The notes under the pieces were generated by a model. The model made no database searches, was not told the DNA's origin, and worked only from the letters and a program-made list of their open reading frames with translations. A program made the translations under genes and the position numbers. Below are positions 1-64,000 of a DNA stretch of 64,000 bases, piece after piece. The stretch spans positions 62,001-126,000 of the forward strand of contig LJSF01000043.1 of assembly GCA_001314655.1 (NCBI GenBank), written 5' to 3'. Origin of the DNA: Rhodobacteraceae bacterium HLUCCA08 (lineage in GTDB: Bacteria; Pseudomonadota; Alphaproteobacteria; Rhodobacterales; Rhodobacteraceae). How positions within the stretch are numbered: position 1 is the stretch's first letter; the number at the start of each line of letters is the position of its first letter.

Positions 1-1
1 G

Positions 2-793
2 GGCCGGGACAGGCTCGATGTGGCGCGACCCGACGATATCGGTGCGGCGCTGGAGGGCGCCGCGTTCGACGTGCTGATCAATTGCACCAGCTATCACAAG
101 ACCGACGAGGTCGAGGATAACGGCGGCCTGGCGATGGCGGTGAATGCCCATGCGCCGCAAGCCATGGCCGAAGCCTGTGCCCGGCGCGGCGCCCGTTTCG
201 TCCATATCAGCACCGACTATGTCTTCGGCGGCGACCGGACCCGGACGACACCCCTGGCCGAGGATGCGCCGACCGCGCCGGTCAATGTCTACGGCGCCTC
301 CAAGGCGCTGGGTGAAACGCTGGTGCGTCACGCCAGCGAGGATGCGGTGATCCTGCGCGTCGCCTCGCTGTTCGGGGTGGCGGGGGCCAGCGGCAAGGGC
401 GGCAATTTCGTCGAGACGATGATCCGTCTGGCCCGCGAACGGGGGGCATTGAGCGTGGTGGACGATCAGGTGATGTCTCCCACCGCCACCGCCGATATCG
501 CCCGGGCGGTGATCGCCCTTGTGACCGGTGGTGCATCGGCCGGCACCTATCACGTGGTCAATTCCGGCCAGGCCAGCTGGTTCGACTTCGCCTCGGAAAT
601 CATCGCCATGGCCGGGATCGACGCGACCGTATCACCCTGTGCCTCGGACCAGTTTCCGACCCGCGCCGCCCGGCCGCGTTATAGCGTGCTGGACAACCGC
701 AAGACCTGCGAGGCGCTGCTGCCGATGCCGGACTGGCGCGACGCGCTGGGCCGATACCTCGTGGCCAAGGGTCATGTCGCGGCCGGCCGATAG
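2..793 (+). CDS. rmlD: dTDP-4-dehydrorhamnose reductase, 5' end cut by window
   Basis: NADPH-dependent reductase for the last step of dTDP-L-rhamnose synthesis. The frame is open to the left edge, so the N-terminal Rossmann glycine motif lies outside the window; a GTG at 20 is only an internal codon (residues GRDRLDVARP read through it). Visible family features are HISTDYVFGG followed by the catalytic Tyr-x-x-x-Lys in NVYGASKALGE, the substrate-side segment VDDQVMSPT, and a C-terminal RPRYSVLDN motif typical of RmlD. About 264 residues are visible against roughly 290-300 for the family. rmlA follows at 4.6 kb; rmlB and rmlC are not in the window and probably lie upstream. It is followed after 15 nt by an FAD oxidoreductase. 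Confidence 0.9.
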   Translation, partial: GRDRLDVARPDDIGAALEGAAFDVLINCTSYHKTDEVEDNGGLAMAVNAHAPQAMAEACARRGARFVHISTDYVFGGDRTRTTPLAEDAPTAPVNVYGASKALGETLVRHASEDAVILRVASLFGVAGASGKGGNFVETMIRLARERGALSVVDDQVMSPTATADIARAVIALVTGGASAGTYHVVNSGQASWFDFASEIIAMAGIDATVSPCASDQFPTRAARPRYSVLDNRKTCEALLPMPDWRDALGRYLVAKGHVAAGR

Positions 794-808
794 CGTGGGG
801 CAGGGCTG

Positions 809-1927
809 ATGGCCGACGCCGATGCCGTCGTCATCGGGGCCGGGGCCGTCGGCCTGGCCTGTGCGCGCGCGCTGGCCCGGACCGGGCGCAGCGTCGTCGT
901 GCTGGAACCGGCCGAATGGCCCGGGGCGGGGATATCCTCGCGCAACAGCGAGGTGATCCATTCGGGGCTGTATTATCCGACCGGCAGCCTCAAGCACCGG
1001 ATGTGCGTCGAGGGGCGGCGGATGCTGTACGAGTATCTGGCCAGCCGGAGCGTGCCGCATCGCAAATGCGGCAAGCTGGTCGTCGCCACGGATGCGGCCG
1101 AACAGGACAGGATCGAGGCGCTTTTCGCCCTGGGCCGGGCCAACGGGGTCGAGGGGCTGTCGCTGGTCAGCCAGGCGCAGATCGCGGAGCTTGAGCCCGA
1201 GGTTGCCGCGACCGGTGGCCTGTTCGCCGCCGAAACCGGTGTGTTCGATACTCATCAATACCTATTGGCGCTGGTCGCCGATATCGAGGGCGCGGGTGGT
1301 CATGTCGCCTACCGGACGCCGTTCGACGGCGCCGAACATGACGGCAACCTGTTTCACATCCGGGTTGGCGGCGACGATTCCTGGAGGTTTTCGGCGCCGA
1401 TCCTGGTCAATTCCGCCGGTCTGGCCGCGCCCGACGTGGCGCGGGCGATTTCAGGCGTTTCGGATGACGCGATCCCGACCTACCGATTCGCGCGCGGCGT
1501 CTATTTCCGCCATGCCGGGCGCGGTCCGTTTTCGCACCTGATCTATCCCGCGCCGGTCGATGGCGGGCTTGGCGTGCATGCGACGCTCGACATGGAGGGC
1601 AACCTGCGCTTCGGCCCCGATGTGGAATGGCTGCCCGCCGATCTGGCCGCCGATGCGCTCGATTATACCGTGGCGGAGGGGCGGGCCGGGCTTTTCGTCG
1701 CGGCGATCCGCCGCTATTGGCCCGGCCTGCAGGCCGACCGGCTGCAGCCGGATTTCGCCGGGATCCGGCCGAAACTGTCCGGACCGGGCGAACCGGCGGC
1801 GGATTTCCGGATCGACCGGCCGGTGCCGGGCCTGGTCCATCTGTATGGCATCGAAAGCCCGGGCCTGACGTCCTCTCTGGCCCTTGCGCGACATGTGGCC
1901 GAGGCGCTCGACGGGCCGGTGTCGTGA
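809..1927 (+). CDS. FAD-dependent oxidoreductase, LhgO / L-2-hydroxyglutarate dehydrogenase-like
   Basis: 372-residue DAO-family flavoprotein. The N-terminus has the dinucleotide-binding motif VVIGAGAVGLACARAL, then SSRNSEVIHSGLYYP, which is characteristic of L-2-hydroxyglutarate oxidases/dehydrogenases and relatives. The C-terminal GIESPGLTSSLALARHVAE is the second FAD-contacting segment. The family oxidises 2-hydroxy acids. It starts 15 nt after rmlD with a purine-rich ribosome site (GGGGCAGGG), so it is probably co-transcribed with the rhamnose genes. Its substrate here is unknown: it may be a plain metabolic gene caught in the locus or may act on a sugar-acid intermediate. The family is clear; the specificity is not. 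Confidence 0.75.
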   Translation: MADADAVVIGAGAVGLACARALARTGRSVVVLEPAEWPGAGISSRNSEVIHSGLYYPTGSLKHRMCVEGRRMLYEYLASRSVPHRKCGKLVVATDAAEQDRIEALFALGRANGVEGLSLVSQAQIAELEPEVAATGGLFAAETGVFDTHQYLLALVADIEGAGGHVAYRTPFDGAEHDGNLFHIRVGGDDSWRFSAPILVNSAGLAAPDVARAISGVSDDAIPTYRFARGVYFRHAGRGPFSHLIYPAPVDGGLGVHATLDMEGNLRFGPDVEWLPADLAADALDYTVAEGRAGLFVAAIRRYWPGLQADRLQPDFAGIRPKLSGPGEPAADFRIDRPVPGLVHLYGIESPGLTSSLALARHVAEALDGPVS

Positions 1928-2010
1928 CCGGCGGGGCTTGCCGCACCTTGCCAATCCCGGCATAGACACAGGCGTTTGATCCCAGTTCCTTTCCTGACCG
2001 AGCCGCTTCC

Positions 2011-3015
2011 ATGACCTGCAAGATCGTCATCTCGATCATCAATTACCGCACCGAAGAGCTGACGCTGAACTGCATCAGGACCGTGGTCGACGATATCGGC
2101 GACCTCGATGCCCATGTGGTCGTGGTCGACAATGCCTCGGGCGACGGATCGGCCGAGGCGATCGCCGCCTGGCTGGCCGAGCAACCCGCGGACATCCCGG
2201 TGGAACTGGTCCTGTCGCCGACCAATACCGGCTTTCCGGGCGGTCACAACCAGGGAATGCAGGCCCGCGAGGCCGAATATTACCTGCTGCTCAATTCCGA
2301 TGCCGTGTTGCGGCCCGGTTTCCTGCAGGCGATCGTCGCTGCGGCCGATGCCGACCCGGACATCGGCCTGTTCGCCCCCCGGATCGAGACCGAGGAGGGC
2401 GAGGCGCAGACCAGCCTGTTCCGGTTCCATTCGCCGTTCAGCGAACTGATCCGCGGCGCCGGATCCGGGCCCGTCACCCGGCTGTTCAAGCGGCATGTGG
2501 TCGCGCTTGGCCCACCGGCGGCGCAAGAGGACATCGAATGGGCGACCTTCGCCTGCATCCTGCTGCGCGGCACGATGGTGCAGAGGGTCGGGCTGATGGA
2601 CGAGGGCTATTTCCTCTATTTCGACGATTGCGACTACAGCCTGACCGCCCGGCGGGCCGGCTGGCGCATAAAGTATGTGCCCGAGGCGGTCGCGGTGCAT
2701 TTCCGTGGCGGCAGCGGACCGGTCAAGACCCTGGCCAAGGCGCGCAAGCGGCTGCCGTCCTATTATTATGCCTCGCGGACGCGGTTCCACTACAAGGCCG
2801 GCGGGTTCTTCGGACTGTTGGCCGCGAACCTGTTGTGGAGCGTCGGGCGCATCATCGCCAATGCAAGGCGCCTTGTCGGGAAGTCCGTTCCCGCCGCCAA
2901 TACGGCCGAATGGCGCGACATCTGGATCAATTTCCTCGACCCGCTCGGGCCGCGCCGCGCCCCGACCGAGGATCACCGCCCCGCCTGGCGGCGCCGGTTG
3001 TCGCGCAGGGGATAG
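2011..3015 (+). CDS. Family 2 glycosyltransferase, rhamnosyltransferase-like
   Basis: 334-residue GT2 enzyme. Residues 1-60 hold the nucleotide-binding fold (VVVVDNASGDGSAEAI), followed by NTGFPGGHNQGM and a metal-site LLLNSDAVLRPG in place of a strict DxD. The acceptor-side motif DEGYFLYFDDCDYSLTARR resembles rhamnosyltransferases and WcaA-like enzymes of polysaccharide loci. The C-terminus (around 270-290) has a hydrophobic stretch that may associate with the membrane. It presumably adds one sugar, possibly rhamnose given rmlA/rmlD on either side, to a lipid-linked repeat unit on the cytoplasmic face. Confidence 0.85.
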   Translation: MTCKIVISIINYRTEELTLNCIRTVVDDIGDLDAHVVVVDNASGDGSAEAIAAWLAEQPADIPVELVLSPTNTGFPGGHNQGMQAREAEYYLLLNSDAVLRPGFLQAIVAAADADPDIGLFAPRIETEEGEAQTSLFRFHSPFSELIRGAGSGPVTRLFKRHVVALGPPAAQEDIEWATFACILLRGTMVQRVGLMDEGYFLYFDDCDYSLTARRAGWRIKYVPEAVAVHFRGGSGPVKTLAKARKRLPSYYYASRTRFHYKAGGFFGLLAANLLWSVGRIIANARRLVGKSVPAANTAEWRDIWINFLDPLGPRRAPTEDHRPAWRRRLSRRG

Positions 3016-3147
3016 GGCGCAGGCGGTGCCCGGGCGCCACAGATCGGCCTAAAGGCGCCGAAAATCGCCAGGTGATGCGCGACAAGCGACTCCGTCTCTG
3101 CGAGCCGTTAGTGAATAAAACAACGAATCAAGGCTAGATGGGCAGTC

Positions 3148-3441
3148 ATGGGGACCGACGACGACTTGTTCGACGCGATCTGCGCGATCGGAGACGAGGC
3201 AGAGCAGCGCGGATTTCCGGACCTTACCCTGGTCCTGGAATTCGCACTCGACGTCTATCTGAACGAGCTTGGCAAGCGTGGCGAGGGCCGTGGCGATGCG
3301 CCGGACGGTGCCGTGGCCGCGCTCGAAAGCTCCTTGCGGCAGATGAAGGTCCGCCAGGCCGTGGAACCGTCCGACCTGCCGAGTCTGGGGTGGTCGATGT
3401 CGAGTTTTCCCCTGGCCCGGCTGTATCGCGAAGCGTCCTGA
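3148..3441 (+). CDS. Small hypothetical protein, 97 aa
   Basis: I do not recognise this protein. It is 97 residues, acidic and mostly helical in appearance (DDDLFDAICAIGDEAEQRG, then LEFALDVYLNELG), with no signal peptide or membrane segment. It lies between a glycosyltransferase and a sulfotransferase on the same strand, with 130-170 nt gaps on both sides, so it may have its own promoter. The codon pattern looks like its neighbours, which favours a real gene. Confidence 0.55.
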   Translation: MGTDDDLFDAICAIGDEAEQRGFPDLTLVLEFALDVYLNELGKRGEGRGDAPDGAVAALESSLRQMKVRQAVEPSDLPSLGWSMSSFPLARLYREAS

Positions 3442-3613
3442 CGACAAGGCAGCCTGGCCCGGATCGTCTGCGGCGTTGTGATGGCGTGTCAACCTGCTAT
3501 GCAGGGGGCATACATTCCGTCGACGATGACAAGATGATTTTCTCGGACCAGAATATTGCCATCGGGGCGCCTGCCCGCGCCGGCGCCGAGGCGCGCGATT
3601 TCGGGAAGGCCGG

Positions 3614-4453
3614 ATGAGCGCGGCGCACCAGGCCGTATTCGACCGCGTTCTGGCGATGCCGCCGGTGGACACGACCTATGTCGCCGGGCGGTGGCATCAT
3701 GACCGGGTCGCCCTTGGCGGCTATGTCATCGAGGCACGGATCCTGCTGAAAAGCCTGACCGTGCCGCGCAATCGCAACAAGCGGTTCCTGATCATCGGCC
3801 GGGCCCGGTCGGGAACCACCCTTCTGACCCGCCTGCTGAACAGCCACAGCCAGATCCAGTGCGATGGCGAGGTCCTCAAGCGCAACGTGCTGTTCCCCGG
3901 ATTGCTGCTGGACCGTCTGGCCGGCAAGAGCAGCGCGCCGGTCTATGGTGCCAAGCTGTTGTCCTACCAGATGGCACAGGTGCACCGGATGCGGGATCCG
4001 CACCGGTTTCTGGCGCGTCTGGCGGCGAACGGCGTTGTCCTGATCCACTTGCAACGCGACACGTTCTTTCAGACCCTGTCGCTGACAATTGCCCAGAAAC
4101 GCAAACAGTTTCATAGCGACAAGGGGGCCAGCGCCCTGAAGCGGGCCGTGCCCCTGGATCCGGTGAACTTCGTCGAACGTGTCGCCTGGAGTTTGGCCTT
4201 GCTGGAATATGAACGCGCCGCGCTGGACGGGCTGGATCATATGGTGATCCGCTATGATACCGACCTGACCGATGCGGCGGGGCAGGCCCGGACCCTGGCC
4301 GCGATCTGCGCGCGGCTGGGCGTTCCGGAGGAGCCTGCCGAAACGCCTTTGAAGAAGGTCCTGCCCACCGATCCCGCACGGATCATCGAAAACTACGACG
4401 AAGTGCGCGATCATCTGGTCGCCGCCGGGCTCGGCGATGTATTGCCGTCGTGA
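3614..4453 (+). CDS. Sulfotransferase, NodH-like
   Basis: 279-residue PAPS-dependent sulfotransferase family protein. The 5'-phosphosulfate-binding loop is at about residues 57-72 (RFLIIGRARSGTTLLTRLL), followed by a conserved N-S-H and an acidic patch (QCDGEVL). This arrangement resembles the Nod-factor sulfotransferase NodH and LPS sulfotransferases. The 3'-phosphate-binding region is probably around VILIHLQRDTFFQTLSL, where the usual R-x-P is not strict. A GGAAGG ribosome site lies a few bases before the ATG. It is one of six sulfotransferase-type genes in this locus, implying a sulfated polysaccharide; the acceptor sugar cannot be read from sequence. Confidence 0.8.
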   Translation: MSAAHQAVFDRVLAMPPVDTTYVAGRWHHDRVALGGYVIEARILLKSLTVPRNRNKRFLIIGRARSGTTLLTRLLNSHSQIQCDGEVLKRNVLFPGLLLDRLAGKSSAPVYGAKLLSYQMAQVHRMRDPHRFLARLAANGVVLIHLQRDTFFQTLSLTIAQKRKQFHSDKGASALKRAVPLDPVNFVERVAWSLALLEYERAALDGLDHMVIRYDTDLTDAAGQARTLAAICARLGVPEEPAETPLKKVLPTDPARIIENYDEVRDHLVAAGLGDVLPS

Positions 4454-4583
4454 CCCGTCGCGCTTTGACATCCGCCGTGTCGTGCATGACATGTCCACGC
4501 GGTCGCGCCGCATTGCCAGCACATTTGCCGGATAGCCCTGCCATGCGCTTTGAACCGGACAGACAGGCCAGGAGACCCGCTTC

Positions 4584-5465
4584 ATGAAAGATCGCAAGGG
4601 GATCATCCTTGCCGGGGGCAGCGGGACCCGGCTTTATCCCATCACCATGGGCGTGTCGAAGCAGCTGCTGCCGATTTATGACAAGCCGATGATCTACTAC
4701 CCGCTCAGCGTGCTGATGCTGACCGGTATCCGCGACATCGCGATCATCACGACACCCGAAGACCAGTCCCAGTTCCAGCGGTTGCTGGGCGATGGCAGTC
4801 AATGGGGCGTGTCGTTTTCATGGATCACCCAGGCCAGCCCGGACGGCCTGGCCCAGGCCTATCTGCTTGCCGAGGATTTCCTGGCCGGTGCACCCTCCGC
4901 CATGGTCCTGGGCGACAACATCTTCTTTGGCCACGGCCTGCCGGAAATCCTCGCGCGGGCGAGCGCGCGCACGCATGGGGGAACCGTGTTCGGCTACCAG
5001 GTGACCGATCCGCAGCGCTATGGGGTGGTGACCTTCGACGCCACTGGCGAGCGCGCGATCGAGATCATCGAAAAGCCCGAGGTGCCCGCGTCGGATTACG
5101 CCGTGACCGGCCTGTATTTCCTTGATGGAACCGCGCCGGACCGCGCCAAGACGATCACGCCTTCGGCCCGCGGCGAGCTGGAGATCACGACGCTGCTGGA
5201 AAGCTATCTGGGGGACGGCACGCTCACGGTCGAAAAGATGGGCCGCGGTTTTGCCTGGCTGGATACCGGGACGCATGCGTCGCTTCTGGATGCCGGCAAC
5301 TTCGTGCGGACGCTTCAGGAACGCCAGGGCCTGCAGATCAGCGCGCCGGAAGAGATCGCCTATCGTCTGGGCTGGATCGATCGCGCGCGGCTTCTGGAAC
5401 ATGCGGATTTCTTCTCGAAGACCCGATATGGCACCTTCCTGCGTCGCCTGGCTGCGGATCCATAG
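4584..5465 (+). CDS. rmlA: Glucose-1-phosphate thymidylyltransferase
   Basis: 293-residue nucleotidyltransferase that makes dTDP-glucose from glucose-1-phosphate and dTTP, the first step of dTDP-rhamnose synthesis. The N-terminus carries the signature [18 protein letters not shown] and [17 protein letters not shown], and the central metal-binding segment is [18 protein letters not shown] and the [18 protein letters not shown] stretch are diagnostic of RmlA rather than GalU or RmlA2. Its length is standard. It stands alone after a sulfotransferase, separated from rmlD by about 3.8 kb, so the rhamnose set is scattered. A weak terminator-like hairpin follows at 5544-5564. Confidence 0.95.
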
Positions 5466-5543
5466 CATTTCCGAATCGTCGACCGGGGCATTGTTCGCGT
5501 TAAAGCGACAATCTTTGCGATCTGCAGTGTTCTTGTGCGCGAC

Positions 5544-5564
5544 ACAATCTTGGGTTGTTTTTTT
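5544..5564 (+). terminator. Probable intrinsic terminator after rmlA
   Basis: A 6-bp stem (ACAATC with GGTTGT, one G-T pair) and a 3-nt loop are followed directly by a run of T. It sits 80 nt after the rmlA stop and before the VPLPA-CTERM gene. The stem is short, so strength is uncertain. Confidence 0.45.
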
Positions 5565-5662
5565 ATGGCTGATTCAACCGTGAAGCCGCGAAACACGGCG
5601 GCGAAGTGGCGAATTTTGGGAGGAAGTCCGGCATGACCCTTTTCAGAACGCCCCGGTTAAGG

Positions 5663-5674
5663 TAGGTTAACCTA
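5663..5674. promoter_or_regulatory. 12-bp perfect palindrome upstream of the VPLPA-CTERM gene
   Basis: TAGGTTAACCTA is a perfect palindrome 44 nt before the start codon at 5719, in a relatively AT-rich 253-nt gap that probably holds the promoter. It could be an operator for a dimeric regulator. No regulator is assigned. Confidence 0.3.
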
Positions 5675-5718
5675 GACGTGACGGTAACTTTTGGGGGACC
5701 TCTGGAGAGGTGAACATT

Positions 5719-6351
5719 ATGAAAAAGCTTTTGATGACTGCAGGCGCTGCTGTGCTTGCCATGGGAACCGCGGCGAGCGCTGCGACTCTTTCGATTTCCG
5801 GCGGGACCGCCGGATCCATCCCTGGTGGTGGTGTGAACAACGTCCTTGTCGATCTGCTGGGCGTGAACACGCTGAGCGGCTTTTACGGCAGCCAGATCGT
5901 TGCCAATGCCGGTCCGAACAGCAAGATCAAGGTCGAGGTGATGGGCTACGAGGCTCTGTTCCTCAACGAATTCGCCACGGTCGAGGATTCGTTCACCACC
6001 TCCGGCGGTGCGCCGAAGAAGGTGATCGGTGATCCGGACCCGCTGGCGACCTGGCTGACCGATGCGTCGGGTGGGCTCGACTTCAGCTTCAGCACCTACG
6101 GCAACGGTGCCCCGGGTCAGTTCAAGACCGTCGCCAACGGTGGCAACGCCGTGCCCGACGTGGACGAAGTGAACTTCTTCGCCCATGACGATGGCAAGTA
6201 TGTCTGGCTGTTCTTCGACGACAGCCCGATCGATGGCGACGACAACCACGACGACCTGGTGGTGCGTCTGAGCGCCGTGCCGCTTCCGGCCGGTGCCCTG
6301 CTCCTGCTGACCGGCATGGGTGCGCTGGCCCTGCGTCGCCGCGCCGCCTGA
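5719..6351 (+). CDS. VPLPA-CTERM sorted exported protein
   Basis: 210-residue exported protein. The N-terminus is a Sec signal peptide (MKKLLMTAGAAVLAMGTAASA). The C-terminus has the three-part VPLPA-CTERM sorting signal: VPLPAG, a hydrophobic helix (ALLLLTGMGALAL) and a basic RRR tail. Such proteins are substrates of exosortase XrtD, encoded at 25.9 kb. The middle is acidic and ends with FFDDSPIDGDDNHDDLVVR, possibly a Ca2+-binding edge of a beta-sandwich. I chose the ATG at 5719 because GGAGAGG lies 8 nt upstream; a GTG at 5710 would overlap that ribosome site. A terminator follows directly. Confidence 0.9.
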   Translation: MKKLLMTAGAAVLAMGTAASAATLSISGGTAGSIPGGGVNNVLVDLLGVNTLSGFYGSQIVANAGPNSKIKVEVMGYEALFLNEFATVEDSFTTSGGAPKKVIGDPDPLATWLTDASGGLDFSFSTYGNGAPGQFKTVANGGNAVPDVDEVNFFAHDDGKYVWLFFDDSPIDGDDNHDDLVVRLSAVPLPAGALLLLTGMGALALRRRAA

Positions 6352-6372
6352 GGCAAGTCCGAAGATATCGGG

Positions 6373-6400
6373 AAAGAGGGCCCTCGTGGCCCTCTTTTTC
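6373..6400. terminator. Bidirectional intrinsic terminator
   Basis: A 10-bp perfect stem (AAAGAGGGCC with GGCCCTCTTT, loop CTCGT) is flanked by A-rich and T-rich sides. It lies between the convergent VPLPA-CTERM gene and the minus-strand glycosyltransferase and can terminate in both directions. Confidence 0.85.
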
Positions 6401-6411
6401 GTTTCGGCGCG

Positions 6412-7569
6412 TCAACCCAGCGCGGCCAGGGAATTCGGCGCGACCCAGCCGGTCCGGTCCTCGGGATCGTCCAGGAATGTCGTGACCAACCCGGTCCATT
6501 CCATGCCCAGGTAAAGCGACTCATGCGCGTCCTCGGACGCCGATGAAACTGCGCGATAAAGGCCGGGATCGGCGCAGGCGCGGGCGATCTGGGTTGCAAG
6601 GTCGGTCGGGTCCGCGGCCTTGAAGACAAGGCAATGGCGATCCCGGTCAAGGCGACCGGCAAACGCCGGGTGGTCCGACAAGGCGACGACAGACCGCGAC
6701 GCCAGGCCTTCATAGATGACGTTCGGCAGGCCCTCGGGGTAATCGGGCCGGGACGGCACGACGACGAAATCGCTGGCGCGCATCGCCGCGCGCACCTCGG
6801 AATTCGGGATCCGGCCCGGAAAGCTGATCCGATCGCCGACGCCGCGGGTATCGGCATATGCCCGCCACTGCGTCGCGTCCCCGGGTCCGGCGATCGTGGC
6901 ACGGGCCTGCAAGCCCAGGCGATCGAGCGCCGCCACCGCATCGATCAGGTCGCCGACCCCCTTCGAAGCAACCAGGCTGCCGGCATAGAACAGCGTGGGT
7001 TCCCGGGGATCGACCGGAGCCGGCTTGGGCGGGCCGGCGAGCGGCACTTTCGACCAATCCCAGGGCACGATCCGCGCCGCGTCGATCCGCACAATCTGTG
7101 CCAGCGACCGCGATGCGTTCAGGCTGTGATTCGCGACACAGGGCGCCCTGCACCGATCAAGCAGGTGCCGCAAGTGCCGGTGCCGCAGCCAGCTGCCTGG
7201 GCCGCCGGATTGAAAGATGTCGGCGAAACTCGGCAGGACGAAGGTTCCCCGCCGTGCCGCCGCGAGCAGGAAGGCCGATCGAGGGCTGCGCAGAACCAGA
7301 TGGGTTGGTGCGATCCGGTCCATGACGGCGCTTGCCCGCGCAGCGGTCAGGTTTGCCTTGTCGATCCCGATCGTTTGCAGCTGCGGTGCCAGCATTTCAT
7401 CGTAGTCTTCAGGACCAAGGCGCAGCACCGTCACCGCGTTCCCGTCCGCGAGCCCCGCGGCAAAGTCGACGGATCGTTTCTGGTCGCGATAGGCTTCGGC
7501 CTCACCGGCTTGCAGCCGCTTGTAATCCGCGCGGAAATCGCCGTGCTGGACGAAGAGGATGCGTTTCAC
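6412..7569 (-). CDS. Family 4 glycosyltransferase
   Basis: 385-residue GT-B fold enzyme (GT4/glycos_transf_1). The C-terminal nucleotide-sugar domain shows FYAGSLVASKGVGDLIDA and the motif PSRPDYPEGLPNVIYEGLAS, matching the E-x7-E region that binds the donor diphosphate. The N-terminal acceptor domain begins MKRILFVQHGDFRADY. It overlaps the upstream sulfotransferase by 4 nt (ATGA), so it is translationally coupled and last in the minus-strand operon that comes from about 12.9 kb. It likely adds a sugar to the repeat unit in the cytoplasm. Confidence 0.85.
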   Translation of the reverse strand: MKRILFVQHGDFRADYKRLQAGEAEAYRDQKRSVDFAAGLADGNAVTVLRLGPEDYDEMLAPQLQTIGIDKANLTAARASAVMDRIAPTHLVLRSPRSAFLLAAARRGTFVLPSFADIFQSGGPGSWLRHRHLRHLLDRCRAPCVANHSLNASRSLAQIVRIDAARIVPWDWSKVPLAGPPKPAPVDPREPTLFYAGSLVASKGVGDLIDAVAALDRLGLQARATIAGPGDATQWRAYADTRGVGDRISFPGRIPNSEVRAAMRASDFVVVPSRPDYPEGLPNVIYEGLASRSVVALSDHPAFAGRLDRDRHCLVFKAADPTDLATQIARACADPGLYRAVSSASEDAHESLYLGMEWTGLVTTFLDDPEDRTGWVAPNSLAALG

Positions 7570-8519
7570 GCCCTGTCCTCCGCGACCGGATAGCCCAGCG
7601 CCGAAAGGTCAAGTCCCGCAAACTGGGCGAGGCGGGCATTCGACGCGTCGAAACACCCGGCATAGCGCATGGCGATCTGCGCGCGCCATGCCGCTTCGAT
7701 CCGGCGGTCCAGCGCGCGCGGTGACACCCGGTCGACAAGGCGCGTTGCCCGCCTGACAAGTCGTTCTGCAAGGGGCGCGCGGTTCGAGAGGGGGCTGCGG
7801 ACAATGAAGGCGTTCAATGTCCGGGCCGTGCGCAAACCCGTGCCCCCCAGCCCGGCATTCAGCCGTTGATCGGATTGCATGGCCTGCACCGGCAACTCTG
7901 TGAAGCGGAACAGACGCTCGAAGAACGCTGCGGGTGCGCGGTGCAGCATCTCTTGCGGCAGGATGCAGACATTGCCGGGCCCGAATGCGGCCTGGTAGGC
8001 GGCGACGGCGCGATCGAATTTCAGGTAATCTTCCCTGAGGATCGGTTGGTAGGAGCGCGGTTCGGACCCGGTCCCGATGAAGTCGCGCAGGCTATGGCGC
8101 CCGAGCTTGAGGTGTTCGCGATAGGCGGAAAGGGCCAGGTCGACCTGGTTGCGGATCGTGATCAGCACCCTTGCCCGCGGTGCGACCCGAAAAAGCCGGT
8201 CAAGCACCCAGGCGCCATCGTAGATCCGCTGCAGGGGATTGCCCAGCAAGGTCTCTTCGGACCAGACCGGCACCAGGCCGCGGGCACGCACCGGTGCCTC
8301 GGCCTCCGTCATTTCGGCGCTGATCCGCGCCGGGTCCTGCAGATAGGCGTCGTCGGTCTTGAACCAGGCGACCAGCCGTGCCCGGTTCGACACGCCATCG
8401 GCCAGGCCGAAGCCCAGTTCGGCACGGTCGAAGACCCGTCGCTGCAGGAAGGTGCTGGCGGTTTTCGGGTAGCCGACATGGACCAAGGCCGGGCCGTCAT
8501 AGGGGGCGGCTTGGGTCAT
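7566..8519 (-). CDS. Sulfotransferase family protein (tandem copy B)
   Basis: 317-residue protein with the phosphosulfate-binding loop near the N-terminus (HVGYPKTASTFLQRRVF, about residues 14-30), where K-T-x-S-T replaces the usual K-S-G-T-T, and a probable 3'-phosphate motif ITIRNQVDLALSAYREH. It is a clear paralogue of the next gene upstream: the same loop context, similar length, and C-terminal endings ASNARLAQFAGLDL and SSNKRLSDVIGIDL. It overlaps both neighbours by 4 nt. It probably transfers sulfate from PAPS to a sugar hydroxyl. Confidence 0.78.
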   Translation of the reverse strand: MTQAAPYDGPALVHVGYPKTASTFLQRRVFDRAELGFGLADGVSNRARLVAWFKTDDAYLQDPARISAEMTEAEAPVRARGLVPVWSEETLLGNPLQRIYDGAWVLDRLFRVAPRARVLITIRNQVDLALSAYREHLKLGRHSLRDFIGTGSEPRSYQPILREDYLKFDRAVAAYQAAFGPGNVCILPQEMLHRAPAAFFERLFRFTELPVQAMQSDQRLNAGLGGTGLRTARTLNAFIVRSPLSNRAPLAERLVRRATRLVDRVSPRALDRRIEAAWRAQIAMRYAGCFDASNARLAQFAGLDLSALGYPVAEDRA

Positions 8520-9448
8520 GATTCGTACCCGTATTCGGCGAGGTCGATCCCGATCACATCCGACAGCCGCTTGTTCGACGACCGGTAGTGCCCGTCGACC
8601 GCGCGCGCGATGACGCGCCGCAACTGGCGCAGATGCGCCTCGTTGTCGCCGAAACGGTCCGAGACCCTGTCGGCCGCCGAGATCAAGCGATCCCGCAGGC
8701 GCACCGCGACCGGAAGGTCTCGATACCGGTCGGGTGCCTGGGCCGGACGCTGAACGAAGCGGTTCAGGCGGCGTTGCAGCCCCAGGGCGCGGGCCGAATG
8801 GCGCCGGTTCATGGCCGCTGGGGTGTCCTGCACCGCGATGTCACGATCCAGAAAGGTGGCGATCCGCCTGGTGAATTCGGCCGGGTCGCGCCTGAGCATT
8901 TCCATGGGCAGAAAACGCACCTGGTCGGCCGCGAACTGCCGGGTCAGAAGCCGGTGCATCAGGTCATATTCGAAATGGTCCAGGCGGAAATGCGGCCGGA
9001 ATCCGGGCCGATCGCGGTTTTCGGACAGCAAGGCCTCCAGCCGCTTGGTGCCGCCCTGGCGCACATACTGGAAATAGTTCGACAACAGGATATCGGGCTG
9101 CCGCCGGATACAGACCAGGATCCTGGCATCGGGCAGGGCACGGGCGAGGCGGTCGACGACCTGTTCGGCGTAATACCGCCCATGAACCGGATAGCCCAAC
9201 AGATCCTCGTGCGAGATCAGCGGGACAAGATCGGGCGGGCCGATCAGGTCGGCGCGGATGCGATCCGGGTCGAAGCGTTCGGGATGGGCCAGGACGAAAT
9301 GCTCGATCGCCTGGGTCGATTGGGTGCCCCAGGGGGAATGGAACACGCTGTCGTCGACGAACAAATTCCGTTGAAGAAAGGTCGAACCGGTCTTCTGGTA
9401 GCCTGCGTGAACGAGGGGCGGTGCCAAGATCCTAACCTTCGTCTGCAA
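8516..9448 (-). CDS. Sulfotransferase family protein (tandem copy A)
   Basis: 310-residue sulfotransferase-type protein with an N-terminal loop HAGYQKTGSTFLQRNLF and the 3'-phosphate motif VCIRRQPDILLSNYFQY. It is paralogous to the following gene (7566-8519), and the two overlap by 4 nt (ATGA). Divergence between them suggests an old duplication and different acceptor positions. An 86-nt gap separates it from the upstream glycosyltransferase, so a secondary promoter is possible. Confidence 0.78.
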   Translation of the reverse strand: MQTKVRILAPPLVHAGYQKTGSTFLQRNLFVDDSVFHSPWGTQSTQAIEHFVLAHPERFDPDRIRADLIGPPDLVPLISHEDLLGYPVHGRYYAEQVVDRLARALPDARILVCIRRQPDILLSNYFQYVRQGGTKRLEALLSENRDRPGFRPHFRLDHFEYDLMHRLLTRQFAADQVRFLPMEMLRRDPAEFTRRIATFLDRDIAVQDTPAAMNRRHSARALGLQRRLNRFVQRPAQAPDRYRDLPVAVRLRDRLISAADRVSDRFGDNEAHLRQLRRVIARAVDGHYRSSNKRLSDVIGIDLAEYGYES

Positions 9449-9534
9449 ATGGCGTTGCGGAAAATGCTGTGGCGACCTTAGGCGACAGGCCCAGTTGCCG
9501 CAATGCCCGAGCGATTCGGCCTTGTCCGCTATAG

Positions 9535-10500
9535 TTACTTGTATTCAATGAGTTGCGCCCTTCCGCCACGCAAGCGTCGCAGGTAGTAGCCAAGCGCGCC
9601 CAGGCCTTCGGGCAGTTTGGCGAGGGTCAGAAAGACCGCGCCGGTCCAATCGTGGCCCTTCCGGCGCAGCCGCAGCACCTGCAACGGCCAGGCCAGCACC
9701 AGCCCAAGCGCCCAGGGCGTGATCATCGCCCCGACCAGTGTGACCAGGGGCAGCGCGACGCCCCAGGACAGGGCGCGGCGCAACTCGGCCGCCTTGTGCC
9801 GTTCGGGCGCGGCGCCGTGCATCGCGAACCCCTCGGCATAGGCGAATCCGCCCCGCCTGGTGCGGCGCCACCATTGCCCGAACCGGCTGAGCGCGGCGTC
9901 GTGCAGGGTCATTTCGGCATCCAGGCGCCAGACCTCCCAGCCGTGTGCACGAAGGCGCACGCAAAGCTCGGGCTCTTCGCCCGCGATCAGACCGGGGTCG
10001 AACCCGCCGACCTGGTCAAGGGCCGCGCGCCGCATCAGCGCATCGCCGCCGCAGGACCGGGCCTGGCCGATCGGCGTGTCCCATTCCCGGTCGATCAGCC
10101 GGTTGTAGATCGACGCATCGGGGTGGCGTTCGCGGCGGCGTCCGCAGGCGACGGCCGCGTTCGGATGGCTCTCGAGGAATGCCCGCGCGGTGTCGATCCA
10201 GCCCTCCTGCAGGCGACAATCGCCATCGACGAACTGGATATAGGCGGGGGCCTGGCCGGTTTCGGTCAAATGCGCCAGGCCCGCATTGCGCGCCCGGGCG
10301 GCGGTGAACGGAACCGCCATGTCGAGCGCGACGACATCGGCCCCCGCCGCCCGCGCGGCGTCGACGCTGCCATCGGTCGAACCGCTGTCGACATAGATCA
10401 CGCGGGCGACCTGGCCCTGCAGCGACGCAAGGCAGTCGATCAGCCGCGTGCCTTCGTTGCGGCCGATGACGATGGCGGCGATATCCGGACGCGTGGTCAT
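9535..10500 (-). CDS. Family 2 glycosyltransferase
   Basis: 321-residue GT2 enzyme. It begins MTTRPDIAAIVIGRNEGTRL and contains IYVDSGSTDGSVDAA (donor site), a metal-binding FVDGDCRLQEGW, and GGFDPGLIAGEEPELCVRL for acceptor binding. The C-terminal third (about 235-285) is hydrophobic and may anchor it to the membrane. I placed the start at 10500 because the GT2 fold begins there and the ATG overlaps the stop of the upstream sulfotransferase (ATGA). A longer upstream reading of the frame runs through that gene and is not coding. Confidence 0.85.
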   Translation of the reverse strand: MTTRPDIAAIVIGRNEGTRLIDCLASLQGQVARVIYVDSGSTDGSVDAARAAGADVVALDMAVPFTAARARNAGLAHLTETGQAPAYIQFVDGDCRLQEGWIDTARAFLESHPNAAVACGRRRERHPDASIYNRLIDREWDTPIGQARSCGGDALMRRAALDQVGGFDPGLIAGEEPELCVRLRAHGWEVWRLDAEMTLHDAALSRFGQWWRRTRRGGFAYAEGFAMHGAAPERHKAAELRRALSWGVALPLVTLVGAMITPWALGLVLAWPLQVLRLRRKGHDWTGAVFLTLAKLPEGLGALGYYLRRLRGGRAQLIEYK

Positions 10501-11342
10501 GTCGAGGCGAAGGGGTAGCACAGATCGAGCGCCGGATGCCCGGGAAAGACCCGGGCCAGATCTTCGCGGTCCTCCAGGAATGTCTGCTCGAGCTCGACGC
10601 GCAGATCCTGCGGCAATTCCGGACGCTTTTTCATCGTCAGCCGGTTCCAGACCCAGACCCTGACGGATTTGGGAATCAGCAGTTGCCGAAGCGGCCGCAT
10701 GACCGGGTTGTCGACCAGAACCCGGCGCAGGGGAAAGGTGCGGATCCGCCTGGCCGAGACATTGCTTGCACCAAGATCGCTTTTCCAGGCGGCCCCGGGC
10801 GGAAGGTCGAGGAACCGGGCGATCCGGGCGAATTCCGCCTGCGGATCCTGCGTGATCTGTTCGAGACTGGTCAGGTGGATCGCAGCTTGTCCGAAGGCCT
10901 CCAGGTAGGGGTCGAGCTGATAGGCATAGCGCCCGTAGTCCACCAGTTCGGGCATTTGCGCGAAGGCCAGGTCGATCCGGCCGCCGACCCTGCGTTCGGA
11001 CCATTCGTGGATGTAATGCGATACGGCGCGCTCGACAGGATTGCGGATCATGTAGATCAATCGCAGCTCGGGGCAGGCGTCATGCAGCCGGGCGACCGTG
11101 TCGGGGTAGGTGGGACGTTTGGTGTAATGGGTGCTGGCCTCTCCCCGCAGCGCGCTGGGCGGGGCCGGGTCGAAGAGCGCGGCATACCAGTCGGGCCCCT
11201 TGGCATAGACCGCATCGTCGGAAAAGTAGTTCGGCTCTTTCGGCGTCGTCACAAAGACGCCATCCTGCGCGGCCAGCTGGTCGGCCAGGGTCGTGGTGCC
11301 CGACTTCATCGCGCCGATGACGATGAAATCCGGCCCGGTCAT
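10497..11342 (-). CDS. Sulfotransferase domain protein
   Basis: 281-residue protein resembling heparan-sulfate-type sulfotransferases. The phosphosulfate loop is FIVIGAMKSGTTTLADQLA at about residues 5-23, followed by KEPNYFS, and the 3'-phosphate motif YMIRNPVERAVSHYIHEW is intact. Later LTSLEQITQDPQAEFARIARFL is typical of the family. The start at 11342 has GGAGGA just upstream, better than the longer alternative at 11417. It lies between the polymerase and a GT2 gene with 4-nt coupling to the latter. Confidence 0.88.
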   Translation of the reverse strand: MTGPDFIVIGAMKSGTTTLADQLAAQDGVFVTTPKEPNYFSDDAVYAKGPDWYAALFDPAPPSALRGEASTHYTKRPTYPDTVARLHDACPELRLIYMIRNPVERAVSHYIHEWSERRVGGRIDLAFAQMPELVDYGRYAYQLDPYLEAFGQAAIHLTSLEQITQDPQAEFARIARFLDLPPGAAWKSDLGASNVSARRIRTFPLRRVLVDNPVMRPLRQLLIPKSVRVWVWNRLTMKKRPELPQDLRVELEQTFLEDREDLARVFPGHPALDLCYPFAST

Positions 11343-11397
11343 CCGATCCTCCGGGCAGCAGGGGCGTTCGCGCTGCATTCGGTCTGTCCTGGTCGGA

Positions 11398-12882
11398 TCA
11401 TCGGGCCGGTCTGCCACCGTGACGGGTCTTTAGCGTCGTCTGTCTGGTATAGGGCGTCTTGCGCCTGTCCGGGGCCGGTGAAAGCCCTGCGGATGCGGGT
11501 CGGTCCCGTGTCGGTGTCGGTGTCGCGTCGGTGTCGGGCACCGTGTCGTCCCGATCGGCCGCCAGGCATTCGACCCGCCCCCAAAGCGCGCCGGCGACCA
11601 GCCAGGTGATCGGCGTCATGCTGGAATTCGGGATCATGTCGACGAGGTTGGCGATCATGATCAGCGACAGGCCCGCGGTTTCCCGGCTGACGGGGCGTTT
11701 CCGCGACCTCAGGAACAACAAGACGATCGGAACGACAAGCAGGCCGAATTCGGACAGGTAGCGGGCCCAACCGCCGACGCCGAAGGCGATGATCCAATAG
11801 CCATCGGCGATGGTCACGTCATTGCCCCGTTCATCGAGAATCCGGGACCGCCCCCATCCCCCCCAGCCGAACAGCGGCCGTTGCGCGGCCTTGTCCAGCA
11901 AGGCTTCCTCGTTCTCGAGCCGGGTTCCGAACGAGGCCGCGCGGTCGGGCGAATACTCGGCGATTGCCGCTTGCAGGCGTTCGACCGGGATCAGGCCGCT
12001 GGCCCGTGCCATCGGATAGGCGAGGATGATCACCCCCAGGATGGCCGCGATCAGCATCTGCATCCGCACGCCCAGGAACAGCACCACGGGCAACAGAACG
12101 AGCGTGATCAGCAATGCGCCCAGAGATTTGGACGCGAACACCATCAACAGCAGCCAGCCGGCAAGGGCCAGCAGTTTCGCCCGATCCGCCGCCGCGGAGC
12201 GGGACAGGGCCGCCGCGGCCAGGGTCGCCGCGGCCAGGAAGATCGACAGGCGCAGCCCGTGCTGAAGGAAGACGAGCGGGCGGTAGCCGCTGGCCCGGAC
12301 ATGCTGCGACCAGCCATGCGGGAAGAAACCGTAGACCCAGTTGTTCATCTGCGGCGACATGCGCAATTCGATCAGGATCAGCGCCGAATAGGCCAGCGCC
12401 CCGAATGCCAGGACCGTCAACAGCACCCGCTGGCCAGCCTGTTCGCCCAGGAATTTCCGGGCGACGAGAAGCGGCAGGATCGCGATGCCGGCGCCCAGCA
12501 TCGCCGAAAACCCGTCATAGACCCGCATGCCCGGCAACGTCGTGCCGCCGATCCGGATCACATCGCCATTCGTCAGAACGGTCAACAGCGATGACCCGAT
12601 GAGGATCGCGATCAGGGCAAGCGGCAGGACCGATCGCGGCAACAGACCCTGCAGGCCCCGACCGCGCGCCGCGAAGGCGAGCGCCAATGTGATGGCGGCG
12701 ATTGCCGGAATGGAATGCTTGTCCAGAGTCGGCAGCAGCGGCAGGTTGACGTAGAAACGGGTCGGCAAAAGCAGGTATCCCCCGACGATCGTCACCGCCA
12801 CCGCAACAGGCAAGGTCAGCTTGCGAAAGAACGCGACGGCGATCACCGGCCAGGCGAAAAGGGCGAACAGGGGCGGAATCAT
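11398..12882 (-). CDS. O-antigen polymerase / ligase-like membrane protein (Wzy type)
   Basis: 494-residue integral membrane protein with about ten or more hydrophobic segments, starting MIPPLFALFAWPVIAVAFF. A large periplasmic loop contains FGTRLENEEALLDKAAQRP followed by LFGWGGWG, a motif typical of O-antigen ligase/polymerase (Wzy_C/WaaL) proteins. Membrane segments resume with YLSEFGLLVVPIVLLFL. The last 70 or so residues are hydrophilic and rich in Pro, Thr, Asp and Arg. It is first in the minus-strand operon with the sulfotransferases and glycosyltransferases, divergent from the spike gene set. It most likely polymerises repeat units in the periplasm. Confidence 0.75.
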   Translation of the reverse strand: MIPPLFALFAWPVIAVAFFRKLTLPVAVAVTIVGGYLLLPTRFYVNLPLLPTLDKHSIPAIAAITLALAFAARGRGLQGLLPRSVLPLALIAILIGSSLLTVLTNGDVIRIGGTTLPGMRVYDGFSAMLGAGIAILPLLVARKFLGEQAGQRVLLTVLAFGALAYSALILIELRMSPQMNNWVYGFFPHGWSQHVRASGYRPLVFLQHGLRLSIFLAAATLAAAALSRSAAADRAKLLALAGWLLLMVFASKSLGALLITLVLLPVVLFLGVRMQMLIAAILGVIILAYPMARASGLIPVERLQAAIAEYSPDRAASFGTRLENEEALLDKAAQRPLFGWGGWGRSRILDERGNDVTIADGYWIIAFGVGGWARYLSEFGLLVVPIVLLFLRSRKRPVSRETAGLSLIMIANLVDMIPNSSMTPITWLVAGALWGRVECLAADRDDTVPDTDATPTPTRDRPASAGLSPAPDRRKTPYTRQTTLKTRHGGRPAR

Positions 12883-13087
12883 TCGGGGCTCAAGTCGCTA
12901 GCACGCATGCATTTTCGAAATTCGGGGCGTCGGGGTTGTCAAACACGGAACACGGTATCACCCCAGAGCCTGAAGCCATAGCCCCCAGCTGTGTTGCAAG
13001 ACCACCGCACGGGTCGCTTAGGTCGCCATTAGGCAATCTGCAGGACTTTCCGACTGCCTTTTCCTGAAAACCACGGGAGTTTCCCAA
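12883..13087. other. Divergent intergenic region between polymerase and spike operon
   Basis: 205 nt between head-to-head genes, so it should contain promoters for both the minus-strand polymerase operon and the plus-strand spike operon. It is less GC-rich than the genes. I could not pick a convincing promoter pair. GGGAG 8 nt before the ATG at 13088 is the ribosome site. Confidence 0.5.
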
Positions 13088-13348
13088 ATGGAAGACCTGT
13101 TCAAGAACGTGGTCAGCGGGCTCGAAAGCCCGGCGACCTACCTTTTCGAAGTCACCCCCTCGGATACGGTCGATCTGCCCGTGGCCAGCCGGGCGTTGAA
13201 TGTCGCGCAGGCCGGTTCGGTGCGAGTCACGACACTTGACGGATCGGTCGGGGCGATCCATGTCGGCGCGGGCATGGCGTTCCCGCTTCGGGTCAAGAGG
13301 ATCTGGGCAACGGGCACCACCGCCACCGGAATCGTGGTGATGAGCTGA
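13088..13348 (+). CDS. GTA/phage-type spike base protein, Rcc01079 (GhsA)-like
   Basis: 86-residue protein. TPSDTVDLPVASRALNVAQA, then SVRVTTLDGS, GAGMAFPLRVKRI and a terminal WATGTTATGIVVM match my recollection of the spike base protein family named after Rhodobacter capsulatus Rcc01079, part of the head spike of the RcGTA gene transfer agent; relatives occur in alphaproteobacterial phages. The small beta-rich domain probably multimerises to hold a fibre. No signal peptide is present. It has a good ribosome site and its stop overlaps the next start (TGATG). No capsid, terminase or tail genes are nearby, and the set lies inside the polysaccharide locus. Confidence 0.75.
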   Translation: MEDLFKNVVSGLESPATYLFEVTPSDTVDLPVASRALNVAQAGSVRVTTLDGSVGAIHVGAGMAFPLRVKRIWATGTTATGIVVMS

Positions 13349-14487
13349 TGATCGGCTTCAGCCTGGGATTGAACGGCGCCGGCCTGCCGTCCGGCGACAT
13401 GCCTTTCGACGACCCGGTCGCCGAGATCGATATACTTGGCGAAGGCACGCTGGTTGTCTCGTTCGTTGGCGAAAACGTCGAGATCACCATCACCGGCACC
13501 GCGTCGGCGGATGGCACCTATGTCGTCGACCAGTCGGCGTTGGCGGCCGGCCCGGTCAATCTGGTGCCGCCCGCATTGCCGGCAGGGGTGGCGACCGCCG
13601 GCGACAGCCTGGCGATCACGCCCGGGCTGTGGGTCTATGACATCGACAACGGAATGCCCACGATCGGCTATGTCCATGATGGCAGCGGCAGCATCTCGGG
13701 CCTCGGCTACCTGTCGGGGCCGGCCGATGCCGGCGCCACCATCACCGTGACGGAACAGGTTTCCCAAGGTGGCGTCCAGGCCAGTGCAACCAGCAATGCC
13801 GTGACTTTCGAGGGCGTTGCCGCCTCGGGGCCCGAGCTTCTGGGCATGAGCCTGGGCGGGGTCGAGCAGCTCCCCTGGCGGCATTGGGGCGAAGCCACCG
13901 CGACCCCGGTGCTGACCATCGACACGACCGGCCGCACCGTCGGCGACACGGTTTTCGTCGTCTGGGGCGATGACCGGAACATCGCGTCGGCCAGCATCAA
14001 CGGCACCCCGGTCACGATCGTCAGCGTGACGCCGCCCGCAGGAACGTTTCGCGCCCGGTTGAGCGTGCTCAGCCACGTCTTGCAGGCGGGTGAGATCGGC
14101 CTGCTGGACATCGTCGCCACGCTTGACGGCGGATCGTCGTCAAATCATCGTGCCCTGGCCATGGCAACGGATCAGCAGCTCAGCCTGGAGGCCCGGGACT
14201 ACGTCGGCTCCGGTCAGCAGACGGTTTCGTGGTCGATCGACGTGGCCGCCCCGGTGAACACGCTGTTGACCTTCGCGACCGGAGAGGTCGGGTTCTTTCA
14301 GGACACCGACGGGCCGGTCTTCGCGGGCGTCGCGCGCCAGCACTGGGAACGCCAGGCCGACCGTGGCGGAGCCTACGGCATGTCGTCCGATCTGTCGCCG
14401 GGGAATGTCGCGGTGTCCATTTCGCGAACCAACAGCGACACAACGCGCTGTTCCTTCGCCACACTTCTGTTCGAGGCGACGCCATGA
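13348..14487 (+). CDS. Beta-rich protein of the spike operon, function unknown
   Basis: 379 residues, no signal peptide or membrane segment, low in Lys and Cys, rich in Gly, Thr, Val and Ala, as in fibre or Ig-like proteins. The start FSLGLNGAGLP is followed by beta-strand-like stretches (EGTLVVSFVGENVEITITG) and at about 165 a second part begins ELLGMSLGGVEQLPW. I do not recognise the family. It overlaps the spike base gene by 1 nt and the beta-helix gene by 4 nt, so the three are translationally coupled. By position it could be the fibre or adaptor between base and beta-helix enzyme, comparable to the second spike gene of RcGTA (Rcc01080), but I see no clear motif shared with it. Confidence 0.6.
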   Translation: MIGFSLGLNGAGLPSGDMPFDDPVAEIDILGEGTLVVSFVGENVEITITGTASADGTYVVDQSALAAGPVNLVPPALPAGVATAGDSLAITPGLWVYDIDNGMPTIGYVHDGSGSISGLGYLSGPADAGATITVTEQVSQGGVQASATSNAVTFEGVAASGPELLGMSLGGVEQLPWRHWGEATATPVLTIDTTGRTVGDTVFVVWGDDRNIASASINGTPVTIVSVTPPAGTFRARLSVLSHVLQAGEIGLLDIVATLDGGSSSNHRALAMATDQQLSLEARDYVGSGQQTVSWSIDVAAPVNTLLTFATGEVGFFQDTDGPVFAGVARQHWERQADRGGAYGMSSDLSPGNVAVSISRTNSDTTRCSFATLLFEATP

Positions 14488-16421
14488 GAATGAGCTTTCT
14501 TCCCGCCCTGGATCCGATGACCACATCGCTGACGGTGCGCAGCGGAGCGGCGTCGGCGTCGTGGCAGGCCGGCCTGACCGGGAATGCGACGATCATCGCC
14601 AACCGTTCGCCGCTGCGCACCGCCCCGGAACGGATCTTTTTCGACGTCGAGGTCGACGGATTCGACACGCCGGGGCCGTCGGGTTCGGATTACGATCCGC
14701 GTCTGCACGAGCTGATCTACCTGTGGGATTTCGACGAACCCGGCCTGCGGTTCGACACGCCCGAGAAACTCCTGAGCGAATGGCGCGATGCGAACGTGGC
14801 CCACGGGCCCTTCGTCGCCCATCTTTACCGGGTGCCGGGACGGTATACCGCCCGCGTGACGGTGATCGAACCCGCGACGGGGCGAACGGCGCAGGCCGCC
14901 TTCGAGGTGGTCGTCGAAGATCCGGCCGAGACCTTTGCTGACGAGCACACGCTTTATGTCAGCCAATCGGGCGATTTCGCGAATGCGCCGCAAGGCGCGC
15001 TGATGTTCGACGACCTTCACAAGGCGTTCGACCATATCGACAGCGCCGGGCCGATCCCCAAGCGGGTCATGCTCAGGCGGGGCGAGGTCTGGCAACTGAC
15101 AAAGTCGACCTGGTTCAGCGATCGGCGGGCCCATTTCGTTCATGTCATTGCCGAACCGGGGTCCGGCGCGAGACCCGAGTTGCGTGGTGTGCCCGACACC
15201 GGGGAACGCGCGATCTTCCGCCACCGCAACACGCTTGCCGGAAGCGAATACGCCTATTCGGGTCTGGTCCTGCGGGGCGGCTGGGACAGCACGACGGAAA
15301 CCGGGTTCAACACCAATTACGGCATCCAGATCGAACAGGCGGCGATGGGCCATGTGGTGGTCGACAATTGCCATATCACCGGTTGCGACCAGGCGATCTT
15401 CGAAAGCAATACAGATCAGGAAATCCAGGACGAGAAATCGGTCGTGGTCAACGACTGCCATTTCACGAACTGGCGCGGGCTGTGCCATTACGCGGCGGGG
15501 GCGTCGCGCTATGCCTGGCTGGGAACGGCGATCGTCTGCGACCCGGACGCCCTGGCGGGCGGGCCCAAGAACAACTACCACAACGAACACGGCCCGATCC
15601 GGTTCCAGTGCCGCAACACGTTCAAGGCCTTCATCGACGGCTGCGACATCTTCAACCGGGTCGGCTGGTTCCGGAATGTCGGATACCAGACCCAGCAGCC
15701 CTGCATCCGCTGGAACCAGATGGCGGCGCCCGGCAGCGTGCTGAACCTGCAACGCAGCAGCCTGGAAGGCGGGCAGGTCACGATCGCCGTGACAGGGGTG
15801 AACGGCGATACGGTCGAGAACGTCCAGAACGTCCTGATCGACCGCTGCATCTTCGTCGGCTCGCACATGACCCAGGCGGCGATCAAGGCCGACAGCACCG
15901 CCCTGACCGTGCGCAATTGCATCGCGATCTTCCCCGATGTCGAACGGATCGCGCGAGTCTATGCCCCCAAGGGCTTTGTCCAGGTGACGGACAATTTCAA
16001 CCCTCAGGCCCTGACCGCCCCGATGCGGGTCTACAACAATTCCGTCCTGAACCTGATGGGCGACGCCAACCACCCGCTGGGCGATGCCCGGGTCGACCTG
16101 GTGGTGGACGAGATCGGGCTTGCCGACCTGGAGGTCGCGAACAACGTTCTGCACCAACCCAATCTTGGCGTGCCTGACGTGGATCAAGGGCCGCTTTCGA
16201 CCCAGATCCTGTGGTTGCCACGGGAACGCGGCTACATCTCGCAGGAGCAGCCGGAGTTGTTGGCGCAATACGCGTCACCGCTCGACACGGTGCAGCTGCC
16301 CCGGCCGCTGGAGGGGTCACCGGCGCTGGGCAATGCCCTGAGCGGCTCTGTCAGCTACCGTGATCTGCTGGGCAACGACCGGCCGACCTATCCGTCAATG
16401 GGTGCGCTCGAGAGGGGTTAG
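14484..16421 (+). CDS. PKD-domain plus right-handed beta-helix protein, tailspike/polysaccharide-lyase-like
   Basis: 645 residues without a signal peptide. Residues about 50-150 form a PKD-like module (LIYLWDFDEPGL, then HLYRVPGRYTARVTV). From about 155 (DEHTLYVSQSGDFANAP) to about 590 it has the short alternating repeats of a right-handed parallel beta-helix, with turns such as VVVDNCHITGCDQAIFESN, VVVNDCHFTNW and NVLIDRCIFVG. This fold is shared by pectate lyases, depolymerases and phage tailspikes. The ATG at 14484 overlaps the previous stop (ATGA). In the operon it follows the spike base protein, so it could be the polysaccharide-binding or -cleaving end of a spike. Catalytic residues cannot be assigned. 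Confidence 0.72.
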   Translation: MRMSFLPALDPMTTSLTVRSGAASASWQAGLTGNATIIANRSPLRTAPERIFFDVEVDGFDTPGPSGSDYDPRLHELIYLWDFDEPGLRFDTPEKLLSEWRDANVAHGPFVAHLYRVPGRYTARVTVIEPATGRTAQAAFEVVVEDPAETFADEHTLYVSQSGDFANAPQGALMFDDLHKAFDHIDSAGPIPKRVMLRRGEVWQLTKSTWFSDRRAHFVHVIAEPGSGARPELRGVPDTGERAIFRHRNTLAGSEYAYSGLVLRGGWDSTTETGFNTNYGIQIEQAAMGHVVVDNCHITGCDQAIFESNTDQEIQDEKSVVVNDCHFTNWRGLCHYAAGASRYAWLGTAIVCDPDALAGGPKNNYHNEHGPIRFQCRNTFKAFIDGCDIFNRVGWFRNVGYQTQQPCIRWNQMAAPGSVLNLQRSSLEGGQVTIAVTGVNGDTVENVQNVLIDRCIFVGSHMTQAAIKADSTALTVRNCIAIFPDVERIARVYAPKGFVQVTDNFNPQALTAPMRVYNNSVLNLMGDANHPLGDARVDLVVDEIGLADLEVANNVLHQPNLGVPDVDQGPLSTQILWLPRERGYISQEQPELLAQYASPLDTVQLPRPLEGSPALGNALSGSVSYRDLLGNDRPTYPSMGALERG

Positions 16422-16482
16422 GGTTTACGGCGGGGGAAAGCTTGGACATAACATTGACGCAGTTCATTTATTCATTGCGTCC

Positions 16483-17736
16483 ATGGCCGAGCCTTCCCCC
16501 AGACCCATCGCGTATCTCACGGCGGTGTTCCCCGCCCTCTCGCATACCTTCATCCTGCGCGAAATCGACGCGGTTGAGGCGGCGGGTGTGCCGGTGCGCC
16601 CGGTTTCGGTGCGCGAACCCGATGCCCAGGGAACGCTGGGACCCGACGAGCAGCGGATGCGGGGCCGCACCCATTACCTGTTGCGGACAGCGCGCAATCC
16701 GCTGGCATTGCTGGCGGCGGCGGGGTGGGCGTTGGGCCGGCCGGGGCGGTTCCTGTCGGCCATCGGCCTGGCCTGGTCGATCCGGCCCGCCGGCCTTCGA
16801 GCGCTGGTCTATCAGCTGATCTACCTGGTCGAGGCCATGTTGCTGGCCCGTCACGCCCGGGCCGAGGGCTGCGGCCATATCCACAGCCATTTCGCCAATT
16901 CCAGCACCACCGTCGCGATGCTGGCCGCGCGGATGGCCGGGCTGCCCTATTCGTTCACGCTGCACGGGCCGTCCGACCTGTTCGAGGCGCGCTATTGGCG
17001 GCTGGACCGCAAGATCGCCGGGGCGGATTTCGTCGCCTGCATCAGCCATTTCGCCCGCAGCCAGGCGATGCTGAACGCCGATATCGCCGATTGGCCGAAG
17101 CTGCGCATCGTCCATTGCGGCGTGGTGCCGGCGACCTATGCCGGGGATCGGCCGCCCCCGACCGGCGACCGGATCGAATGTATCTTCGTCGGGCGCCTGG
17201 CCGCGGTGAAGGGTCTGCCGGTCCTGTTCGAGGCGCTCGCCGCGGCGCGTGAGGACCAGCCCGGGCTGCACCTGTCCATCGTCGGCGACGGGCCGGACCG
17301 CGCCATGCTGACACGCCTGGCCGCGCCGCTGGGCGGGGCGGTCACCTTTGCCGGGGCGCTGTCGCAACACCAGGTCGCCGAGGCGCTGCAAGAGGCCGAC
17401 ATGATGGTCCTGCCCAGCTTTGCCGAAGGTGTGCCGGTGGTGCTGATGGAAGCGCTGGCCAGCGGCCTGCCGGCCATCGCGACCCGTGTCGCCGGGGTGC
17501 CGGAACTGGTCGACCACGAGGTCAGCGGCCTGATCGTGGCACCGGGCGATGTCGCGGGTTTGCGCGACGCGATCCTGCGGCTTGCCGTCGATCCCGCGGG
17601 GCGCGCGCGGATGGGGCAGGCCGGCCGCGAACGTGTCGTCGCAGACTATGACATCGCCCGCGAAGGCGCCTGGCTCGCGCATCTGTTCCGCGGCGAGGCC
17701 GGCACGGCGCTGCGCCCCGGAAAGGCCGCGTCATGA
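16483..17736 (+). CDS. Family 4 glycosyltransferase
   Basis: 417-residue GT-B enzyme. The N-terminal domain has AYLTAVFPALSHTFILREI and HIHSHFANSSTTVAMLAARM, typical of colanic-acid-type (WcaL/AmsK-like) transferases; the C-terminal donor domain has FVGRLAAVKGLPVLFEAL and PSFAEGVPVVLMEALASGLP with the E-x7-E pair. I start at ATG 16483 because the GT fold begins there. It follows the spike operon by 61 nt on the same strand and is probably transcribed with it or from a promoter in that AT-richer gap. Confidence 0.85.
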   Translation: MAEPSPRPIAYLTAVFPALSHTFILREIDAVEAAGVPVRPVSVREPDAQGTLGPDEQRMRGRTHYLLRTARNPLALLAAAGWALGRPGRFLSAIGLAWSIRPAGLRALVYQLIYLVEAMLLARHARAEGCGHIHSHFANSSTTVAMLAARMAGLPYSFTLHGPSDLFEARYWRLDRKIAGADFVACISHFARSQAMLNADIADWPKLRIVHCGVVPATYAGDRPPPTGDRIECIFVGRLAAVKGLPVLFEALAAAREDQPGLHLSIVGDGPDRAMLTRLAAPLGGAVTFAGALSQHQVAEALQEADMMVLPSFAEGVPVVLMEALASGLPAIATRVAGVPELVDHEVSGLIVAPGDVAGLRDAILRLAVDPAGRARMGQAGRERVVADYDIAREGAWLAHLFRGEAGTALRPGKAAS

Positions 17737-17881
17737 CCGGCCCGTCGCCTCATCCGGCCCGCCCGGCGAACCGTCACGCCGCATTGCGGCACTTTGGCGA
17801 AAGCCGGAACCATGTTAGGTCAGTTCCCGGACACTGCCCGGGCCGCTGCCCCATGCACCCATTGATGAAAGAAGCCTTCGC

Positions 17882-19162
17882 GTGACCAGATTGCTGATCC
17901 GACTTTATGGCCTTGTCGACGGGCGTGAACGCGTCCTGGCCTACCTTGTCGCCCTGTTGACCGTCGCGGCCTGCTGGGCAGTGATCCTGGCCTCGGGCGA
18001 CCGGTTGAAATCGCTTGACGAGGGCGCGTTCCTGGCGCTCGCACAGAACCTCGCCGGCTCGGGCAGCTATGTCGAGGAGCCGGGCGTTCCCACAGCCTAT
18101 CGTGCACCGGGGCTGGTGTTCTTCCTGACGCCCTTCGCGGCGCTGGGGCTGGAGATCGTCGGGTTGCGGCTGGTGAACGCGGCGCTGATCGGGTTGGGCC
18201 TGGTCTTGGTCTATCACCTGGTCGCGCGTCGGGCCGGGCCCCTGGCGGGGCTGTTCGCCACCGTGATGATCCCGGCCTGGCCGGTGGTGATCTATGCGGG
18301 GACCACGCTGTATCCCCAGACGCTGGCCGCCTTCCTGCTGGTGCTGACGGTCTTTGCCATCGACCGGCAGGTCGTGTCGGACCGGTTGCGCGGGGCGATC
18401 TGGTCGGGCATCGCCTATGCGCTGCTGCTGCTGACCATACCGATCGTGCTGCTGCTGTGGCCGATCATCGCGCTTTACCTGCTGATCCAGACCCGGCGCA
18501 AACTGGCCCATGTGCTGGTCTTCACGCTGGTCGGCGGGGCCGTGGTGGGCAGCTGGACCTATCGCAACTACGTGGTGTTCGACCATTTCATCCCGGTCGC
18601 CACCAGTTCCGGCTACAACCTGCTGGCCGGGAACGCGCCGAATGCGCGCTTCGATACCAGCCTGAACGTCCGCTTCCCGGAATATGTCTATACCGAGATC
18701 ACCGGGAAATCCGAGGTCGAGAAGAACGATATCATGACCGAGGCCGCGATCCGACTGATCCGCGAGGATCCGCAACGGGCGGCGCAGCTCTATGTCGGCA
18801 AGTTCCTGCACTGGTTCGACTATTCCAACCGGCTGCTCAGCGACGATGTGGTCGAGGGCGGCGCCTCGGCCCTGGCGCCAAGCAAGCGCGACATGATCCT
18901 GCTGGCCTCCTACCTGCTGGTGATCGCCCTGCCGCTGGTCGCCCATGTGCTGGCCGCCCGGCGCCATCCCTTCACCCGGATGGAGCTGCTGTTCGTCGCG
19001 CTCTGGGTCTGTTCGGGTCTGGCCTATGCGATCTTCTTTACCCGGGTGCGGTTCCGGCTGCCCTTCGACTGGCTGCTGATCACCAGCAACGCCATGTTCC
19101 TGGCGGCCGTGATCGAACGCTGGATCGGCGTGCAGCGCCCGCCCGGCGGGCCGGTGCGGTGA
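17882..19162 (+). CDS. GT-C fold membrane glycosyltransferase (GT39/ArnT-like)
   Basis: 426-residue membrane protein with about ten hydrophobic helices. The first periplasmic loop carries the acidic motif KSLDEGAFLALAQNL, where D-E is the metal/donor carboxylate pair of GT-C enzymes such as ArnT and protein O-mannosyltransferases, followed by PTAYRAPG. Such enzymes use polyprenyl-phosphate sugars in the periplasm. This fits the next gene, a UbiA enzyme that could make an unusual polyprenyl-linked donor. The start is GTG at 17882, and the stop overlaps the UbiA gene start (GTGA). Confidence 0.75.
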   Translation: MTRLLIRLYGLVDGRERVLAYLVALLTVAACWAVILASGDRLKSLDEGAFLALAQNLAGSGSYVEEPGVPTAYRAPGLVFFLTPFAALGLEIVGLRLVNAALIGLGLVLVYHLVARRAGPLAGLFATVMIPAWPVVIYAGTTLYPQTLAAFLLVLTVFAIDRQVVSDRLRGAIWSGIAYALLLLTIPIVLLLWPIIALYLLIQTRRKLAHVLVFTLVGGAVVGSWTYRNYVVFDHFIPVATSSGYNLLAGNAPNARFDTSLNVRFPEYVYTEITGKSEVEKNDIMTEAAIRLIREDPQRAAQLYVGKFLHWFDYSNRLLSDDVVEGGASALAPSKRDMILLASYLLVIALPLVAHVLAARRHPFTRMELLFVALWVCSGLAYAIFFTRVRFRLPFDWLLITSNAMFLAAVIERWIGVQRPPGGPVR

Positions 19163-20421
19163 CGCGGGGCCCCGACACGACGCTGGCCGTCCATCTGGAC
19201 GGCGCCCTGTTGCGCAGCGACCCGCTGTTCGAAAGCTTCTGGGCGGCGGCGGCGCGGGATTGGCGGGCCGCGCTGGTGGCCATGGGCCGTGCGCCGCGCG
19301 CGGGGCGAAGCGCCGCTTTCGACAGGATCGGGCCAGTGGACGTGGCGACGCTGCCCTATGATGCCGACCTGATCGAACGGCTGCGCGCCCACAAGACGGC
19401 CGGCGGCCGCATCGTTTTGCTGGCCGGACCGGATGCTGCCCTGGCGCGGCGGATCGCCGGGCACCTGGACCTGTTCGACGAGGTCCGGGACGACCGCTTT
19501 GCCGACCTGCAGGCCGAAATCCTGGCCGGATCGAATGCGCCACCGGCGCTGCGGGACTACCTGCGCGCGCTGCGGCCGCATCAATGGCTCAAGAACCTGC
19601 TGGTCTTTCTGCCGATGCTGACCGCCCATGCCTTTGGCTGGGAGGCATTCCTGGCGTCGTTCCTTGCCTTCGTGGCCTTCAGCATGGTGGCGTCCAGCGT
19701 CTACCTGCTGAACGACCTGCTGGACCTGGCCGCCGACCGCGCCCATCCGCGCAAGCGCGCGCGCCCCTTTGCCGCCGGCGACATTCCCATCGGGCGGGGC
19801 ACGGTCCTGGCCGGGGGGCTGCTGCTGGGCGGGTTCGTCATCGCGGCGCTGATCGCGCCGCTCTTTCTTCTGGTGATGGCGCTCTATTATGCGATCACGC
19901 TGGCCTATTCGATGGACCTCAAGCGGCGCACGGTGATCGATATCTGCGTGCTGGCCGGCCTTTACACGATCCGTATCGTGGCGGGTGGGGCGGCGACGGG
20001 TATTCCGCTGTCGGTCTGGCTGCTGGCCTTCTCGATCTTTCTGTTCTTCGCCCTGGCGGCGGTCAAGCGCCAGGCGGAACTGGTCGACAACCTGCGGCGC
20101 GGCGAACTGGCCGTCTCGGGGCGCGGCTATATCGTCGACGACATCCCGGTGGTGCAGGCGATGGCGATCGGGTCGGGCTACGTGTCGGTGCTGGTCATGG
20201 CGCTGTTCGTGAACGCGCCCAGCACCGTGGCCAATTATTCCACCCCCGAGGCGCTTTGGGGGATCTGCTGCGTGCTGCTGTACTGGATCACGCGGACGGT
20301 CTTTCTGGCCCATCGCGGCTACATGGACGACGACCCGGTGGTCTATGCCGCCAAGGACAATATCAGCCGGCTGTGCCTGGTGCTGATCCTGGGCTTCGCG
20401 GGCCTCGGGATGGTGCTGTGA
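19159..20421 (+). CDS. UbiA-family prenyltransferase with degenerate N-terminal HAD domain
   Basis: 420 residues in two parts. Residues 1-130 align with the HAD-like domain that precedes UbiA domains in many polysaccharide loci, but motif I reads VHLDGALL: the nucleophile Asp is His12 and the Thr is Ala, and no later HAD motif is seen, so it is probably not catalytic. From about 135 (RPHQWLKNLLVFLPML) the membrane UbiA domain begins, with NDLLDLAADRAHPRKRARPF (metal-diphosphate site) and YSMDLKRRTVID. This branch resembles decaprenyl-phosphate phosphoribosyltransferases, so a polyprenyl-phosphate pentose donor for the preceding GT-C enzyme is plausible. GTG start overlaps the upstream stop. 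Confidence 0.75.
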   Translation: MTRGPDTTLAVHLDGALLRSDPLFESFWAAAARDWRAALVAMGRAPRAGRSAAFDRIGPVDVATLPYDADLIERLRAHKTAGGRIVLLAGPDAALARRIAGHLDLFDEVRDDRFADLQAEILAGSNAPPALRDYLRALRPHQWLKNLLVFLPMLTAHAFGWEAFLASFLAFVAFSMVASSVYLLNDLLDLAADRAHPRKRARPFAAGDIPIGRGTVLAGGLLLGGFVIAALIAPLFLLVMALYYAITLAYSMDLKRRTVIDICVLAGLYTIRIVAGGAATGIPLSVWLLAFSIFLFFALAAVKRQAELVDNLRRGELAVSGRGYIVDDIPVVQAMAIGSGYVSVLVMALFVNAPSTVANYSTPEALWGICCVLLYWITRTVFLAHRGYMDDDPVVYAAKDNISRLCLVLILGFAGLGMVL

Positions 20422-21542
20422 CGATGCGCGGGCCCGATCACGCAACCTATATGGGTGTGCGCCATTTCGGCAGTCTGGACGGGCTGCGGTTTCTGTGCAT
20501 CACGGCGGTGATCTGGCATCACCTGGGGCTGTGGTCACAGTTGGAGAACCCGATCACCCTGGCCGTGCGCGGCCATGTCGGGGTCGATTTCTTCTTTGTT
20601 CTCAGCGGCTACCTGATCACCACGCTGCTGCTGCGCGAAGAGACGCGCGACGGAAGCTACAGCCTGCGCGGGTTTTACTGGCGACGGATCCTGCGGATCG
20701 TGCCGATCTATTTCTTCGTCGTCACCGTGGCGGCGATCTGGTCGATCGGCATCAAGGGCGAAACCGGATACCTGTCGATCCTGCCGGCCTATTACCTGTT
20801 CCTGTCCAATTTCCTGGCGGTGAAGGACATCCCCTTCCTGTCGCCGACCTGGTCGCTGGCGGTGGAAGAGCAATTCTACCTGGTCTGGCCGCTGTTGCTG
20901 ATGCTGGTGCCGCGGCGCTGGATCCTGCCGGTGCTGGGGGTGCTGATCGTGCACAACGTGGCCTCGGCGGCGGGCCTGTTCGACCTGGTCGGGATCACCG
21001 GCATCTCCGTGGGCGCGTTCCATTTCGCCATCGCCAAGGCGACCTATGCGCCGCTGTTCTTCGGCGCCGGGCTGGCGATCGCGTTGAATGCGCCGCGCGG
21101 CTTTGGTGCGATCGCCCGGGTCACCGGGTTCCGCGCGGCGGCGCCGGTCTGGTTCGCCGTGGTGCTGGGCGTGCTGTCGCTGGACTGGGGGCCGCTGGCC
21201 GGTATCCCGAATTTCTTCGTTCACCTGTCGATGACGCTGATGCTGGCCGCGCTGGTGGTGCGCGAGGACAACGGGCTGGCGCCGATCCTGCGGCTGCGTC
21301 CGATCGAACGGATCGGCCAGGTCAGCTATGGCATCTACCTGTATCACCTGTTCGCGCTGACCATCATGGGCAAGCTGTTCGAAACCCTCGGCTGGTGGAA
21401 TTACCCGGTTCTGATGCTGAGCTATTACGCCCTGGCCTGGGCCATGGCCGAGATCAGCTTTCGCACGCTCGAAGCCTATTTCATGGGGTTCAGAAAGCGC
21501 GGCTGGGGCCGGACGCCGGCGGTGCGCGAAGGCGCGACCTAG
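20418..21542 (+). CDS. Acyltransferase 3 family membrane protein
   Basis: 374 residues with about ten membrane helices. Family marks are FGSLDGLRFLCITAVIWHHL with the conserved His near the first helix, RGHVGVDFFFVLSGYLITTL, WRRILRIVPIYF and WSLAVEEQFYLVWPLLL. OafA/ExoZ-type enzymes O-acylate (usually acetylate) polysaccharide sugars at the membrane. The GTG at 20418 overlaps the UbiA stop; an ATG two codons later is an alternative start. The gene ends convergently with the next minus-strand gene, overlapping by 4 nt. Confidence 0.88.
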   Translation: MTMRGPDHATYMGVRHFGSLDGLRFLCITAVIWHHLGLWSQLENPITLAVRGHVGVDFFFVLSGYLITTLLLREETRDGSYSLRGFYWRRILRIVPIYFFVVTVAAIWSIGIKGETGYLSILPAYYLFLSNFLAVKDIPFLSPTWSLAVEEQFYLVWPLLLMLVPRRWILPVLGVLIVHNVASAAGLFDLVGITGISVGAFHFAIAKATYAPLFFGAGLAIALNAPRGFGAIARVTGFRAAAPVWFAVVLGVLSLDWGPLAGIPNFFVHLSMTLMLAALVVREDNGLAPILRLRPIERIGQVSYGIYLYHLFALTIMGKLFETLGWWNYPVLMLSYYALAWAMAEISFRTLEAYFMGFRKRGWGRTPAVREGAT

Positions 21543-22393
21543 TCCAGCCGCCAGAAATCGCGCGGCTTGCCGCAATGGTCCAGCAGCGCCTCGGCCTCGG
21601 GGCGCAGATGCGCGGCCAGCTCGGCCCGCAGGTCGGCCGACAGCCGGGGCTTTTCGGTCACCTTGCGGCTGAGAAGGCGGGTCCGCACCAGCTGCTTGAG
21701 CCCGCCCGGCACCAGCCGCTTGGCCAGGCCGATGCCGGGGATGCGGTTCACCGCCGTATAGGCGCGCGACGGCATCCGCTTGCCGATGCTGCGGTTCTGA
21801 TGGTTCCCCTCATCCCGGGCGAACCGGGCGACACCCAGGAAATCGCAGACCCCGTCGAACACCGCCTGCGGATCGCGGTTCAGATCCTCCATGAAGGCGA
21901 TGTGGATCCGATCGTCGCCGAAATGGTCGCGATAGGGGGCAAGGTTGAACCAGTAGCGGCTTTGTTCGACGAATTCGCCCGGCATCTCGCGCACCGCCCG
22001 GTCAAGGGTCGCCGGCACGGCGTCGCCCGAGTTCGTGCGCCGCTGCAGCCAGGCGGAGACGATCCGGTCGATCGGGTGCCGGACCATGTAGATGATCTTC
22101 ATGTCCGGATTATAGGCGGTCATCCGCGCCGCGGTCTCGGGATGAAGATTGCGCCAGGAATAGCCGTTGGACCCCTCACCGCAGAGCGTTTCGGTGGTGC
22201 GGGGCGCGAAATGGGCGTCGTACCAGGCATCTCCGCGGGCGAAGTTTTCGTCGCGGCTGAAATAGTTCGGCTCTGCCCGCGGCACCATGTAGGTGTCGGG
22301 GTGGTCCTCCAGGTAGGAGCAGATCGTCGAGGTCGCCGCCTTCATCGCGCCGATGACGATGAACTCCGCGCGGTTCGGCCCCGGCAGGATCAC
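21539..22393 (-). CDS. Sulfotransferase family protein with atypical loop
   Basis: 284 residues. The N-terminal loop reads EFIVIGAMKAATSTICSYLE, so the usual K-S-G-T-T is K-A-A-T-S-T, as in some bacterial and chondroitin-type sulfotransferases. EPNYFSRDENF and the 3'-phosphate motif YMVRHPIDRIVSAWLQR are present. The first codon is GTG at 22393, overlapping the stop of the upstream GT2 (GTGA), so the two are coupled. It likely sulfates a sugar added by that transferase, an inference from position only. Confidence 0.82.
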   Translation of the reverse strand: MILPGPNRAEFIVIGAMKAATSTICSYLEDHPDTYMVPRAEPNYFSRDENFARGDAWYDAHFAPRTTETLCGEGSNGYSWRNLHPETAARMTAYNPDMKIIYMVRHPIDRIVSAWLQRRTNSGDAVPATLDRAVREMPGEFVEQSRYWFNLAPYRDHFGDDRIHIAFMEDLNRDPQAVFDGVCDFLGVARFARDEGNHQNRSIGKRMPSRAYTAVNRIPGIGLAKRLVPGGLKQLVRTRLLSRKVTEKPRLSADLRAELAAHLRPEAEALLDHCGKPRDFWRLD

Positions 22394-23319
22394 GCGCCCG
22401 GGTTCCACAGCGGGGCGCGCTCGGCCTCGATCCGCGCCACGGTGCGGGATTTGCCCTTGAGCAGGACCTGGCGCTGATAGGCCCGGACGAAGCGGCGCAG
22501 CTCTGCATCCCCATGCTGTGGCGCGCGGCGCAGCATGGCGCCGAAATAGCCCTGCAAGGTCGCCAACCCACCCAGCACATAGGGCGGATGGGCCATTTTC
22601 CGGATCGCCGTGGCAATGAAATAGAGCGGGTCGGACCCCATGTAATACTGCCCGAAGCCGTGGCGCCGACGCCCGACCAGGATGTTCTGCTGGCTTGACC
22701 CCATGGGTCGCAGATGTTCGAAGGCCAGCTCCGGATCGCGCCAGCTGACCGCTTTCCAGCCCAGCATCCGCGCCTTGTGGCAGTCGATCCCGTCCCACAT
22801 CACCTCGCGCACGAAACCGCCGATCTGCTGAAAACAGGCGACGCGCATGAATTTCGACGCCCCGATCGACATCTCGTCGCTGATCTTTTCGCTGATCTTG
22901 CGGCCGGCGCTGTCGGTGAAATAGGTCTTGCCCGAACAGGTGCCGACGCGGGGGTCGGCCTCCATCCGGTCCATCAGCCCGGCGAAATAGCCCGGCGGCA
23001 GGTCGAGATCGAGGTCGAGCTTGCACAGGTAGGTGAAGTCGGCCAGGTCCCGGGTATCGAGCCCGGCATAGAACGCCTCGATCACGCCGGGGCCGACGGC
23101 GCGGTGGCCCCGATCCTCGCGCCGGATCACGGTGATCCAGTCATGGGCGGCGGCGTAGTCGGCCAGGATCTGCGGGCTGTCGTCCGTGGAGCCGTCATCG
23201 ACGATCACCCAGGCCGTGGGACGTTCGGTCTGGGCCACGACGCTGTCCAGCGTGCGGCGCATGAATTTCGCCTCGTTGCGGCCGGGCGAGATCAGAAGGT
23301 AGGCGCGCGGGTCACTCAT
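22390..23319 (-). CDS. Family 2 glycosyltransferase
   Basis: 309-residue GT2 enzyme: YLLISPGRNEAKFMRRTLDS at the N-terminus, VIVDDGSTDDSPQILADYAA for the donor site and FTYLCKLDLDLDLPPGYFAG as the metal-binding D-x-D region. The conserved WDGIDCHKARMLGWK lies in the acceptor half. It starts at ATG 23319 in a 166-nt gap divergent from the nucleotide-sugar dehydrogenase, and forms a two-gene minus-strand unit with the sulfotransferase. Confidence 0.86.
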   Translation of the reverse strand: MSDPRAYLLISPGRNEAKFMRRTLDSVVAQTERPTAWVIVDDGSTDDSPQILADYAAAHDWITVIRREDRGHRAVGPGVIEAFYAGLDTRDLADFTYLCKLDLDLDLPPGYFAGLMDRMEADPRVGTCSGKTYFTDSAGRKISEKISDEMSIGASKFMRVACFQQIGGFVREVMWDGIDCHKARMLGWKAVSWRDPELAFEHLRPMGSSQQNILVGRRRHGFGQYYMGSDPLYFIATAIRKMAHPPYVLGGLATLQGYFGAMLRRAPQHGDAELRRFVRAYQRQVLLKGKSRTVARIEAERAPLWNPGA

Positions 23320-23485
23320 GGCACAGGTTCTGCCCCAGCCTTGGGCAACGGACAAGCGACAGACGTCAATTCGTCTCCAAATGTTCACAATCGGCTGCAA
23401 AAGCAGCGATGTGACCGGGATTGACCCTATACCTGCACCGTGTCGCGGCCTAAGACCGGCCCATAGAACGAAGGATTTTCGAACC

Positions 23486-24802
23486 ATGGCATTGATGGAT
23501 CAGATCCGTGACCGCAGCGCCCGTGTGGGCGTGATCGGGTTGGGTTATGTCGGCCTGCCGCTGGCGGTGACGGCGGCACGGCGCGGGTTTCCGGTCACCG
23601 GGTTCGACGTGGACCCGACCAAGATCGACCGGATCGCCGCCCGGGACAGCTATATCGACGCGGTGACGGCGCAAGCGATGGACGAGGCCTGCGAGGCCGG
23701 CCTGAGGGCGACCACCGATTTTTCCGCCCTGGCCGAATGCCGGGTGATCCTGATCTGCGTGCCGACCCCGCTGGACCGCCAGCGCGAACCGGACCTGAGT
23801 TATGTCGAAAACACCGCCCGCACGATCGCCGCCCATATCCGGCCCGACACGCTGGTGGTGCTGGAATCGACGACATGGCCCGGCACCACCGAAGAGGTTC
23901 TGGGGCCGATCCTGGCGCAAAGCGGGCTGGCGCTGGGGCAGGACATCTTCATCGGCTTCTCGCCCGAGCGCGAAGACCCGGGCAATACCGCCTTCAACAC
24001 CGCCTCGATCCCCAAGGTCGTGGCCGGTTCGGGCGATCTGGCCGGCGACCTGGCCGAGGCTTTCTATGCCGGCGTCGTCGATACCGTCGTGCGGGTGCCC
24101 ACGACCCAGACCGCCGAGGCGGTGAAGATCACCGAAAACATCTTTCGCGCCGTCAACATCGCCCTGGTGAACGAGCTGAAACTGGTCTTCGACGCCATGG
24201 ACATCGACGTCTGGGAGGTGATCGACGGCGCCGCGACCAAGCCCTTCGGCTACATGCCGTTCTATCCCGGCCCGGGGCTGGGCGGGCATTGCATCCCGAT
24301 CGACCCGTTCTACCTGACCTGGAAGGCCCGCGAATTCGAGGTGCCGACCCGGTTCATCGAACTGGCCGGAGAGATCAACACAAGGATGCCGCATCACGTC
24401 ATCGACCGGCTGCGCGAAGTGATCGACCGCGACAGCGGGCGCGGGCTGCGCGGGGCCGAGATCCTGCTGGTCGGCGTCGCCTACAAGAAGAACGTCAGCG
24501 ACATGCGCGAAAGCCCGGCGATGAAGCTGATGCAATTGCTGGACCAGGCCGGTGCACGGGTCAGCTATATCGACCCGCATGTGCCCGAATTGCCGCCGAT
24601 GCGCGAATACGGGCTGTTCACGGGGCGCAGCGCGACGGATCCGGCGGGGCTGGAGCCGGGCCGTTTCGCCGCCGTGCTGATCGCGACCGACCATGACGCG
24701 GTGGATTATGCCGCCCTGCTGGCGCTTGGCTGCCCGGTGGTCGATACCCGCAACGCCATCGCCCGCCGCGGCCTTCCGGGCGCGCGGGTGGTGAAGGTCT
24801 GA
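23486..24802 (+). CDS. UDP-sugar 6-dehydrogenase, WecC/WbpA/TviB-type
   Basis: 438-residue NAD-dependent nucleotide-sugar dehydrogenase. The Rossmann motif is VGVIGLGYVGLPLAVTAA, followed by ICVPTPLD, VVLESTTWPGTTEE, FSPEREDPG, the substrate-binding KITENIFRAVNIALVNEL and the catalytic-Cys segment GPGLGGHCIPIDPFYL. The Cys in GGHCIPID oxidises C6 twice to a uronic acid. This form matches UDP-GlcNAc/UDP-ManNAc/UDP-GalNAc dehydrogenases better than UDP-glucose dehydrogenase, so an amino-uronic acid is likely. AAGGA lies 10 nt upstream of the ATG. Confidence 0.85.
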   Translation: MALMDQIRDRSARVGVIGLGYVGLPLAVTAARRGFPVTGFDVDPTKIDRIAARDSYIDAVTAQAMDEACEAGLRATTDFSALAECRVILICVPTPLDRQREPDLSYVENTARTIAAHIRPDTLVVLESTTWPGTTEEVLGPILAQSGLALGQDIFIGFSPEREDPGNTAFNTASIPKVVAGSGDLAGDLAEAFYAGVVDTVVRVPTTQTAEAVKITENIFRAVNIALVNELKLVFDAMDIDVWEVIDGAATKPFGYMPFYPGPGLGGHCIPIDPFYLTWKAREFEVPTRFIELAGEINTRMPHHVIDRLREVIDRDSGRGLRGAEILLVGVAYKKNVSDMRESPAMKLMQLLDQAGARVSYIDPHVPELPPMREYGLFTGRSATDPAGLEPGRFAAVLIATDHDAVDYAALLALGCPVVDTRNAIARRGLPGARVVKV

Positions 24803-24842
24803 GGCGCGGCGCGCACCGGTCCGAACAAGAGGGAGCTTTCCG

Positions 24843-25772
24843 ATGACCACCGCTGGCGCGTCTTCCGTCGCCCTGCTGACCTGCTCGATGGCCCGCGACC
24901 TGGATCTGTTCGCGCTTCTGGCGCGGTCGGTGGACGATCACGTCGACCCCGCCATCCCCCATCGCGTCATCGTCCCGGGGGCCGAACTGGCGGCGTTCAA
25001 ACCCTATGCCACCCCCCGGCGCGAGATCATCGCCCAGGAGGACGTGCTGCCGGTCAAGCTGTGGAAGGCGCCGCGGGCGCTGCGGCACCTGGCCTTTATC
25101 AAGGCCGGGTTTCGCCGGCCGCTGTATCTTGCGCCCGGGTTCAAGCCGGTGCGCGGCTGGATGCTGCAGCAATTGCTCAAGATCGACCTGGCCCGCAGCG
25201 CCCCCGAGGCGGCGGTGATGCATGTGGACAGCGATGTCGCCTTCTTTCGCCGGTTTTCGGCCGATCAGGCCTTTGCCGGTGGCAAACCGCGCTTCTTTCG
25301 CGCCCTGGGCAAGACCCGCAATCCCTGGCACCGGCCCTGGGTCGAGGCGTCCTGCGCCATGCTGGGGGTCGCGGCCCCGGCCGAACACGACGCTCATTAC
25401 ATCGAGAATTGCGTGCTTTGGGGCACCGATGTCACCCGGCGCATGGCCGCGCGGATCGAGGAGCAGTCGGGCAAGCCGCTGCACGAGGCGATCTTTGCCG
25501 AGCGCACGATGTCGGAATACTACCTTTACGGCGTCTTCGCGGACCTGCTGGGCGGCGCGGACGGCCTGATGCCCGAGGAGGTGTCCTTCTGCAATTCCTA
25601 TTGGCCGGACGATGAGACCGGCCCGGTGGATTTCGATGCGCTCAAGGCGCGTCTGCAACCAAAGCACGTCGCCATGGCCGTGCAATCGACCCACCAATTG
25701 ACCGCGCAGGATCGTGCGGCGCTGTATCGCCGGGCCGACACCGAGTTTCCGGACACTGGAGCAGGATCGTGA
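24843..25772 (+). CDS. DUF6492-like protein, possible glycosyltransferase
   Basis: 309 residues, soluble. The pattern ALLTCSMARDLDLFALLARS at the start, AVMHVDSDVAFFRRF in the middle (a D-x-D) and ENCVLWGTDV followed by SEYYLYGVFA matches what I know as DUF6492, a group often found in polysaccharide loci and suspected to be GT-A-fold transferases. A GGGAG ribosome site precedes the ATG. It follows the UDP-sugar dehydrogenase by 40 nt and likely shares its transcript. Function inferred from the D-x-D motif and context only. Confidence 0.6.
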   Translation: MTTAGASSVALLTCSMARDLDLFALLARSVDDHVDPAIPHRVIVPGAELAAFKPYATPRREIIAQEDVLPVKLWKAPRALRHLAFIKAGFRRPLYLAPGFKPVRGWMLQQLLKIDLARSAPEAAVMHVDSDVAFFRRFSADQAFAGGKPRFFRALGKTRNPWHRPWVEASCAMLGVAAPAEHDAHYIENCVLWGTDVTRRMAARIEEQSGKPLHEAIFAERTMSEYYLYGVFADLLGGADGLMPEEVSFCNSYWPDDETGPVDFDALKARLQPKHVAMAVQSTHQLTAQDRAALYRRADTEFPDTGAGS

Positions 25773-25930
25773 ACAATTCCGATCCAGTCAGCGGATTGCG
25801 CCGACATGGCGGCGCCCCGTCGATCACAATCGCGATGAAACCGGGGTGCTCGGGGCACTGTCTCTGGCCCGCAGGCGTCGAATCTGCCATTTTCCGACCA
25901 TAGGTTAATCGATTTCCTCAAGGATTCCGG

Positions 25931-27535
25931 ATGACGTCTGAGGTCTCCAACCCAACCCAGCGACCCGGCCTGTCGGCGTTTTTCGGCTGGGGCATGTTCT
26001 GGCTTGTGGTCGCGACGATCGCGGCCGGGGTGTTCTTTTCGAACGGAGCGGACGCGCTGTTGCGCGCCTGGCAGGCACCGGAATACAGCCACGGGCCGCT
26101 GATCCCGGTCCTGTCGGCGCTCATGTTCCTGCGCGAACTCAAGCAGTTTCCGCCCGAACCGGGGCCCAAGCCCGACCGCTGGCCCGGGCTGATCCTCATC
26201 GTCACCGCGATCCTGCTGGGCGCGCTGGGGATCCTGTCGAATATCGACGACATCGTCGCCTACGGGATGATCCTGTGGGTCGGCGGGATCATCCTGATCA
26301 GCTTCGGCTGGCGCACCGGCAAGCATTTCTGGCCCTCGGTCCTGCACCTGGTCTACATGCTGCCCTTGCCGGCGACGATCTATTACAAGGTCTCGACCTC
26401 GCTTCAGTTCCTGTCCTCGGAACTGGGGGTCTGGTTCCTCAAGCTGATGTCGGTTCCGGTCTATCTCGACGGCAACATCATCGACCTCGGGGTCACCAAG
26501 CTGCATGTGGCCGAGGCCTGTTCCGGCCTGCGCTACATGTTCCCGATCCTCAGCTTTTCCTACATTTTCGCGGTGCTCTATCGCGGGCCGGTCTGGCACA
26601 AGGTCGTGCTTCTGGTCTCGGCGGTGCCGATCGCGCTGTTCATGAACTCGCTGCGGATCGCCATTGCCGGGATCATCGTGCAGCACTGGGGCGACGACTG
26701 GCTGGAAGGGTTCACCCATTTCTTCGAGGGCTGGGTGATCTTCCTGTCCTGCATCCTGATCCTGTTCTTCCTGGCCTGGCTGATGCTGTTCCTGCACCCC
26801 AAGAAGCCCACCCTGTCCGAGGCGCTGGACCTGGATACCTCGGAAATGGTGCCGCAGTTCAAGCGCCTGCAATATGTCCGCCCCTCGGCCGCGCTGATCA
26901 CCGCCGCGGCGCTGATGGTCGCGGCGATGGGCGCGCTCCAGGCCATGCCGGAGCGGGGGGCGACGATCCCGCCGCGGGATGTGTTCGCCTTGTTCCCGCG
27001 CACGCTCGACACCTGGCGCCAGGTCGGCCCGCGCGACTATCTGGGCGAGCGGATGGAAGAGGCGCTGGGCGCCGATGACTACATCCAGGCGAATTTCGCC
27101 CGCGACGGAGTGGGGACCAGCGTCGGCCTGTTCATCGCCTGGTACGAGGACCAGAGCGAGGACGGGATCCATTCGCCCGAGGTCTGCATCCCCGGATCGG
27201 GCTGGGAAATCGCCTGGCTGGAGCGCACCGACATCACGCAGCAAATGGGCACCCGGACGCCGTTTCTGATCAACAAGGCGATCATCCAGCGCGGCGAGCA
27301 GCGGATGATGGTGTTCTACTGGTTCCAGCAGCGTGACCGGCGGATCGCCTTCGACCTGGCGGCCAAGTTCTACCTCATGGTCGACGGGGTGCGCACGGGC
27401 CGGACCGACGGTGCGTTGATCCGGCTGACCACGCCGATCGGCCGCGACGAAACCGATGCCGCGGCCGAGGCCCGGCTGATGGAGATGGTCACCGAAATCC
27501 AGCGCCCGCTGCCGCGGTTCGTTCCGGTCGAATAG
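25931..27535 (+). CDS. xrtD: Exosortase XrtD (VPLPA-CTERM type) with EpsI C-terminal domain
   Basis: 534 residues. The N-terminal part (to about 300) has eight or so membrane helices and the exosortase catalytic residues: Cys197 in VAEACSGLRYM, Arg242 in FMNSLRIAIAG and His263 in GFTHFFEGW. From about 325 a soluble EpsI-like periplasmic domain follows, with FALFPRTLDTWRQVG, SPEVCIPGSGWEI and MVFYWFQQRDRRI. Exosortases cleave and anchor or transfer proteins with C-terminal sorting signals. The substrate class fits the VPLPA-CTERM protein at 5.7 kb, encoded 20 kb away. AAGGA lies 7 nt before the ATG. A glycosyltransferase follows after 10 nt. Confidence 0.9.
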   Translation: MTSEVSNPTQRPGLSAFFGWGMFWLVVATIAAGVFFSNGADALLRAWQAPEYSHGPLIPVLSALMFLRELKQFPPEPGPKPDRWPGLILIVTAILLGALGILSNIDDIVAYGMILWVGGIILISFGWRTGKHFWPSVLHLVYMLPLPATIYYKVSTSLQFLSSELGVWFLKLMSVPVYLDGNIIDLGVTKLHVAEACSGLRYMFPILSFSYIFAVLYRGPVWHKVVLLVSAVPIALFMNSLRIAIAGIIVQHWGDDWLEGFTHFFEGWVIFLSCILILFFLAWLMLFLHPKKPTLSEALDLDTSEMVPQFKRLQYVRPSAALITAAALMVAAMGALQAMPERGATIPPRDVFALFPRTLDTWRQVGPRDYLGERMEEALGADDYIQANFARDGVGTSVGLFIAWYEDQSEDGIHSPEVCIPGSGWEIAWLERTDITQQMGTRTPFLINKAIIQRGEQRMMVFYWFQQRDRRIAFDLAAKFYLMVDGVRTGRTDGALIRLTTPIGRDETDAAAEARLMEMVTEIQRPLPRFVPVE

Positions 27536-27545
27536 TCGCCTGACC

Positions 27546-28643
27546 ATGAAGATCACCTTCGTCATCCCCTTCGCGTCGGTGAATGGCGGGATCCGGGTCG
27601 TGGCCAGCTATGCCCGCGCCCTGACCGACGCGGGCCATGACGTGACGGTCGTGTCCCAGCCCAACCCGGTGACGATCGACCTGAAGCGCCGGGTCAAGAC
27701 GCTGCTCGGCCGCGACAAGGGCGCGCGCAAGCCGCCGGTGCGCACGCCGATGTTCGATTTCCTCGGCCCGCGCCATATCGAACTGACCGAACGGCGCCCG
27801 GTCACCGCGGCCGATCTGCCCGATGCCGATGCGGTCTTTGCCACCTGGTGGGAAACCGCCGAATGGGTGAACGCCCTGCCCCCCGCCAAGGGGTCCAAGT
27901 TCTATCTGCTGCAGGATTACGAAACCTTCGCCCCGCAACCGGCCGATCGGGTGATCCGCACCTACGGGTTCGACATGCAGAAGATCGCCGTGTCGGGCTA
28001 TATCCGCGACATCATCGTCACCAATCATGGCGTGGCCCCGTTTCCGGTGATCCCGAATGCGGTCGATCATCGCCAGTTCGACGCCCCGCCACGGCAGCGT
28101 AACCCCCGGTTTCGGGTGGGTTTGCTGTTCAGTTCGGTCGCGCGGAAACGGGTCTCGCTGGCCCTGGAGGCCCTGAACCTGGCGAAAGGCGTGCGGCCCG
28201 ATCTGGAGGCGCTGGTCTTTGGCAAACACCGGCCCGAGCCGCCGCTTGCGTTGCCTGACTGGGCGCGTTTCGTCCGGAACCCGCCCCAGGCCGAGATCCC
28301 GGACATCTATGCGGCCTGCGATGCCTGGGTGTTGGCCTCGGAACACGAGGGGTTCGGCCTGCCGATCCTCGAGGCGATGGCCTGCCGGACCCCGGTGATC
28401 TCCACCCGCGCCGGCGCCGCGCCGGACCTGATCGACGGAGGCAACGGCTGCCTGGTCGATGGCACGCCGCAGGCCATGGCCGCAGCGATCGAGCGGTTCG
28501 CAGCCATGACGCCGGCGGAATGGCAGGGGGTTTCCGATGCGGCCAAGGCGACGGCGGATGCGATCACCTGGGAGGCCTGCGCGCGCCGGATGGCCGACAT
28601 CGTCGCGGCACGTTTGACAGCACCGACGGGTGGGCGGATATAG
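27546..28643 (+). CDS. Family 4 glycosyltransferase
   Basis: 365-residue GT-B enzyme, N-terminus MKITFVIPFASVNGGIRVVA with the G-G-I-R loop, then ADAVFATWWETAEWV. The donor domain shows LLFSSVARKRVSLALEAL and SEHEGFGLPILEAMACRTPV with the E-x7-E pair. It follows xrtD by 10 nt and precedes the flippase by 7 nt, so these three are very likely one transcript linking protein sorting to polysaccharide assembly. Confidence 0.87.
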   Translation: MKITFVIPFASVNGGIRVVASYARALTDAGHDVTVVSQPNPVTIDLKRRVKTLLGRDKGARKPPVRTPMFDFLGPRHIELTERRPVTAADLPDADAVFATWWETAEWVNALPPAKGSKFYLLQDYETFAPQPADRVIRTYGFDMQKIAVSGYIRDIIVTNHGVAPFPVIPNAVDHRQFDAPPRQRNPRFRVGLLFSSVARKRVSLALEALNLAKGVRPDLEALVFGKHRPEPPLALPDWARFVRNPPQAEIPDIYAACDAWVLASEHEGFGLPILEAMACRTPVISTRAGAAPDLIDGGNGCLVDGTPQAMAAAIERFAAMTPAEWQGVSDAAKATADAITWEACARRMADIVAARLTAPTGGRI

Positions 28644-28650
28644 CCAGCCC

Positions 28651-30042
28651 ATGAGCGCCCGCCTCCGCCAGTTTCCCCGACGCGCCGCGGCTGCCTTTCG
28701 CGGCGAAAACCTGAAGGCCCGCGCCGCCCGCAGTTCGTTCTGGACGATTGCCGGCACCCTGAGCCAGCAATTCTTGCGGCTCGCATCGAACCTGATCCTG
28801 ACCCGTATCCTGTTCCCCGAGGCCTTCGGCCTGATGGCGATCGTCCAGGTCTTTCTGACCGGGTTGCAGATGTTTTCCGACATGGGGATCCGCGCCTCGA
28901 TCGTGCAGAACGACCGGAGCGACGAGCCCGGTTTTCTCAATACCGCCTGGACCTTGCAGATCATCCGAGGGGTCGTGTTGTGGCTGATCTCCTGCGCCAT
29001 CGCCTGGCCCATCGCGCAATTCTACGAGCAACCGCTGCTGGCCTGGATGATGCCGGTGGTCGGGCTGACGGCGCTGATCTCGGGCTTCTATCCGACGCGC
29101 ATCCACACGATGAGCCGCGACCTCAAGATCGGTCTTGTGACCCGGATCAATGTCGCCACGCAAGTCGTGGGCATCGTTGCCATGGTGATCCTGGCGCTGA
29201 TCCTGGAGAATGTCTGGGCGCTGGTGATCGGCGCGCTGATCGCCGAGCTGGCCAAGCTTTGGGCCCTGCTCCACTTCCTGCCGGGCATGCGCAATCGCCT
29301 GGCCTTCGACCGGTCCAGTTCGGCCGAGTTGATCCATTTCGGCAAGTGGATCTTCATCAGCACCGCTTGCACCTTCCTGGTCAACAATGCCGACCGTGCG
29401 CTGCTGGGCAAGTTCATCTCGCTCGACCTGCTGGGCATCTATTCCATCGGCTTCTTCCTGGCCAACGCGCCGCTTCTGCTGGCGCGGCCGATGGTCAATA
29501 ACGTCGTCTTTCCGCTCTACAAGCAGCGCTCGCCCTGGAAGAGCGAAGAGAACCGGAAGAAGATTTCGTCGATGCGGCGCAAGGTGACGGCCGGCCTTTT
29601 CGCCATGTCGGCTGTTCTGGCCATTCTGGGGGATTGGTTGGTCGGCGTGCTCTACGACCCGCGCTATGCCCTTGCGGGGCCGATCGTGGTGCTGATGACG
29701 GTCGCGTTGATGCCCCGGCAGATCGTGATCTCCTATGGCGGGCTGCTGCTGGCGGCCGGGGATTCGCTGCGCTTCATGATCTTCATGGTCAGCGCGGCGG
29801 TGATCAACACCACCGCCCTTGTCATCGGCATCCGGACCCTGGGGGTGGCCGGGGCGGTGATCGCGCCGGGGATTTCCTATATCCTGATCTATCCGCTGAT
29901 CGCCGTCTTCGCGCATCGCTACAAGGGGCTCGACCTGCGCAATGATGCGCTGTTCTTCGGTCTGGGACTGGTGATCTCGGCGCTTGCGCTCTGGCTGAAC
30001 CTCGACGCGGTGCAAGAGCTGTTCGCCATCGGGCGGTCCTGA
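28651..30042 (+). CDS. Polysaccharide flippase, Wzx/MOP superfamily
   Basis: 463-residue membrane protein with about 12-14 helices. It starts with a basic cytoplasmic stretch, then SSFWTIAGTLSQQFLRLASN and ILTRILFPEAFGLMAIVQV, the typical opening of Polysacc_synt/WzxC (teichuronic/colanic) flippases. ADRALLGKFISLDLLGIYSI in the middle is also characteristic. It would move the lipid-linked repeat unit across the inner membrane before polymerisation. I prefer ATG 28651; a GTG at 28630 in frame overlaps the preceding gene. The gene faces the minus-strand sulfotransferase, the stops only 4 nt apart. Confidence 0.87.
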   Translation: MSARLRQFPRRAAAAFRGENLKARAARSSFWTIAGTLSQQFLRLASNLILTRILFPEAFGLMAIVQVFLTGLQMFSDMGIRASIVQNDRSDEPGFLNTAWTLQIIRGVVLWLISCAIAWPIAQFYEQPLLAWMMPVVGLTALISGFYPTRIHTMSRDLKIGLVTRINVATQVVGIVAMVILALILENVWALVIGALIAELAKLWALLHFLPGMRNRLAFDRSSSAELIHFGKWIFISTACTFLVNNADRALLGKFISLDLLGIYSIGFFLANAPLLLARPMVNNVVFPLYKQRSPWKSEENRKKISSMRRKVTAGLFAMSAVLAILGDWLVGVLYDPRYALAGPIVVLMTVALMPRQIVISYGGLLLAAGDSLRFMIFMVSAAVINTTALVIGIRTLGVAGAVIAPGISYILIYPLIAVFAHRYKGLDLRNDALFFGLGLVISALALWLNLDAVQELFAIGRS

Positions 30043-30046
30043 CGCG

Positions 30047-30703
30047 TCAGTCGAACCCCAGCACCTCGTAGTCGCGGCGATAGACATCGCGGATCGCCGC
30101 GGCGACATCGGCCGGGACCGGACGCTTTTCGTAATCGGCGCGGTTCTCGTGCGATGTGGCCTCGGCATCGAGCCCCAGGTCGGTGAACAGTTCGCAGACG
30201 CGTTCGAGGCGATAGAGCTTGTCGACCAGCAAGACCCCGTCCTCATCGGCGACAAAGGGATGTTGCGGCTGGAACACCACGTTGCGGCCGATCCAACGGG
30301 TCAGATGACCGTCGAGGACGAATGCCTCGAAGCTCAGCGCGCTCAGCTCGCGGCCGAACGCCTGTTCCCGTTGGGTGCCGAACCCGCCGGCCTGTGCAAA
30401 GTGAAAGCCGGACCGGCAGCGGTCGACCGGGTCCCGGACCAATACGAACTTGAAGAAGTCGCGATACCGAGATGGACCCAGCAGCGCTTCGTAGAAGCCC
30501 GGCTTGGCATGGCCGAACCAATCGTGCTGAGGCAGGCCATAGAAATTGGTGATCACGGTCTTGCCGCCGCATTTGGGCACATGAACAAAGATCGCGCGCC
30601 GGTCGAGGATCGCCTGCAGGGCGCCGGATCGCACGGCGTCAGGCAAGGCACGGCGGCGGCGAAAAGCGGCGGCCTCCTTGGTGATCTCGGTCAATCGGAT
30701 CAT
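30047..30703 (-). CDS. Sulfotransferase family 2-type protein
   Basis: 218 residues. The loop AIFVHVPKCGGKTVITNFYG and the motif FVLVRDPVDRCRSGFHFAQ match the sulfotransferase 2 family (chondroitin/heparan 2-O-type), as does LYRLERVCELFTDLGL toward the C-terminus. The usual P-K-x-G/A-S-T/S is P-K-C-G-G-K-T. It is last in a five-gene minus-strand operon that starts at 34.4 kb and is the sixth sulfotransferase of the locus. Confidence 0.8.
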   Translation of the reverse strand: MIRLTEITKEAAAFRRRRALPDAVRSGALQAILDRRAIFVHVPKCGGKTVITNFYGLPQHDWFGHAKPGFYEALLGPSRYRDFFKFVLVRDPVDRCRSGFHFAQAGGFGTQREQAFGRELSALSFEAFVLDGHLTRWIGRNVVFQPQHPFVADEDGVLLVDKLYRLERVCELFTDLGLDAEATSHENRADYEKRPVPADVAAAIRDVYRRDYEVLGFD

Positions 30704-30716
30704 CCGTTTCGACCTG

Positions 30717-31565
30717 TCAGCCGGACTTGCCCGGACCCGTGGCGTCCCGATCCGCGAAGGGATCGCGATACCGGCCCAGCTTCTGCTTGAGCACCGCCCA
30801 AAGGAACGGGGGTTCGTGCACCACGTAGCGGTGGAACCGGGCGCGGGGTTCGCGCAGCAGGCGATAGAGCCATTCGAAACCCCATTCGGTGATCCATTTC
30901 GGCGGACGGGCGAAGGTGCCGCTTTCGTAGTCGATCGTCCCGCCCAGCGGCAGCCACAGCTTTACGCCCGGCATCCGGTCCTTGTAGCGGATGATGAACT
31001 TTTCCTGCCGCCCGCCGCCCAGTCCGACAAGGCAGACCGTGGCGCCGCTGGCATTGACGGCCTCGATCATCCGGTCGATCTCGCCCGGCTTGTTCTCGAA
31101 ATCGAAGGCCGGCGCGTCGGTGCCGACGATCATCCGCCGCCCGACCTTGGCATTGATGTTGTCAGCCGCCTGTTCGGCGATCCCCGGCTTGCCGCCCATC
31201 AGATAGACGGTGATGTCGGGGTTTTCCTTGTGATGCATGTAGAAGCGCGGGAAATAATCCGAGCCCGATACCCGTTCGCGCACCGGGGTGCCGAGGAATT
31301 TCGTCGCGAAATACATGATCTGGCTGTCGCAGGTGATGACGTCGAACTGGTCGATGATCTGGTAGAAGTCGCGGTCCTGCTGCAGCTTCATCGCCATGTC
31401 CACGTGCAGGGTCAGCAGCAGGCCTTCGGTGAAATGCGCGACCAGGTCGTCCATCGACAGGTCGTGCACATAGGCGTTCAGCATCGGCACCTTGCGGGCG
31501 GTCAGCGCCGCGCGCGCGTCGGTCGGGGCACCGGCATCCTGTCTGTCGATGGTGATCTGCGTCAT
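30717..31565 (-). CDS. WecG/TagA/CpsF family glycosyltransferase (GT26)
   Basis: 282 residues. Visible marks are LLLTLHVDMAMKLQQDRDF, where the family usually has a conserved N/H-x-D, then CDSQIMYFATKFLGTPVRERVSGSDYF, YLMGGKPGIAEQAADNINA, VGLGGGRQEKFI and the C-terminal EWGFEWLYRLLREPRARFHRY. These enzymes add ManNAc-type or glucose residues to the lipid-linked first sugar, making this a candidate for the second step of repeat-unit assembly. It lies between FkbM methyltransferase and sulfotransferase genes on the minus strand. Confidence 0.88.
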   Translation of the reverse strand: MTQITIDRQDAGAPTDARAALTARKVPMLNAYVHDLSMDDLVAHFTEGLLLTLHVDMAMKLQQDRDFYQIIDQFDVITCDSQIMYFATKFLGTPVRERVSGSDYFPRFYMHHKENPDITVYLMGGKPGIAEQAADNINAKVGRRMIVGTDAPAFDFENKPGEIDRMIEAVNASGATVCLVGLGGGRQEKFIIRYKDRMPGVKLWLPLGGTIDYESGTFARPPKWITEWGFEWLYRLLREPRARFHRYVVHEPPFLWAVLKQKLGRYRDPFADRDATGPGKSG

Positions 31566-31596
31566 TCGGGTCAGCTCTCTCGCGCGGTGTCCGGGA

Positions 31597-32367
31597 TCAG
31601 TAATGGCGCGTATCGGCCAGAAGCGGTGACGTGCCGGGCACGAACAGCAGGTCGATCTGATTCGTCGCCTTGTCGAGCGGCCGGCGGTGAATTTCGAGGA
31701 TGTCGCAGACCTCGAAACCGCGGTCCTTCATGAACCCGACGACCTGGGCCAGCAGCGGCGCGCCCTTGTTGATCTCGATCAGCGCGACCTCCATCAGCAC
31801 GGCTTTCGCCGATCCAAGAACCGCCTCGGCGCCTTTCAGCACTTCTAGCTCGTAGCCTTGGACATCCAGTTTCAGGAAATCGGGCGACGTTCCGGCCAGG
31901 AGGCTGTCCAGGCGACGGGTTTCCATCCGTTCCTGCGTCCGCGCGCGCGGGCTGTTCTCGGGCAGCACGGATGATCCGGATTCCATGACGTGGAACACGA
32001 CCTCCCGGCCGTCTTCGGGGCCGAGGACGGCAAAATGCAATGTCGCGCCGATGTTTTCGGCGATCGGTTCCAGGATCGGGCGCTTGTGTGCGTTGCCTTC
32101 CAGCATGGTGATCTGCGCCGCGGGCCAGATCCGCCGCGCCATCCGCGCCCAGCCGCCTTCGAAGGCGCCGACATCGACCACGTGCTCCGGTTTCAAACCG
32201 CGTTCGGCCAGGCGGCGCAGGCCCAGCTCCATGTTCGGGGCGTGGGCGACCTGGTGGGCCATCTGCATGAACCGGTCGCGGTCCAGGTGCAGGGCAAGGC
32301 CCGAGAACCGCCGCGTGATGAAACCGGGCAGAACCTTGCCGGCGATCGCGTAGAACTGCTTTTTCAT
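31597..32367 (-). CDS. FkbM family methyltransferase
   Basis: 256-residue SAM-dependent methyltransferase. SAM-binding motif I is HVVDVGAFEGGWARMARRI, followed by ITMLEGNAHKRPIL, and the family segment LDVQGYELEVLKGAEAVL is intact. FkbM-type enzymes O-methylate sugars or polyketides; in polysaccharide loci they usually methylate a terminal or repeat-unit sugar. It begins MKKQFYAIAGKVLPGF without a signal peptide. Spacing of 30-50 nt to both neighbours is consistent with the operon. Confidence 0.87.
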   Translation of the reverse strand: MKKQFYAIAGKVLPGFITRRFSGLALHLDRDRFMQMAHQVAHAPNMELGLRRLAERGLKPEHVVDVGAFEGGWARMARRIWPAAQITMLEGNAHKRPILEPIAENIGATLHFAVLGPEDGREVVFHVMESGSSVLPENSPRARTQERMETRRLDSLLAGTSPDFLKLDVQGYELEVLKGAEAVLGSAKAVLMEVALIEINKGAPLLAQVVGFMKDRGFEVCDILEIHRRPLDKATNQIDLLFVPGTSPLLADTRHY

Positions 32368-32416
32368 GGTTTGGCCCTCATTCCGGATCCGCGCTTGTCA
32401 GTCCTTGCCCGACATT

Positions 32417-33295
32417 TCACGCCGGCACCTGCGTCGGGCCGAAATACCTGTCCACCAGCGCCTTGGTGCCGCGGATATTGGCGGCGGAGGACGCGCCGAA
32501 GACGATGCTTTCGACCCCGGGCAATTCGCTGATCCAGTGGATCGCCTCGTCCGCCGGGATCGCGCCCGAGGCATAGACCGACATCGCCACCGCCCGCACC
32601 CGGCCGGATTTCAGAGCGTCCAGATAGGCCTCAAAGCCACCCGACATCCGGAACCCGATCTTGTTGATGTTGGAACAGATGATCGGCCGCTCGATCCCTT
32701 CCTTTTCCAGCGCCTCCAGCAGCATCGGCATGTTCATCGTGATGAAGGCCGGCTCGGCCCCGTATCTGTCGACCACGTGATCGTGAAAGATCCGCAAGGC
32801 GCGGGTGAACCCCATGCCCAGCAGCAGGTCGGTGAACACGTTCTGGACAAAGATCACCGGCGTCTTCGTGTCCTTGAACATCTTCATTTCCATGTCGATC
32901 AGGACCCGGGCGATCCCGTCGACCTCTTTCATCGCCAGCGCCTTGCCTCCCGCCAGGGCTGCCGACAGCAGCCCGTCCGAGGGCATGAAGTGCCGCAGCG
33001 CGCCGACCATGCCGTGTTCGGTGACGGCATTGGCGTATTTGTGGGCATAGGGCATGCAGGGATAGAACCGGAAATCGGCATATCTGTCCGGCGCCGCACG
33101 CACCCTTTGGGCGATTTCGGCGATCCGGTCATGGGTGGTGCACATGAAGGTGCGGATACCTTCGTCATAGGCGGTGTCGAGCACCTCCATGATCGCGTCG
33201 GTGCGCTGGAACCGCATCGCCTGGGCGCGGGCCTTTTCCTCGGACATGTGGTTGATGCCGAAGAACTGGTTGTCGCCGAACAGAAGCTTGTCCAT
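32417..33295 (-). CDS. TIM-barrel protein, aldo/keto reductase-like, function unknown
   Basis: 292 residues. It starts MDKLLFGDNQFFGINHMSE and ends VESIVFGASSAANIRGTKAL, a closing strand-helix like that of aldo/keto reductases. The middle alternates short strands and helices (GIRTFMCTTH, FYPCMPYAHKYAN, VIFVQNVFTDLLLGMG, PIICSNINKIGF). The clear Tyr/Lys/His tetrad of aldo/keto reductases is not obvious, so catalysis may differ. Its ATG overlaps the stop of the Gfo/Idh/MocA oxidoreductase by 1 nt, so the two probably act together on a sugar or a sugar nucleotide. I do not know a named family. Confidence 0.6.
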   Translation of the reverse strand: MDKLLFGDNQFFGINHMSEEKARAQAMRFQRTDAIMEVLDTAYDEGIRTFMCTTHDRIAEIAQRVRAAPDRYADFRFYPCMPYAHKYANAVTEHGMVGALRHFMPSDGLLSAALAGGKALAMKEVDGIARVLIDMEMKMFKDTKTPVIFVQNVFTDLLLGMGFTRALRIFHDHVVDRYGAEPAFITMNMPMLLEALEKEGIERPIICSNINKIGFRMSGGFEAYLDALKSGRVRAVAMSVYASGAIPADEAIHWISELPGVESIVFGASSAANIRGTKALVDRYFGPTQVPA

Positions 33296-34404
33296 CACGC
33301 CGCCCCCTTGCCACGGCCAAAGAACCGGCGGCGTTTCGGTGCCTCGACCTTGCGGGCCCGCGCTTCGCCGACCGGCTGGCCGGTTTCGGCATTGTCCAGG
33401 ATCATCGCCATGGTCCGGTCGGTCTGGGTGGCCGAGGCGAATGAATTCTGGGTCGCCGCCCCGCGCCCTTCGGCCACGGCGGTGATGAAATCGTCCAGCT
33501 GGGCCGAGTATTCCTCGCCCCGCAGATAGAACCAGGCGTCCTCGGTCAGCTCGGTGGTGTATTTCACCGTCCAGCCGGCGCCGTAATCGGGCAAGGCCTC
33601 GACGGGCGCGCGCAGATAGGTCTGGCATTCCTGGCGGTCGGCCTGGATCCGGCCGTTGGTGCCGATCAGGCTGATCCTGGTCGACATCTTGCGGTGGCTT
33701 TCGTCGGACCAGTTGACCGAAAGCTGCGCGGTCGGCCCTTCGTTCCATTGCAGGGTCGAAAACACCGCATCATCGGTGCCTTCCGAAAAGACCGAATCGA
33801 GCACCGAGCCCGATACCCGGTCCGGCGTGCCGAAGAACCAGTTCAGCAGGTTCAGGGGATGCGCGGCATAATCGTAAAGGCACCCGCCGCCTTCGGATTT
33901 CGTCGTCCGCCAGGTGGCGCGCTTGGGGCGCAGCACGACCGGGCCGTAAGCCTCGGCCAGGACATGGGTGACCTTGCCGATGGCGCCGGCTTCCAGCAGC
34001 CGCTTCATCTCGCGGAAGGCGCCGACATAGCGGTAATGATAGCCGACCTGCGCGACTTTACCGGCCGCGGCGGCGCGGGCGGTCAGCGCCTCGCTGTCGG
34101 CCCAGTCCAGGCAGAAGGGCTTTTCGCAGAACACATGACAGCCCTTGTCGAGCGCCAGCTTGACCATCGGCGCGTGCAGGCGCGACGGCGTGGCGATGAC
34201 CACGGCGTCCAGCGTCTCCTTGTCCATCAGGTCGTGGTAGTCCCGGTGTATCGGGGTGGCGATGTTCCGGCTCAGGGCATCGACCAGAAAGCCCGAGCCG
34301 TCGCAGGCCACCGTGTCGGCCAGCGGATGGGCATTGACCATGGCGAAATGGGACAGGCCCATCTTGCCCAGGCCGACCACCGCGATCCTGACCTTTTCTG
34401 CCAT
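33295..34404 (-). CDS. Gfo/Idh/MocA family oxidoreductase
   Basis: 369 residues. The NAD(P)-binding motif IAVVGLGKMGLSHFAM is at the N-terminus, and the family's VIATPSRLHAPMVKLALDKG and HVFCEKPFCLD (E-K-P with catalytic Lys) follow. The C-terminal beta-sheet domain has GGCLYDYAAHPLNLLNWFFG, with the usual D-x-x-x-H. Members oxidise or reduce nucleotide sugars or free sugars, for example WlbA/WbpB-type 3-oxidation. It is first in the minus-strand operon, divergent from manC. The C-terminus is strongly basic (KRRRFFGRGKG), which is unusual. Confidence 0.87.
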   Translation of the reverse strand: MAEKVRIAVVGLGKMGLSHFAMVNAHPLADTVACDGSGFLVDALSRNIATPIHRDYHDLMDKETLDAVVIATPSRLHAPMVKLALDKGCHVFCEKPFCLDWADSEALTARAAAAGKVAQVGYHYRYVGAFREMKRLLEAGAIGKVTHVLAEAYGPVVLRPKRATWRTTKSEGGGCLYDYAAHPLNLLNWFFGTPDRVSGSVLDSVFSEGTDDAVFSTLQWNEGPTAQLSVNWSDESHRKMSTRISLIGTNGRIQADRQECQTYLRAPVEALPDYGAGWTVKYTTELTEDAWFYLRGEEYSAQLDDFITAVAEGRGAATQNSFASATQTDRTMAMILDNAETGQPVGEARARKVEAPKRRRFFGRGKGAA

Positions 34405-34662
34405 GATGCCCGCCTTCCGAATGCAATGAACGTTGTGGATATATGATCGAAAAAACGCCGTGACACTAACCGGATGCGCCGGACAGGTGCAACATCGACA
34501 CGGCGGCTTTGTGACGACAAACGGGCATTGCCGCAACGCTTTCCGGCCGGAACCGGGGCGCCGGGCGCGGATTTGTCTCCGATCCGACAAAACCTCGCCA
34601 TGACCGGGTGCGATCGGTTAGGTCTGATGCACGACAGTGTTTCCATGACCCAGGACTTTGCC
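34405..34662. other. Divergent promoter region between oxidoreductase operon and manC
   Basis: 258 nt between head-to-head genes. It contains a short AT-rich part around 34430-34460, likely holding a promoter, but I see no clear consensus pair. AGGA 7 nt before 34663 sets the manC start. Confidence 0.45.
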
Positions 34663-36072
34663 ATGATCCATCCCGTCATCCTTTGCGGCGGCTCCGGCAC
34701 CCGGCTTTGGCCCGCCTCGCGCAAGGCCTATCCCAAGCAGTTCGCGCCGCTTCTGGGCGACGAAAGCCTGTATCAGCAGACCTTGCGCCGGTTCGCCGGC
34801 CCGGATTTCGCGGCCCCGCTGATCATGACGGCGAACGATTTCCGCTTCATGGCGCAGGAACAGGCCGCGGCGCTGGGCATCGCGGATGCCCGCGTGGTGA
34901 TCGAACCCGCGGCGCGCGATACCGCCCCGGCGATCCTGACCGCGGCCTTGCTGCTGGAGGACACGCCCGAGGCGCGGATGCTGATCGCGCCGTCCGACCA
35001 CGTGATCGGAGACCTGGAGGCGTTCCATGCCGCCATCCGCGCCGGGGCCGAGGCCGCCACCGACGGCACGCTCGTCACCTTCGGGGTCGCGCCGGACCGG
35101 CCCGAGACCGGCTATGGCTACCTGGAACTGGCGCAGGAACCGGTGGGCGGCTCGGCCGTGCCGCTGGCCTCGTTCCGTGAAAAGCCCGACCTGGCGACGG
35201 CCGAACAGATGCTGAAGGACGGCACCTATCTGTGGAATGCCGGGCTGTTCCTGTTCCGCGTCGCCGACGTTCTGGCCGCCTTCGAGGACAGCGCGCCGGA
35301 TCTGGTCGCCCCCTGCCGCGCGGCGATCGCCAAGGGGCGCGAGGATCTGGGCTTCCTGCGTCTGGACGAGGCGGCCTATGGCAAGGCCCGGGCGATTTCC
35401 TTCGACTACGCCGTGATGGAACAGGCCGCCCGCGTGGCCGCCGTGCCGCTGGCCGGGGGGTGGTCCGACCTGGGGTCCTGGGATGCGATCTGGCAAAGCG
35501 CCGGGCCCGACCAGGACGGCGTCGCCGGGGATGGCCCGGTGACCGCGATCGAATGTGCGGATACCTATCTGCGCTCTGACAGCGGGATGCAGCTGGTCGG
35601 TCTGGGGCTGGACGGGATCGTCGCCGTGGCGATGCATGATGCCGTGCTCGTGGCCCGCAAGGACCGGGCCCAGGACGTCAAGACCGTGGTCAATGCGCTG
35701 CGCGCCGCCAAGGTTGCGCAGGCCGACGAATATCCCCGCTATCACCGGCCCTGGGGCTGGTATGAAACGCTCTGCCTGGGGGGGCGTTTCCAGGTCAAGC
35801 GGATCATGGTCAAGCCGGGCGGGGTTCTGTCCCTGCAAAGCCACATGCACCGGTCCGAACATTGGGTCGTCGTCGCCGGCACCGCCGAGGTCACGCTGGG
35901 CGACGAGGTCAAGCTGGTGACCGAGAACGAGAGCGTCTACATCCCGCTTGGCACCGTGCACCGCATGGCCAATCGCGGGCAGTTGCCGATGTATCTGATC
36001 GAGGTCCAGACCGGGTCCTACCTGGGTGAGGACGACATCGTCCGATACGAGGATATCTACGACCGCAACTGA
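34663..36072 (+). CDS. manC: Mannose-1-phosphate guanylyltransferase / mannose-6-phosphate isomerase
   Basis: 469-residue bifunctional AlgA/ManC-type enzyme. The N-terminal GDP-mannose pyrophosphorylase carries PVILCGGSGTRLWPASRKAY and the FREKPD motif, with WNAGLFLFR further on. The C-terminal cupin (about 345-469) is the type II phosphomannose isomerase, with RPWGWYE, SLQSHMHRSEHWVVVAGTAE and YIPLGTVHRMAN holding the metal ligands. It makes GDP-mannose from mannose-6-phosphate, with phosphomannomutase encoded elsewhere. I chose ATG 34663 (MIHPVILCGG) because AGGA lies 7 nt upstream; ATGs at 34645 and 34627 are also in frame. Confidence 0.92.
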   Translation: MIHPVILCGGSGTRLWPASRKAYPKQFAPLLGDESLYQQTLRRFAGPDFAAPLIMTANDFRFMAQEQAAALGIADARVVIEPAARDTAPAILTAALLLEDTPEARMLIAPSDHVIGDLEAFHAAIRAGAEAATDGTLVTFGVAPDRPETGYGYLELAQEPVGGSAVPLASFREKPDLATAEQMLKDGTYLWNAGLFLFRVADVLAAFEDSAPDLVAPCRAAIAKGREDLGFLRLDEAAYGKARAISFDYAVMEQAARVAAVPLAGGWSDLGSWDAIWQSAGPDQDGVAGDGPVTAIECADTYLRSDSGMQLVGLGLDGIVAVAMHDAVLVARKDRAQDVKTVVNALRAAKVAQADEYPRYHRPWGWYETLCLGGRFQVKRIMVKPGGVLSLQSHMHRSEHWVVVAGTAEVTLGDEVKLVTENESVYIPLGTVHRMANRGQLPMYLIEVQTGSYLGEDDIVRYEDIYDRN

Positions 36073-36417
36073 ACCGGTCCGGGGAGAATCAGGCCTCAGT
36101 CGTTGCGCGATGCTTGGTCATGCGAAACATCTTCAGATTGTGAGGGCCGCAGGCTTCCCCAAGGTCACCCATGCGTAAATTTCGTAGATCAGACGGGATT
36201 GTCGCCAGCCCATGAACAATCGCTGATGAAAACGGCAGGCAAACCTGCCGAAACGGTCAATTACGGCAAAATTTCGCTGAAACTGCGACGGAATCCGGGT
36301 ATGGTTCGCGAGTGAGTGGTGAGTTGGGGTGAACGGTGCCCGCATTTCCGGGATCGAAGGATTTCCCATTTGCCTGACCAGGCATTTGAATCACGATACG
36401 GCATCACGGCGACCCCG

Positions 36418-36433
36418 TGGGGCCGGCATTGCA
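36418..36433 (+). promoter_or_regulatory. Candidate sigma-54 (-24/-12) promoter
   Basis: TGGGGCCGGCATTGCA matches the -24 TGG and -12 TTGCA elements with the correct 12-nt G-to-G spacing, but lacks the CA of TGGCAC. It is about 160 nt before the surface-protein start. Some exosortase substrates are known to be sigma-54 controlled through PrsK/PrsR; no such regulator is in this window. Chance matches are possible. Confidence 0.3.
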
Positions 36434-36519
36434 AAGTGAGACGCCCGGCATCGGCCTGATTGGTCGGTGTCGGGCGGTCGGTTCCTTCGAACACCCCGTG
36501 GATCGGCACGGCCCCTCGC

Positions 36520-36564
36520 CATTGGACAGTGAATCCAATGTGGCAGACAGGTTCCGCCTGCCAC
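36520..36564 (+). other. Two adjacent leader hairpins before the surface-protein gene
   Basis: CATTGGA/TCCAATG (36520-36540, 7-nt loop) is followed immediately by GTGGCAG/CTGCCAC (36540-36564, 11-nt loop), ending about 30 nt before the ATG. They share one base and could form alternative structures influencing translation or mRNA stability. Confidence 0.35.
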
Positions 36565-36593
36565 GACAGCCCAAAGGGTGACGGGGGAAGACC

Positions 36594-39482
36594 ATGAGCT
36601 ATTATTACAAGAAATACGAATGGACAGCCTATACCGAGGCGGATCTTCTGGGCGCGGGGACCGGCGGGTCCATCGGCTATGGCGACACGTTTCACATGCC
36701 GGGCGCCGCGACGGTCCACATGTCGACCTGGGACAATGACGGATCGCTGTCGGGCGACAATTACCACGACGAGAACGCCAATGACTGGTCGGGCCAGAAC
36801 GCCTATGTCGACGGCGGACGCGTGGGCGGTCAGCTTTATGCCGAAAGCTATCACGTTCTGCGCGGGTCGGACGGCAAACACTATTACATGATCGAGATCG
36901 AGGTCGAAGGCTATGACGCGCCCGGCGCGGGCGACGATTTCTTCACCTTCTATGGTCGGGTGCCCCCGGCGGGCACCCAGCTGACCGTGGTGCAGACCTG
37001 CAACGTCACCGGCTGCTGGGTCGATTACCGCTGCCTGGGTGCGGGTGAAAAGGCGCCGCCGAACACGCCGCCGGAATTCACCAATGTTCCCGACCTGGGC
37101 AAGATCTGCATCGACGAGAACACCACCTTCGTCATCGACCTGGATGCCGAGGATGCCGACGGTGACGCGCTGACCTACGAGATCGTCGGCGGCGCCGACG
37201 CGTCGTTCTTTCAGATCGACGCCCATAGCGGCGAGCTGAGCTTCGTCGCCCCCCCGGATTACGAAGCCCCGGCCGATCACGGCGCCGACAATGTCTATGA
37301 GGTCAAGGTCAAGGTCTCCGACGGCAAGGGCGGATCGGATCAGCAACTGCTCAAGGTCTGCGTCAACGACGTGGACGAGCCCGGCGGCGGCGAGTGCATC
37401 GTCATCGAGGCCGAGGACATGCACAAATGGGGCTTTCACACCGTCTGGGGCGGCAGCGGCGCCTCGGGTGGCAAGCTGGTCAAGCTGGACTGCGCCGGTG
37501 GATGGGGCAAGCTGTGGACCAATTTCGACGGCCCGGCCGGGACCTATGACCTGAAACTGCATGTGCAGGACGAATACGACGGCCAGTCGTCGCTGACGAT
37601 CAAGGTGAACGGTCATGTCGTCGGCACGATCAAGCTGGATCGTGACAGTGACGGCGCCGGCTCGAACCATGGGCCTTTCTCGGAATTCGTCCTCGAAGAC
37701 ATCCAGATCAATCCCGGCGACAAGATCTCGATCTGGGCGAACGGCAACTGCTGGGAATATGTGCGGATCGACAAGATCGAGCTGTGCAAGGATGACGTCG
37801 TGCTCGGCTCGATCGGGGACCGTGTCTGGTTCGATGCCGATGGCGACGGCGTTCAGGGGGCCGGTGAAGCCGGCGTGGCCGGCGTGACCGTCAACCTGAT
37901 CGGCGCCGGCGCCGACGGCGTCTTCGGGACCGGCGATGACGAGGTGCTGGCGACCCAGTCCACGGATGCGGACGGCAATTACCTGTTCGAAGAGCTCGCA
38001 GCCGGCGACTACAAGGTGTCGGTCGACCTGCCGTCCGGCGATGTCGCCTTTACCACACCGGACGTGGGAATCGACGACGATGCCGATTCGGACGTGGATG
38101 CCAGCGGCCTGACCGGCGTGATTTCCCTTGCCGAGGGCGAGAACCGGACCGATGTCGATGCGGGTCTGGTTCCGCTGGGTTCGATCGGCGATCGCGTCTG
38201 GTTCGACGCCGATGGCAACGGACGCCAGGATGCGGGCGAGGCCGGCGTCGACGGTGTCGCGGTGACGCTGTTCGACGGTCAGGGCAACCAGGTCGCCAAC
38301 ACGACCACGGCCAACGGTGGCACATACCTGTTCACCGGTCTTGCGGCGGGCACCTATTTCGTCGACTTCGCGGCGGCGGACACGTTCGAATTCACCACCG
38401 CCAATGCCGGCGGGGTGGATGATGCCGAAGACAGCGATGCCGATCAGGTCACGGGCCAGACCGGTGCGATCGTGCTGGGCGTGGGCGAAAACAACCTGAC
38501 CGTGGATGCGGGCCTGGTCGCCGCGAACACCCCGCCCGAACCGCAGCCGGACGCGGCCAAGACCTGCGCCGACGAAGAGAAGACGGTCGACGTTCTGGAC
38601 AACGACAGCGATCCGGACGGTGACACCCTGACCATCGTCGCGGTCGACGGCCAGGCGATCGTCGAAGGTCAGACCATCCTTACCAGTGTCGGCACCTCGG
38701 TCACCCTGTCGGGTGGCCAGCTGGTGGTCGACGGGTCGGTGTCGTGGGACGCCCTCGATATCGGTGAAAGCGAGGTCGAGCAGATCACCTACACGGTGGC
38801 CGACGGCAATGGCGGCGAGGCGTCGAGCTTCCTCGACATGACCTTCTGTGGCGATGCCAATTCGGTCCAGTCCCTGTGCGACAGCCTGCCGGAAAGCGTT
38901 GATTACCAAGTGCGCGCCAGCGGTATCGAATTGCCGGTCGAACCCTATGCCTTCGACCTGCTGATCACCGGCACCGGCGATGCGCGCTTTGACGGTGTGG
39001 TCTTCGAGCAGGCCTATTGCCTCAGCCTGTTCGACCCGGCCGACGGGGCCGAAGCCTTTGCCGATGCCCCGATCAACATCGGGGCGATGTTCTGCTCGAC
39101 CGAGGCGACGGATGATCTGTTCAACGCCGATCAGACCAGCTTTGCCAACGGTCTGTCCGCGTTCGAAAACCTCGACCTGGTCAACTGGATGCTCAACCAG
39201 GACTTCGAAGACAACGGCTTTACCGGCTGGGAAGTTCAGCGGGCGATCTGGGAACTCACCGACAGCCTCGACACCGATTACCAGTCGGATATCGACCCCG
39301 GCTTCGGCGACGATGCGAATGTCGATTTCCTGGTCCAGCAGGCGCTCGATTTCGGCGAAGGGTTCGTTGCCGGTGTCGGCGACAAGATCGGTGTCATCAT
39401 CGATCCCGACCCTGCCACGCCGGAAAATTCGCAGCCGTTCATCATCGCGATGGACTTCGAAACCTACGATTGCCTTTGCTGA
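36594..39482 (+). CDS. Modular surface protein with SdrD-type repeats and C-terminal thioester-like domain
   Basis: 962 residues, acidic, no Sec signal peptide, no C-terminal sorting signal. Order: 1-155, an N-terminal module (GDTFHMPGAATVHMSTWDND) of a kind I associate with roseobacter type I-secreted proteins; 157-263, cadherin-like (LDAEDADGDALTYEIVGG); 267-400, a carbohydrate-binding module-like beta-sandwich (CIVIEAEDMHKWGF); 405-525 and 529-640, two SdrD B-like repeats each starting GSIGDRVWFDADG; 645-755, an Ig/cadherin-like domain (VLDNDSDPDGDTLTIV); 765-962, a domain with Cys809 in EQAYCLSLF and Gln882 in WEVQRAIWELTD, the pattern of thioester (TED/TQXA) domains. Secretion route inferred. 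Confidence 0.78.
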   Translation: MSYYYKKYEWTAYTEADLLGAGTGGSIGYGDTFHMPGAATVHMSTWDNDGSLSGDNYHDENANDWSGQNAYVDGGRVGGQLYAESYHVLRGSDGKHYYMIEIEVEGYDAPGAGDDFFTFYGRVPPAGTQLTVVQTCNVTGCWVDYRCLGAGEKAPPNTPPEFTNVPDLGKICIDENTTFVIDLDAEDADGDALTYEIVGGADASFFQIDAHSGELSFVAPPDYEAPADHGADNVYEVKVKVSDGKGGSDQQLLKVCVNDVDEPGGGECIVIEAEDMHKWGFHTVWGGSGASGGKLVKLDCAGGWGKLWTNFDGPAGTYDLKLHVQDEYDGQSSLTIKVNGHVVGTIKLDRDSDGAGSNHGPFSEFVLEDIQINPGDKISIWANGNCWEYVRIDKIELCKDDVVLGSIGDRVWFDADGDGVQGAGEAGVAGVTVNLIGAGADGVFGTGDDEVLATQSTDADGNYLFEELAAGDYKVSVDLPSGDVAFTTPDVGIDDDADSDVDASGLTGVISLAEGENRTDVDAGLVPLGSIGDRVWFDADGNGRQDAGEAGVDGVAVTLFDGQGNQVANTTTANGGTYLFTGLAAGTYFVDFAAADTFEFTTANAGGVDDAEDSDADQVTGQTGAIVLGVGENNLTVDAGLVAANTPPEPQPDAAKTCADEEKTVDVLDNDSDPDGDTLTIVAVDGQAIVEGQTILTSVGTSVTLSGGQLVVDGSVSWDALDIGESEVEQITYTVADGNGGEASSFLDMTFCGDANSVQSLCDSLPESVDYQVRASGIELPVEPYAFDLLITGTGDARFDGVVFEQAYCLSLFDPADGAEAFADAPINIGAMFCSTEATDDLFNADQTSFANGLSAFENLDLVNWMLNQDFEDNGFTGWEVQRAIWELTDSLDTDYQSDIDPGFGDDANVDFLVQQALDFGEGFVAGVGDKIGVIIDPDPATPENSQPFIIAMDFETYDCLC
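37806..38520 (+). repeat. Tandem SdrD B-like domain repeat within the surface-protein gene
   Basis: Two copies of about 115 codons (from 37806 and from 38178) encode domains with the same opening GSIGDRVWFDADG, an AGEAGV turn and a D-A-G-L-V ending. The DNA of the two openings is also very similar, marking an internal duplication. Confidence 0.8.
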
Positions 39483-39497
39483 AAGGCCACGAAATGG

Positions 39498-39522
39498 CGG
39501 ACGCCCGGGGGCCGGGCGTCCG
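39498..39522 (+). other. Strong 11-bp hairpin between surface-protein and VPEID-CTERM genes
   Basis: CGGACGCCCGG pairs perfectly with CCGGGCGTCCG around a 3-nt loop, 15 nt after the surface-protein stop. There is no T-run, so it is more likely an mRNA-stabilising or partially terminating structure that separates expression of the long gene and the short gene after it. Confidence 0.6.
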
Positions 39523-39594
39523 TCAAGGCGGAGCCCCCGCCGGTCGAAGCCGGTTCACCGGTCTCGATTTCACACCGTCCACAAGGAGGACATC

Positions 39595-39783
39595 ATGAAG
39601 AAACTGGCTCTGGCCGCGATCGCTGCAATTGCTGCCGCGACTCCGGCGCTCGCCTGTACGGGTCTGCAATGCCCGCAGCCCACCGCCGTGCCGGAAATCT
39701 CGGCGATGCATGGCGTCGCCGCGCTTGCCGCGCTGGCCGCCGTCGTGCTGCTGGTGTGGGAACGCCGGCGCCGCGCCGTCTGA
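39595..39783 (+). CDS. VPEID-CTERM mini-protein, 62 aa
   Basis: Tiny exported protein consisting almost only of targeting signals: a Sec signal peptide (MKKLALAAIAAIAAATPALA), a linker of about 15 residues with two Cys (CTGLQCPQPTA), then the sorting signal VPEIS, a hydrophobic helix (VAALAALAAVVLLV) and the tail WERRRRAV. This matches the VPEID-CTERM class handled by the XrtE exosortase, whose gene begins 73 nt downstream. A perfect AAGGAGGA ribosome site suggests high expression. The Cys right after ALA might make it a lipoprotein, though the lipobox is not canonical. Confidence 0.88.
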   Translation: MKKLALAAIAAIAAATPALACTGLQCPQPTAVPEISAMHGVAALAALAAVVLLVWERRRRAV

Positions 39784-39856
39784 ACGGCGTGACACAAGAA
39801 TCAGGCTCGCCCTTGGCCGGGGCGGGCCTGCGTCGTTTCAAGGGACGATCGCCCCG

Positions 39857-41452
39857 ATGAGTGTCACCGCCGATCCCGGCCCCACCTTGCCCCGCTGGCC
39901 TCTGCTGCTGGCGGCCGGATTGATGGTGGCCGAACTGGTGGCGATCGGGGTGGTCTTCAAGCATGTCATCGATTTCGACTGCAAGGCGAACTGGTCGCGC
40001 CAGGCCTGTTCCTCGGCCAGCATGGCGCTGGTCGCGCTGTATTGCCTGATCGGCGCGCTGGTCCTGTTCGCCATGCTGCGCCCCGTGCCGTTGCGGCGGT
40101 TGCTGTCGGGCGCCGGAACCGGGGCCACGCCCCTTGCGATCAACCTTGCCGGAGTGGCGGTCGTCTTTGTGCCCGTTCTGCTGCTGCGCGAGGGCAGCGG
40201 CACGGCCGCGATGGGCGCGTCCTTCGCGGCCTGGAGCGTCGGCATGGCGCTGCTGCTTGGCGGGCTCGCGCTGTTCGTGGCACCGGTGGCGGCCTGGCGC
40301 CGGTTCCTGGCGCAGAACGGCGCGACCCTGGCGCCGCTGGCCGTTGTCGCCGCCCTCACGCCCTGGCTGTCGCGGCAATTGCAGCCGCTGTGGTCGGTGG
40401 ACAGCATCGCCGATGCGACCTTCACCGCCGTGACCTGGGCGATCCGCGCGCTGGGCTATGACGTCAGCGCCGATCCGGCGACCAAGGTGATCGGCAGCCC
40501 GGACTTCCTGATCGCCGTCGACCCGGTCTGTTCCGGGATCGAGGGGATCGCGCTGGTCACCCTGTTCGTCAGCCTTTACCTGTGGCTGTTCCGCGCCGAA
40601 ATGCGCTTTCCCCTGGCGTTGATCCTCTATCCGCTGGGCATCGCCGCCTCGGCCGCGTTCAACGTGGTGCGGATCACCGTGCTGCTGGTGATCGGGCTCG
40701 AGGGCAATCCCGAACTGGCGGTGGGGGGCTTTCATTCCCATGCCGGCTGGCTGATGTTCACGCTGGTGGCGCTGGGCGTCGTCGCCCTGGCCCAGACCGT
40801 GCCCGTCCTGCGCCGCGATGCCCCGCGCGCCGCGCGCATCGCCCCACCGCCGTTCTGGAGCGATCCGACGGTCGCGCGGATCCTGCCTTTCGCGGTGTTC
40901 ATGCTGTCGGCGCTGGCGGTGTCGACCCTGGCACAGGTGCCCGGCGCGGCCTACCCGTTTCGGGTTCTGGCGATGATCGCGGTGGTTCTGCCGTTCTGGC
41001 CGATCTACCGGGCGCTGGACTGGCGGCTCGATCCCGTCGCGCTGCTCGGCGGTGCGGCGATCGGATTGATGTGGGTCCTGATCCCGGTCCCCGAAGGTGC
41101 AGCGCCCTATGGCGCGCTGGCCGGGGGGCTGCTTGTGCTGTGGTTCATCGCCCGCGGGATCGGGACGATCCTGCTGGTGCCGCTGATCGAAGAGCTGTTC
41201 TTTCGCGACTACCTGGAGCGGCGGTTGCGATTCGGGTCCGGCCCGGCCTGGGTCGTTCTGGCCGCGTTCCTGTCGGCCGCCCTGTTCGCCGCGCTGCATG
41301 CGCGCTGGGCCGAGGCCTTTGTCGCCGGGCTGGTCTTTTCGGTTGTGGCGCGGCGTCGCGGGCGGATCGGCGATGCGATCCTCGCCCATGGAATCGCCAA
41401 TGCGATTGTTTTCGCAACAGCGGTGATCGGCGGAAATCTGTCCATCATCTGA
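39857..41452 (+). CDS. xrtE: Exosortase E / CPBP protease fusion, VPEID-CTERM system
   Basis: 531-residue membrane protein joining two enzymes. The exosortase part has Cys225 in VDPVCSGIEG, Arg272 in FNVVRITVLL and His293 in GGFHSHAGWLMF, the catalytic triad spacing of the family. The C-terminal part from about 330 is a CPBP-type (CAAX/bacteriocin-processing) intramembrane protease: LIEELFFRDYLERR with Glu445-Glu446, FAALHARWAEAF and the final HGIANAIVFAT. It should process the VPEID-CTERM mini-protein next door. I chose ATG 39857. Confidence 0.9.
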   Translation: MSVTADPGPTLPRWPLLLAAGLMVAELVAIGVVFKHVIDFDCKANWSRQACSSASMALVALYCLIGALVLFAMLRPVPLRRLLSGAGTGATPLAINLAGVAVVFVPVLLLREGSGTAAMGASFAAWSVGMALLLGGLALFVAPVAAWRRFLAQNGATLAPLAVVAALTPWLSRQLQPLWSVDSIADATFTAVTWAIRALGYDVSADPATKVIGSPDFLIAVDPVCSGIEGIALVTLFVSLYLWLFRAEMRFPLALILYPLGIAASAAFNVVRITVLLVIGLEGNPELAVGGFHSHAGWLMFTLVALGVVALAQTVPVLRRDAPRAARIAPPPFWSDPTVARILPFAVFMLSALAVSTLAQVPGAAYPFRVLAMIAVVLPFWPIYRALDWRLDPVALLGGAAIGLMWVLIPVPEGAAPYGALAGGLLVLWFIARGIGTILLVPLIEELFFRDYLERRLRFGSGPAWVVLAAFLSAALFAALHARWAEAFVAGLVFSVVARRRGRIGDAILAHGIANAIVFATAVIGGNLSII

Positions 41453-41917
41453 AGCGGCACTTGGCGCGACGGGAATCCGCCGATGCTTCCCCCGGGGAAA
41501 AGGCGGCATCCCGCCCATGCGCACCCCGCACATCCTGTAGTTGTTGCGCTCGCAGCCACGACCTCTAGATGGGCGTGACGGTCAAGCTGAGACAGGCAGC
41601 CACTCACGACACCCGGTAACCAGGTTGGACGATTGCAGCGAATTGCCATGCAATTGTCTGATTTTGAACGAGTCCGCCAAGAAATTGCCCGGTTTGAGGC
41701 GCGGTTCGCGCCACATTCCGTTCCTAATGTCCTGTCCAGGGAAACAGTCCGGGGTGTCGCTCCGGGCGCCCGTAAACGGGTTGGAAATGCAAACGTGTGA
41801 CGTTCCGGCAGAAGGCCGAGACAGGACAGCAGCCTCCGCAACGCGACCTTGGGATCGCGGCGGTTCGGTTGCCCTTGTCCCGGACACTGGCGAGAGCACA
41901 ACAACGGGACAGGATTC
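41453..41917. other. 465-nt intergenic region before the Pro-Glu-repeat protein
   Basis: No gene is convincing; open frames here are short and lack a ribosome site and family features. It is less GC-rich around 41630-41700. A possible -24/-12 element (CGGC at 41858, TTGC at 41869) with correct spacing lies 45-60 nt before the start at 41918, low confidence. Confidence 0.4.
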
Positions 41918-44900
41918 ATGTGGGCAACTCTGCTGAGCCTATTCGGACTTGCGGCAATGGCATCGGGCGGCTTGGGGGGCGGTGGTGGCCGCGTCACGGC
42001 CCCGGGCCAGGGAAACGGGGTAAGAGACACGCCGATCAGCAATGATCCGGAGCCTGACCCTGAACCGGCCCCCGCGCCGGAACCCGAACCGGCCCCCGCG
42101 CCGAAACCCGAACCGGCCCCCCAGCCCGAGCCGGATTCGCAGCGCGACCCGACCGACGACCCCGATCCGGCGCCGGCGCCGGAACCTGAGCCGCAACCCG
42201 GACCGGAACCGACGCCTGAACCGACGCCCGAACCGGAACCGACGCCTGAACCGCAACCCGAACCGGAGCCCGAGCCCGAACCGGAGCCCGAACCGGAGCC
42301 CGAGCCCGAGCCCGAGCCCGAACCGGAACCCGCGCCGGAACCGACGCCCACGCCACCGCCGGCGAACCCGTCGGAGGGCCCGCAAACACTCGACCCCACG
42401 CCGATATCCGGCGCAGGCTCGGGGGGCGGGATGTCGATCCATGGCGGCCGGGTCACCACTTTCGAATGGGACAGCGACGAAGAGATCGCCAAGGTCGAGA
42501 TCACCGGCCTGCCCGAACACGGCAACGCCACCGTGAACCCCGACAACACGATCGCGCTGGTCCTGTCGGGCACCGATTACACTGGCCCGCTTTCGGTCGG
42601 TCTCACGGTGACCTATGCCGATGGCAGTACCGAGGATTTCAGCGCCGACTTCACCGTCGAAACCCCGCTGCAGGAAAAAGGCTGGGGCCAGGGCGAGCAT
42701 TACATGCTGGCCGAGGACGAGGATGGCGAGGTCGAGGTGGAAACCGGCGATCTGCATCGCCCGGTCTATCTGACCGAGGGGTCTCATGGGCTGACCAAGG
42801 CCGATATCGCCGCGCTCGAAGGGCTGTCCGAGGATGACATCACCCAGTCGTGGCTGATGGATCACCCCGAATACGGCGGCTCCGAGGCCACCGCGCTCGC
42901 CACGGATGTCGGCCTGGAAGTGTGGGACGGCCTGGTGCGCGCGGACAAGGTCAATTCGCACTGGCTGATGTTCGAGAACGGCTATACCTACGAAGATGTC
43001 GGACGGATCATCCCGCGCGGTGTGAGTGGCGAGGATGAGCTTCACCCGATCCACATCACCTCCTGGGGTGAGGGCGAACGGGCGGAACTCGACAGCCACA
43101 TCCGGCTGTATCAGGAAGAAAGCGTCAATATCGTCTTCAGCGAGGTCACCCTGTCCGGCGGCTTCAAGGCGATCGATGCCAGCAACCTGCTGTTCGACGA
43201 TGTCTGGATCACCGACGACGACTTTGCCGTGATCAAAGGGGCGGGTGTCACGGTGCACGATTCCGAGGTCGTCGGCGTCTCCAAGGACGCGCCGATGGCG
43301 GAGACCGGCGAATGGCACGCCCATACGGACCGGTCCAGCGGGTTCTATGCCAGCAAGATTTCGGGCCTGCTCTTCGAGAACACCCTGGTGCACCAGAACG
43401 GCTGGGCGCCCGGTTATACCGGCGACCCCGACGACCCGCAGCCGCCGAGCATGTTCAGCCACAATGTCTACCTGGCGCATACGACAGACGATGTGACCTT
43501 TCGCGACAACATCGTGTCCCAAGGGGCGTCCTACGGGCTCATGGCGCGCGGTGGCGGGTTCATCGAGGACAACCTGTTCGTCGACAACAATGCCGGCGTG
43601 AACTTCCTTGGCGGGGACCACAACAATGCCGGCCCGGTGGGCAACTTCACATTGTTCACCGACAACGTGATCACCCACGCCGCGCACAAGGAGGCCACGC
43701 AGATCGGGGCTTTCGCGCTTGGCGTGCATGACCGCGGTGAACTCTCGACCTTGCTCGACAATATCGTCGCCCATATCGCCGATCCGAACGATCCCGACGA
43801 CATCGCCGCCAAGGAAAAGGGCAGCGCACCGCTGACGATCGACAAGGAGGCGGCCTACAACGATACCATCGTCTACAACTGGGATGGACTACGCTACCTG
43901 TCCAATCCCGACCGTGCACCGCGCGACGAAAACACCGAAGATCTCGATGAGTCTGTTCTGGATCGGACCACGATCCAGCTTTATGCCGAAGGCCTTCTTG
44001 GCGGCGACAAGGCGACGATCGACGGCCTGATGGATCATATCCAGTCGCTTGCCGAAACCGACCAGGATGACACGTTCAAGGTCGATGACATCATCGCCTA
44101 TTTCCAGAACGGGTTCGGCATCGCCCCCAGCGGTGACGGGTCGGAAACCGATCACCGCTTCGTTCCCAATGACCTGGGCGACGGGATCCGCTGGGACAAC
44201 CGGTTGAACTGGATGGCCGAGGAAACCCCCGATGACGGTGACAATGTCGATCTGGCCGGCAATTGGGTGGAATATGGCGGCACCTTCGAAATCGGCAACC
44301 TGGACCTCGGATCGGGCGGCAGGCTGGATGTGAACAGCGGCAAGCTGACGGTCGAGGGTGACCTCGAGGTCGGCGCGCGGGGCGGAACCGTCACCACCAA
44401 GGCGGCCGGGCAATTCTGGCTGGACGGCTATGCCGACAGCGATCGGCTGACGATCGAGGTCGAGGGCGGTCGTTTTGCCAATACCGGCGATTTCTCGGGC
44501 GAGGCGTCGATCAACGTGTCGGGCGGCCAGGCCCTGCTGGGTGTCGATGATGCGTCGATGGTGCTTGGCGATGGCAGCGAACTGCGCATCGAAGGCTCGG
44601 ACGCCAAGGTCGGCTTCGACGGATCCGATGGCGGTAATGCGATCGTGCAAATGGCCGATGACGCCGTGCTGACCTTCGACGCCGATGCGGACGGGTTCTC
44701 GGGTATCCGCGAATTCCGCAGCGGGTATTTCGACCAGCAAGGCACCGATGTGCAATCCGGTCTGTCCCTGGACGGCCAATTGCAGATCGATCTGAGTGGC
44801 TATACCGGCGGTGCCGGCACGCAGTCCCTGATCCATGTCGATGCGCTGACCGGTGTCTTCGATGACATCCATGTGCACGGGCTGTCCGACCTCGATGCCC

Positions 44901-45115
44901 GGGTTGTCACCGACTACGAAACCGACGAGGTGCGTCTGGAGCTGACCGAGGGCGCGGGCGCCGTGTCGCATCATGTGATCGGCGATGACGGTTTCGGCGG
45001 CGACGAGGCATCCGACCTCTGGGCCGCGCTGACCGCCGGCCAGGGCACCTATGACGACACCGGCACCGGGATCTTTGCCGAGGATGATCCCCTGCCGGAA
45101 TTGCTGGGTCTCTAG
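41918..45115 (+). CDS. Pro-Glu-repeat, right-handed beta-helix surface protein
   Basis: 1065 residues. The N-terminus [20 protein letters not shown] is a hydrophobic segment with a glycine run, like a membrane anchor or uncleaved signal. Residues about 41-155 are a Pro-Glu repeat (dozens of E-P/P-E units, some A-P-A-P), expected to form an extended rod or cell-wall-spanning spacer. A beta-sandwich (about 180-250) and then a right-handed beta-helix (about 390-640; [38 protein letters not shown]) follow; the last 300 residues are beta-rich, with many G-x-L-x-V strands. This architecture suggests a polysaccharide-binding or -lyase-like surface protein. The start at 41918 has AGGA only 3 nt upstream, a short spacing. 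No family name recognised. Confidence 0.7.
42047..42360 (+). repeat. Low-complexity Pro-Glu codon repeat
   Basis: About 310 nt of imperfect CCC-GAA / CCG-GAG hexamer repeats, in frame, encode the Pro-Glu rod of the surrounding gene. Third-base changes within the units show it is not a recent perfect expansion, but slippage could still change its length between strains. Confidence 0.9.
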
Positions 45116-45140
45116 ATCCGGCCAGATGCGACCAGGATCC

Positions 45141-45171
45141 GACCGGGCGCGCCGTGGTGGCGTGCCCGGTC
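45141..45171. terminator. Strong convergent hairpin
   Basis: A 13-bp stem (one G-T pair) with a GTGGT loop lies between the convergent Pro-Glu-repeat gene (ends 45115) and the rhomboid gene (ends 45170), touching the rhomboid stop codon. No T-run is present, so it may act as a rho-aided or blocking structure rather than a classic terminator. Confidence 0.5.
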
Positions 45172-45802
45172 AGGCGTCCCGGGGCCGCGGATCGATCAGC
45201 AGGGCCACGACCCAGCCGGCGACGAAACCGCCAAGGTGGGTTTCCCAGGCCAGCTGGCCGTTCATCGCCCACCACAGCACCAGGTTCAGCGCCACCAGCA
45301 GCAGCACCGCCCTGCCGATCGGCCACAACCCTTCGTCATGGGTGTAGCGATCCACATAGGCCCAGGCCAGGATGCCGCCGACCAGCCCGAACAGCGCGCC
45401 GGAGGCGCCGACCATCGGCCGCAGATCCGGGGCCAACAGTCCGAACCCGGCCGCCCCGCCGATCAGCGCGCCGAGATAGAGCAGGGCAAAGCCCGTCGCG
45501 CCGACCCGCTCCAGCACGACCCGGCCCAGCGACCACAGGGTGATCATGTTCACCACCAGGTGGGCAAGGCCGGCGTGCAGGAAGCCGTAGGTCAGGAACA
45601 TCGCATAGGGCTGCGCGGTGTAGTTCGACCGCCAGCCGCGCAGCAGGCCCGGCCAGAACCCGCCGTAATCATAGATCAGCTGGCGCAGCCGGGCCGGGCC
45701 GACGATCCCGAAATCGGCGAGAAGAAGCACCGCTTCGACCCCGATGCACAGGACGATGGGCACCCACAGGATCCAGCCGTGACGGGCCGTCAGGGACGCC
45801 AT
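45170..45802 (-). CDS. Rhomboid family intramembrane serine protease
   Basis: 210 residues with about six membrane helices. The catalytic Ser is in VGASGALFGLVGG and the His in THLGGFVAGW; HAGLAHLVVNMITLW carries the conserved His/Asn of helix 2. A larger first loop (LRQLIYDYGGFWPGLLRGW) precedes it. The gene overlaps the end of the outer-membrane barrel gene by 13 nt, so it belongs to the same minus-strand operon. Rhomboids cleave within transmembrane helices, so processing of sorted surface proteins is possible here. It is not obviously a rhombosortase. Confidence 0.85.
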   Translation of the reverse strand: MASLTARHGWILWVPIVLCIGVEAVLLLADFGIVGPARLRQLIYDYGGFWPGLLRGWRSNYTAQPYAMFLTYGFLHAGLAHLVVNMITLWSLGRVVLERVGATGFALLYLGALIGGAAGFGLLAPDLRPMVGASGALFGLVGGILAWAYVDRYTHDEGLWPIGRAVLLLVALNLVLWWAMNGQLAWETHLGGFVAGWVVALLIDPRPRDA

Positions 45803-47115
45803 CCGACACTGGTCCGAAGACCGACGAAGACCTCGTCCGACCGGATATCGGCGCTGCCGTCCTCGCGCTCGATCGTATGGGTGACGCCGCCGATCAGCGA
45901 CCAATCCTCGGTCAGGGCATGGCTGTAGGTCAGGCTCAGGTCGAGCCGCTGCGCATCGCCGGACGCGCCCAGAACTTCGGTGTCGCGCAGGTTCAACCCG
46001 GCCCCGAGGGTGGATGTGCGGGTCAGCTCGAAGGCCCAGTCGACGGACATTCGCGTGTTCAGGGTTTCGGAGCCGTCGGTGTCGGTGGCGAAAGCCTGGT
46101 CCAGCGACACGCCGAACTGGCTGCGCGGCAGGGCCTGGTCATAGGACAGGGCATAAAGCGGGCGCAGATCTCCGTCGGTGCCTTCGCTCAAACCGAAGCG
46201 GGCGGTCAGGCTCGCCTCGCGCAACTCGATCGACCGGCCAAGCGTGAGCGTGCTGCGCCGGCCGCTTTCATCCAGGTCCGATGACAGGGTCGCGGTATAG
46301 GCGCCGTTCGGACGCGCTTCGGTCAGGGCCAGGGCGAAGGACAGGCCCTCGTCCACCGTATCGGACCCGCCGGTCGTTTCCGTCACGCGGGTCAGGCCCA
46401 GATCCAGCGCGGCGTCCAGCGTGCCGGTGACGGCCAGATCGGCGCCGGCCCCCAACCGTTCGCGGGTCACGTCGGTGCCGCCGTCGCGGTCGGTTTCCGA
46501 ATAGCCGGCAAAGACCCGGGCCGAAATCCGCCGGTCGATGTCGAAGCGCAGGGTCAGGTCGACGCTGCCGGTTTCCTCGTCCAGAAGGCCGGGGTCGGTG
46601 GTGTCGCTATAGCGGGTCTCCGAATAGCCCAAGGCGAGGGTGCCGCCAAAGGGCGCCTCTTGGCCAAAGGCCAGGTCCAGGCCCAGCCGCGTCCGGGCGC
46701 GGGTGCCGCTGTCGATCACGAAGATGCCGGGCAGGGCGTCCAGTTCGAAGACCGAATCCACATCGGCCTCGGCATAGGCCAGATCCAGCGAAACGGCGGT
46801 CTGGCGGCTTTGCAGGCCGTAGCTCAGCGCGAAGCGCGGGTCGATGACGCCGGAGTCATCGGCGCTGTCGATCGCGGTCAGGTAGGTGCCATCCAGAGAC
46901 GCCTCGAACACCTGGTTGCGGGTCTCGCTGGACAGGCCGAAGCCCAGGAGGCTTTCCCCGGTCAGATCGCCCTCGGACGAGACGAGCCTTTGGCTGAACC
47001 GCAACTCGGCTGACAGGCCACCGTCCTGCGCCGCGGCACCCGTCACGACCATGGCAAGCCCCAAGGCCGCCGCGGCGACCCGGGTCAGCGGCCGGCGATC
47101 CCCCCGCACCGGCAT
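45790..47115 (-). CDS. Outer-membrane beta-barrel protein, exosortase-locus type
   Basis: 441 residues with a signal peptide (LTRVAAAALGLAMVVTGAAA) and then about 400 residues of alternating amphipathic strands and acidic turns ending in an aromatic-Arg-Pro tail (RTSVGWRP). The composition (rich in Asp, Thr, Ser, Leu, Gly) and the strand-turn rhythm fit a 14-18-strand barrel. By position between the OPX protein and the rhomboid it corresponds to the PEP-CTERM-locus outer-membrane protein family (TIGR03016/EpsL-like), probably an exit channel or structural partner for export. Confidence 0.72.
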   Translation of the reverse strand: MPVRGDRRPLTRVAAAALGLAMVVTGAAAQDGGLSAELRFSQRLVSSEGDLTGESLLGFGLSSETRNQVFEASLDGTYLTAIDSADDSGVIDPRFALSYGLQSRQTAVSLDLAYAEADVDSVFELDALPGIFVIDSGTRARTRLGLDLAFGQEAPFGGTLALGYSETRYSDTTDPGLLDEETGSVDLTLRFDIDRRISARVFAGYSETDRDGGTDVTRERLGAGADLAVTGTLDAALDLGLTRVTETTGGSDTVDEGLSFALALTEARPNGAYTATLSSDLDESGRRSTLTLGRSIELREASLTARFGLSEGTDGDLRPLYALSYDQALPRSQFGVSLDQAFATDTDGSETLNTRMSVDWAFELTRTSTLGAGLNLRDTEVLGASGDAQRLDLSLTYSHALTEDWSLIGGVTHTIEREDGSADIRSDEVFVGLRTSVGWRP

Positions 47116-47119
47116 GGGC

Positions 47120-47743
47120 CTACTCGAACAGGCGCCGCTCGGGCACCAGGATGACGTCGCCGTCGATCAGTTCGATATCCCGGACCATCTGCGCGCCGTC
47201 CATGATGGCGCGGTAATCGATCTCGTAGATCGATTGCTGGCCGGTCGTGGGGTCGGTCCGGCGCAGTTGCACGCGCTTGGTGGCGGCAAAGCGGGTCATG
47301 CCGCCGGATTGGGCGATGGCCTGCAGGAAGGTGGTGCCGGGCGCGACTTCCTTGAGGCCGGGATTGTTCACCTCGCCCAGGAAATAGATATCGACCGTCG
47401 GCGCCGCCGCCGGGGCGGCCTGGACCACCGGGGCGGGTTCCCGTTCGGCCGGCTGGACCGAGACGAAGACATTCGGTTCGGCGGCAAAGTTCGAGGCGAT
47501 GGCGCTGGTGATCGATTGCTCGACCTCGCCGACCGTGCGGCCCGAGACGCGCAGGCTGCCGGCAAAGGGAAAACTGATCCGGCCGTCCGGCAGGACGACG
47601 AGGGACCGGTTCAGCGCGGCGTCCTCGAGGACTTCGATGACCAGGACATCGCCGGCCCGGACCTGGTATTCGGATTGCGCCGAAGCCGTGGTCGCGATGG
47701 TGACCAGCCAGAGGCCGGCCAGAAAGCGCTTCAGGAGTACCAT
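47120..47743 (-). CDS. Polysaccharide export protein (OPX/Wza-like)
   Basis: 207 residues. A signal peptide (MVLLKRFLAGLWLVTIATTASA) is followed by the Poly_export domain (YQVRAGDVLVIEVLED, LPDGRISFPFAGSLRVSGRT) and an SLBB domain (IYFLGEVNNPGLKEV, FLQAIAQSGGM). It lacks the lipobox and long C-terminal helix of Wza, as is usual for short OPX proteins that pair with a separate outer-membrane barrel, here the next gene. It should form the periplasmic part of the export channel. Start placed at ATG 47743; the following gene begins 4 nt after its stop. Confidence 0.9.
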   Translation of the reverse strand: MVLLKRFLAGLWLVTIATTASAQSEYQVRAGDVLVIEVLEDAALNRSLVVLPDGRISFPFAGSLRVSGRTVGEVEQSITSAIASNFAAEPNVFVSVQPAEREPAPVVQAAPAAAPTVDIYFLGEVNNPGLKEVAPGTTFLQAIAQSGGMTRFAATKRVQLRRTDPTTGQQSIYEIDYRAIMDGAQMVRDIELIDGDVILVPERRLFE

Positions 47744-47873
47744 GTGCTCAACTGCCCTTCTTTCGCGGTTTGCCGCAGTGTCTGCCCGGATCGCGGCCAA
47801 GGAAAGGACAAATCCCGTTGGTCGCCGATCCGGGGCGGAAGTGTCGTTTTGCCGTCACGTCCTGGTGACCGGC

Positions 47874-50318
47874 CTAGTCCGACCCCGCTTCGGCGCCCAG
47901 CGCCTGGAGCCGCGCGCGTGCGTCCTCGATCTGGGGTCGGCTGTCGGCGGGGCCGGCGATCTCGATCGCGCGGGCATATTGCTGTTGCGCATCGTCGCTG
48001 CGGCCCAGGTCCTCGTAGGTGCGGCCCAGGTGATATTGCACCAGCGGGTCGCCGCTCAACCCTTCGGCGGCGGCCTCCAGATAGGGCAGGGCGGTGTCCG
48101 TTTCGCCGCGGCGGAAGGCGATCCAGCCATAGGTGTCCTGCAGGGCGGGGATATCGGCCTCGGAGAACCGGCGGGCGATGATCCAGGCGCGGTCCAGGCT
48201 TTCCGCGTCATCGCGCCAGGTGGACAGCAGACTGGCCAGGTTGTTGGCCACGATGATCGAGTTGGAGTCGGTTTCGTAAAGCCCCTCGTAGATCGCGATC
48301 GCGCCGTCGATGTCGCCGGCGCGTTCCAGGAACGACGCCTTGGCCCAAAGCAGGCCACCATCCTGAGGCAAGTGGCCCAGCCCCTCTTCGACCAGGGCCA
48401 GGGCGCCGTCGGGGTCGCCCTGCCGCTGCTTCAGGCGGGCCAGTTCCAGCCAGACCGTCGGACGCTCGGGATTCGCGTCGATCAGGCCGCGATACAGCGA
48501 TTCCGCGGCCTCGGCATTGCCGTTCACCGCCTCGGTCGCGGCGAGGACAAAGGTCACGGCCTCGTTGCCGGGGTTCTCGGCCGCCAGGTCGCGGGCCTGG
48601 TCCAGCGCGCCGTCCAGGTCGCCGGTGGCCAGCCGGGCGCGGATCAGCGACACCTTGGTGCCCATCGTGGCATCCTGGCCACCGGCGATCTGTTCGAGAT
48701 AGGCCATCGCCTCGTCCGGGCCGGCCTGCCGGTTGAGCCGTTCGGCCTCCAGCCCGTTGGCCGCGCCGATCGCCTCGGGCGTTTCCAGGCGGCGCAACGT
48801 GTCGGCGACCTGCTGGGCGCGACCCAGATCGTCCATCTCGAGGTAGAGCTGGCCAAGCGTGACCAGGATCTCGATGTTCTGCGGGGCGAGGCGCAGGGCG
48901 GGCAGCAAGGTGTCCTCGGCCGGCAGGTAACGTTCCTCCTCGATCAGCAGGCGGGCATAGCGCACGCTTTCGGCCGGCGCGTTGCCCGAGGCATCGACCG
49001 CCAGGGCCAGGAAATCGCGCGCCAGGCTCGGGCTGCCGGCGCGGGTATAGGCCTCGGCCATCAGGGTCATCGCCTCGGCATCTTCACGCGACGATTCCAG
49101 CGCCAGCCGCAGGGCCGAGATCGCGCCGTCGGTGTCGTCGGCCTCGATCTGCCAGCGGGCCTGCATCTTGAGCGCCTCGGGATTGTCCGGATTGTCGGCC
49201 AGCACCTCTTCGACCCGGGCGCGGGCGCCGACCTCGTTGCCGGTATCGCGCAGCATCCGCGCCAGGGCGACGGTGACGTTCTCGACCACCTCGGGGTCGG
49301 CGTCGTCGCCCTGCGATCGGAGAATGTCTTCGAGGGCCGCGATCGCCTGGTCCTGTTCGCCGACCGAGAAATCAAGCGCCGCGCCGATGATCTGGAACGG
49401 GATCGGGTCGGCGGCCTCGGGGATGATCCGGGCAAGCTCGTCCTGCGCGGCTTCGATGCTGCGTGCCTCGGCCAGGAAGCGGATCAGGTCGACGGTGGGG
49501 CCCGGCTCGTCGGACGCGGCGGCAAGGTCGCGCAGAAACGCCTCGGCCTTGTCCAGATCCCCCTGCGACAGGAAGAACCGGATCAGTGTGGCCTTGTGTT
49601 CGGAATCGTCCGGGAACCGGTCGACCATGTCGACAAGCTGCGCTTCCAGCCCCTCGTCATCCCCCAATTGGGCCAGGATCTGCAGCCGCTGGCGCCAGTA
49701 CAGCTGATTGTCGGGATCCCGTTCCAGCAGCCAGTCGACCTGGCGCAGGGCGCTGTTGAATTCGCCGTCGCGCAGGTGATTGTCGATCAGGATGTTGCGC
49801 AACACGATGCTTTCGGACTGGCTGTCCAGCAGGTCCGTCGCCGCACGGGCCTGTTCACGCCGCACCGGGGCATTGTCGTCAAGCGCCGCGACGCGATAGG
49901 CCCGGGCGATGGTCAGCGCCTGGACCCGCGGATCGTCCGGGGTCAGTTCCTCGGCGCGCAGGCCGTGGCGTTCGACCTCGTCCCAATTGGCCGCGGCAAA
50001 GGCCAGCTCGGCCAGGGCGATCCGGGTTTCCACGTCATCGGGATATTGTTCGGCCAGGCGCAGATACTGGCTGTAGGCCCCCTGGGGGTTTCCGCGTTCG
50101 TTCAACAGCAGGTCGGCCAGCTGGCGCCGGGCTTCCAGGTGGCTTCCGTTCAGTTCGAAGACGTTGCGCAGCTCGACGATGGCGCGGTCCACGTCGCCCT
50201 CTTCCAGAAGCGTCAGGGCGTTCTGGTAATGCTCTTCGGCGCGCTCCTCGGCGGATTTGCACGCCGACAGGAACACAGCGGTGCTGAGGACAAGAAGCAG
50301 GGAAAGAATGCGACGCAC
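47874..50318 (-). CDS. TPR-repeat lipoprotein of exosortase/exopolysaccharide locus (PrsT-like)
   Basis: 814 residues. The first 20 residues are a lipoprotein signal (ILSLLLVLSTAVFLSACKS) with Cys at the lipobox. The rest is a long string of TPR units (for example HYQNALTLLEEGDVDRAIVE, NPERPTVWLELARLKQRQGD), about 20 repeats. This matches the PEP-CTERM system TPR lipoprotein PrsT, thought to scaffold polymerisation or export in the periplasm. The start is GTG at 50318 with GGAG upstream. It lies between the initiating sugar transferase and the OPX gene on the minus strand. Confidence 0.85.
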   Translation of the reverse strand: MRRILSLLLVLSTAVFLSACKSAEERAEEHYQNALTLLEEGDVDRAIVELRNVFELNGSHLEARRQLADLLLNERGNPQGAYSQYLRLAEQYPDDVETRIALAELAFAAANWDEVERHGLRAEELTPDDPRVQALTIARAYRVAALDDNAPVRREQARAATDLLDSQSESIVLRNILIDNHLRDGEFNSALRQVDWLLERDPDNQLYWRQRLQILAQLGDDEGLEAQLVDMVDRFPDDSEHKATLIRFFLSQGDLDKAEAFLRDLAAASDEPGPTVDLIRFLAEARSIEAAQDELARIIPEAADPIPFQIIGAALDFSVGEQDQAIAALEDILRSQGDDADPEVVENVTVALARMLRDTGNEVGARARVEEVLADNPDNPEALKMQARWQIEADDTDGAISALRLALESSREDAEAMTLMAEAYTRAGSPSLARDFLALAVDASGNAPAESVRYARLLIEEERYLPAEDTLLPALRLAPQNIEILVTLGQLYLEMDDLGRAQQVADTLRRLETPEAIGAANGLEAERLNRQAGPDEAMAYLEQIAGGQDATMGTKVSLIRARLATGDLDGALDQARDLAAENPGNEAVTFVLAATEAVNGNAEAAESLYRGLIDANPERPTVWLELARLKQRQGDPDGALALVEEGLGHLPQDGGLLWAKASFLERAGDIDGAIAIYEGLYETDSNSIIVANNLASLLSTWRDDAESLDRAWIIARRFSEADIPALQDTYGWIAFRRGETDTALPYLEAAAEGLSGDPLVQYHLGRTYEDLGRSDDAQQQYARAIEIAGPADSRPQIEDARARLQALGAEAGSD

Positions 50319-50425
50319 GATGCGATCTCCGGTTCGGTCATATGAAACAGCTTCCGGAACAGCGTAGCCGAAGCCACCTGTCCCGGAAACAGCCGATGCG
50401 GTCAATTCTCCGCGCTTGGCGTGCC

Positions 50426-51121
50426 TCAGTACCCCGTGCCGCGGCAGACCACGGCGACGGTGCGCAGGATGATCCCGAGGTCCATGCGCAACGACAGGTC
50501 GCGGAAGTAGCGTTCGTCATAGGCCGCGCGGCCGGCAAAGGTGGTATCGTTGCGATCCGAGATCTGCCAAAGGCCTGTCATGCCCGGCCGAAGCCGGAAA
50601 TAGGCGGTGCCGGGATAGGCGGGCTGCTGTTCGACCATCATCGGCCGCGGCCCGACCAGCGACATGGTGCCGTTGATCACGTTCCACAGCTGCGGCAGTT
50701 CGTCCAGCGAGGTCTTGCGCAGCAGACGGCCCACGCGGGTGATCCGCGGATCGTCCTTGAGCTTTTGCGTGCTGTCCCATTCCCGGCGCGCCGCGGGATT
50801 GGCGGCAAGGTAGTCCTCGAGCTTCGCATCGGCCTTGTGGACCATGGTGCGCAGCTTCCAGATGCGGAACACGCGGCCGTTCAGGCCGACGCGGTCTTGC
50901 GAATAGAACGGGGCGTGGCCGCCCAGCATCACGGCCAGCGCGAGGATGGAGATCACGGCAAGGCTGAAAGGTGCCGAAACGATCACCAGCAGCAGATCGA
51001 GCGCCCGTTTCGCGCCGTTGCGATAAAGTCCATCGGATCGGGTCGGGAGCGGGTAGGACACCGGAGCCAAAACGGCCTTCGGGGCGCCCTCGCGCGTCAG
51101 GTCAGTCAAATGTAATGTCAT
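50426..51121 (-). CDS. Initiating sugar transferase (WcaJ/exoY-type)
   Basis: 231 residues. One membrane hairpin (RALDLLLVIVSAPFSLAVIS) is followed by the bacterial sugar-transferase catalytic domain with FYSQDRVGLNGRVFRIWKLR, TRVGRLLRKTSLDELPQLWN and GTMSLVGPRPMM. It transfers a hexose-1-phosphate from a nucleotide sugar to undecaprenyl phosphate, starting repeat-unit synthesis. The length fits short ExoY-like enzymes lacking the N-terminal CoA-binding-like domain. It is the first gene of the minus-strand export operon. Start at ATG 51121. Confidence 0.92.
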   Translation of the reverse strand: MTLHLTDLTREGAPKAVLAPVSYPLPTRSDGLYRNGAKRALDLLLVIVSAPFSLAVISILALAVMLGGHAPFYSQDRVGLNGRVFRIWKLRTMVHKADAKLEDYLAANPAARREWDSTQKLKDDPRITRVGRLLRKTSLDELPQLWNVINGTMSLVGPRPMMVEQQPAYPGTAYFRLRPGMTGLWQISDRNDTTFAGRAAYDERYFRDLSLRMDLGIILRTVAVVCRGTGY

Positions 51122-51601
51122 GGCAGCGTCACGGCCTTGGGCCGATCCCTCTTTAAAAAAATCCCGTCGAACCAAAAGCCGTTTGGCCCACTCATACCAA
51201 CCGTCGGAAAAGCTAAGACTCACCCGACAGGGATTACGGTAACATTGTGGCAACGATTTAGCAAAGCCGCGGCGTTTGCGGCGTTCTGATTTTTCTTGGT
51301 TTTTTCACGGTCTTGCGTAGCAACTGGGCGATTTGCAACCAAAAGTTGCGGATGGGCGGCAGGCCTCCTCCGACAATGCACCGGGCTACAGCGCTATTGT
51401 GTGCGAACCGGAAACTCCAACGCCACGATCGTGCGATTTCTGCACACGTCCTGCGAATCGTCGGGACAGAGTTCCGGCAAAAGCTTGCCTTGAAACCTCC
51501 ACACTGAAAGTCTACCGCCAAGAGGTCATGACCTTATATATTGTTCCAGCCGGTCCGGGCGCGCCTTGTCGTCCACACCGCCGAATTTCGAAGTGCCGCA
51601 G
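51122..51601. other. 480-nt divergent regulatory region of the export core
   Basis: It separates the minus-strand sugar-transferase operon from the plus-strand ATPase/Wzz/kinase operon and should carry both promoters. It is AT-richer than the genes, with T-runs around 51288-51306, a 5-bp hairpin at 51335-51349 (GCAAC/GTTGC) and a TATATT at 51537. No gene is convincing in it. A candidate sigma-54 site is listed separately. Confidence 0.5.
51248..51263 (+). promoter_or_regulatory. Candidate sigma-54 (-24/-12) promoter for the ATPase/Wzz operon
   Basis: TGGCAACGATTTAGCA has TGGCA at -24 and T-x-GCA at -12 with the right 12-nt spacing. The gene start is 340 nt away, so a long leader would result. 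No bound activator gene is in the window. Confidence 0.35.
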
Positions 51602-52483
51602 ATGAGTGCGAACTTATATCTTGATCACTTCGGCTTCACCGAGCGACCGTTTTCGCTGTCGCCGGATCCGGATTTCCTGTTCTGGTCGCGGGCCCATGCG
51701 CGGGCCTTCTCGGTTCTGGAATACGGCATGGTCACCCGCGCGCCGCTCACCGTCGTCACCGGCGAGGTCGGGACCGGCAAGACGACCCTGATCCAGGCCC
51801 TGTTGCGCCGGCTGGATCCGAACCAGGTCGTGGGCCTGATCTCGAACGCCCAGGGCGATCGCGGCGACCTGCTGCGCTGGGTGCTGAACGCGCTCGACGT
51901 GACGCATCCCGACGCGGCCGATTACGTCACCCTGTTCCAGACCTTCCAGGACTTCGTGCTGAAGGTCTATGCCGATGGCGGTCACGTGGTCCTGATCATC
52001 GACGAGGCGCAGAACCTGGGCGCCGAGACGCTCGAAGAGCTGCGTATGCTGACCAACATCAATTCCGGCAAGGACGAATTGCTGCAGCTGATCCTGGTCG
52101 GCCAGCCCGAGCTCCGCCAGCTGATCGAACGCCCCGAACTGCGCCAGTTCGCCCAGCGCGTGACCGCGACCTATCATCTGGACCCGATGGATTTCGTCAC
52201 CACCCGCGAATATGTGCGTCACCGGCTGACCCATGTCGGCGGCAGCGGCGATGAATTCACCGACCAGGCGATCCGGGCGATCCATGGGGAAAGCACGGGA
52301 ATCCCCCGTATCATCAACAAGATATGCGACCTCTCGCTGGTCTATGCGGCCAGTGCCGGGCAGGACCTTGTGGACATGGCGACGATCCGCGAACTGATCG
52401 AGGACGGTCTTATACTGCGCCCTTTCAAGGAACCGCTCTTCCTGACCAACCGGGTTGACCGGCCCAGAAAGGCAGCCGAATGA
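51602..52483 (+). CDS. ExeA/GspA-like AAA ATPase of exosortase-type polysaccharide loci
   Basis: 293 residues, soluble. Opening YLDHFGFTERPFSLSPDPDF is the family hallmark (XrtA-associated ATPase, TIGR03015-like). Walker A GEVGTGKTT is at residues 54-62, Walker B VVLIIDEAQN with Asp134-Glu135, and a sensor-like LILVGQPELRQ follows. The role in export is unclear but it regularly sits beside the Wzz and kinase genes. ATG 51602; its end overlaps the Wzz start by 4 nt (ATGA). Confidence 0.88.
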   Translation: MSANLYLDHFGFTERPFSLSPDPDFLFWSRAHARAFSVLEYGMVTRAPLTVVTGEVGTGKTTLIQALLRRLDPNQVVGLISNAQGDRGDLLRWVLNALDVTHPDAADYVTLFQTFQDFVLKVYADGGHVVLIIDEAQNLGAETLEELRMLTNINSGKDELLQLILVGQPELRQLIERPELRQFAQRVTATYHLDPMDFVTTREYVRHRLTHVGGSGDEFTDQAIRAIHGESTGIPRIINKICDLSLVYAASAGQDLVDMATIRELIEDGLILRPFKEPLFLTNRVDRPRKAAE

Positions 52484-54033
52484 ACCTGGATTTCCGCTTT
52501 TACTGGAGCCTGTTCCTGCGTCGGTTGCCGGTCATGGCGCTGTTCGTCATCCTGTGTTCGGGCGCCGGTTTCGTGGCCGCGACGCGTCTGCCCGACACCT
52601 GGTCGACCGCCGCCCGGCTGCTGGTCGAGGCGCCGCAGATCCCCGACAGCATGGTCCGCTCGACCGTGCAGACGGATGCGGTCGAACAGCTCGACATCAT
52701 CGAACAGCGCCTTCTGACCCGGGCCAACCTGATCGATATCGCCCACGACTATGGCGTGTTCGAGAATATCAGCGACATGGAGCCCGATCAGGTCGTCGCC
52801 GCGATGCGCCAGGCGACGTCGATCCGCAGAACGGCGGGCCGCAACCAGGCGACGTTGATGACGATCAGTTTCGAGGCCCGGACCGGCGAGATCGCGGCGG
52901 AGGTCGTCAACCGCTACGTGACCCTTGTGCTCGAGGCGAACGCGGAATCCCGGATCGGGCGCGCCGAAGAGACGCTGAGCTTCTTCGAACAGGAGGTCGG
53001 GGAACTCTCCTCCGAACTGAACCGGCGCAGCGCCGATATCGCCGCCTTCCGGTCCGAGAATGCCGATGCCCTGCCCGAGGATCACACCCAGCGCCTCAAC
53101 CGCCAGACCCTGCTGACCGAGCGGCTGGTGGGCTACGAACGCGAATTGCGCTCGATCGAGGCCCAGCGCGAGGAATTGATCAGCACCTATGAAAGCACCG
53201 GACGCGTGCGCCCGACCCAGTCGCAGGGCCCGGGCAGCGCCGAGGAGCAGCAACTGATCGTCGCCCGGGCCGAGCTGGAATTGCTGTTGTCGCAATATTC
53301 CGAAGAGAATTACCGGGTGATCCAGAAACGATCCCTGATCGAACGGCTCGAGGCGATCGTTGCCGCCCAGACCTCGGCCGGGATGCCCACGGATGGGGGC
53401 GACGCGGCCACGCCGGACGAGGTGTTCTACGAAGTCACGCTGAACCAGATCGACACCCGCCTTGAGGCGCTGCGCGACGAGATCGCGCGGACCGAAACCG
53501 AACTGGCCGCATTGCAGGCGCAGATCCAGCGCAGCGCCGGCAACGAACGCGAACTGGCCGACATGCAGCGCGAATACGACATCGCGTTGACCCGATACAA
53601 CGCCGCGGTGGCCAACCTCAACCAGGCGCAGATGAGCGAACGGATCGAAACCACGGCCCGCGGGCAACGCATCACCGTGATCGAGAACGCGAATATCCCG
53701 CGGATCCCGTCAGGGCCCGACCGGCCCCAGATCGCGATCCTGGGCACCGGCTTCGGTATCGCGCTGGCCGGTGGGTATTTCGCTTTGCTGGAGTTCCTGA
53801 ACCGGTCGATCCGTCGCCCGGCCGAACTGGCCAGCCGGTTCCAGATCACGCCGATCACCGCGATCCCCTACATGGAAAGCCGCGGCCGCCGGATGCTGCG
53901 GCGGGTCGGGCTGGTCGGGGCGATGGTCGCCGTGGTGGTCGGGGTTCCGGCGGCGCTGTGGTATATCGACACCAATTACGTCCCGATCGAACTGATCGTC
54001 GAACGAGGGCTGTCCACGCTCGGCCTGGGCTAG
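52480..54033 (+). CDS. Polysaccharide chain-length determinant (Wzz/GNVR, exosortase-locus type)
   Basis: 517 residues. A first membrane helix near residues 15-32 (LPVMALFVILCSGAGFVAAT) is followed by the Wzz domain (STAARLLVEAPQIP) and a long periplasmic coiled coil (about 150-390, with heptads such as ETELAALQAQIQRSAG). The GNVR-like region DMQREYDIALTRYNAAVANL precedes the second helix pair (IAILGTGFGIALAGGYFALL, then GLVGAMVAVVVGVPAALWYI). It controls chain length and works with the kinase encoded next. Coupled to the upstream ATPase by a 4-nt overlap. Confidence 0.9.
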   Translation: MNLDFRFYWSLFLRRLPVMALFVILCSGAGFVAATRLPDTWSTAARLLVEAPQIPDSMVRSTVQTDAVEQLDIIEQRLLTRANLIDIAHDYGVFENISDMEPDQVVAAMRQATSIRRTAGRNQATLMTISFEARTGEIAAEVVNRYVTLVLEANAESRIGRAEETLSFFEQEVGELSSELNRRSADIAAFRSENADALPEDHTQRLNRQTLLTERLVGYERELRSIEAQREELISTYESTGRVRPTQSQGPGSAEEQQLIVARAELELLLSQYSEENYRVIQKRSLIERLEAIVAAQTSAGMPTDGGDAATPDEVFYEVTLNQIDTRLEALRDEIARTETELAALQAQIQRSAGNERELADMQREYDIALTRYNAAVANLNQAQMSERIETTARGQRITVIENANIPRIPSGPDRPQIAILGTGFGIALAGGYFALLEFLNRSIRRPAELASRFQITPITAIPYMESRGRRMLRRVGLVGAMVAVVVGVPAALWYIDTNYVPIELIVERGLSTLGLG

Positions 54034-54067
54034 GGCCGGCGGCGGCGCAAAAGGATCGGGTAGCATC

Positions 54068-54871
54068 ATGGAAAAACTTCAGGCGGCCTTGCACAAGGCG
54101 CGACAGAACCGCGGGGATCCCGTTCCGGCCCGCGAAAAACCGGCCGGCCGCGACGGTGGCGGCGCGACCTCGCCGCTTTGGGAGGCGCTGGCGCCCTTCG
54201 AGATCGAGCCGCGCCAGCTGGAACGTCACCGTGTCGTCACCCGAGAGGCCGGCGCCAAGGCGACGCCGTTCGACATCCTGCGCACCAAGGTGCTGTTGCA
54301 GATGCGCCAGAACGGCTGGACCCGGCTGGCGATCACCTCGCCCATGCCGCAATCGGGCAAGACGACCACCGCCTGCAACCTGGCGCTGGGCCTGGGCCGG
54401 CAGCGCGACCTGCGGTCGATGCTGCTCGATACCGATCTGCGCGACCCCTCGGTCGGCACGTTCTTCAACGCGCGGCCCGATCGGTCGATCGGAGAGGTCT
54501 TTGCCGGCGAGGTCGATTTCGCCGATCAGGCGTTGCGCATCGGCGCCAACGTCGCCGTGTCCATGGCGCGCGAAGCCGAGGGCGACCCGACGCGGCTGCT
54601 GCTGGCCGAGGAAACCGCCGAGGTGATCGACCGGATCGAGGCGCGCTACAAGCCCGACGTGATGATCTTCGACCTGCCCTCGGTGCTGGTGAACGATGAC
54701 ACCAGGGCGTTCCTCAAGAATGTCGATTGCGCGCTGATCGTGGTCCGCGCCAACCAGACCCGCTACAGCCAGTTCGACACCTGCGAACGCGAAATCGCCG
54801 AACATACCAACGTGTTGGGCGTTGTGCTGAACGCCTATCGCCACGCCGACAAAGGGACCGCGGCGGAATAG
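54068..54871 (+). CDS. CpsD/CapB-type tyrosine-kinase-like ATPase
   Basis: 267 residues. Walker A ITSPMPQSGKTTTACNLA is at about residues 89-106, Walker A' MLLDTDLRDPSVG follows and Walker B is VMIFDLPSVL. This is the BY-kinase/MinD-like fold partnering Wzz. The C-terminus ends NAYRHADKGTAAE with no Tyr cluster, so it cannot autophosphorylate like Wzc/CapB; many exosortase-locus versions look like this. It closes the polysaccharide locus. Confidence 0.85.
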   Translation: MEKLQAALHKARQNRGDPVPAREKPAGRDGGGATSPLWEALAPFEIEPRQLERHRVVTREAGAKATPFDILRTKVLLQMRQNGWTRLAITSPMPQSGKTTTACNLALGLGRQRDLRSMLLDTDLRDPSVGTFFNARPDRSIGEVFAGEVDFADQALRIGANVAVSMAREAEGDPTRLLLAEETAEVIDRIEARYKPDVMIFDLPSVLVNDDTRAFLKNVDCALIVVRANQTRYSQFDTCEREIAEHTNVLGVVLNAYRHADKGTAAE

Positions 54872-55317
54872 GCGGGCCTCGGGTCCGCCGGTTCCCGCGT
54901 CGAAATCCTGCCCTGGCCGCGCCGCAGGGAATGCTCGGTCAGGTCCTTGACCGAGATCAGCGCCCGGTCGGCATGCCGAACCAGTGGCATCGCGCGGGCG
55001 ACGGCGCGCGGCATCGCCCGGATCAGCCGGGAGGGCGGCCCGATCCCGGGCCTGACCGGGGCGCGGACCTCTTTCGGGGCGGCGCCCCCCCCCCGCATCG
55101 CCGGCTTCGCAGACCGCCGCGCCCGGAACCGCCGCGCCGCGGACCTTTCGGGGCAGTGGTTTCCCGGCCTGCAGATCGACCTGCCGGTCGGCGACCTGAT
55201 CGGGATGGATGCCTGCATCAAGACCATCGTGACGGGCCCGATCACCCGCATTTCCGTCTTGGTGATGTCGCGGAGCTGTCGCCGACGACCGAACCGGGCA
55301 TGCCGTGAGGTGAAGCC
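54872..55317. other. 446-nt stretch without a recognisable gene, possibly decayed coding DNA
   Basis: The sequence keeps high GC but codes for nothing I recognise in any frame. A plus-strand open frame at 54947-55321 opens with TTG, is Arg-rich, and only its end (WFPGLQIDLPVGDLIGMDAC) looks protein-like. A run of nine C lies at 55087-55095, a likely frameshift spot. It borders the E1-alpha fragment and may be the remains of lost genes. Confidence 0.4.
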
Positions 55318-55599
55318 ATGAACGGACCGATCACCGATCGGAGCGCGTCGAATTCCGACCTGCTGGAGATGAACCGCCGGATGCGCCGGGTCCGGACGTT
55401 CGAGGGCCGCGTCGGAAACCTGTATGCGTGGCGAAAGCTCCGGGTTCCGTCGCCCCTGCCGATCGGCCAGAAATCGGCCGCGGTCGGGGTCTGCGCCACC
55501 CTGCGCGACGGCGATACCGTCACCAGCCACCAGAGCATCTTTCCGTCGCACGGCGCCGATCCGAACCGGATGATGGCCCAGGCCGCGCGCCGGGCATGA
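55318..55599 (+). pseudogene. Truncated E1-alpha (pyruvate/acetoin dehydrogenase-type) fragment
   Basis: 93 residues matching only the N-terminal third of thiamine-dependent dehydrogenase E1 alpha subunits (normally about 320-340 aa). MNRRMRRVRTFEGRVGNLY and PIGQKSAAVGVCATLRDGD correspond to the R-x-F-E and H-x-x-x-G-Q-E-A-x-x-V-G region, but the conserved Glu is Ser (GQKS) and the first conserved His of that loop is replaced. It stops before the thiamine-diphosphate motif, and the downstream DNA does not continue the protein in another frame. A GAGGTG ribosome site is retained, so it may still be translated. Confidence 0.6.
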
Positions 55600-55690
55600 A
55601 CCGCAGGGGCCGAAAGCAGGGTCTCGCGCCCGGCCATGGACAATCCGCCGCAGCCGGTTAGGTTGCGCGCGAGGTTGCAAGGGGGCGCCG

Positions 55691-56614
55691 ATGGCACCGA
55701 TCGTATCCGTCAGGAACCTGGTCAAACGCTATGATGACGGGTTCGAGGCGCTGGGAGGCATCGACCTGGACATCGAGGAAGGCGAGATCATCGCCCTGCT
55801 GGGCCCCAACGGCGCCGGCAAGACGACGCTGATCTCGACCATCTGCGGCATCACCGTGCCGACCTCGGGAACGGTCAGCGTCGGCGGCCATGACATCGTC
55901 ACCCAGTTCCGCGCCGCGCGGTCTCTGGTCGGGCTGGTGCCGCAGGAACTGAACCTGGAAGTCTTCGAGACCGTGCGCAATACCGTCGCCTTTTCGCGCG
56001 GGTTGTTCGGCAAGCGGCGCGATGACGCGCTGCTGGAACGGGTGCTCAAATCGCTCACGCTGTGGGACAAGGCCGACAACCGGATCCGGCAATTGTCGGG
56101 CGGGATGAAGCGGCGGGTGATGATCGCCAAGGCGCTGGTCCACGAACCGCGCGTTCTGTTTCTTGATGAACCCACCGCCGGGGTGGACGTCGAATTGCGG
56201 CGCGACATGTGGGACGTGGTGGCCGAGCTGAAACGCGACGGCGTCACCATCATCCTGACCACCCATTACATCGAAGAGGCCGAGGCCATCGCCGACCGGA
56301 TCGGCGTCATCAACAAGGGCCAGATCCTGCTGGTCGAGGACAAGGACGCGTTGATGAAGCGCATGGGCCGCAAGACCCTGCGGATCGAACTGGACGCGCC
56401 GGTCGATGCGGTGCCGGCCGCGCTGGCCGCCTATGACCTGCAGATCGACGGCCAGGCGCTGCTTTATTCCTATGACACGCAGGCCGAAAGCACCGGGATC
56501 ACCGGGCTTTTGTCGGACCTGCGCGCGGCCGGGCTGCGCCTGCACGACCTGTCGACCCGGCAAAGCAGCCTGGAGGAAATCTTTGTCGGCCTGGTCCACG
56601 AGGACGCCGCATGA
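55691..56614 (+). CDS. ABC transporter ATP-binding protein (YadG-like)
   Basis: 307 residues. Walker [10 protein letters not shown] at 38-46, Q-loop [16 protein letters not shown], signature [19 protein letters not shown] around 135, Walker [13 protein letters not shown] and the H-loop [10 protein letters not shown] are all present. The C-terminal 80 residues form the extension of ABC-2 exporters. With the next gene it forms a drug/unknown-substrate exporter of the YadGH type; its role in polysaccharide export is not implied, since a Wzx/Wzy pathway is present. Confidence 0.92.
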
Positions 56615-56651
56615 CCCCGACCTCCCCGGTTCCCCGAAAGGCACGGACGCC

Positions 56652-57413
56652 ATGAACCTTCTCGCCATCCGCGCGATCTACCGATACGAGATGTCGCGTT
56701 TCTTCCGGACGCTGCTGCAAAGCTTCGTGTCGCCCATCGTGTCGACCTCGCTCTATTTCGTGGTCTTCGGCGCCGCCATCGGCAGCCGCATCGACCAGGT
56801 CGAGGGGGTGCAATACGGCGCCTTCATCGTGCCCGGGCTGATCATGCTGACAGTGATGACCCAGGCGACCTCCAACGCCTCGTTCGGGATCTATTTCCCG
56901 AAATTCACCGGCACGATCTACGAACACCTGTCGGCACCGGTGAATTTCCTGGAAATCACCACCGGCTATGTCGGCGCGGCGGCGACCAAGGCGCTGTTCA
57001 TCGGGCTGCTGATCCTGGCCACCGCGCATGCCTTTGTCGATCTCGACATCCTGCACCCGCTGGCGATGCTGGCCTTCCTCGTGCTGACCTGTCTCAGCTT
57101 TGCCCTGCTGGGCTTCATCATCGGCATCTGGGCGCGCAATTTCGAACAATTGCAGCTGATCCCGCTTCTGGTGATCACGCCGCTGGTCTTTCTGGGGGGC
57201 TCGTTCTACTCGATCTCGATGCTGCCCGAGGTCTGGCAGAGAATCGCGCTGTTCAACCCGGTGGTCTATCTGATCTCGGGGTTTCGCTGGGCATTCTTCG
57301 GCCAGGCGGATGTGGCTGTCGGGGTCAGCCTGGGGGCGATCGCGCTGTTCACCCTGGTCTGCATGGGGGTGATCTGGTGGATCTTTCGCACCGGCTGGCG
57401 GTTGCGCCAGTGA
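56652..57413 (+). CDS. ABC-2 type transporter permease (YadH-like)
   Basis: 253 residues with six membrane helices. [20 protein letters not shown] at the N-terminus, [20 protein letters not shown] and [14 protein letters not shown] in the loops, and [20 protein letters not shown] before the last helices are characteristic of ABC-2 permeases. ATG 56652 lies 37 nt after the ATP-binding gene, clearly one operon. Confidence 0.92.
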
Positions 57414-57478
57414 CAGGGCCCTGCAAACGTATGCACGGCGCCTTGTTCCCCGCCCGTCCACGGCCTATGTGAGGCCGC

Positions 57479-58273
57479 ATGAGACGCTGGCTGCCCTTCG
57501 TGAAAACCCCTCCGCTGGTGGCGGTGCTGCGCCTGGAGGGCAGTATCGGCACCGGCCCCCGCGCGATCAGCGACCAGGCCATGGCCCCGCTGATCGAACG
57601 CGCGTTCCGGCGCGGCAAGCCGGCGGCGGTGGCGCTCCAGATCAACTCGCCCGGCGGCTCGCCCGTGCAATCCTCGCTGATCGCGTCGCGGATCCGGCGG
57701 CTGGCCGAGGAAACCGAAACCCCGGTCTTTGCCTTCGTCGAGGATCTGGCGGCCTCGGGCGGGTACTGGCTGGCGGCGGCGGCGGATGAAATCCACGTCG
57801 ACCGGGCCTCGATCCTGGGCTCGATCGGGGTCATCGCCGCGACCTTCGGCTTTCCCGGCGCGATGGAAAAGATCGGCGTCGAACGGCGCGTGCATACCGC
57901 CGGCAAGGCGAAAAGCTTTCTCGACCCGTTCCGCCCCGAAAAGCCCGAGGACGTGGCCAGGCTGACCGAGCTGCTGGACGGGATGCACGAGGTCTTCAAA
58001 TCCCATGTCACGGATCGCCGCGCCGGCAAGCTGCCCCAGGGCGAGGATCTGTTCACCGGAGAGGTCTGGATCGGCCAGGGCGCGATCGACAAGGGCCTGG
58101 CCGACGGGATCGGCCACCTTGTGCCGACGATGAAGGCGCGGTTCGGCGACAAGGTCGCATTCCGCCGCTACGCGCCGCGCCGGCCGCTGCTGGCCCGGTT
58201 CGGCGCCCGGATCGTCGACGACGCCCTCGACGGGCTGGAGGAGCGGGCCGCGCGCGCCCGTTTCGGCCTCTGA
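57479..58273 (+). CDS. S49 family (SppA/SohB-like) peptidase
   Basis: 264 residues. ALQINSPGGSPVQSSLIASR and AFVEDLAASGGYWLAAAADE hold the oxyanion site and the nucleophile Ser (ASGGYWL). TAGKAKSFLDPFRPEKPED contains the catalytic Lys of the Ser-Lys dyad, as in bacterial signal-peptide peptidases. No N-terminal membrane helix is seen, so it is the short soluble form common in alphaproteobacteria. It probably degrades leftover signal peptides or membrane fragments. Confidence 0.9.
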   Translation: MRRWLPFVKTPPLVAVLRLEGSIGTGPRAISDQAMAPLIERAFRRGKPAAVALQINSPGGSPVQSSLIASRIRRLAEETETPVFAFVEDLAASGGYWLAAAADEIHVDRASILGSIGVIAATFGFPGAMEKIGVERRVHTAGKAKSFLDPFRPEKPEDVARLTELLDGMHEVFKSHVTDRRAGKLPQGEDLFTGEVWIGQGAIDKGLADGIGHLVPTMKARFGDKVAFRRYAPRRPLLARFGARIVDDALDGLEERAARARFGL

Positions 58274-58274
58274 C

Positions 58275-58439
58275 GTGATTTTCAAGATCGTCACCCTGTT
58301 CCTGGTCTTCATGGGCGTGCTGGCGATGTTCGGGAAACTGCGCCTGCCGGGCCGCAACCGGCTGTCGCGCGGCACCTGCCCCGATTGCGGGCGGCACCGG
58401 TTCGGCAAGCCCTGCGATTGCAAGACGAGGCGCGGATGA
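58275..58439 (+). CDS. Small membrane/Cys-rich protein, 54 aa
   Basis: GTG at 58275, immediately after the peptidase stop, opens a 54-residue frame: an N-terminal hydrophobic helix (IVTLFLVFMGVLAMFG) then a Cys-rich tail with CPDCG and PCDCK, likely a small zinc ribbon. Its TGA overlaps the antiporter ATG (ATGA), which supports real translation and coupling. Too short for most gene finders; I do not know a function. Confidence 0.65.
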   Translation: MIFKIVTLFLVFMGVLAMFGKLRLPGRNRLSRGTCPDCGRHRFGKPCDCKTRRG

Positions 58440-59392
58440 TCCTGGACTGGGTCTATACCGGGTTGGGCCTGTTGATCCTGCTGCTGGCCGGTGACAGCCT
58501 GGTCAAGGGGGCGGTCAATACCGCGCTGCGGCTGGGCATCCCGGCGCTGATCGTGTCGCTGACCATCGTCGCCTTCGGCACGTCGGCGCCGGAACTGCTG
58601 ATCTCGGTCCAGGCGATCCTCGACGACGTGCCGGGCCTGGCCCTGGGCAACGTGGTCGGTTCCAACACCGCGAACGTGCTGCTGGTGCTGGGCATCCCGG
58701 CGCTGCTGGCGACGATGCACACCTCCGAATGCGACACGCGGATGAACTTTGTCCAGATGATCGGCGCAACGGCGCTGTTCATCGGCCTTGCCTTTCGCGG
58801 CGAGTTCGACCGGATCGCCGGGCTGATCCTTCTGGCGGCGCTGGCGGCGATGCTGATCCATGCGGCGCGCACCGCCAATGCCCATCGCAAGGCCGGGCTG
58901 GACGCGGTCGCGCTGGACGAGGAAGAGATCGAGGGCGCGGATCCCGACATGCCCTGGCCCAGGATCCTGTTCTTCCTGGCGCTGGGCCTGGTCGGTCTGC
59001 CGCTGGGCGCCAACCTGCTGGTCGACGGCGCCACCAACATCGCCCGCGATTTCGGCGTGACGGAAACCGTGATCGGCCTGACGCTGGTCGCGGTCGGCAC
59101 CTCTCTGCCCGAGCTTGCCACCACCGTGATGGCCGCGCTGCGACGCCAGGCCGATGTCGCGCTGGGCAATGTGATCGGATCGAACATGTTCAACCTGCTG
59201 GGCATCATCGGCGTCGCTTCGCTGGTCGGCCCGATCACGGTCGAACGGCAATTCCTGACCTTCGATCTGTGGGTGATGGCGGCGGCCTCGCTGATCCTGG
59301 TGCCCTTCGTGTTCTTCCGGTTCGACATCACCCGGATCTGGGGCGTGATCCTGTCGGCGCTCTATGTCGCCTATGTCTGGGTGATCCTGTGA
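58436..59392 (+). CDS. Calcium/sodium antiporter, CaCA family (YrbG-like)
   Basis: 318 residues with about ten helices. The two alpha-repeats are clear: FGTSAPELLISVQAILD followed by LGNVVGSNTANVLLVLG, and GTSLPELATTVMAALRR followed by LGNVIGSNMFNLLGIIG, each with G-x-S-x-P-E and G-N-x-x-G-S-N. A short charged loop (residues about 140-175) separates the halves. Start at ATG 58436, overlapping the small upstream gene. Confidence 0.9.
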   Translation: MILDWVYTGLGLLILLLAGDSLVKGAVNTALRLGIPALIVSLTIVAFGTSAPELLISVQAILDDVPGLALGNVVGSNTANVLLVLGIPALLATMHTSECDTRMNFVQMIGATALFIGLAFRGEFDRIAGLILLAALAAMLIHAARTANAHRKAGLDAVALDEEEIEGADPDMPWPRILFFLALGLVGLPLGANLLVDGATNIARDFGVTETVIGLTLVAVGTSLPELATTVMAALRRQADVALGNVIGSNMFNLLGIIGVASLVGPITVERQFLTFDLWVMAAASLILVPFVFFRFDITRIWGVILSALYVAYVWVIL

Positions 59393-60168
59393 CCGGCGCG
59401 GCGCTGATCACCGGTGCGGCCGCGCGGCTGGGGCGGGCGATGGCGCTGTATCTGGCCGGGCGCGGGTGCGACATCGCCATCCACTACAACGGCAGCGAGG
59501 AGGCAGCCGGAACGGTCGCCGAAGAGGCGCGGGCCCTGGGCGTGCGCGCCGTCACCCTGCAGGCCGACCTTCTGGACGATGCCGCGACCGAAGCGCTGGT
59601 GCCCGCCGCAAATCGGGCGCTCGGGCCCCTGACGGTGCTGGTCAACAACGCCTCGATCTTCGAATATGACACGATCCGCAGCGCCACCCGCGACAGCTGG
59701 GACCGCCATTTCGGATCGAACCTGCGCGCGCCCTTCGTGCTGACCCAGGCCTTTGCCGACCAGGCGCCGCCGGCGGCTGCCGATGCGCAGGGCGAACCGC
59801 TGGCCCGGGCCCTTGTGGTCAACATGATCGACCAGCGGGTGCGCAAGCTGACCCCGGAATTCATGACCTACACGCTGGCCAAATCCGCGCTCTGGACCCT
59901 GACCCGGACCTCGGCCATGGCTCTGGCCCCGGCGATCCGCGTCAATGCGATCGGCCCCGGCCCGACCCTGCGCGGCGCCCGGCAAAGCGATGATCATTTC
60001 GCCCGCCAGCGCGCCGCCACGATCCTGGGCCGCGGTGCCGATCCGGACGATATCTGCGCCGCGCTGGGCTACCTGCTCGAGGCGCGTTCTGTGACCGGGC
60101 AGATGGTCTGCGTCGATGGCGGCCAGCACCTGGCCTGGAAGACACCGGATGTGCTGGGCCCGGAGTGA
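59389..60168 (+). CDS. SDR family oxidoreductase, FolM/pteridine-reductase-like
   Basis: 259 residues. The N-terminus LITGAAARLGRAMALYLAGR has the T-G-x-x-x-R-x-G form of the SDR glycine motif seen in FolM and pteridine reductases rather than T-G-x-x-x-G-x-G. LVNNASIF and the active site MTYTLAKSALWTLTRTSA (Tyr-x-x-x-Lys) follow, and GQMVCVDGGQHLAW closes the fold. It may reduce dihydromonapterin or dihydrofolate. The start is GTG at 59389, overlapping the antiporter stop by 4 nt. Confidence 0.85.
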   Translation: MTGAALITGAAARLGRAMALYLAGRGCDIAIHYNGSEEAAGTVAEEARALGVRAVTLQADLLDDAATEALVPAANRALGPLTVLVNNASIFEYDTIRSATRDSWDRHFGSNLRAPFVLTQAFADQAPPAAADAQGEPLARALVVNMIDQRVRKLTPEFMTYTLAKSALWTLTRTSAMALAPAIRVNAIGPGPTLRGARQSDDHFARQRAATILGRGADPDDICAALGYLLEARSVTGQMVCVDGGQHLAWKTPDVLGPE

Positions 60169-60453
60169 GGCTGCGAAAAGTTGTGCACCGTGCCGCAATC
60201 CGGTCACAATTCGTTTACAAAACCTTAATGATTTCAGATGTTTGCCGAATGGACAAAATAATTCACAATGAAATCATAGGCTTGCGGTTATGCCTAATTT
60301 TTGGGCAAATCGAGGAACCGGCCCTGATTCAACAAGAAATTCCCGCTCGCCCGGTTTTCCCCACGGGTTTGTCCACAGATTCTGTGGAGAGCTTTCCGCT
60401 TGCCCAAAGCGCTTGCAGATTGCAGCCGGCGCCGAGAATCATACCTTGGTCCC
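60169..60453 (+). other. 285-nt AT-rich promoter region of uvrC
   Basis: The part 60200-60310 is strikingly AT-rich for this window (for example AAAATAATTCACAATG), as expected for a promoter. I could not pick one confident -35/-10 pair. Confidence 0.4.
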
Positions 60454-62307
60454 ATGCCTGATCCCGCGACCGGTCCCGCACTTATCCAAAGCTACCTGAA
60501 GACGCTTGCGCATGGCCCCGGCGTCTACCGCATGCTCGATGACCAGGCCCGGGTCCTTTATGTCGGCAAGGCGCGCGACCTGCATGCCCGGGTCAGCAAT
60601 TACGCGCGGCCTTCGGGGCACAGCCCGCGGATCGCCCGGATGATTTCCGAAACCGCCTCGATGATGTTCCTGACCACCCGGACGGAAACCGAGGCGTTGT
60701 TGCTGGAACAGAACCTGATCAAGCAGCTCAAGCCGCGCTACAACGTGCTGCTGCGCGACGACAAGTCGTTTCCCAATATCCTGGTGGCCAAGGATCACGG
60801 CTTTGCCCGGATCGAAAAGCACCGCGGCGCGAAGAAGAAGAAAGGCGCCTATTACGGCCCCTTCGCCAGCGCCGGCGCGGTCAACCGGACGCTGAACACG
60901 CTGCAACGGGCCTTTCTGTTGCGCACCTGTTCCGACAGCGATTTCGAAACCCGCAGCCGGCCCTGCCTGCTGTTCCAGATCAAGCGCTGCAGCGCGCCCT
61001 GCGTCGGGCGGATCTCGGAGGCCGATTACGCGGAACTGGTCTCTGACGCCGAACGGTTCCTCAAGGGCCGGTCGACCGAGATGCAGGAAACCCTGGCGCG
61101 CGACATGCAGGCCGCGTCCGAGGCCATGGAATTCGAACGCGCCGCCGCCCTGCGCGACCGGATCAAGGCGCTGACCTCGGTCCAGACCGCGCAGGGCATC
61201 AATCCGCGCACCGTGGCCGAGGCCGATGTGATCGCGCTGCATGCCGAGGGCGGGCAGGCCTGTGTGCAGGTCTTTTTCATCCGCGCGCACCAGAACTGGG
61301 GCAATCACGATTATTACCCCCGGGTCAGTGGCGACGAGGATCCGGCCGAGGTGATGCAGGCCTTCATCGGCCAGTTCTACGCGAACCGCGAACCGCCCCG
61401 GATGCTGATCCTGTCGCACGGGCCCGACGACACCGATCTGGTGGAGCAGGCCCTGGCCGAACGGCGCGGCGCCAAGGTGGAGCTGGTGGTGCCCCAGCGC
61501 GGCGAACGGGCGGAACTGGTTTCCCATGCGGCCCGCAATGCCCGCGAAAGCCTGGCCCGGCGCATGGCCGAGACGGCGACGCAAGGCAAGCTGCTGCGGG
61601 GCCTCGCCGAGGCCTTTGACCTGCCGGCGGTGCCGACGCGGGTCGAGGTCTATGACAATTCCCACATCCAGGGCACCAACGCGGTCGGGGCGATGATCGT
61701 GGCCGGCCCCGACGGCTTCGACAAGGGTCAGTATCGCAAGTTCAACATCAAGGGCGCGGACCTGACCCCCGGCGACGATTTCGGGATGATGAAAGAGGTG
61801 CTGACCCGGCGCTTCAAGCGGCTGCTGAAAGAGGACCCGGAGCGGCAATCGGGCGCCTGGCCCGGGTTGCTGCTGATCGACGGCGGTGCCGGGCAGGTCA
61901 GCGCGGTGCGGCAGATCCTGGACGAATTGGGCGTGGGCGACGTGCCGATGGTCGGCGTCGCCAAGGGCGTCGACCGCGACCATGGCAAGGAGGAGTTCCA
62001 CCGCACCGGTCAGCGGCCGATGGCGCTGCGGCGGGGCGATCCGGTTCTGTATTTCATCCAGCGGCTGCGGGACGAGGCACACCGCTTCGCCATCGGCACC
62101 CACCGGGCCAAGCGGGCCAAGGCGGTGGGGGCGACGCCGCTGGATGACATTCCCGGCGTCGGCGCGACGCGCAAGCGGGCGCTGCTGGCGCATTTCGGGT
62201 CGGCCAAGGCGGTGAGCCGGGCGAACCTGGCCGATCTCAAGGCGGTGGAGGGGATTTCGGATGCCCTGGCCGAGACGATCTATGGCCATTTCCACGACGG
62301 CGTATGA
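60454..62307 (+). CDS. uvrC: Excinuclease ABC subunit C
   Basis: 617 residues. The N-terminal GIY-YIG nuclease domain is [20 protein letters not shown], the UVR domain [20 protein letters not shown] pairs with UvrB, and the C-terminal RNase H-like nuclease has [19 protein letters not shown] and [18 protein letters not shown]. The tail has two helix-hairpin-helix motifs ([39 protein letters not shown]). It makes both incisions in nucleotide excision repair. Length is standard. Confidence 0.97.
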
Positions 62308-62361
62308 CCCACCGGCGTGGCTGCGCCACAAGACGGTGATCGCGTTCGGGCCACGCAGGCC

Positions 62362-62380
62362 CTGGGGGTTTCACCCCCAG
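62362..62380. repeat. Palindromic intergenic element (REP-like hairpin)
   Basis: CTGGGGGT pairs perfectly with ACCCCCAG around a 3-nt loop, followed by ACCCCCGG. This G/C-run palindrome resembles short intergenic repeats I associate with Rhodobacterales genomes. Only one copy is visible here. It might also terminate uvrC. Confidence 0.45.
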
Positions 62381-62475
62381 ACCCCCGGACCCGCCCCGCC
62401 GACGTGACGGAATGGCCGGCGTTCCGCGGATCTGCAAGGATGGAAGCCGCGCCGGATGCGCGCTATGGAGAGGCC

Positions 62476-63060
62476 ATGACCTGGACCATTCCGAACACGC
62501 TGACCACCTTGCGCCTGCTGGCCGCGCCCGGCGTGGCGGTGATGTTCCTGTTCTTCAACCGGCCGCTGGCGGATTGGTGCGCGCTGGTCTTCTTCATCGG
62601 GGCGGCGCTGACCGATTACTTCGACGGCTACCTGGCCCGGCTCTGGGGGCAGGAGACCAAGTTCGGCGCCATGCTGGACCCGATCGCCGACAAGGCGATG
62701 GTGATCATCGCGCTGCTGGTGATCACCGGGTTTTCGGGGATGAATCCCTGGATCCTGTTGCCGGCGACGCTGATCATCTTTCGCGAGGCTTTCGTGTCGG
62801 GTCTGCGGGAATACCTGGGGAACACGTCGCGGCATCTGAAGGTCACGATCCTGGCCAAGTGGAAGACGACGGTGCAGATGGGGGCCATCGCCTGGCTTTT
62901 CCTGTCGGGCGCGCTGGAGCATTATTTCGGCGCCGAGGCGATCTCTACCCATATCGCCTGGTGGGTCGGGGTGATCGCGCTTTGGGTCGGGATGGCGCTG
63001 ACGCTGGTGACGGGCCTCGACTATTTCCTCAAGTCGCTGCCCTATCTGAAGGAGGAGTGA
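62476..63060 (+). CDS. pgsA: CDP-diacylglycerol-glycerol-3-phosphate 3-phosphatidyltransferase
   Basis: 194 residues with about five membrane helices. The CDP-alcohol phosphotransferase signature is complete: TDYFDGYLARLWGQETKFG followed by AMLDPIADK (D-x2-D-G-x2-A-R-x8-G-x3-D-x3-D). It makes phosphatidylglycerol phosphate. The start at 62476 has GGAGAGG 2-8 nt upstream; the stop overlaps the moaD start by 1 nt. Confidence 0.95.
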   Translation: MTWTIPNTLTTLRLLAAPGVAVMFLFFNRPLADWCALVFFIGAALTDYFDGYLARLWGQETKFGAMLDPIADKAMVIIALLVITGFSGMNPWILLPATLIIFREAFVSGLREYLGNTSRHLKVTILAKWKTTVQMGAIAWLFLSGALEHYFGAEAISTHIAWWVGVIALWVGMALTLVTGLDYFLKSLPYLKEE

Positions 63061-63305
63061 TGCAGGTTCTCTATTTCGCCTGGGTCCGGGAACGGATCGG
63101 TGTGCCCCGGGAAGAGGTGCAGACACAGGCCGCCACCGTGGCCGAGCTGGTCGAGGAGTTGAAGACCCGCGAGGAACGTTACGCGGCGGCCTTTGCCGAT
63201 ATCTCGGCCCTGCGGGTGGCGCTGGACCAGGACCTGTCCGAGTTCACCGACAGCCTGGAGGGCGTGCGGGAGGTGGCCTTTTTCCCGCCGATGACCGGTG
63301 GCTGA
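63060..63305 (+). CDS. moaD: Molybdopterin synthase small subunit (sulfur carrier)
   Basis: 81 residues of ubiquitin-like fold. It begins MQVLYFAWVRERIGVPREEV and ends in Gly-Gly (PPMTGG), which is thiocarboxylated to deliver sulfur to precursor Z. GGAGGAG is its ribosome site, inside the end of pgsA. moaE follows in a coupled arrangement. Confidence 0.95.
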   Translation: MQVLYFAWVRERIGVPREEVQTQAATVAELVEELKTREERYAAAFADISALRVALDQDLSEFTDSLEGVREVAFFPPMTGG

Positions 63306-63315
63306 GGGCGGACGG

Positions 63316-63753
63316 ATGATTCGCGTCCAGCAGGATCCCTTCGACCCGGGGGCCGAGCTGAACGCCTTTTCCGCCGCCGTGGCCGGGGCCGGCGCCGTGG
63401 TCAGCTTTTCCGGGCTGGTGCGCGACGTGGCCGGCGGGCTGCGGGCGATGGAGATCGAACATTACCCGGGCATGACCGAAAAGGCGCTGGCCGAGATCCG
63501 AGACCAGGCCGTGGCGCGTTGGGCGCTGGCGGAGGCGCTGGTGATCCATCGCCATGGCCGGCTGGAGCCGGGCGAGGTGATCATGATGGTCGCCACCGCA
63601 GCGCGGCACCGCGCCGATGCCTTTGCCGCGGCCGAATTCCTGATGGATTACCTCAAATCCCGCGCCCCGTTCTGGAAAAAGGAAGAAACCGGCGACGGGT
63701 CGGATTGGGTCGCCGCGCGGGACGCGGACGAGGATGCGCTCAAGCGCTGGTGA
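63316..63753 (+). CDS. moaE: Molybdopterin synthase catalytic subunit
   Basis: 145 residues. VVSFSGLVRDVAGGLRAMEIEHY, VIHRHGRLEPGEVIMMVATA and the catalytic-Lys region DYLKSRAPFWKKEE are the family hallmarks. It binds precursor Z and accepts sulfur from MoaD. ATG at 63316 gives the usual MIRVQ start; an in-frame GTG at 63298 is less likely. Its stop codon directly abuts that of the next, convergent gene (TGA|TCA). Confidence 0.95.
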   Translation: MIRVQQDPFDPGAELNAFSAAVAGAGAVVSFSGLVRDVAGGLRAMEIEHYPGMTEKALAEIRDQAVARWALAEALVIHRHGRLEPGEVIMMVATAARHRADAFAAAEFLMDYLKSRAPFWKKEETGDGSDWVAARDADEDALKRW

Positions 63754-64000
63754 TCAGTCCAGCCAAGGCGCCAGCAGCGCCCGCAGCTTGACCCGCGCGC
63801 CCAGCCGGGCCGCCAGCAGGTAAAGCCCGCCGATCTTGCGTTGAACGAAGAGCACATCCGCCGGCGGCGGGGGCGGGGCAAAGCCATCCTCGGCCAGGGC
63901 CAGCCCCTGCTCCTGCATCCGCCGGGCCAGGGACCGGTCGGTGAAATCGACCGTCTCGGCGCGCAGCAGGGTGAAGGCGTCCTGCATCATCGCCAGCAGC
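63754..64000 (-). CDS. ABC1/UbiB-type kinase, C-terminal end only
   Basis: The visible 3' end of a gene that continues past the window's right edge. The segment LAEDGFAPPPPPADVLFVQR, then KIGGLYLLAARLGARVKLRA, matches the C-terminus of ABC1/AarF/UbiB-family proteins, where the conserved R-K-x-x-G-x-x-L-L lies. These are atypical kinases/ATPases tied to ubiquinone or lipid metabolism. The short tail alone cannot separate UbiB from other ABC1 subgroups. Confidence 0.65.
   Translation of the reverse strand, partial: LLAMMQDAFTLLRAETVDFTDRSLARRMQEQGLALAEDGFAPPPPPADVLFVQRKIGGLYLLAARLGARVKLRALLAPWLD

Follow-up and report, generated by a model that had tools for sequence, protein, structure and literature searches.

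We report that three overlapping genes in a sulfated-polysaccharide locus of Rhodobacteraceae bacterium HLUCCA08 probably constitute an operon for the head spike of the RcGTA-type gene transfer agent (GTA) that the strain itself carries, placed inside the locus for the agent's probable receptor polysaccharide. We also show that head-spike base genes often lie among polysaccharide genes across the family, a generality that is new as far as our searches of the literature reach. The window, which is the whole stretch of DNA analysed, comprises 64,000 nt (GCA_001314655.1, contig LJSF01000043.1, positions 62,001-126,000 of the forward strand); the operon and its surroundings are listed in Table 1.

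Table 1. Features of the spike operon and the surrounding polysaccharide locus (positions within the window)
Feature	Position	Strand	Basis
Group 1 glycosyltransferase, three sulfotransferases, group 2 glycosyltransferase	6412..11417	-	Pfam profiles
Wzy/O-antigen ligase-type polymerase, divergent from spike operon	11398..12882	-	PF04932, 37.3 bits, cutoff 31.7
Gene A, 86 aa, head-spike base protein, Rcc01079 family	13088..13348	+	NF048002, 6tb9, phrog_12296
Gene B, 379 aa, probable head-spike fibre	13348..14487	+	directly 3' of A, docking-type N-terminus
Gene B N-terminal peptide MIGFSLGLNGAGL	13348..13386	+	Leu/Gly pattern, predicted base docking
Gene B Ig-like domain, ~residues 70-155	13555..13812	+	profile match and confident model
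Gene C, 645 aa, depolymerase-like, possibly spike-associated	14484..16421	+	
Gene C predicted PKD domain, ~residues 31-146	14574..14921	+	
Gene C predicted right-handed parallel beta-helix, ~residues 148-620	14925..16343	+	VIA-align
Group 1 (GT4-type) glycosyltransferase 3' of gene C	16525..17736	+	PF00534
PMT-type glycosyltransferase, UbiA, acyltransferase 3, sulfotransferase, GT2, UDP-sugar dehydrogenase, DUF6492, exosortase EpsH, group 1 glycosyltransferase, Wzx-type flippase	17882..30042		

Genes A, B and C share one strand and overlap by 1 nt (A/B, TGATG) and 4 nt (B/C, ATGA), which makes the translational coupling proposed in the initial annotation plausible. The start of gene C is placed at 14484; our own gene finder chose the in-frame ATG at 14490. 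As had been claimed, the spike genes sit inside a capsule locus, the scanned flanks being made up of polysaccharide genes that include the Wzy polymerase, sulfotransferases, glycosyltransferases and a Wzx-type flippase. The start of the group 1 glycosyltransferase that follows gene C is uncertain, as its open reading frame opens at 16360. Capsid, terminase, portal and tail genes were said to be missing around the trio, and eight GTA-type phage profiles, a narrow panel that other phage types may escape, indeed matched none of the genes in the 64 kb; the PHROGs search was confined to the trio. TTAA, the core of the CtrA half-site, is absent from the 205 bp 5' of gene A. It occurs upstream of 30 of 64 base genes generally, against 183 of 645 in the comparison, a weak excess that is uncorrected for base composition, and k-mer excesses upstream of base genes that might mark a shared promoter motif vanish after correction for the number tested.

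By its sequence, gene A genuinely belongs to the Rcc01079 spike-base family, as the initial annotation had suspected. It scores 103.5 bits against the NCBIfam model of the RcGTA spike base (NF048002, cutoff 28), with residues 3-85 aligned to positions 1-84 of the 85 in the profile, and matches both the chain of the solved Rcc01079 head-spike base (PDB 6tb9, E 2.7e-11) and phrog_12296, 'tail fiber protein' (5e-24). The protein is predicted to be a pentameric jellyroll on capsid vertices. Its Glu13 aligns with Glu12 of Rcc01079, which is described as a capsid-side cation ligand (PMC7296036). Across the base family, the glutamate at this position is not invariant.

The protein of gene B was expected to be beta-rich and otherwise unassigned, and it proved not to be featureless. 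It opens with a Leu/Gly peptide, MIGFSLGLNGAGL, that resembles the RcGTA head-fibre peptide that docks on the Rcc01079 base (the fibre of R. capsulatus SP108 starts MSALGLGLGLTG), and is predicted to dock into hydrophobic pockets of the base pentamer. Of 32 genes that follow a base directly, 19 show an alternation of hydrophobic and small residues within their first 20, compared with 104 of 1653 others. This pattern was defined after the published peptide and several starts were known, and a separately fetched named set is the fresher test; there, 20 of 43 genes following a base carry it against 106 of 1296. It is missing from the remaining genes of both sets (13 of 32 and 23 of 43). Additionally, a profile of eight B-like proteins matches Ig-like proteins of phage tails (E 2.6e-8) as well as decoration proteins (E 0.002, 0.007), and the otherwise poor structure model (mean pLDDT 47) is confident only at the Ig-like stretch; the rest of the protein is without a confident model. 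BLAST found no relative of gene B in 100 other genomes, and searches of PDB sequences with B alone or C alone gave no match. Some fibres elsewhere carry carbohydrate-esterase-type domains, either SASA (L020, L031) or GDSL (L030).

In its predicted structure, which is confident (mean pLDDT 80.3, pTM 0.88), gene C combines a PKD domain with a beta-helix fold like those of polysaccharide lyases, epimerases and phage tailspikes. This agrees with the architecture first read from the sequence, for which Pfam gives matches below gathering cutoffs only. VIA-align places the beta-helix closest to the RbmB polysaccharide lyase (Z 22.1, rmsd 2.7, 317 aligned), followed by alginate lyase 6kfn (Z 20.0), AlgE epimerases (Z 19.9) and the phage tailspikes 6f7k (Z 19.4) and 6c72 (Z 18.8), where rows no more than Z 1 apart count as ties; Foldseek against the PDB returned a single match at E <= 0.001. 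No GTA TspA appears among the VIA-align rows, which were drawn from Foldseek candidates and are uninformative on absence. The alignment of 13 relatives shows Arg373, Glu428 and Asn478, among other residues, to be identical throughout, and pattern scans of viral and genome contigs yielded no confirmed further relative. On its modelled fold, gene C looks like a polysaccharide-cutting enzyme that may cleave its substrate.

The same genome carries, on another contig, an RcGTA-type cluster (L018) with portal, prohead protease, capsid, connector, tape, distal tail, hub and megatron genes. Nine of its ten proteins match NCBIfam models, including RcGTA_tape (337 bits, cutoff 220) and GTA_megatron (1839 bits, cutoff 800); a 463-aa open reading frame taken for the large terminase has no NCBIfam match. 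Its capsid protein is closely related to Rcc01687 (E 5.5e-181). Base genes and GTAs also co-occur more widely, as the GTA megatron domain is present in 131 of 137 base-positive and 215 of 257 base-negative genomes (Fisher 3e-4, hand counts). In other alphaproteobacteria, eight loci hold the base among RcGTA-type genes.

The linkage of base and polysaccharide genes is widespread in the family. At least two polysaccharide genes lie within 7.9 kb of the base in 26 of 37 sampled family loci but in 1 of 41 same-genome controls, which are not matched for variable loci, and our Fisher tests count related genomes as independent; in the other 11 of the 37, no polysaccharide gene of the panel is near the base. 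A wider sample of 53 family loci includes 32 with at least two such genes at this distance and 35 with at least one. In the named set, counted without four loci on contigs already sampled (L189, L192, L204, L223), the linkage holds for 25 of 35 Rhodobacteraceae-like loci versus 4 of 41 from other alphaproteobacteria and other taxa, groups assigned by hand from record titles. The sample of 37 represents places on contigs long enough to yield a control at a distance of 90 kb, with some lower-scoring eligible places left out; L037 and L038 were dropped before counting as the same places as L022 and L031, and L041 was kept though the gene finder missed its base. The window, L019 and L020 supplied the seeds of the polysaccharide profiles, and epimerases (seeds L027 and L084) were excluded from the count because controls carry them too. 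When ten random polysaccharide assignments were checked, nine fell in the expected Pfam family (one Wzy below cutoff) and one had no match.

Similar signals come from individual loci. Among the matches listed, a base lies within 10 kb of Wzy for five of the ten closest relatives of the window's polymerase, compared with two of about 140 remoter ones (Fisher 8e-6, hand counts). In the three congeners available (G001-G003), the window's Wzy is absent at E <= 1e-10, and the base is absent from two (G002, G003) and represented in G001 by a distant one (38%). In a member of another genus (G375, locus L134), a trio of base, B-like fibre directly after it and C-like gene stands between Wzy and a group 1 glycosyltransferase, placed as in the window. 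The two Wzy proteins are 47% identical and the two glycosyltransferases 51%, and genes B and C are more variable than these neighbours.

Three origins had been offered for the trio, and a GTA head spike co-inherited with its receptor fits best because of the RcGTA-type cluster in the genome, the docking peptide on the fibre and the matching trio in another genus. We infer that A would form the spike base on capsid vertices, that B would attach to it by the Leu/Gly peptide, extend outward and bind the adjacent polysaccharide, and that C would bind or trim this polysaccharide, either attached to the spike or set free with the particles at producer lysis. Linkage would cause spike and receptor to be inherited together, so that the particle would recognise cells with its own polysaccharide. 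We put forward tentatively, and with somewhat more doubt than belief, the broader idea that in Rhodobacteraceae the head spike moved out of the GTA cluster into receptor-making loci, that it is exchanged together with the polysaccharide as a single cassette in a greenbeard-like form of self-recognition, and that C is an enzyme matched to the same polysaccharide.

It is unlikely, in our judgement, that the trio is domesticated and independent of a GTA, modifying or releasing polysaccharide at the producer's surface or in lysates. The lyase- and epimerase-like fold of C would suit such a role, and C-like genes occur with no base close by (L142, L144), one of them (L144, in G134) between Wzy and a glycosyltransferase without base or fibre. 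The idea draws its weight mainly from four near-complete genomes (G183, G282, G291, G432) in which a base is present but neither an RcGTA capsid nor a megatron was detected (no GTA_TIM domain and no relative of the window genome's GTA capsid). Base genes can thus persist without a detected RcGTA, although these genomes may hold a divergent GTA. The general association of base and GTA argues against domestication, as does the lack of a signal peptide, judged by eye, at the starts of A, B and C; moreover, the capsid-docking family fold of A and the base-docking peptide predicted for B would be useless without a capsid. It is improbable that the trio is the spike, or a remnant, of a phage, lytic or temperate, that exploited this capsule and whose genes stayed behind in the locus or were captured by it. 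Phages do have these parts: base relatives, all less than 60% identical, occur in 36 of 50,697 phage records (Rhodobacterales phages and others), an apparent prophage in G375 (L135, L136) has a base and, 20 kb farther along, both a docking fibre and a C relative, and at least five of the 53 sampled loci (L028, L081, L088, L092, L094) are prophage-like by eye. The narrow GTA-type panel, which matched nothing in any of the 37 sampled loci, missed all five and is thus insensitive to non-GTA phages. However, B and C have no tblastn match among the phage records, and related loci are found mostly among polysaccharide genes rather than mainly in ordinary prophages. We rejected a prophage remnant as the main reading given that no phage profile matches in the window, that all three genes are open and overlapping, and that a homologous trio stands at the equivalent position in a related locus of a different genus, unlike a random remnant.

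Chance co-location, with polysaccharide loci acting as cargo hot spots and the spike genes having no functional link to the receptor, is very improbable. It would fit with the variability of polysaccharide loci, with the roughly one in three sampled base loci found elsewhere and with the greater variation of B and C relative to their neighbours, and the unmatched controls leave room for a hot-spot effect. Against this stand the binding of the R. capsulatus spike to its capsule (PMC10218006; PMC7296036), the excess of linked loci over controls, and the concentration of bases near the closest Wzy relatives.

GTA producers die, and why bacteria nevertheless keep GTAs is an open question. If the part that aims a GTA is linked to, and moves with, receptor genes family-wide, delivery would favour cells with the producer's type of polysaccharide, and kin-biased GTA transfer would become directly testable. 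Should the cassette idea be true, a lysing producer would send its DNA mainly to cells wearing its own polysaccharide, and capsule replacement would also re-aim the GTA. Such loci would additionally supply matched pairs, in which polysaccharide genes go with proteins that are candidates for binding or cutting sulfated marine polysaccharides.

The pairing of spike and capsule in one locus, which the initial annotation took to be new, is already known from R. capsulatus (PMC10218006), where the head-spike genes ghsA/ghsB (rcc01079/rcc01080) are reported to adjoin capsule genes rcc01081-01086 and the spike to bind the capsule (PMC10218006; PMC7296036). This neighbourhood is taken from the literature, as our R. 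capsulatus SP108 contig stops 0.6 kb past the base, cutting the fibre at 187 aa. The window operon shares with the RcGTA head spike a base of the same curated family, a fibre gene directly 3' of it whose N-terminus matches the Leu/Gly docking pattern, adjacent polysaccharide genes and an RcGTA-type cluster elsewhere in the genome. In contrast to the RcGTA spike, it is set deep within a large locus for a sulfated polysaccharide, flanked by Wzy and a glycosyltransferase, it has an added third gene, and its fibre body differs, with only the Ig-like domain similar to anything among PDB sequences.

Gene C can be set beside two kinds of beta-helix protein. TspA, an RcGTA tailspike with a beta-helix, is described as detachable, biofilm-degrading and located on the baseplate, with its gene beside lysS in a conserved module of its own (PMC13420450), whereas gene C follows a probable head-spike fibre in a capsule locus; the two were compared by description only. 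The capsule depolymerase tailspikes of phages (such as Acinetobacter phage Fri1 gp49, Dettilon and CBA120) and the RbmB lyase share the beta-helix (Z 18-22), but gene C is only about 10% identical to them, has a PKD domain in front, and is a candidate enzyme.

The initial annotation's assignment of gene A as an Rcc01079-like spike base was borne out, as gene A scored 103.5 bits against NF048002 (cutoff 28), and it also matched a 6tb9 chain in a PDB search (E 2.7e-11) and phrog_12296 in a PHROG search (5e-24). The N-terminus of gene B is MIGFSLGLNGAGL, that of the Rhodobacter capsulatus SP108 fibre, read from DNA, is MSALGLGLGLTG, and that of the fibre in sampled genome G375 is MSGIGLGLGLG. A docking pattern of alternating hydrophobic and small residues within the first 20 positions was found in 19/32 genes directly after a base versus 104/1653 other genes (Fisher 1e-14) and, in the named set, in 20/43 versus 106/1296 (Fisher 1e-10). 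We suggest that A and B are likely the head spike of a gene transfer agent (GTA) and, by analogy with R. capsulatus, that this spike would likely be aimed at the polysaccharide of its own locus. Three docking-type fibres elsewhere are fused to carbohydrate-esterase-type domains (SASA or GDSL) and, judged from sequence, may be spikes that deacetylate their receptor.

At least two polysaccharide genes lay within 7.9 kb of the base in 26/37 base loci on long contigs versus 1/41 controls taken from the same contigs at a distance of about 90 kb (Fisher 5e-11; the survey tests treat related genomes as independent), and at least one in 26/37 versus 2/41. Genes were called and nine polysaccharide gene classes counted; 37 controls were paired with the 37 loci and the other four with first-set loci. 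Across all 53 loci, the first 16 included, 32 had at least two such genes and 35 at least one. Ten polysaccharide calls checked against Pfam comprised nine correct calls and one without a match. Among named genomes, represented by the best 80 of at least 134 loci from a pattern scan, at least two polysaccharide genes accompanied 25/35 Rhodobacteraceae-like loci versus 4/41 others (Fisher 2e-8).

In the window, a Wzy-type polymerase is the divergent upstream neighbour of the trio and a group 1 glycosyltransferase lies downstream, while the wider flanks hold sulfotransferases, glycosyltransferases, an acyltransferase, a UDP-sugar dehydrogenase, the exosortase EpsH and a flippase. Eight GTA-type profiles gave no match within these 64 kb. 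An RcGTA-type cluster is present on a different contig of the HLUCCA08 genome, with NCBIfam matches for portal, protease, capsid, connector, major tail, RcGTA tape, distal tail, hub and megatron; its putative large terminase ORF had no NCBIfam match at E 1e-5. The exosortase, which occurs with DUF3485, has relatives of 54-68% identity in five sampled loci (L134, L140, L142, L144, L151). Two large proteins in the window may belong to the polysaccharide locus as surface or matrix components, the smaller giving repeat-type matches to adhesin models at scores far under cutoffs.

The layout of the window recurs in genome G375, where a base at 66% identity, a B-like fibre at 33% over 140 residues and a C counterpart at 33% are flanked by Wzy (47%) on one side and a group 1 glycosyltransferase (51%) on the other, with relatives of the GT2, sulfotransferase, exosortase and flippase around them. 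Among the matches listed, a base lay within 10 kb of five of the ten closest Wzy relatives (G375, G384, G397, G216, G355) versus two of roughly 140 remoter ones, by hand count (Fisher 8e-6). Conservation is lower in genes B and C than in the genes next to them; parts tracking a changing receptor would show this, but so would any loosely constrained surface protein. G375 also has a prophage-looking stretch in which a base accompanies terminase- and portal-like genes; 20 kb away, a docking-type fibre (MQLGISMGL) is followed by a C relative.

We are less sure of gene C, which would be a partner acting on the polysaccharide, and which could instead be a separate enzyme, secreted or freed by lysis. 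Its PKD and beta-helix matches fall under Pfam cutoffs. An AlphaFold2 model built with 13 relatives (pLDDT 80.3, pTM 0.88) had its best alignment, to the Vibrio lyase RbmB, at Z 22.1 (rmsd 2.7 over 317 residues), followed by an alginate lyase and epimerases at Z about 20 and by phage tailspikes at Z 18-19; Foldseek at E <= 0.001 returned lacto-N-biosidase LnbX as the sole PDB match, and 17 viral matches. Inspection of A, B and C by eye revealed no signal peptide. Relatives of C occur at 18 places in 14/394 genomes (HLUCCA08 counted), the match spanning only 51-66 residues in three of the 14. Read by eye, C-like genes lie in polysaccharide loci (L137-L142, L144, L147), some without a nearby base, and also in prophage-looking stretches (L136, L145). 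Four polysaccharide loci share a family of small genes (63-77 aa), each followed by a B-like fibre (uncalled in L139) and a C-like gene, as if another, unrelated type of base protein could support that fibre and C module; the L137 copy had no NCBIfam match. Large proteins are encoded in the polysaccharide loci L019 and L150 of two genera, both also with a spike base; they start alike by eye, and the one in L019 has beta-helix, PKD and laminin-G matches.

Coordinates of features (L numbers, sampled loci)
Feature	Locus	Position	Arrangement or size	Basis
Genes A, B, C	window	13088-16421	one shared strand, overlapping	gene calls
Exosortase EpsH	window	25931-27535
Large protein	window	36594-39482	962 aa
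Large protein	window	41957-45115	1052 aa
Base, prophage-looking stretch	L135	6739-6942
Docking-type fibre, C relative	L136	6689-10113
63-77 aa gene	L137	13741-13974
63-77 aa gene	L139	7879-8112
63-77 aa gene	L140	5556-5789
63-77 aa gene	L147	18417-18608
Large protein	L019	3836-7474
Large protein	L150	15612-17807
SASA fibre	L020	10219-12174
SASA fibre	L031	10110-11441
GDSL fibre	L030	10155-11690
Base among RcGTA-type structural genes	L155, L156, L158, L173, L186, L203, L221, L228

A profile built on 16 base proteins found the base in 137/394 family genomes, and the GTA megatron domain (GTA_TIM) was found in 346/394. The domain was present in 131/137 base-positive versus 215/257 base-negative genomes (Fisher 3e-4, lists crossed by hand), an association with GTA-like elements that is no proof of a working GTA because GTA-like prophages can also supply GTA_TIM. 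Of the six base-positive genomes without the domain, G156 has a GTA capsid and G183, G282, G291, G306 and G432 have none, G306 being only 77% complete. What speaks most against a reading in terms of GTAs alone is the set of near-complete base-positive genomes without a detected RcGTA. These four (G183, G282, G291, G432) lack both GTA_TIM and a relative of the HLUCCA08 GTA capsid, and the base lies among polysaccharide genes in G183 (L091) and G291 (L090).

Outside Rhodobacteraceae, at least four RcGTA-type genes lay within 7.9 kb of the base in 8/41 loci (three Kaistia, two Brevundimonas, a Sphingomonas, a Micavibrio MAG and an alphaproteobacterial MAG). Maps of seven place the base and next gene within or ending a run of terminase, portal, protease, capsid, tape, tail and megatron genes, and from gene content the eight would be either GTAs or GTA-like prophages. 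Thus, locus positions, rather than a tree, suggest that the Rhodobacteraceae spike moved out of the GTA cluster to polysaccharide loci; the reverse order is possible.

Earlier papers describe the R. capsulatus spike/capsule precedent (PMC10218006), the spike structure (PMC7296036), phage matches of both spike genes (PMC8601537), their control by CtrA and GafA (PMC9638019) and the TspA tailspike (PMC13420450). Our literature search, with the likeliest earlier studies outside its coverage, found no family-wide statement of spike/capsule linkage; passages of PMC6209664, PMC6854486 and PMC8224337 hold none, and the word spike is absent from PMC9836097, PMC11409702, PMC10883770 and PMC9765227. As far as this search reaches, the family-wide generalisation would be new, and with it receptor-linked aiming of GTAs becomes testable. 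Set against the known R. capsulatus arrangement, the window differs by its third gene and by the nested position of the trio in a polysaccharide locus.
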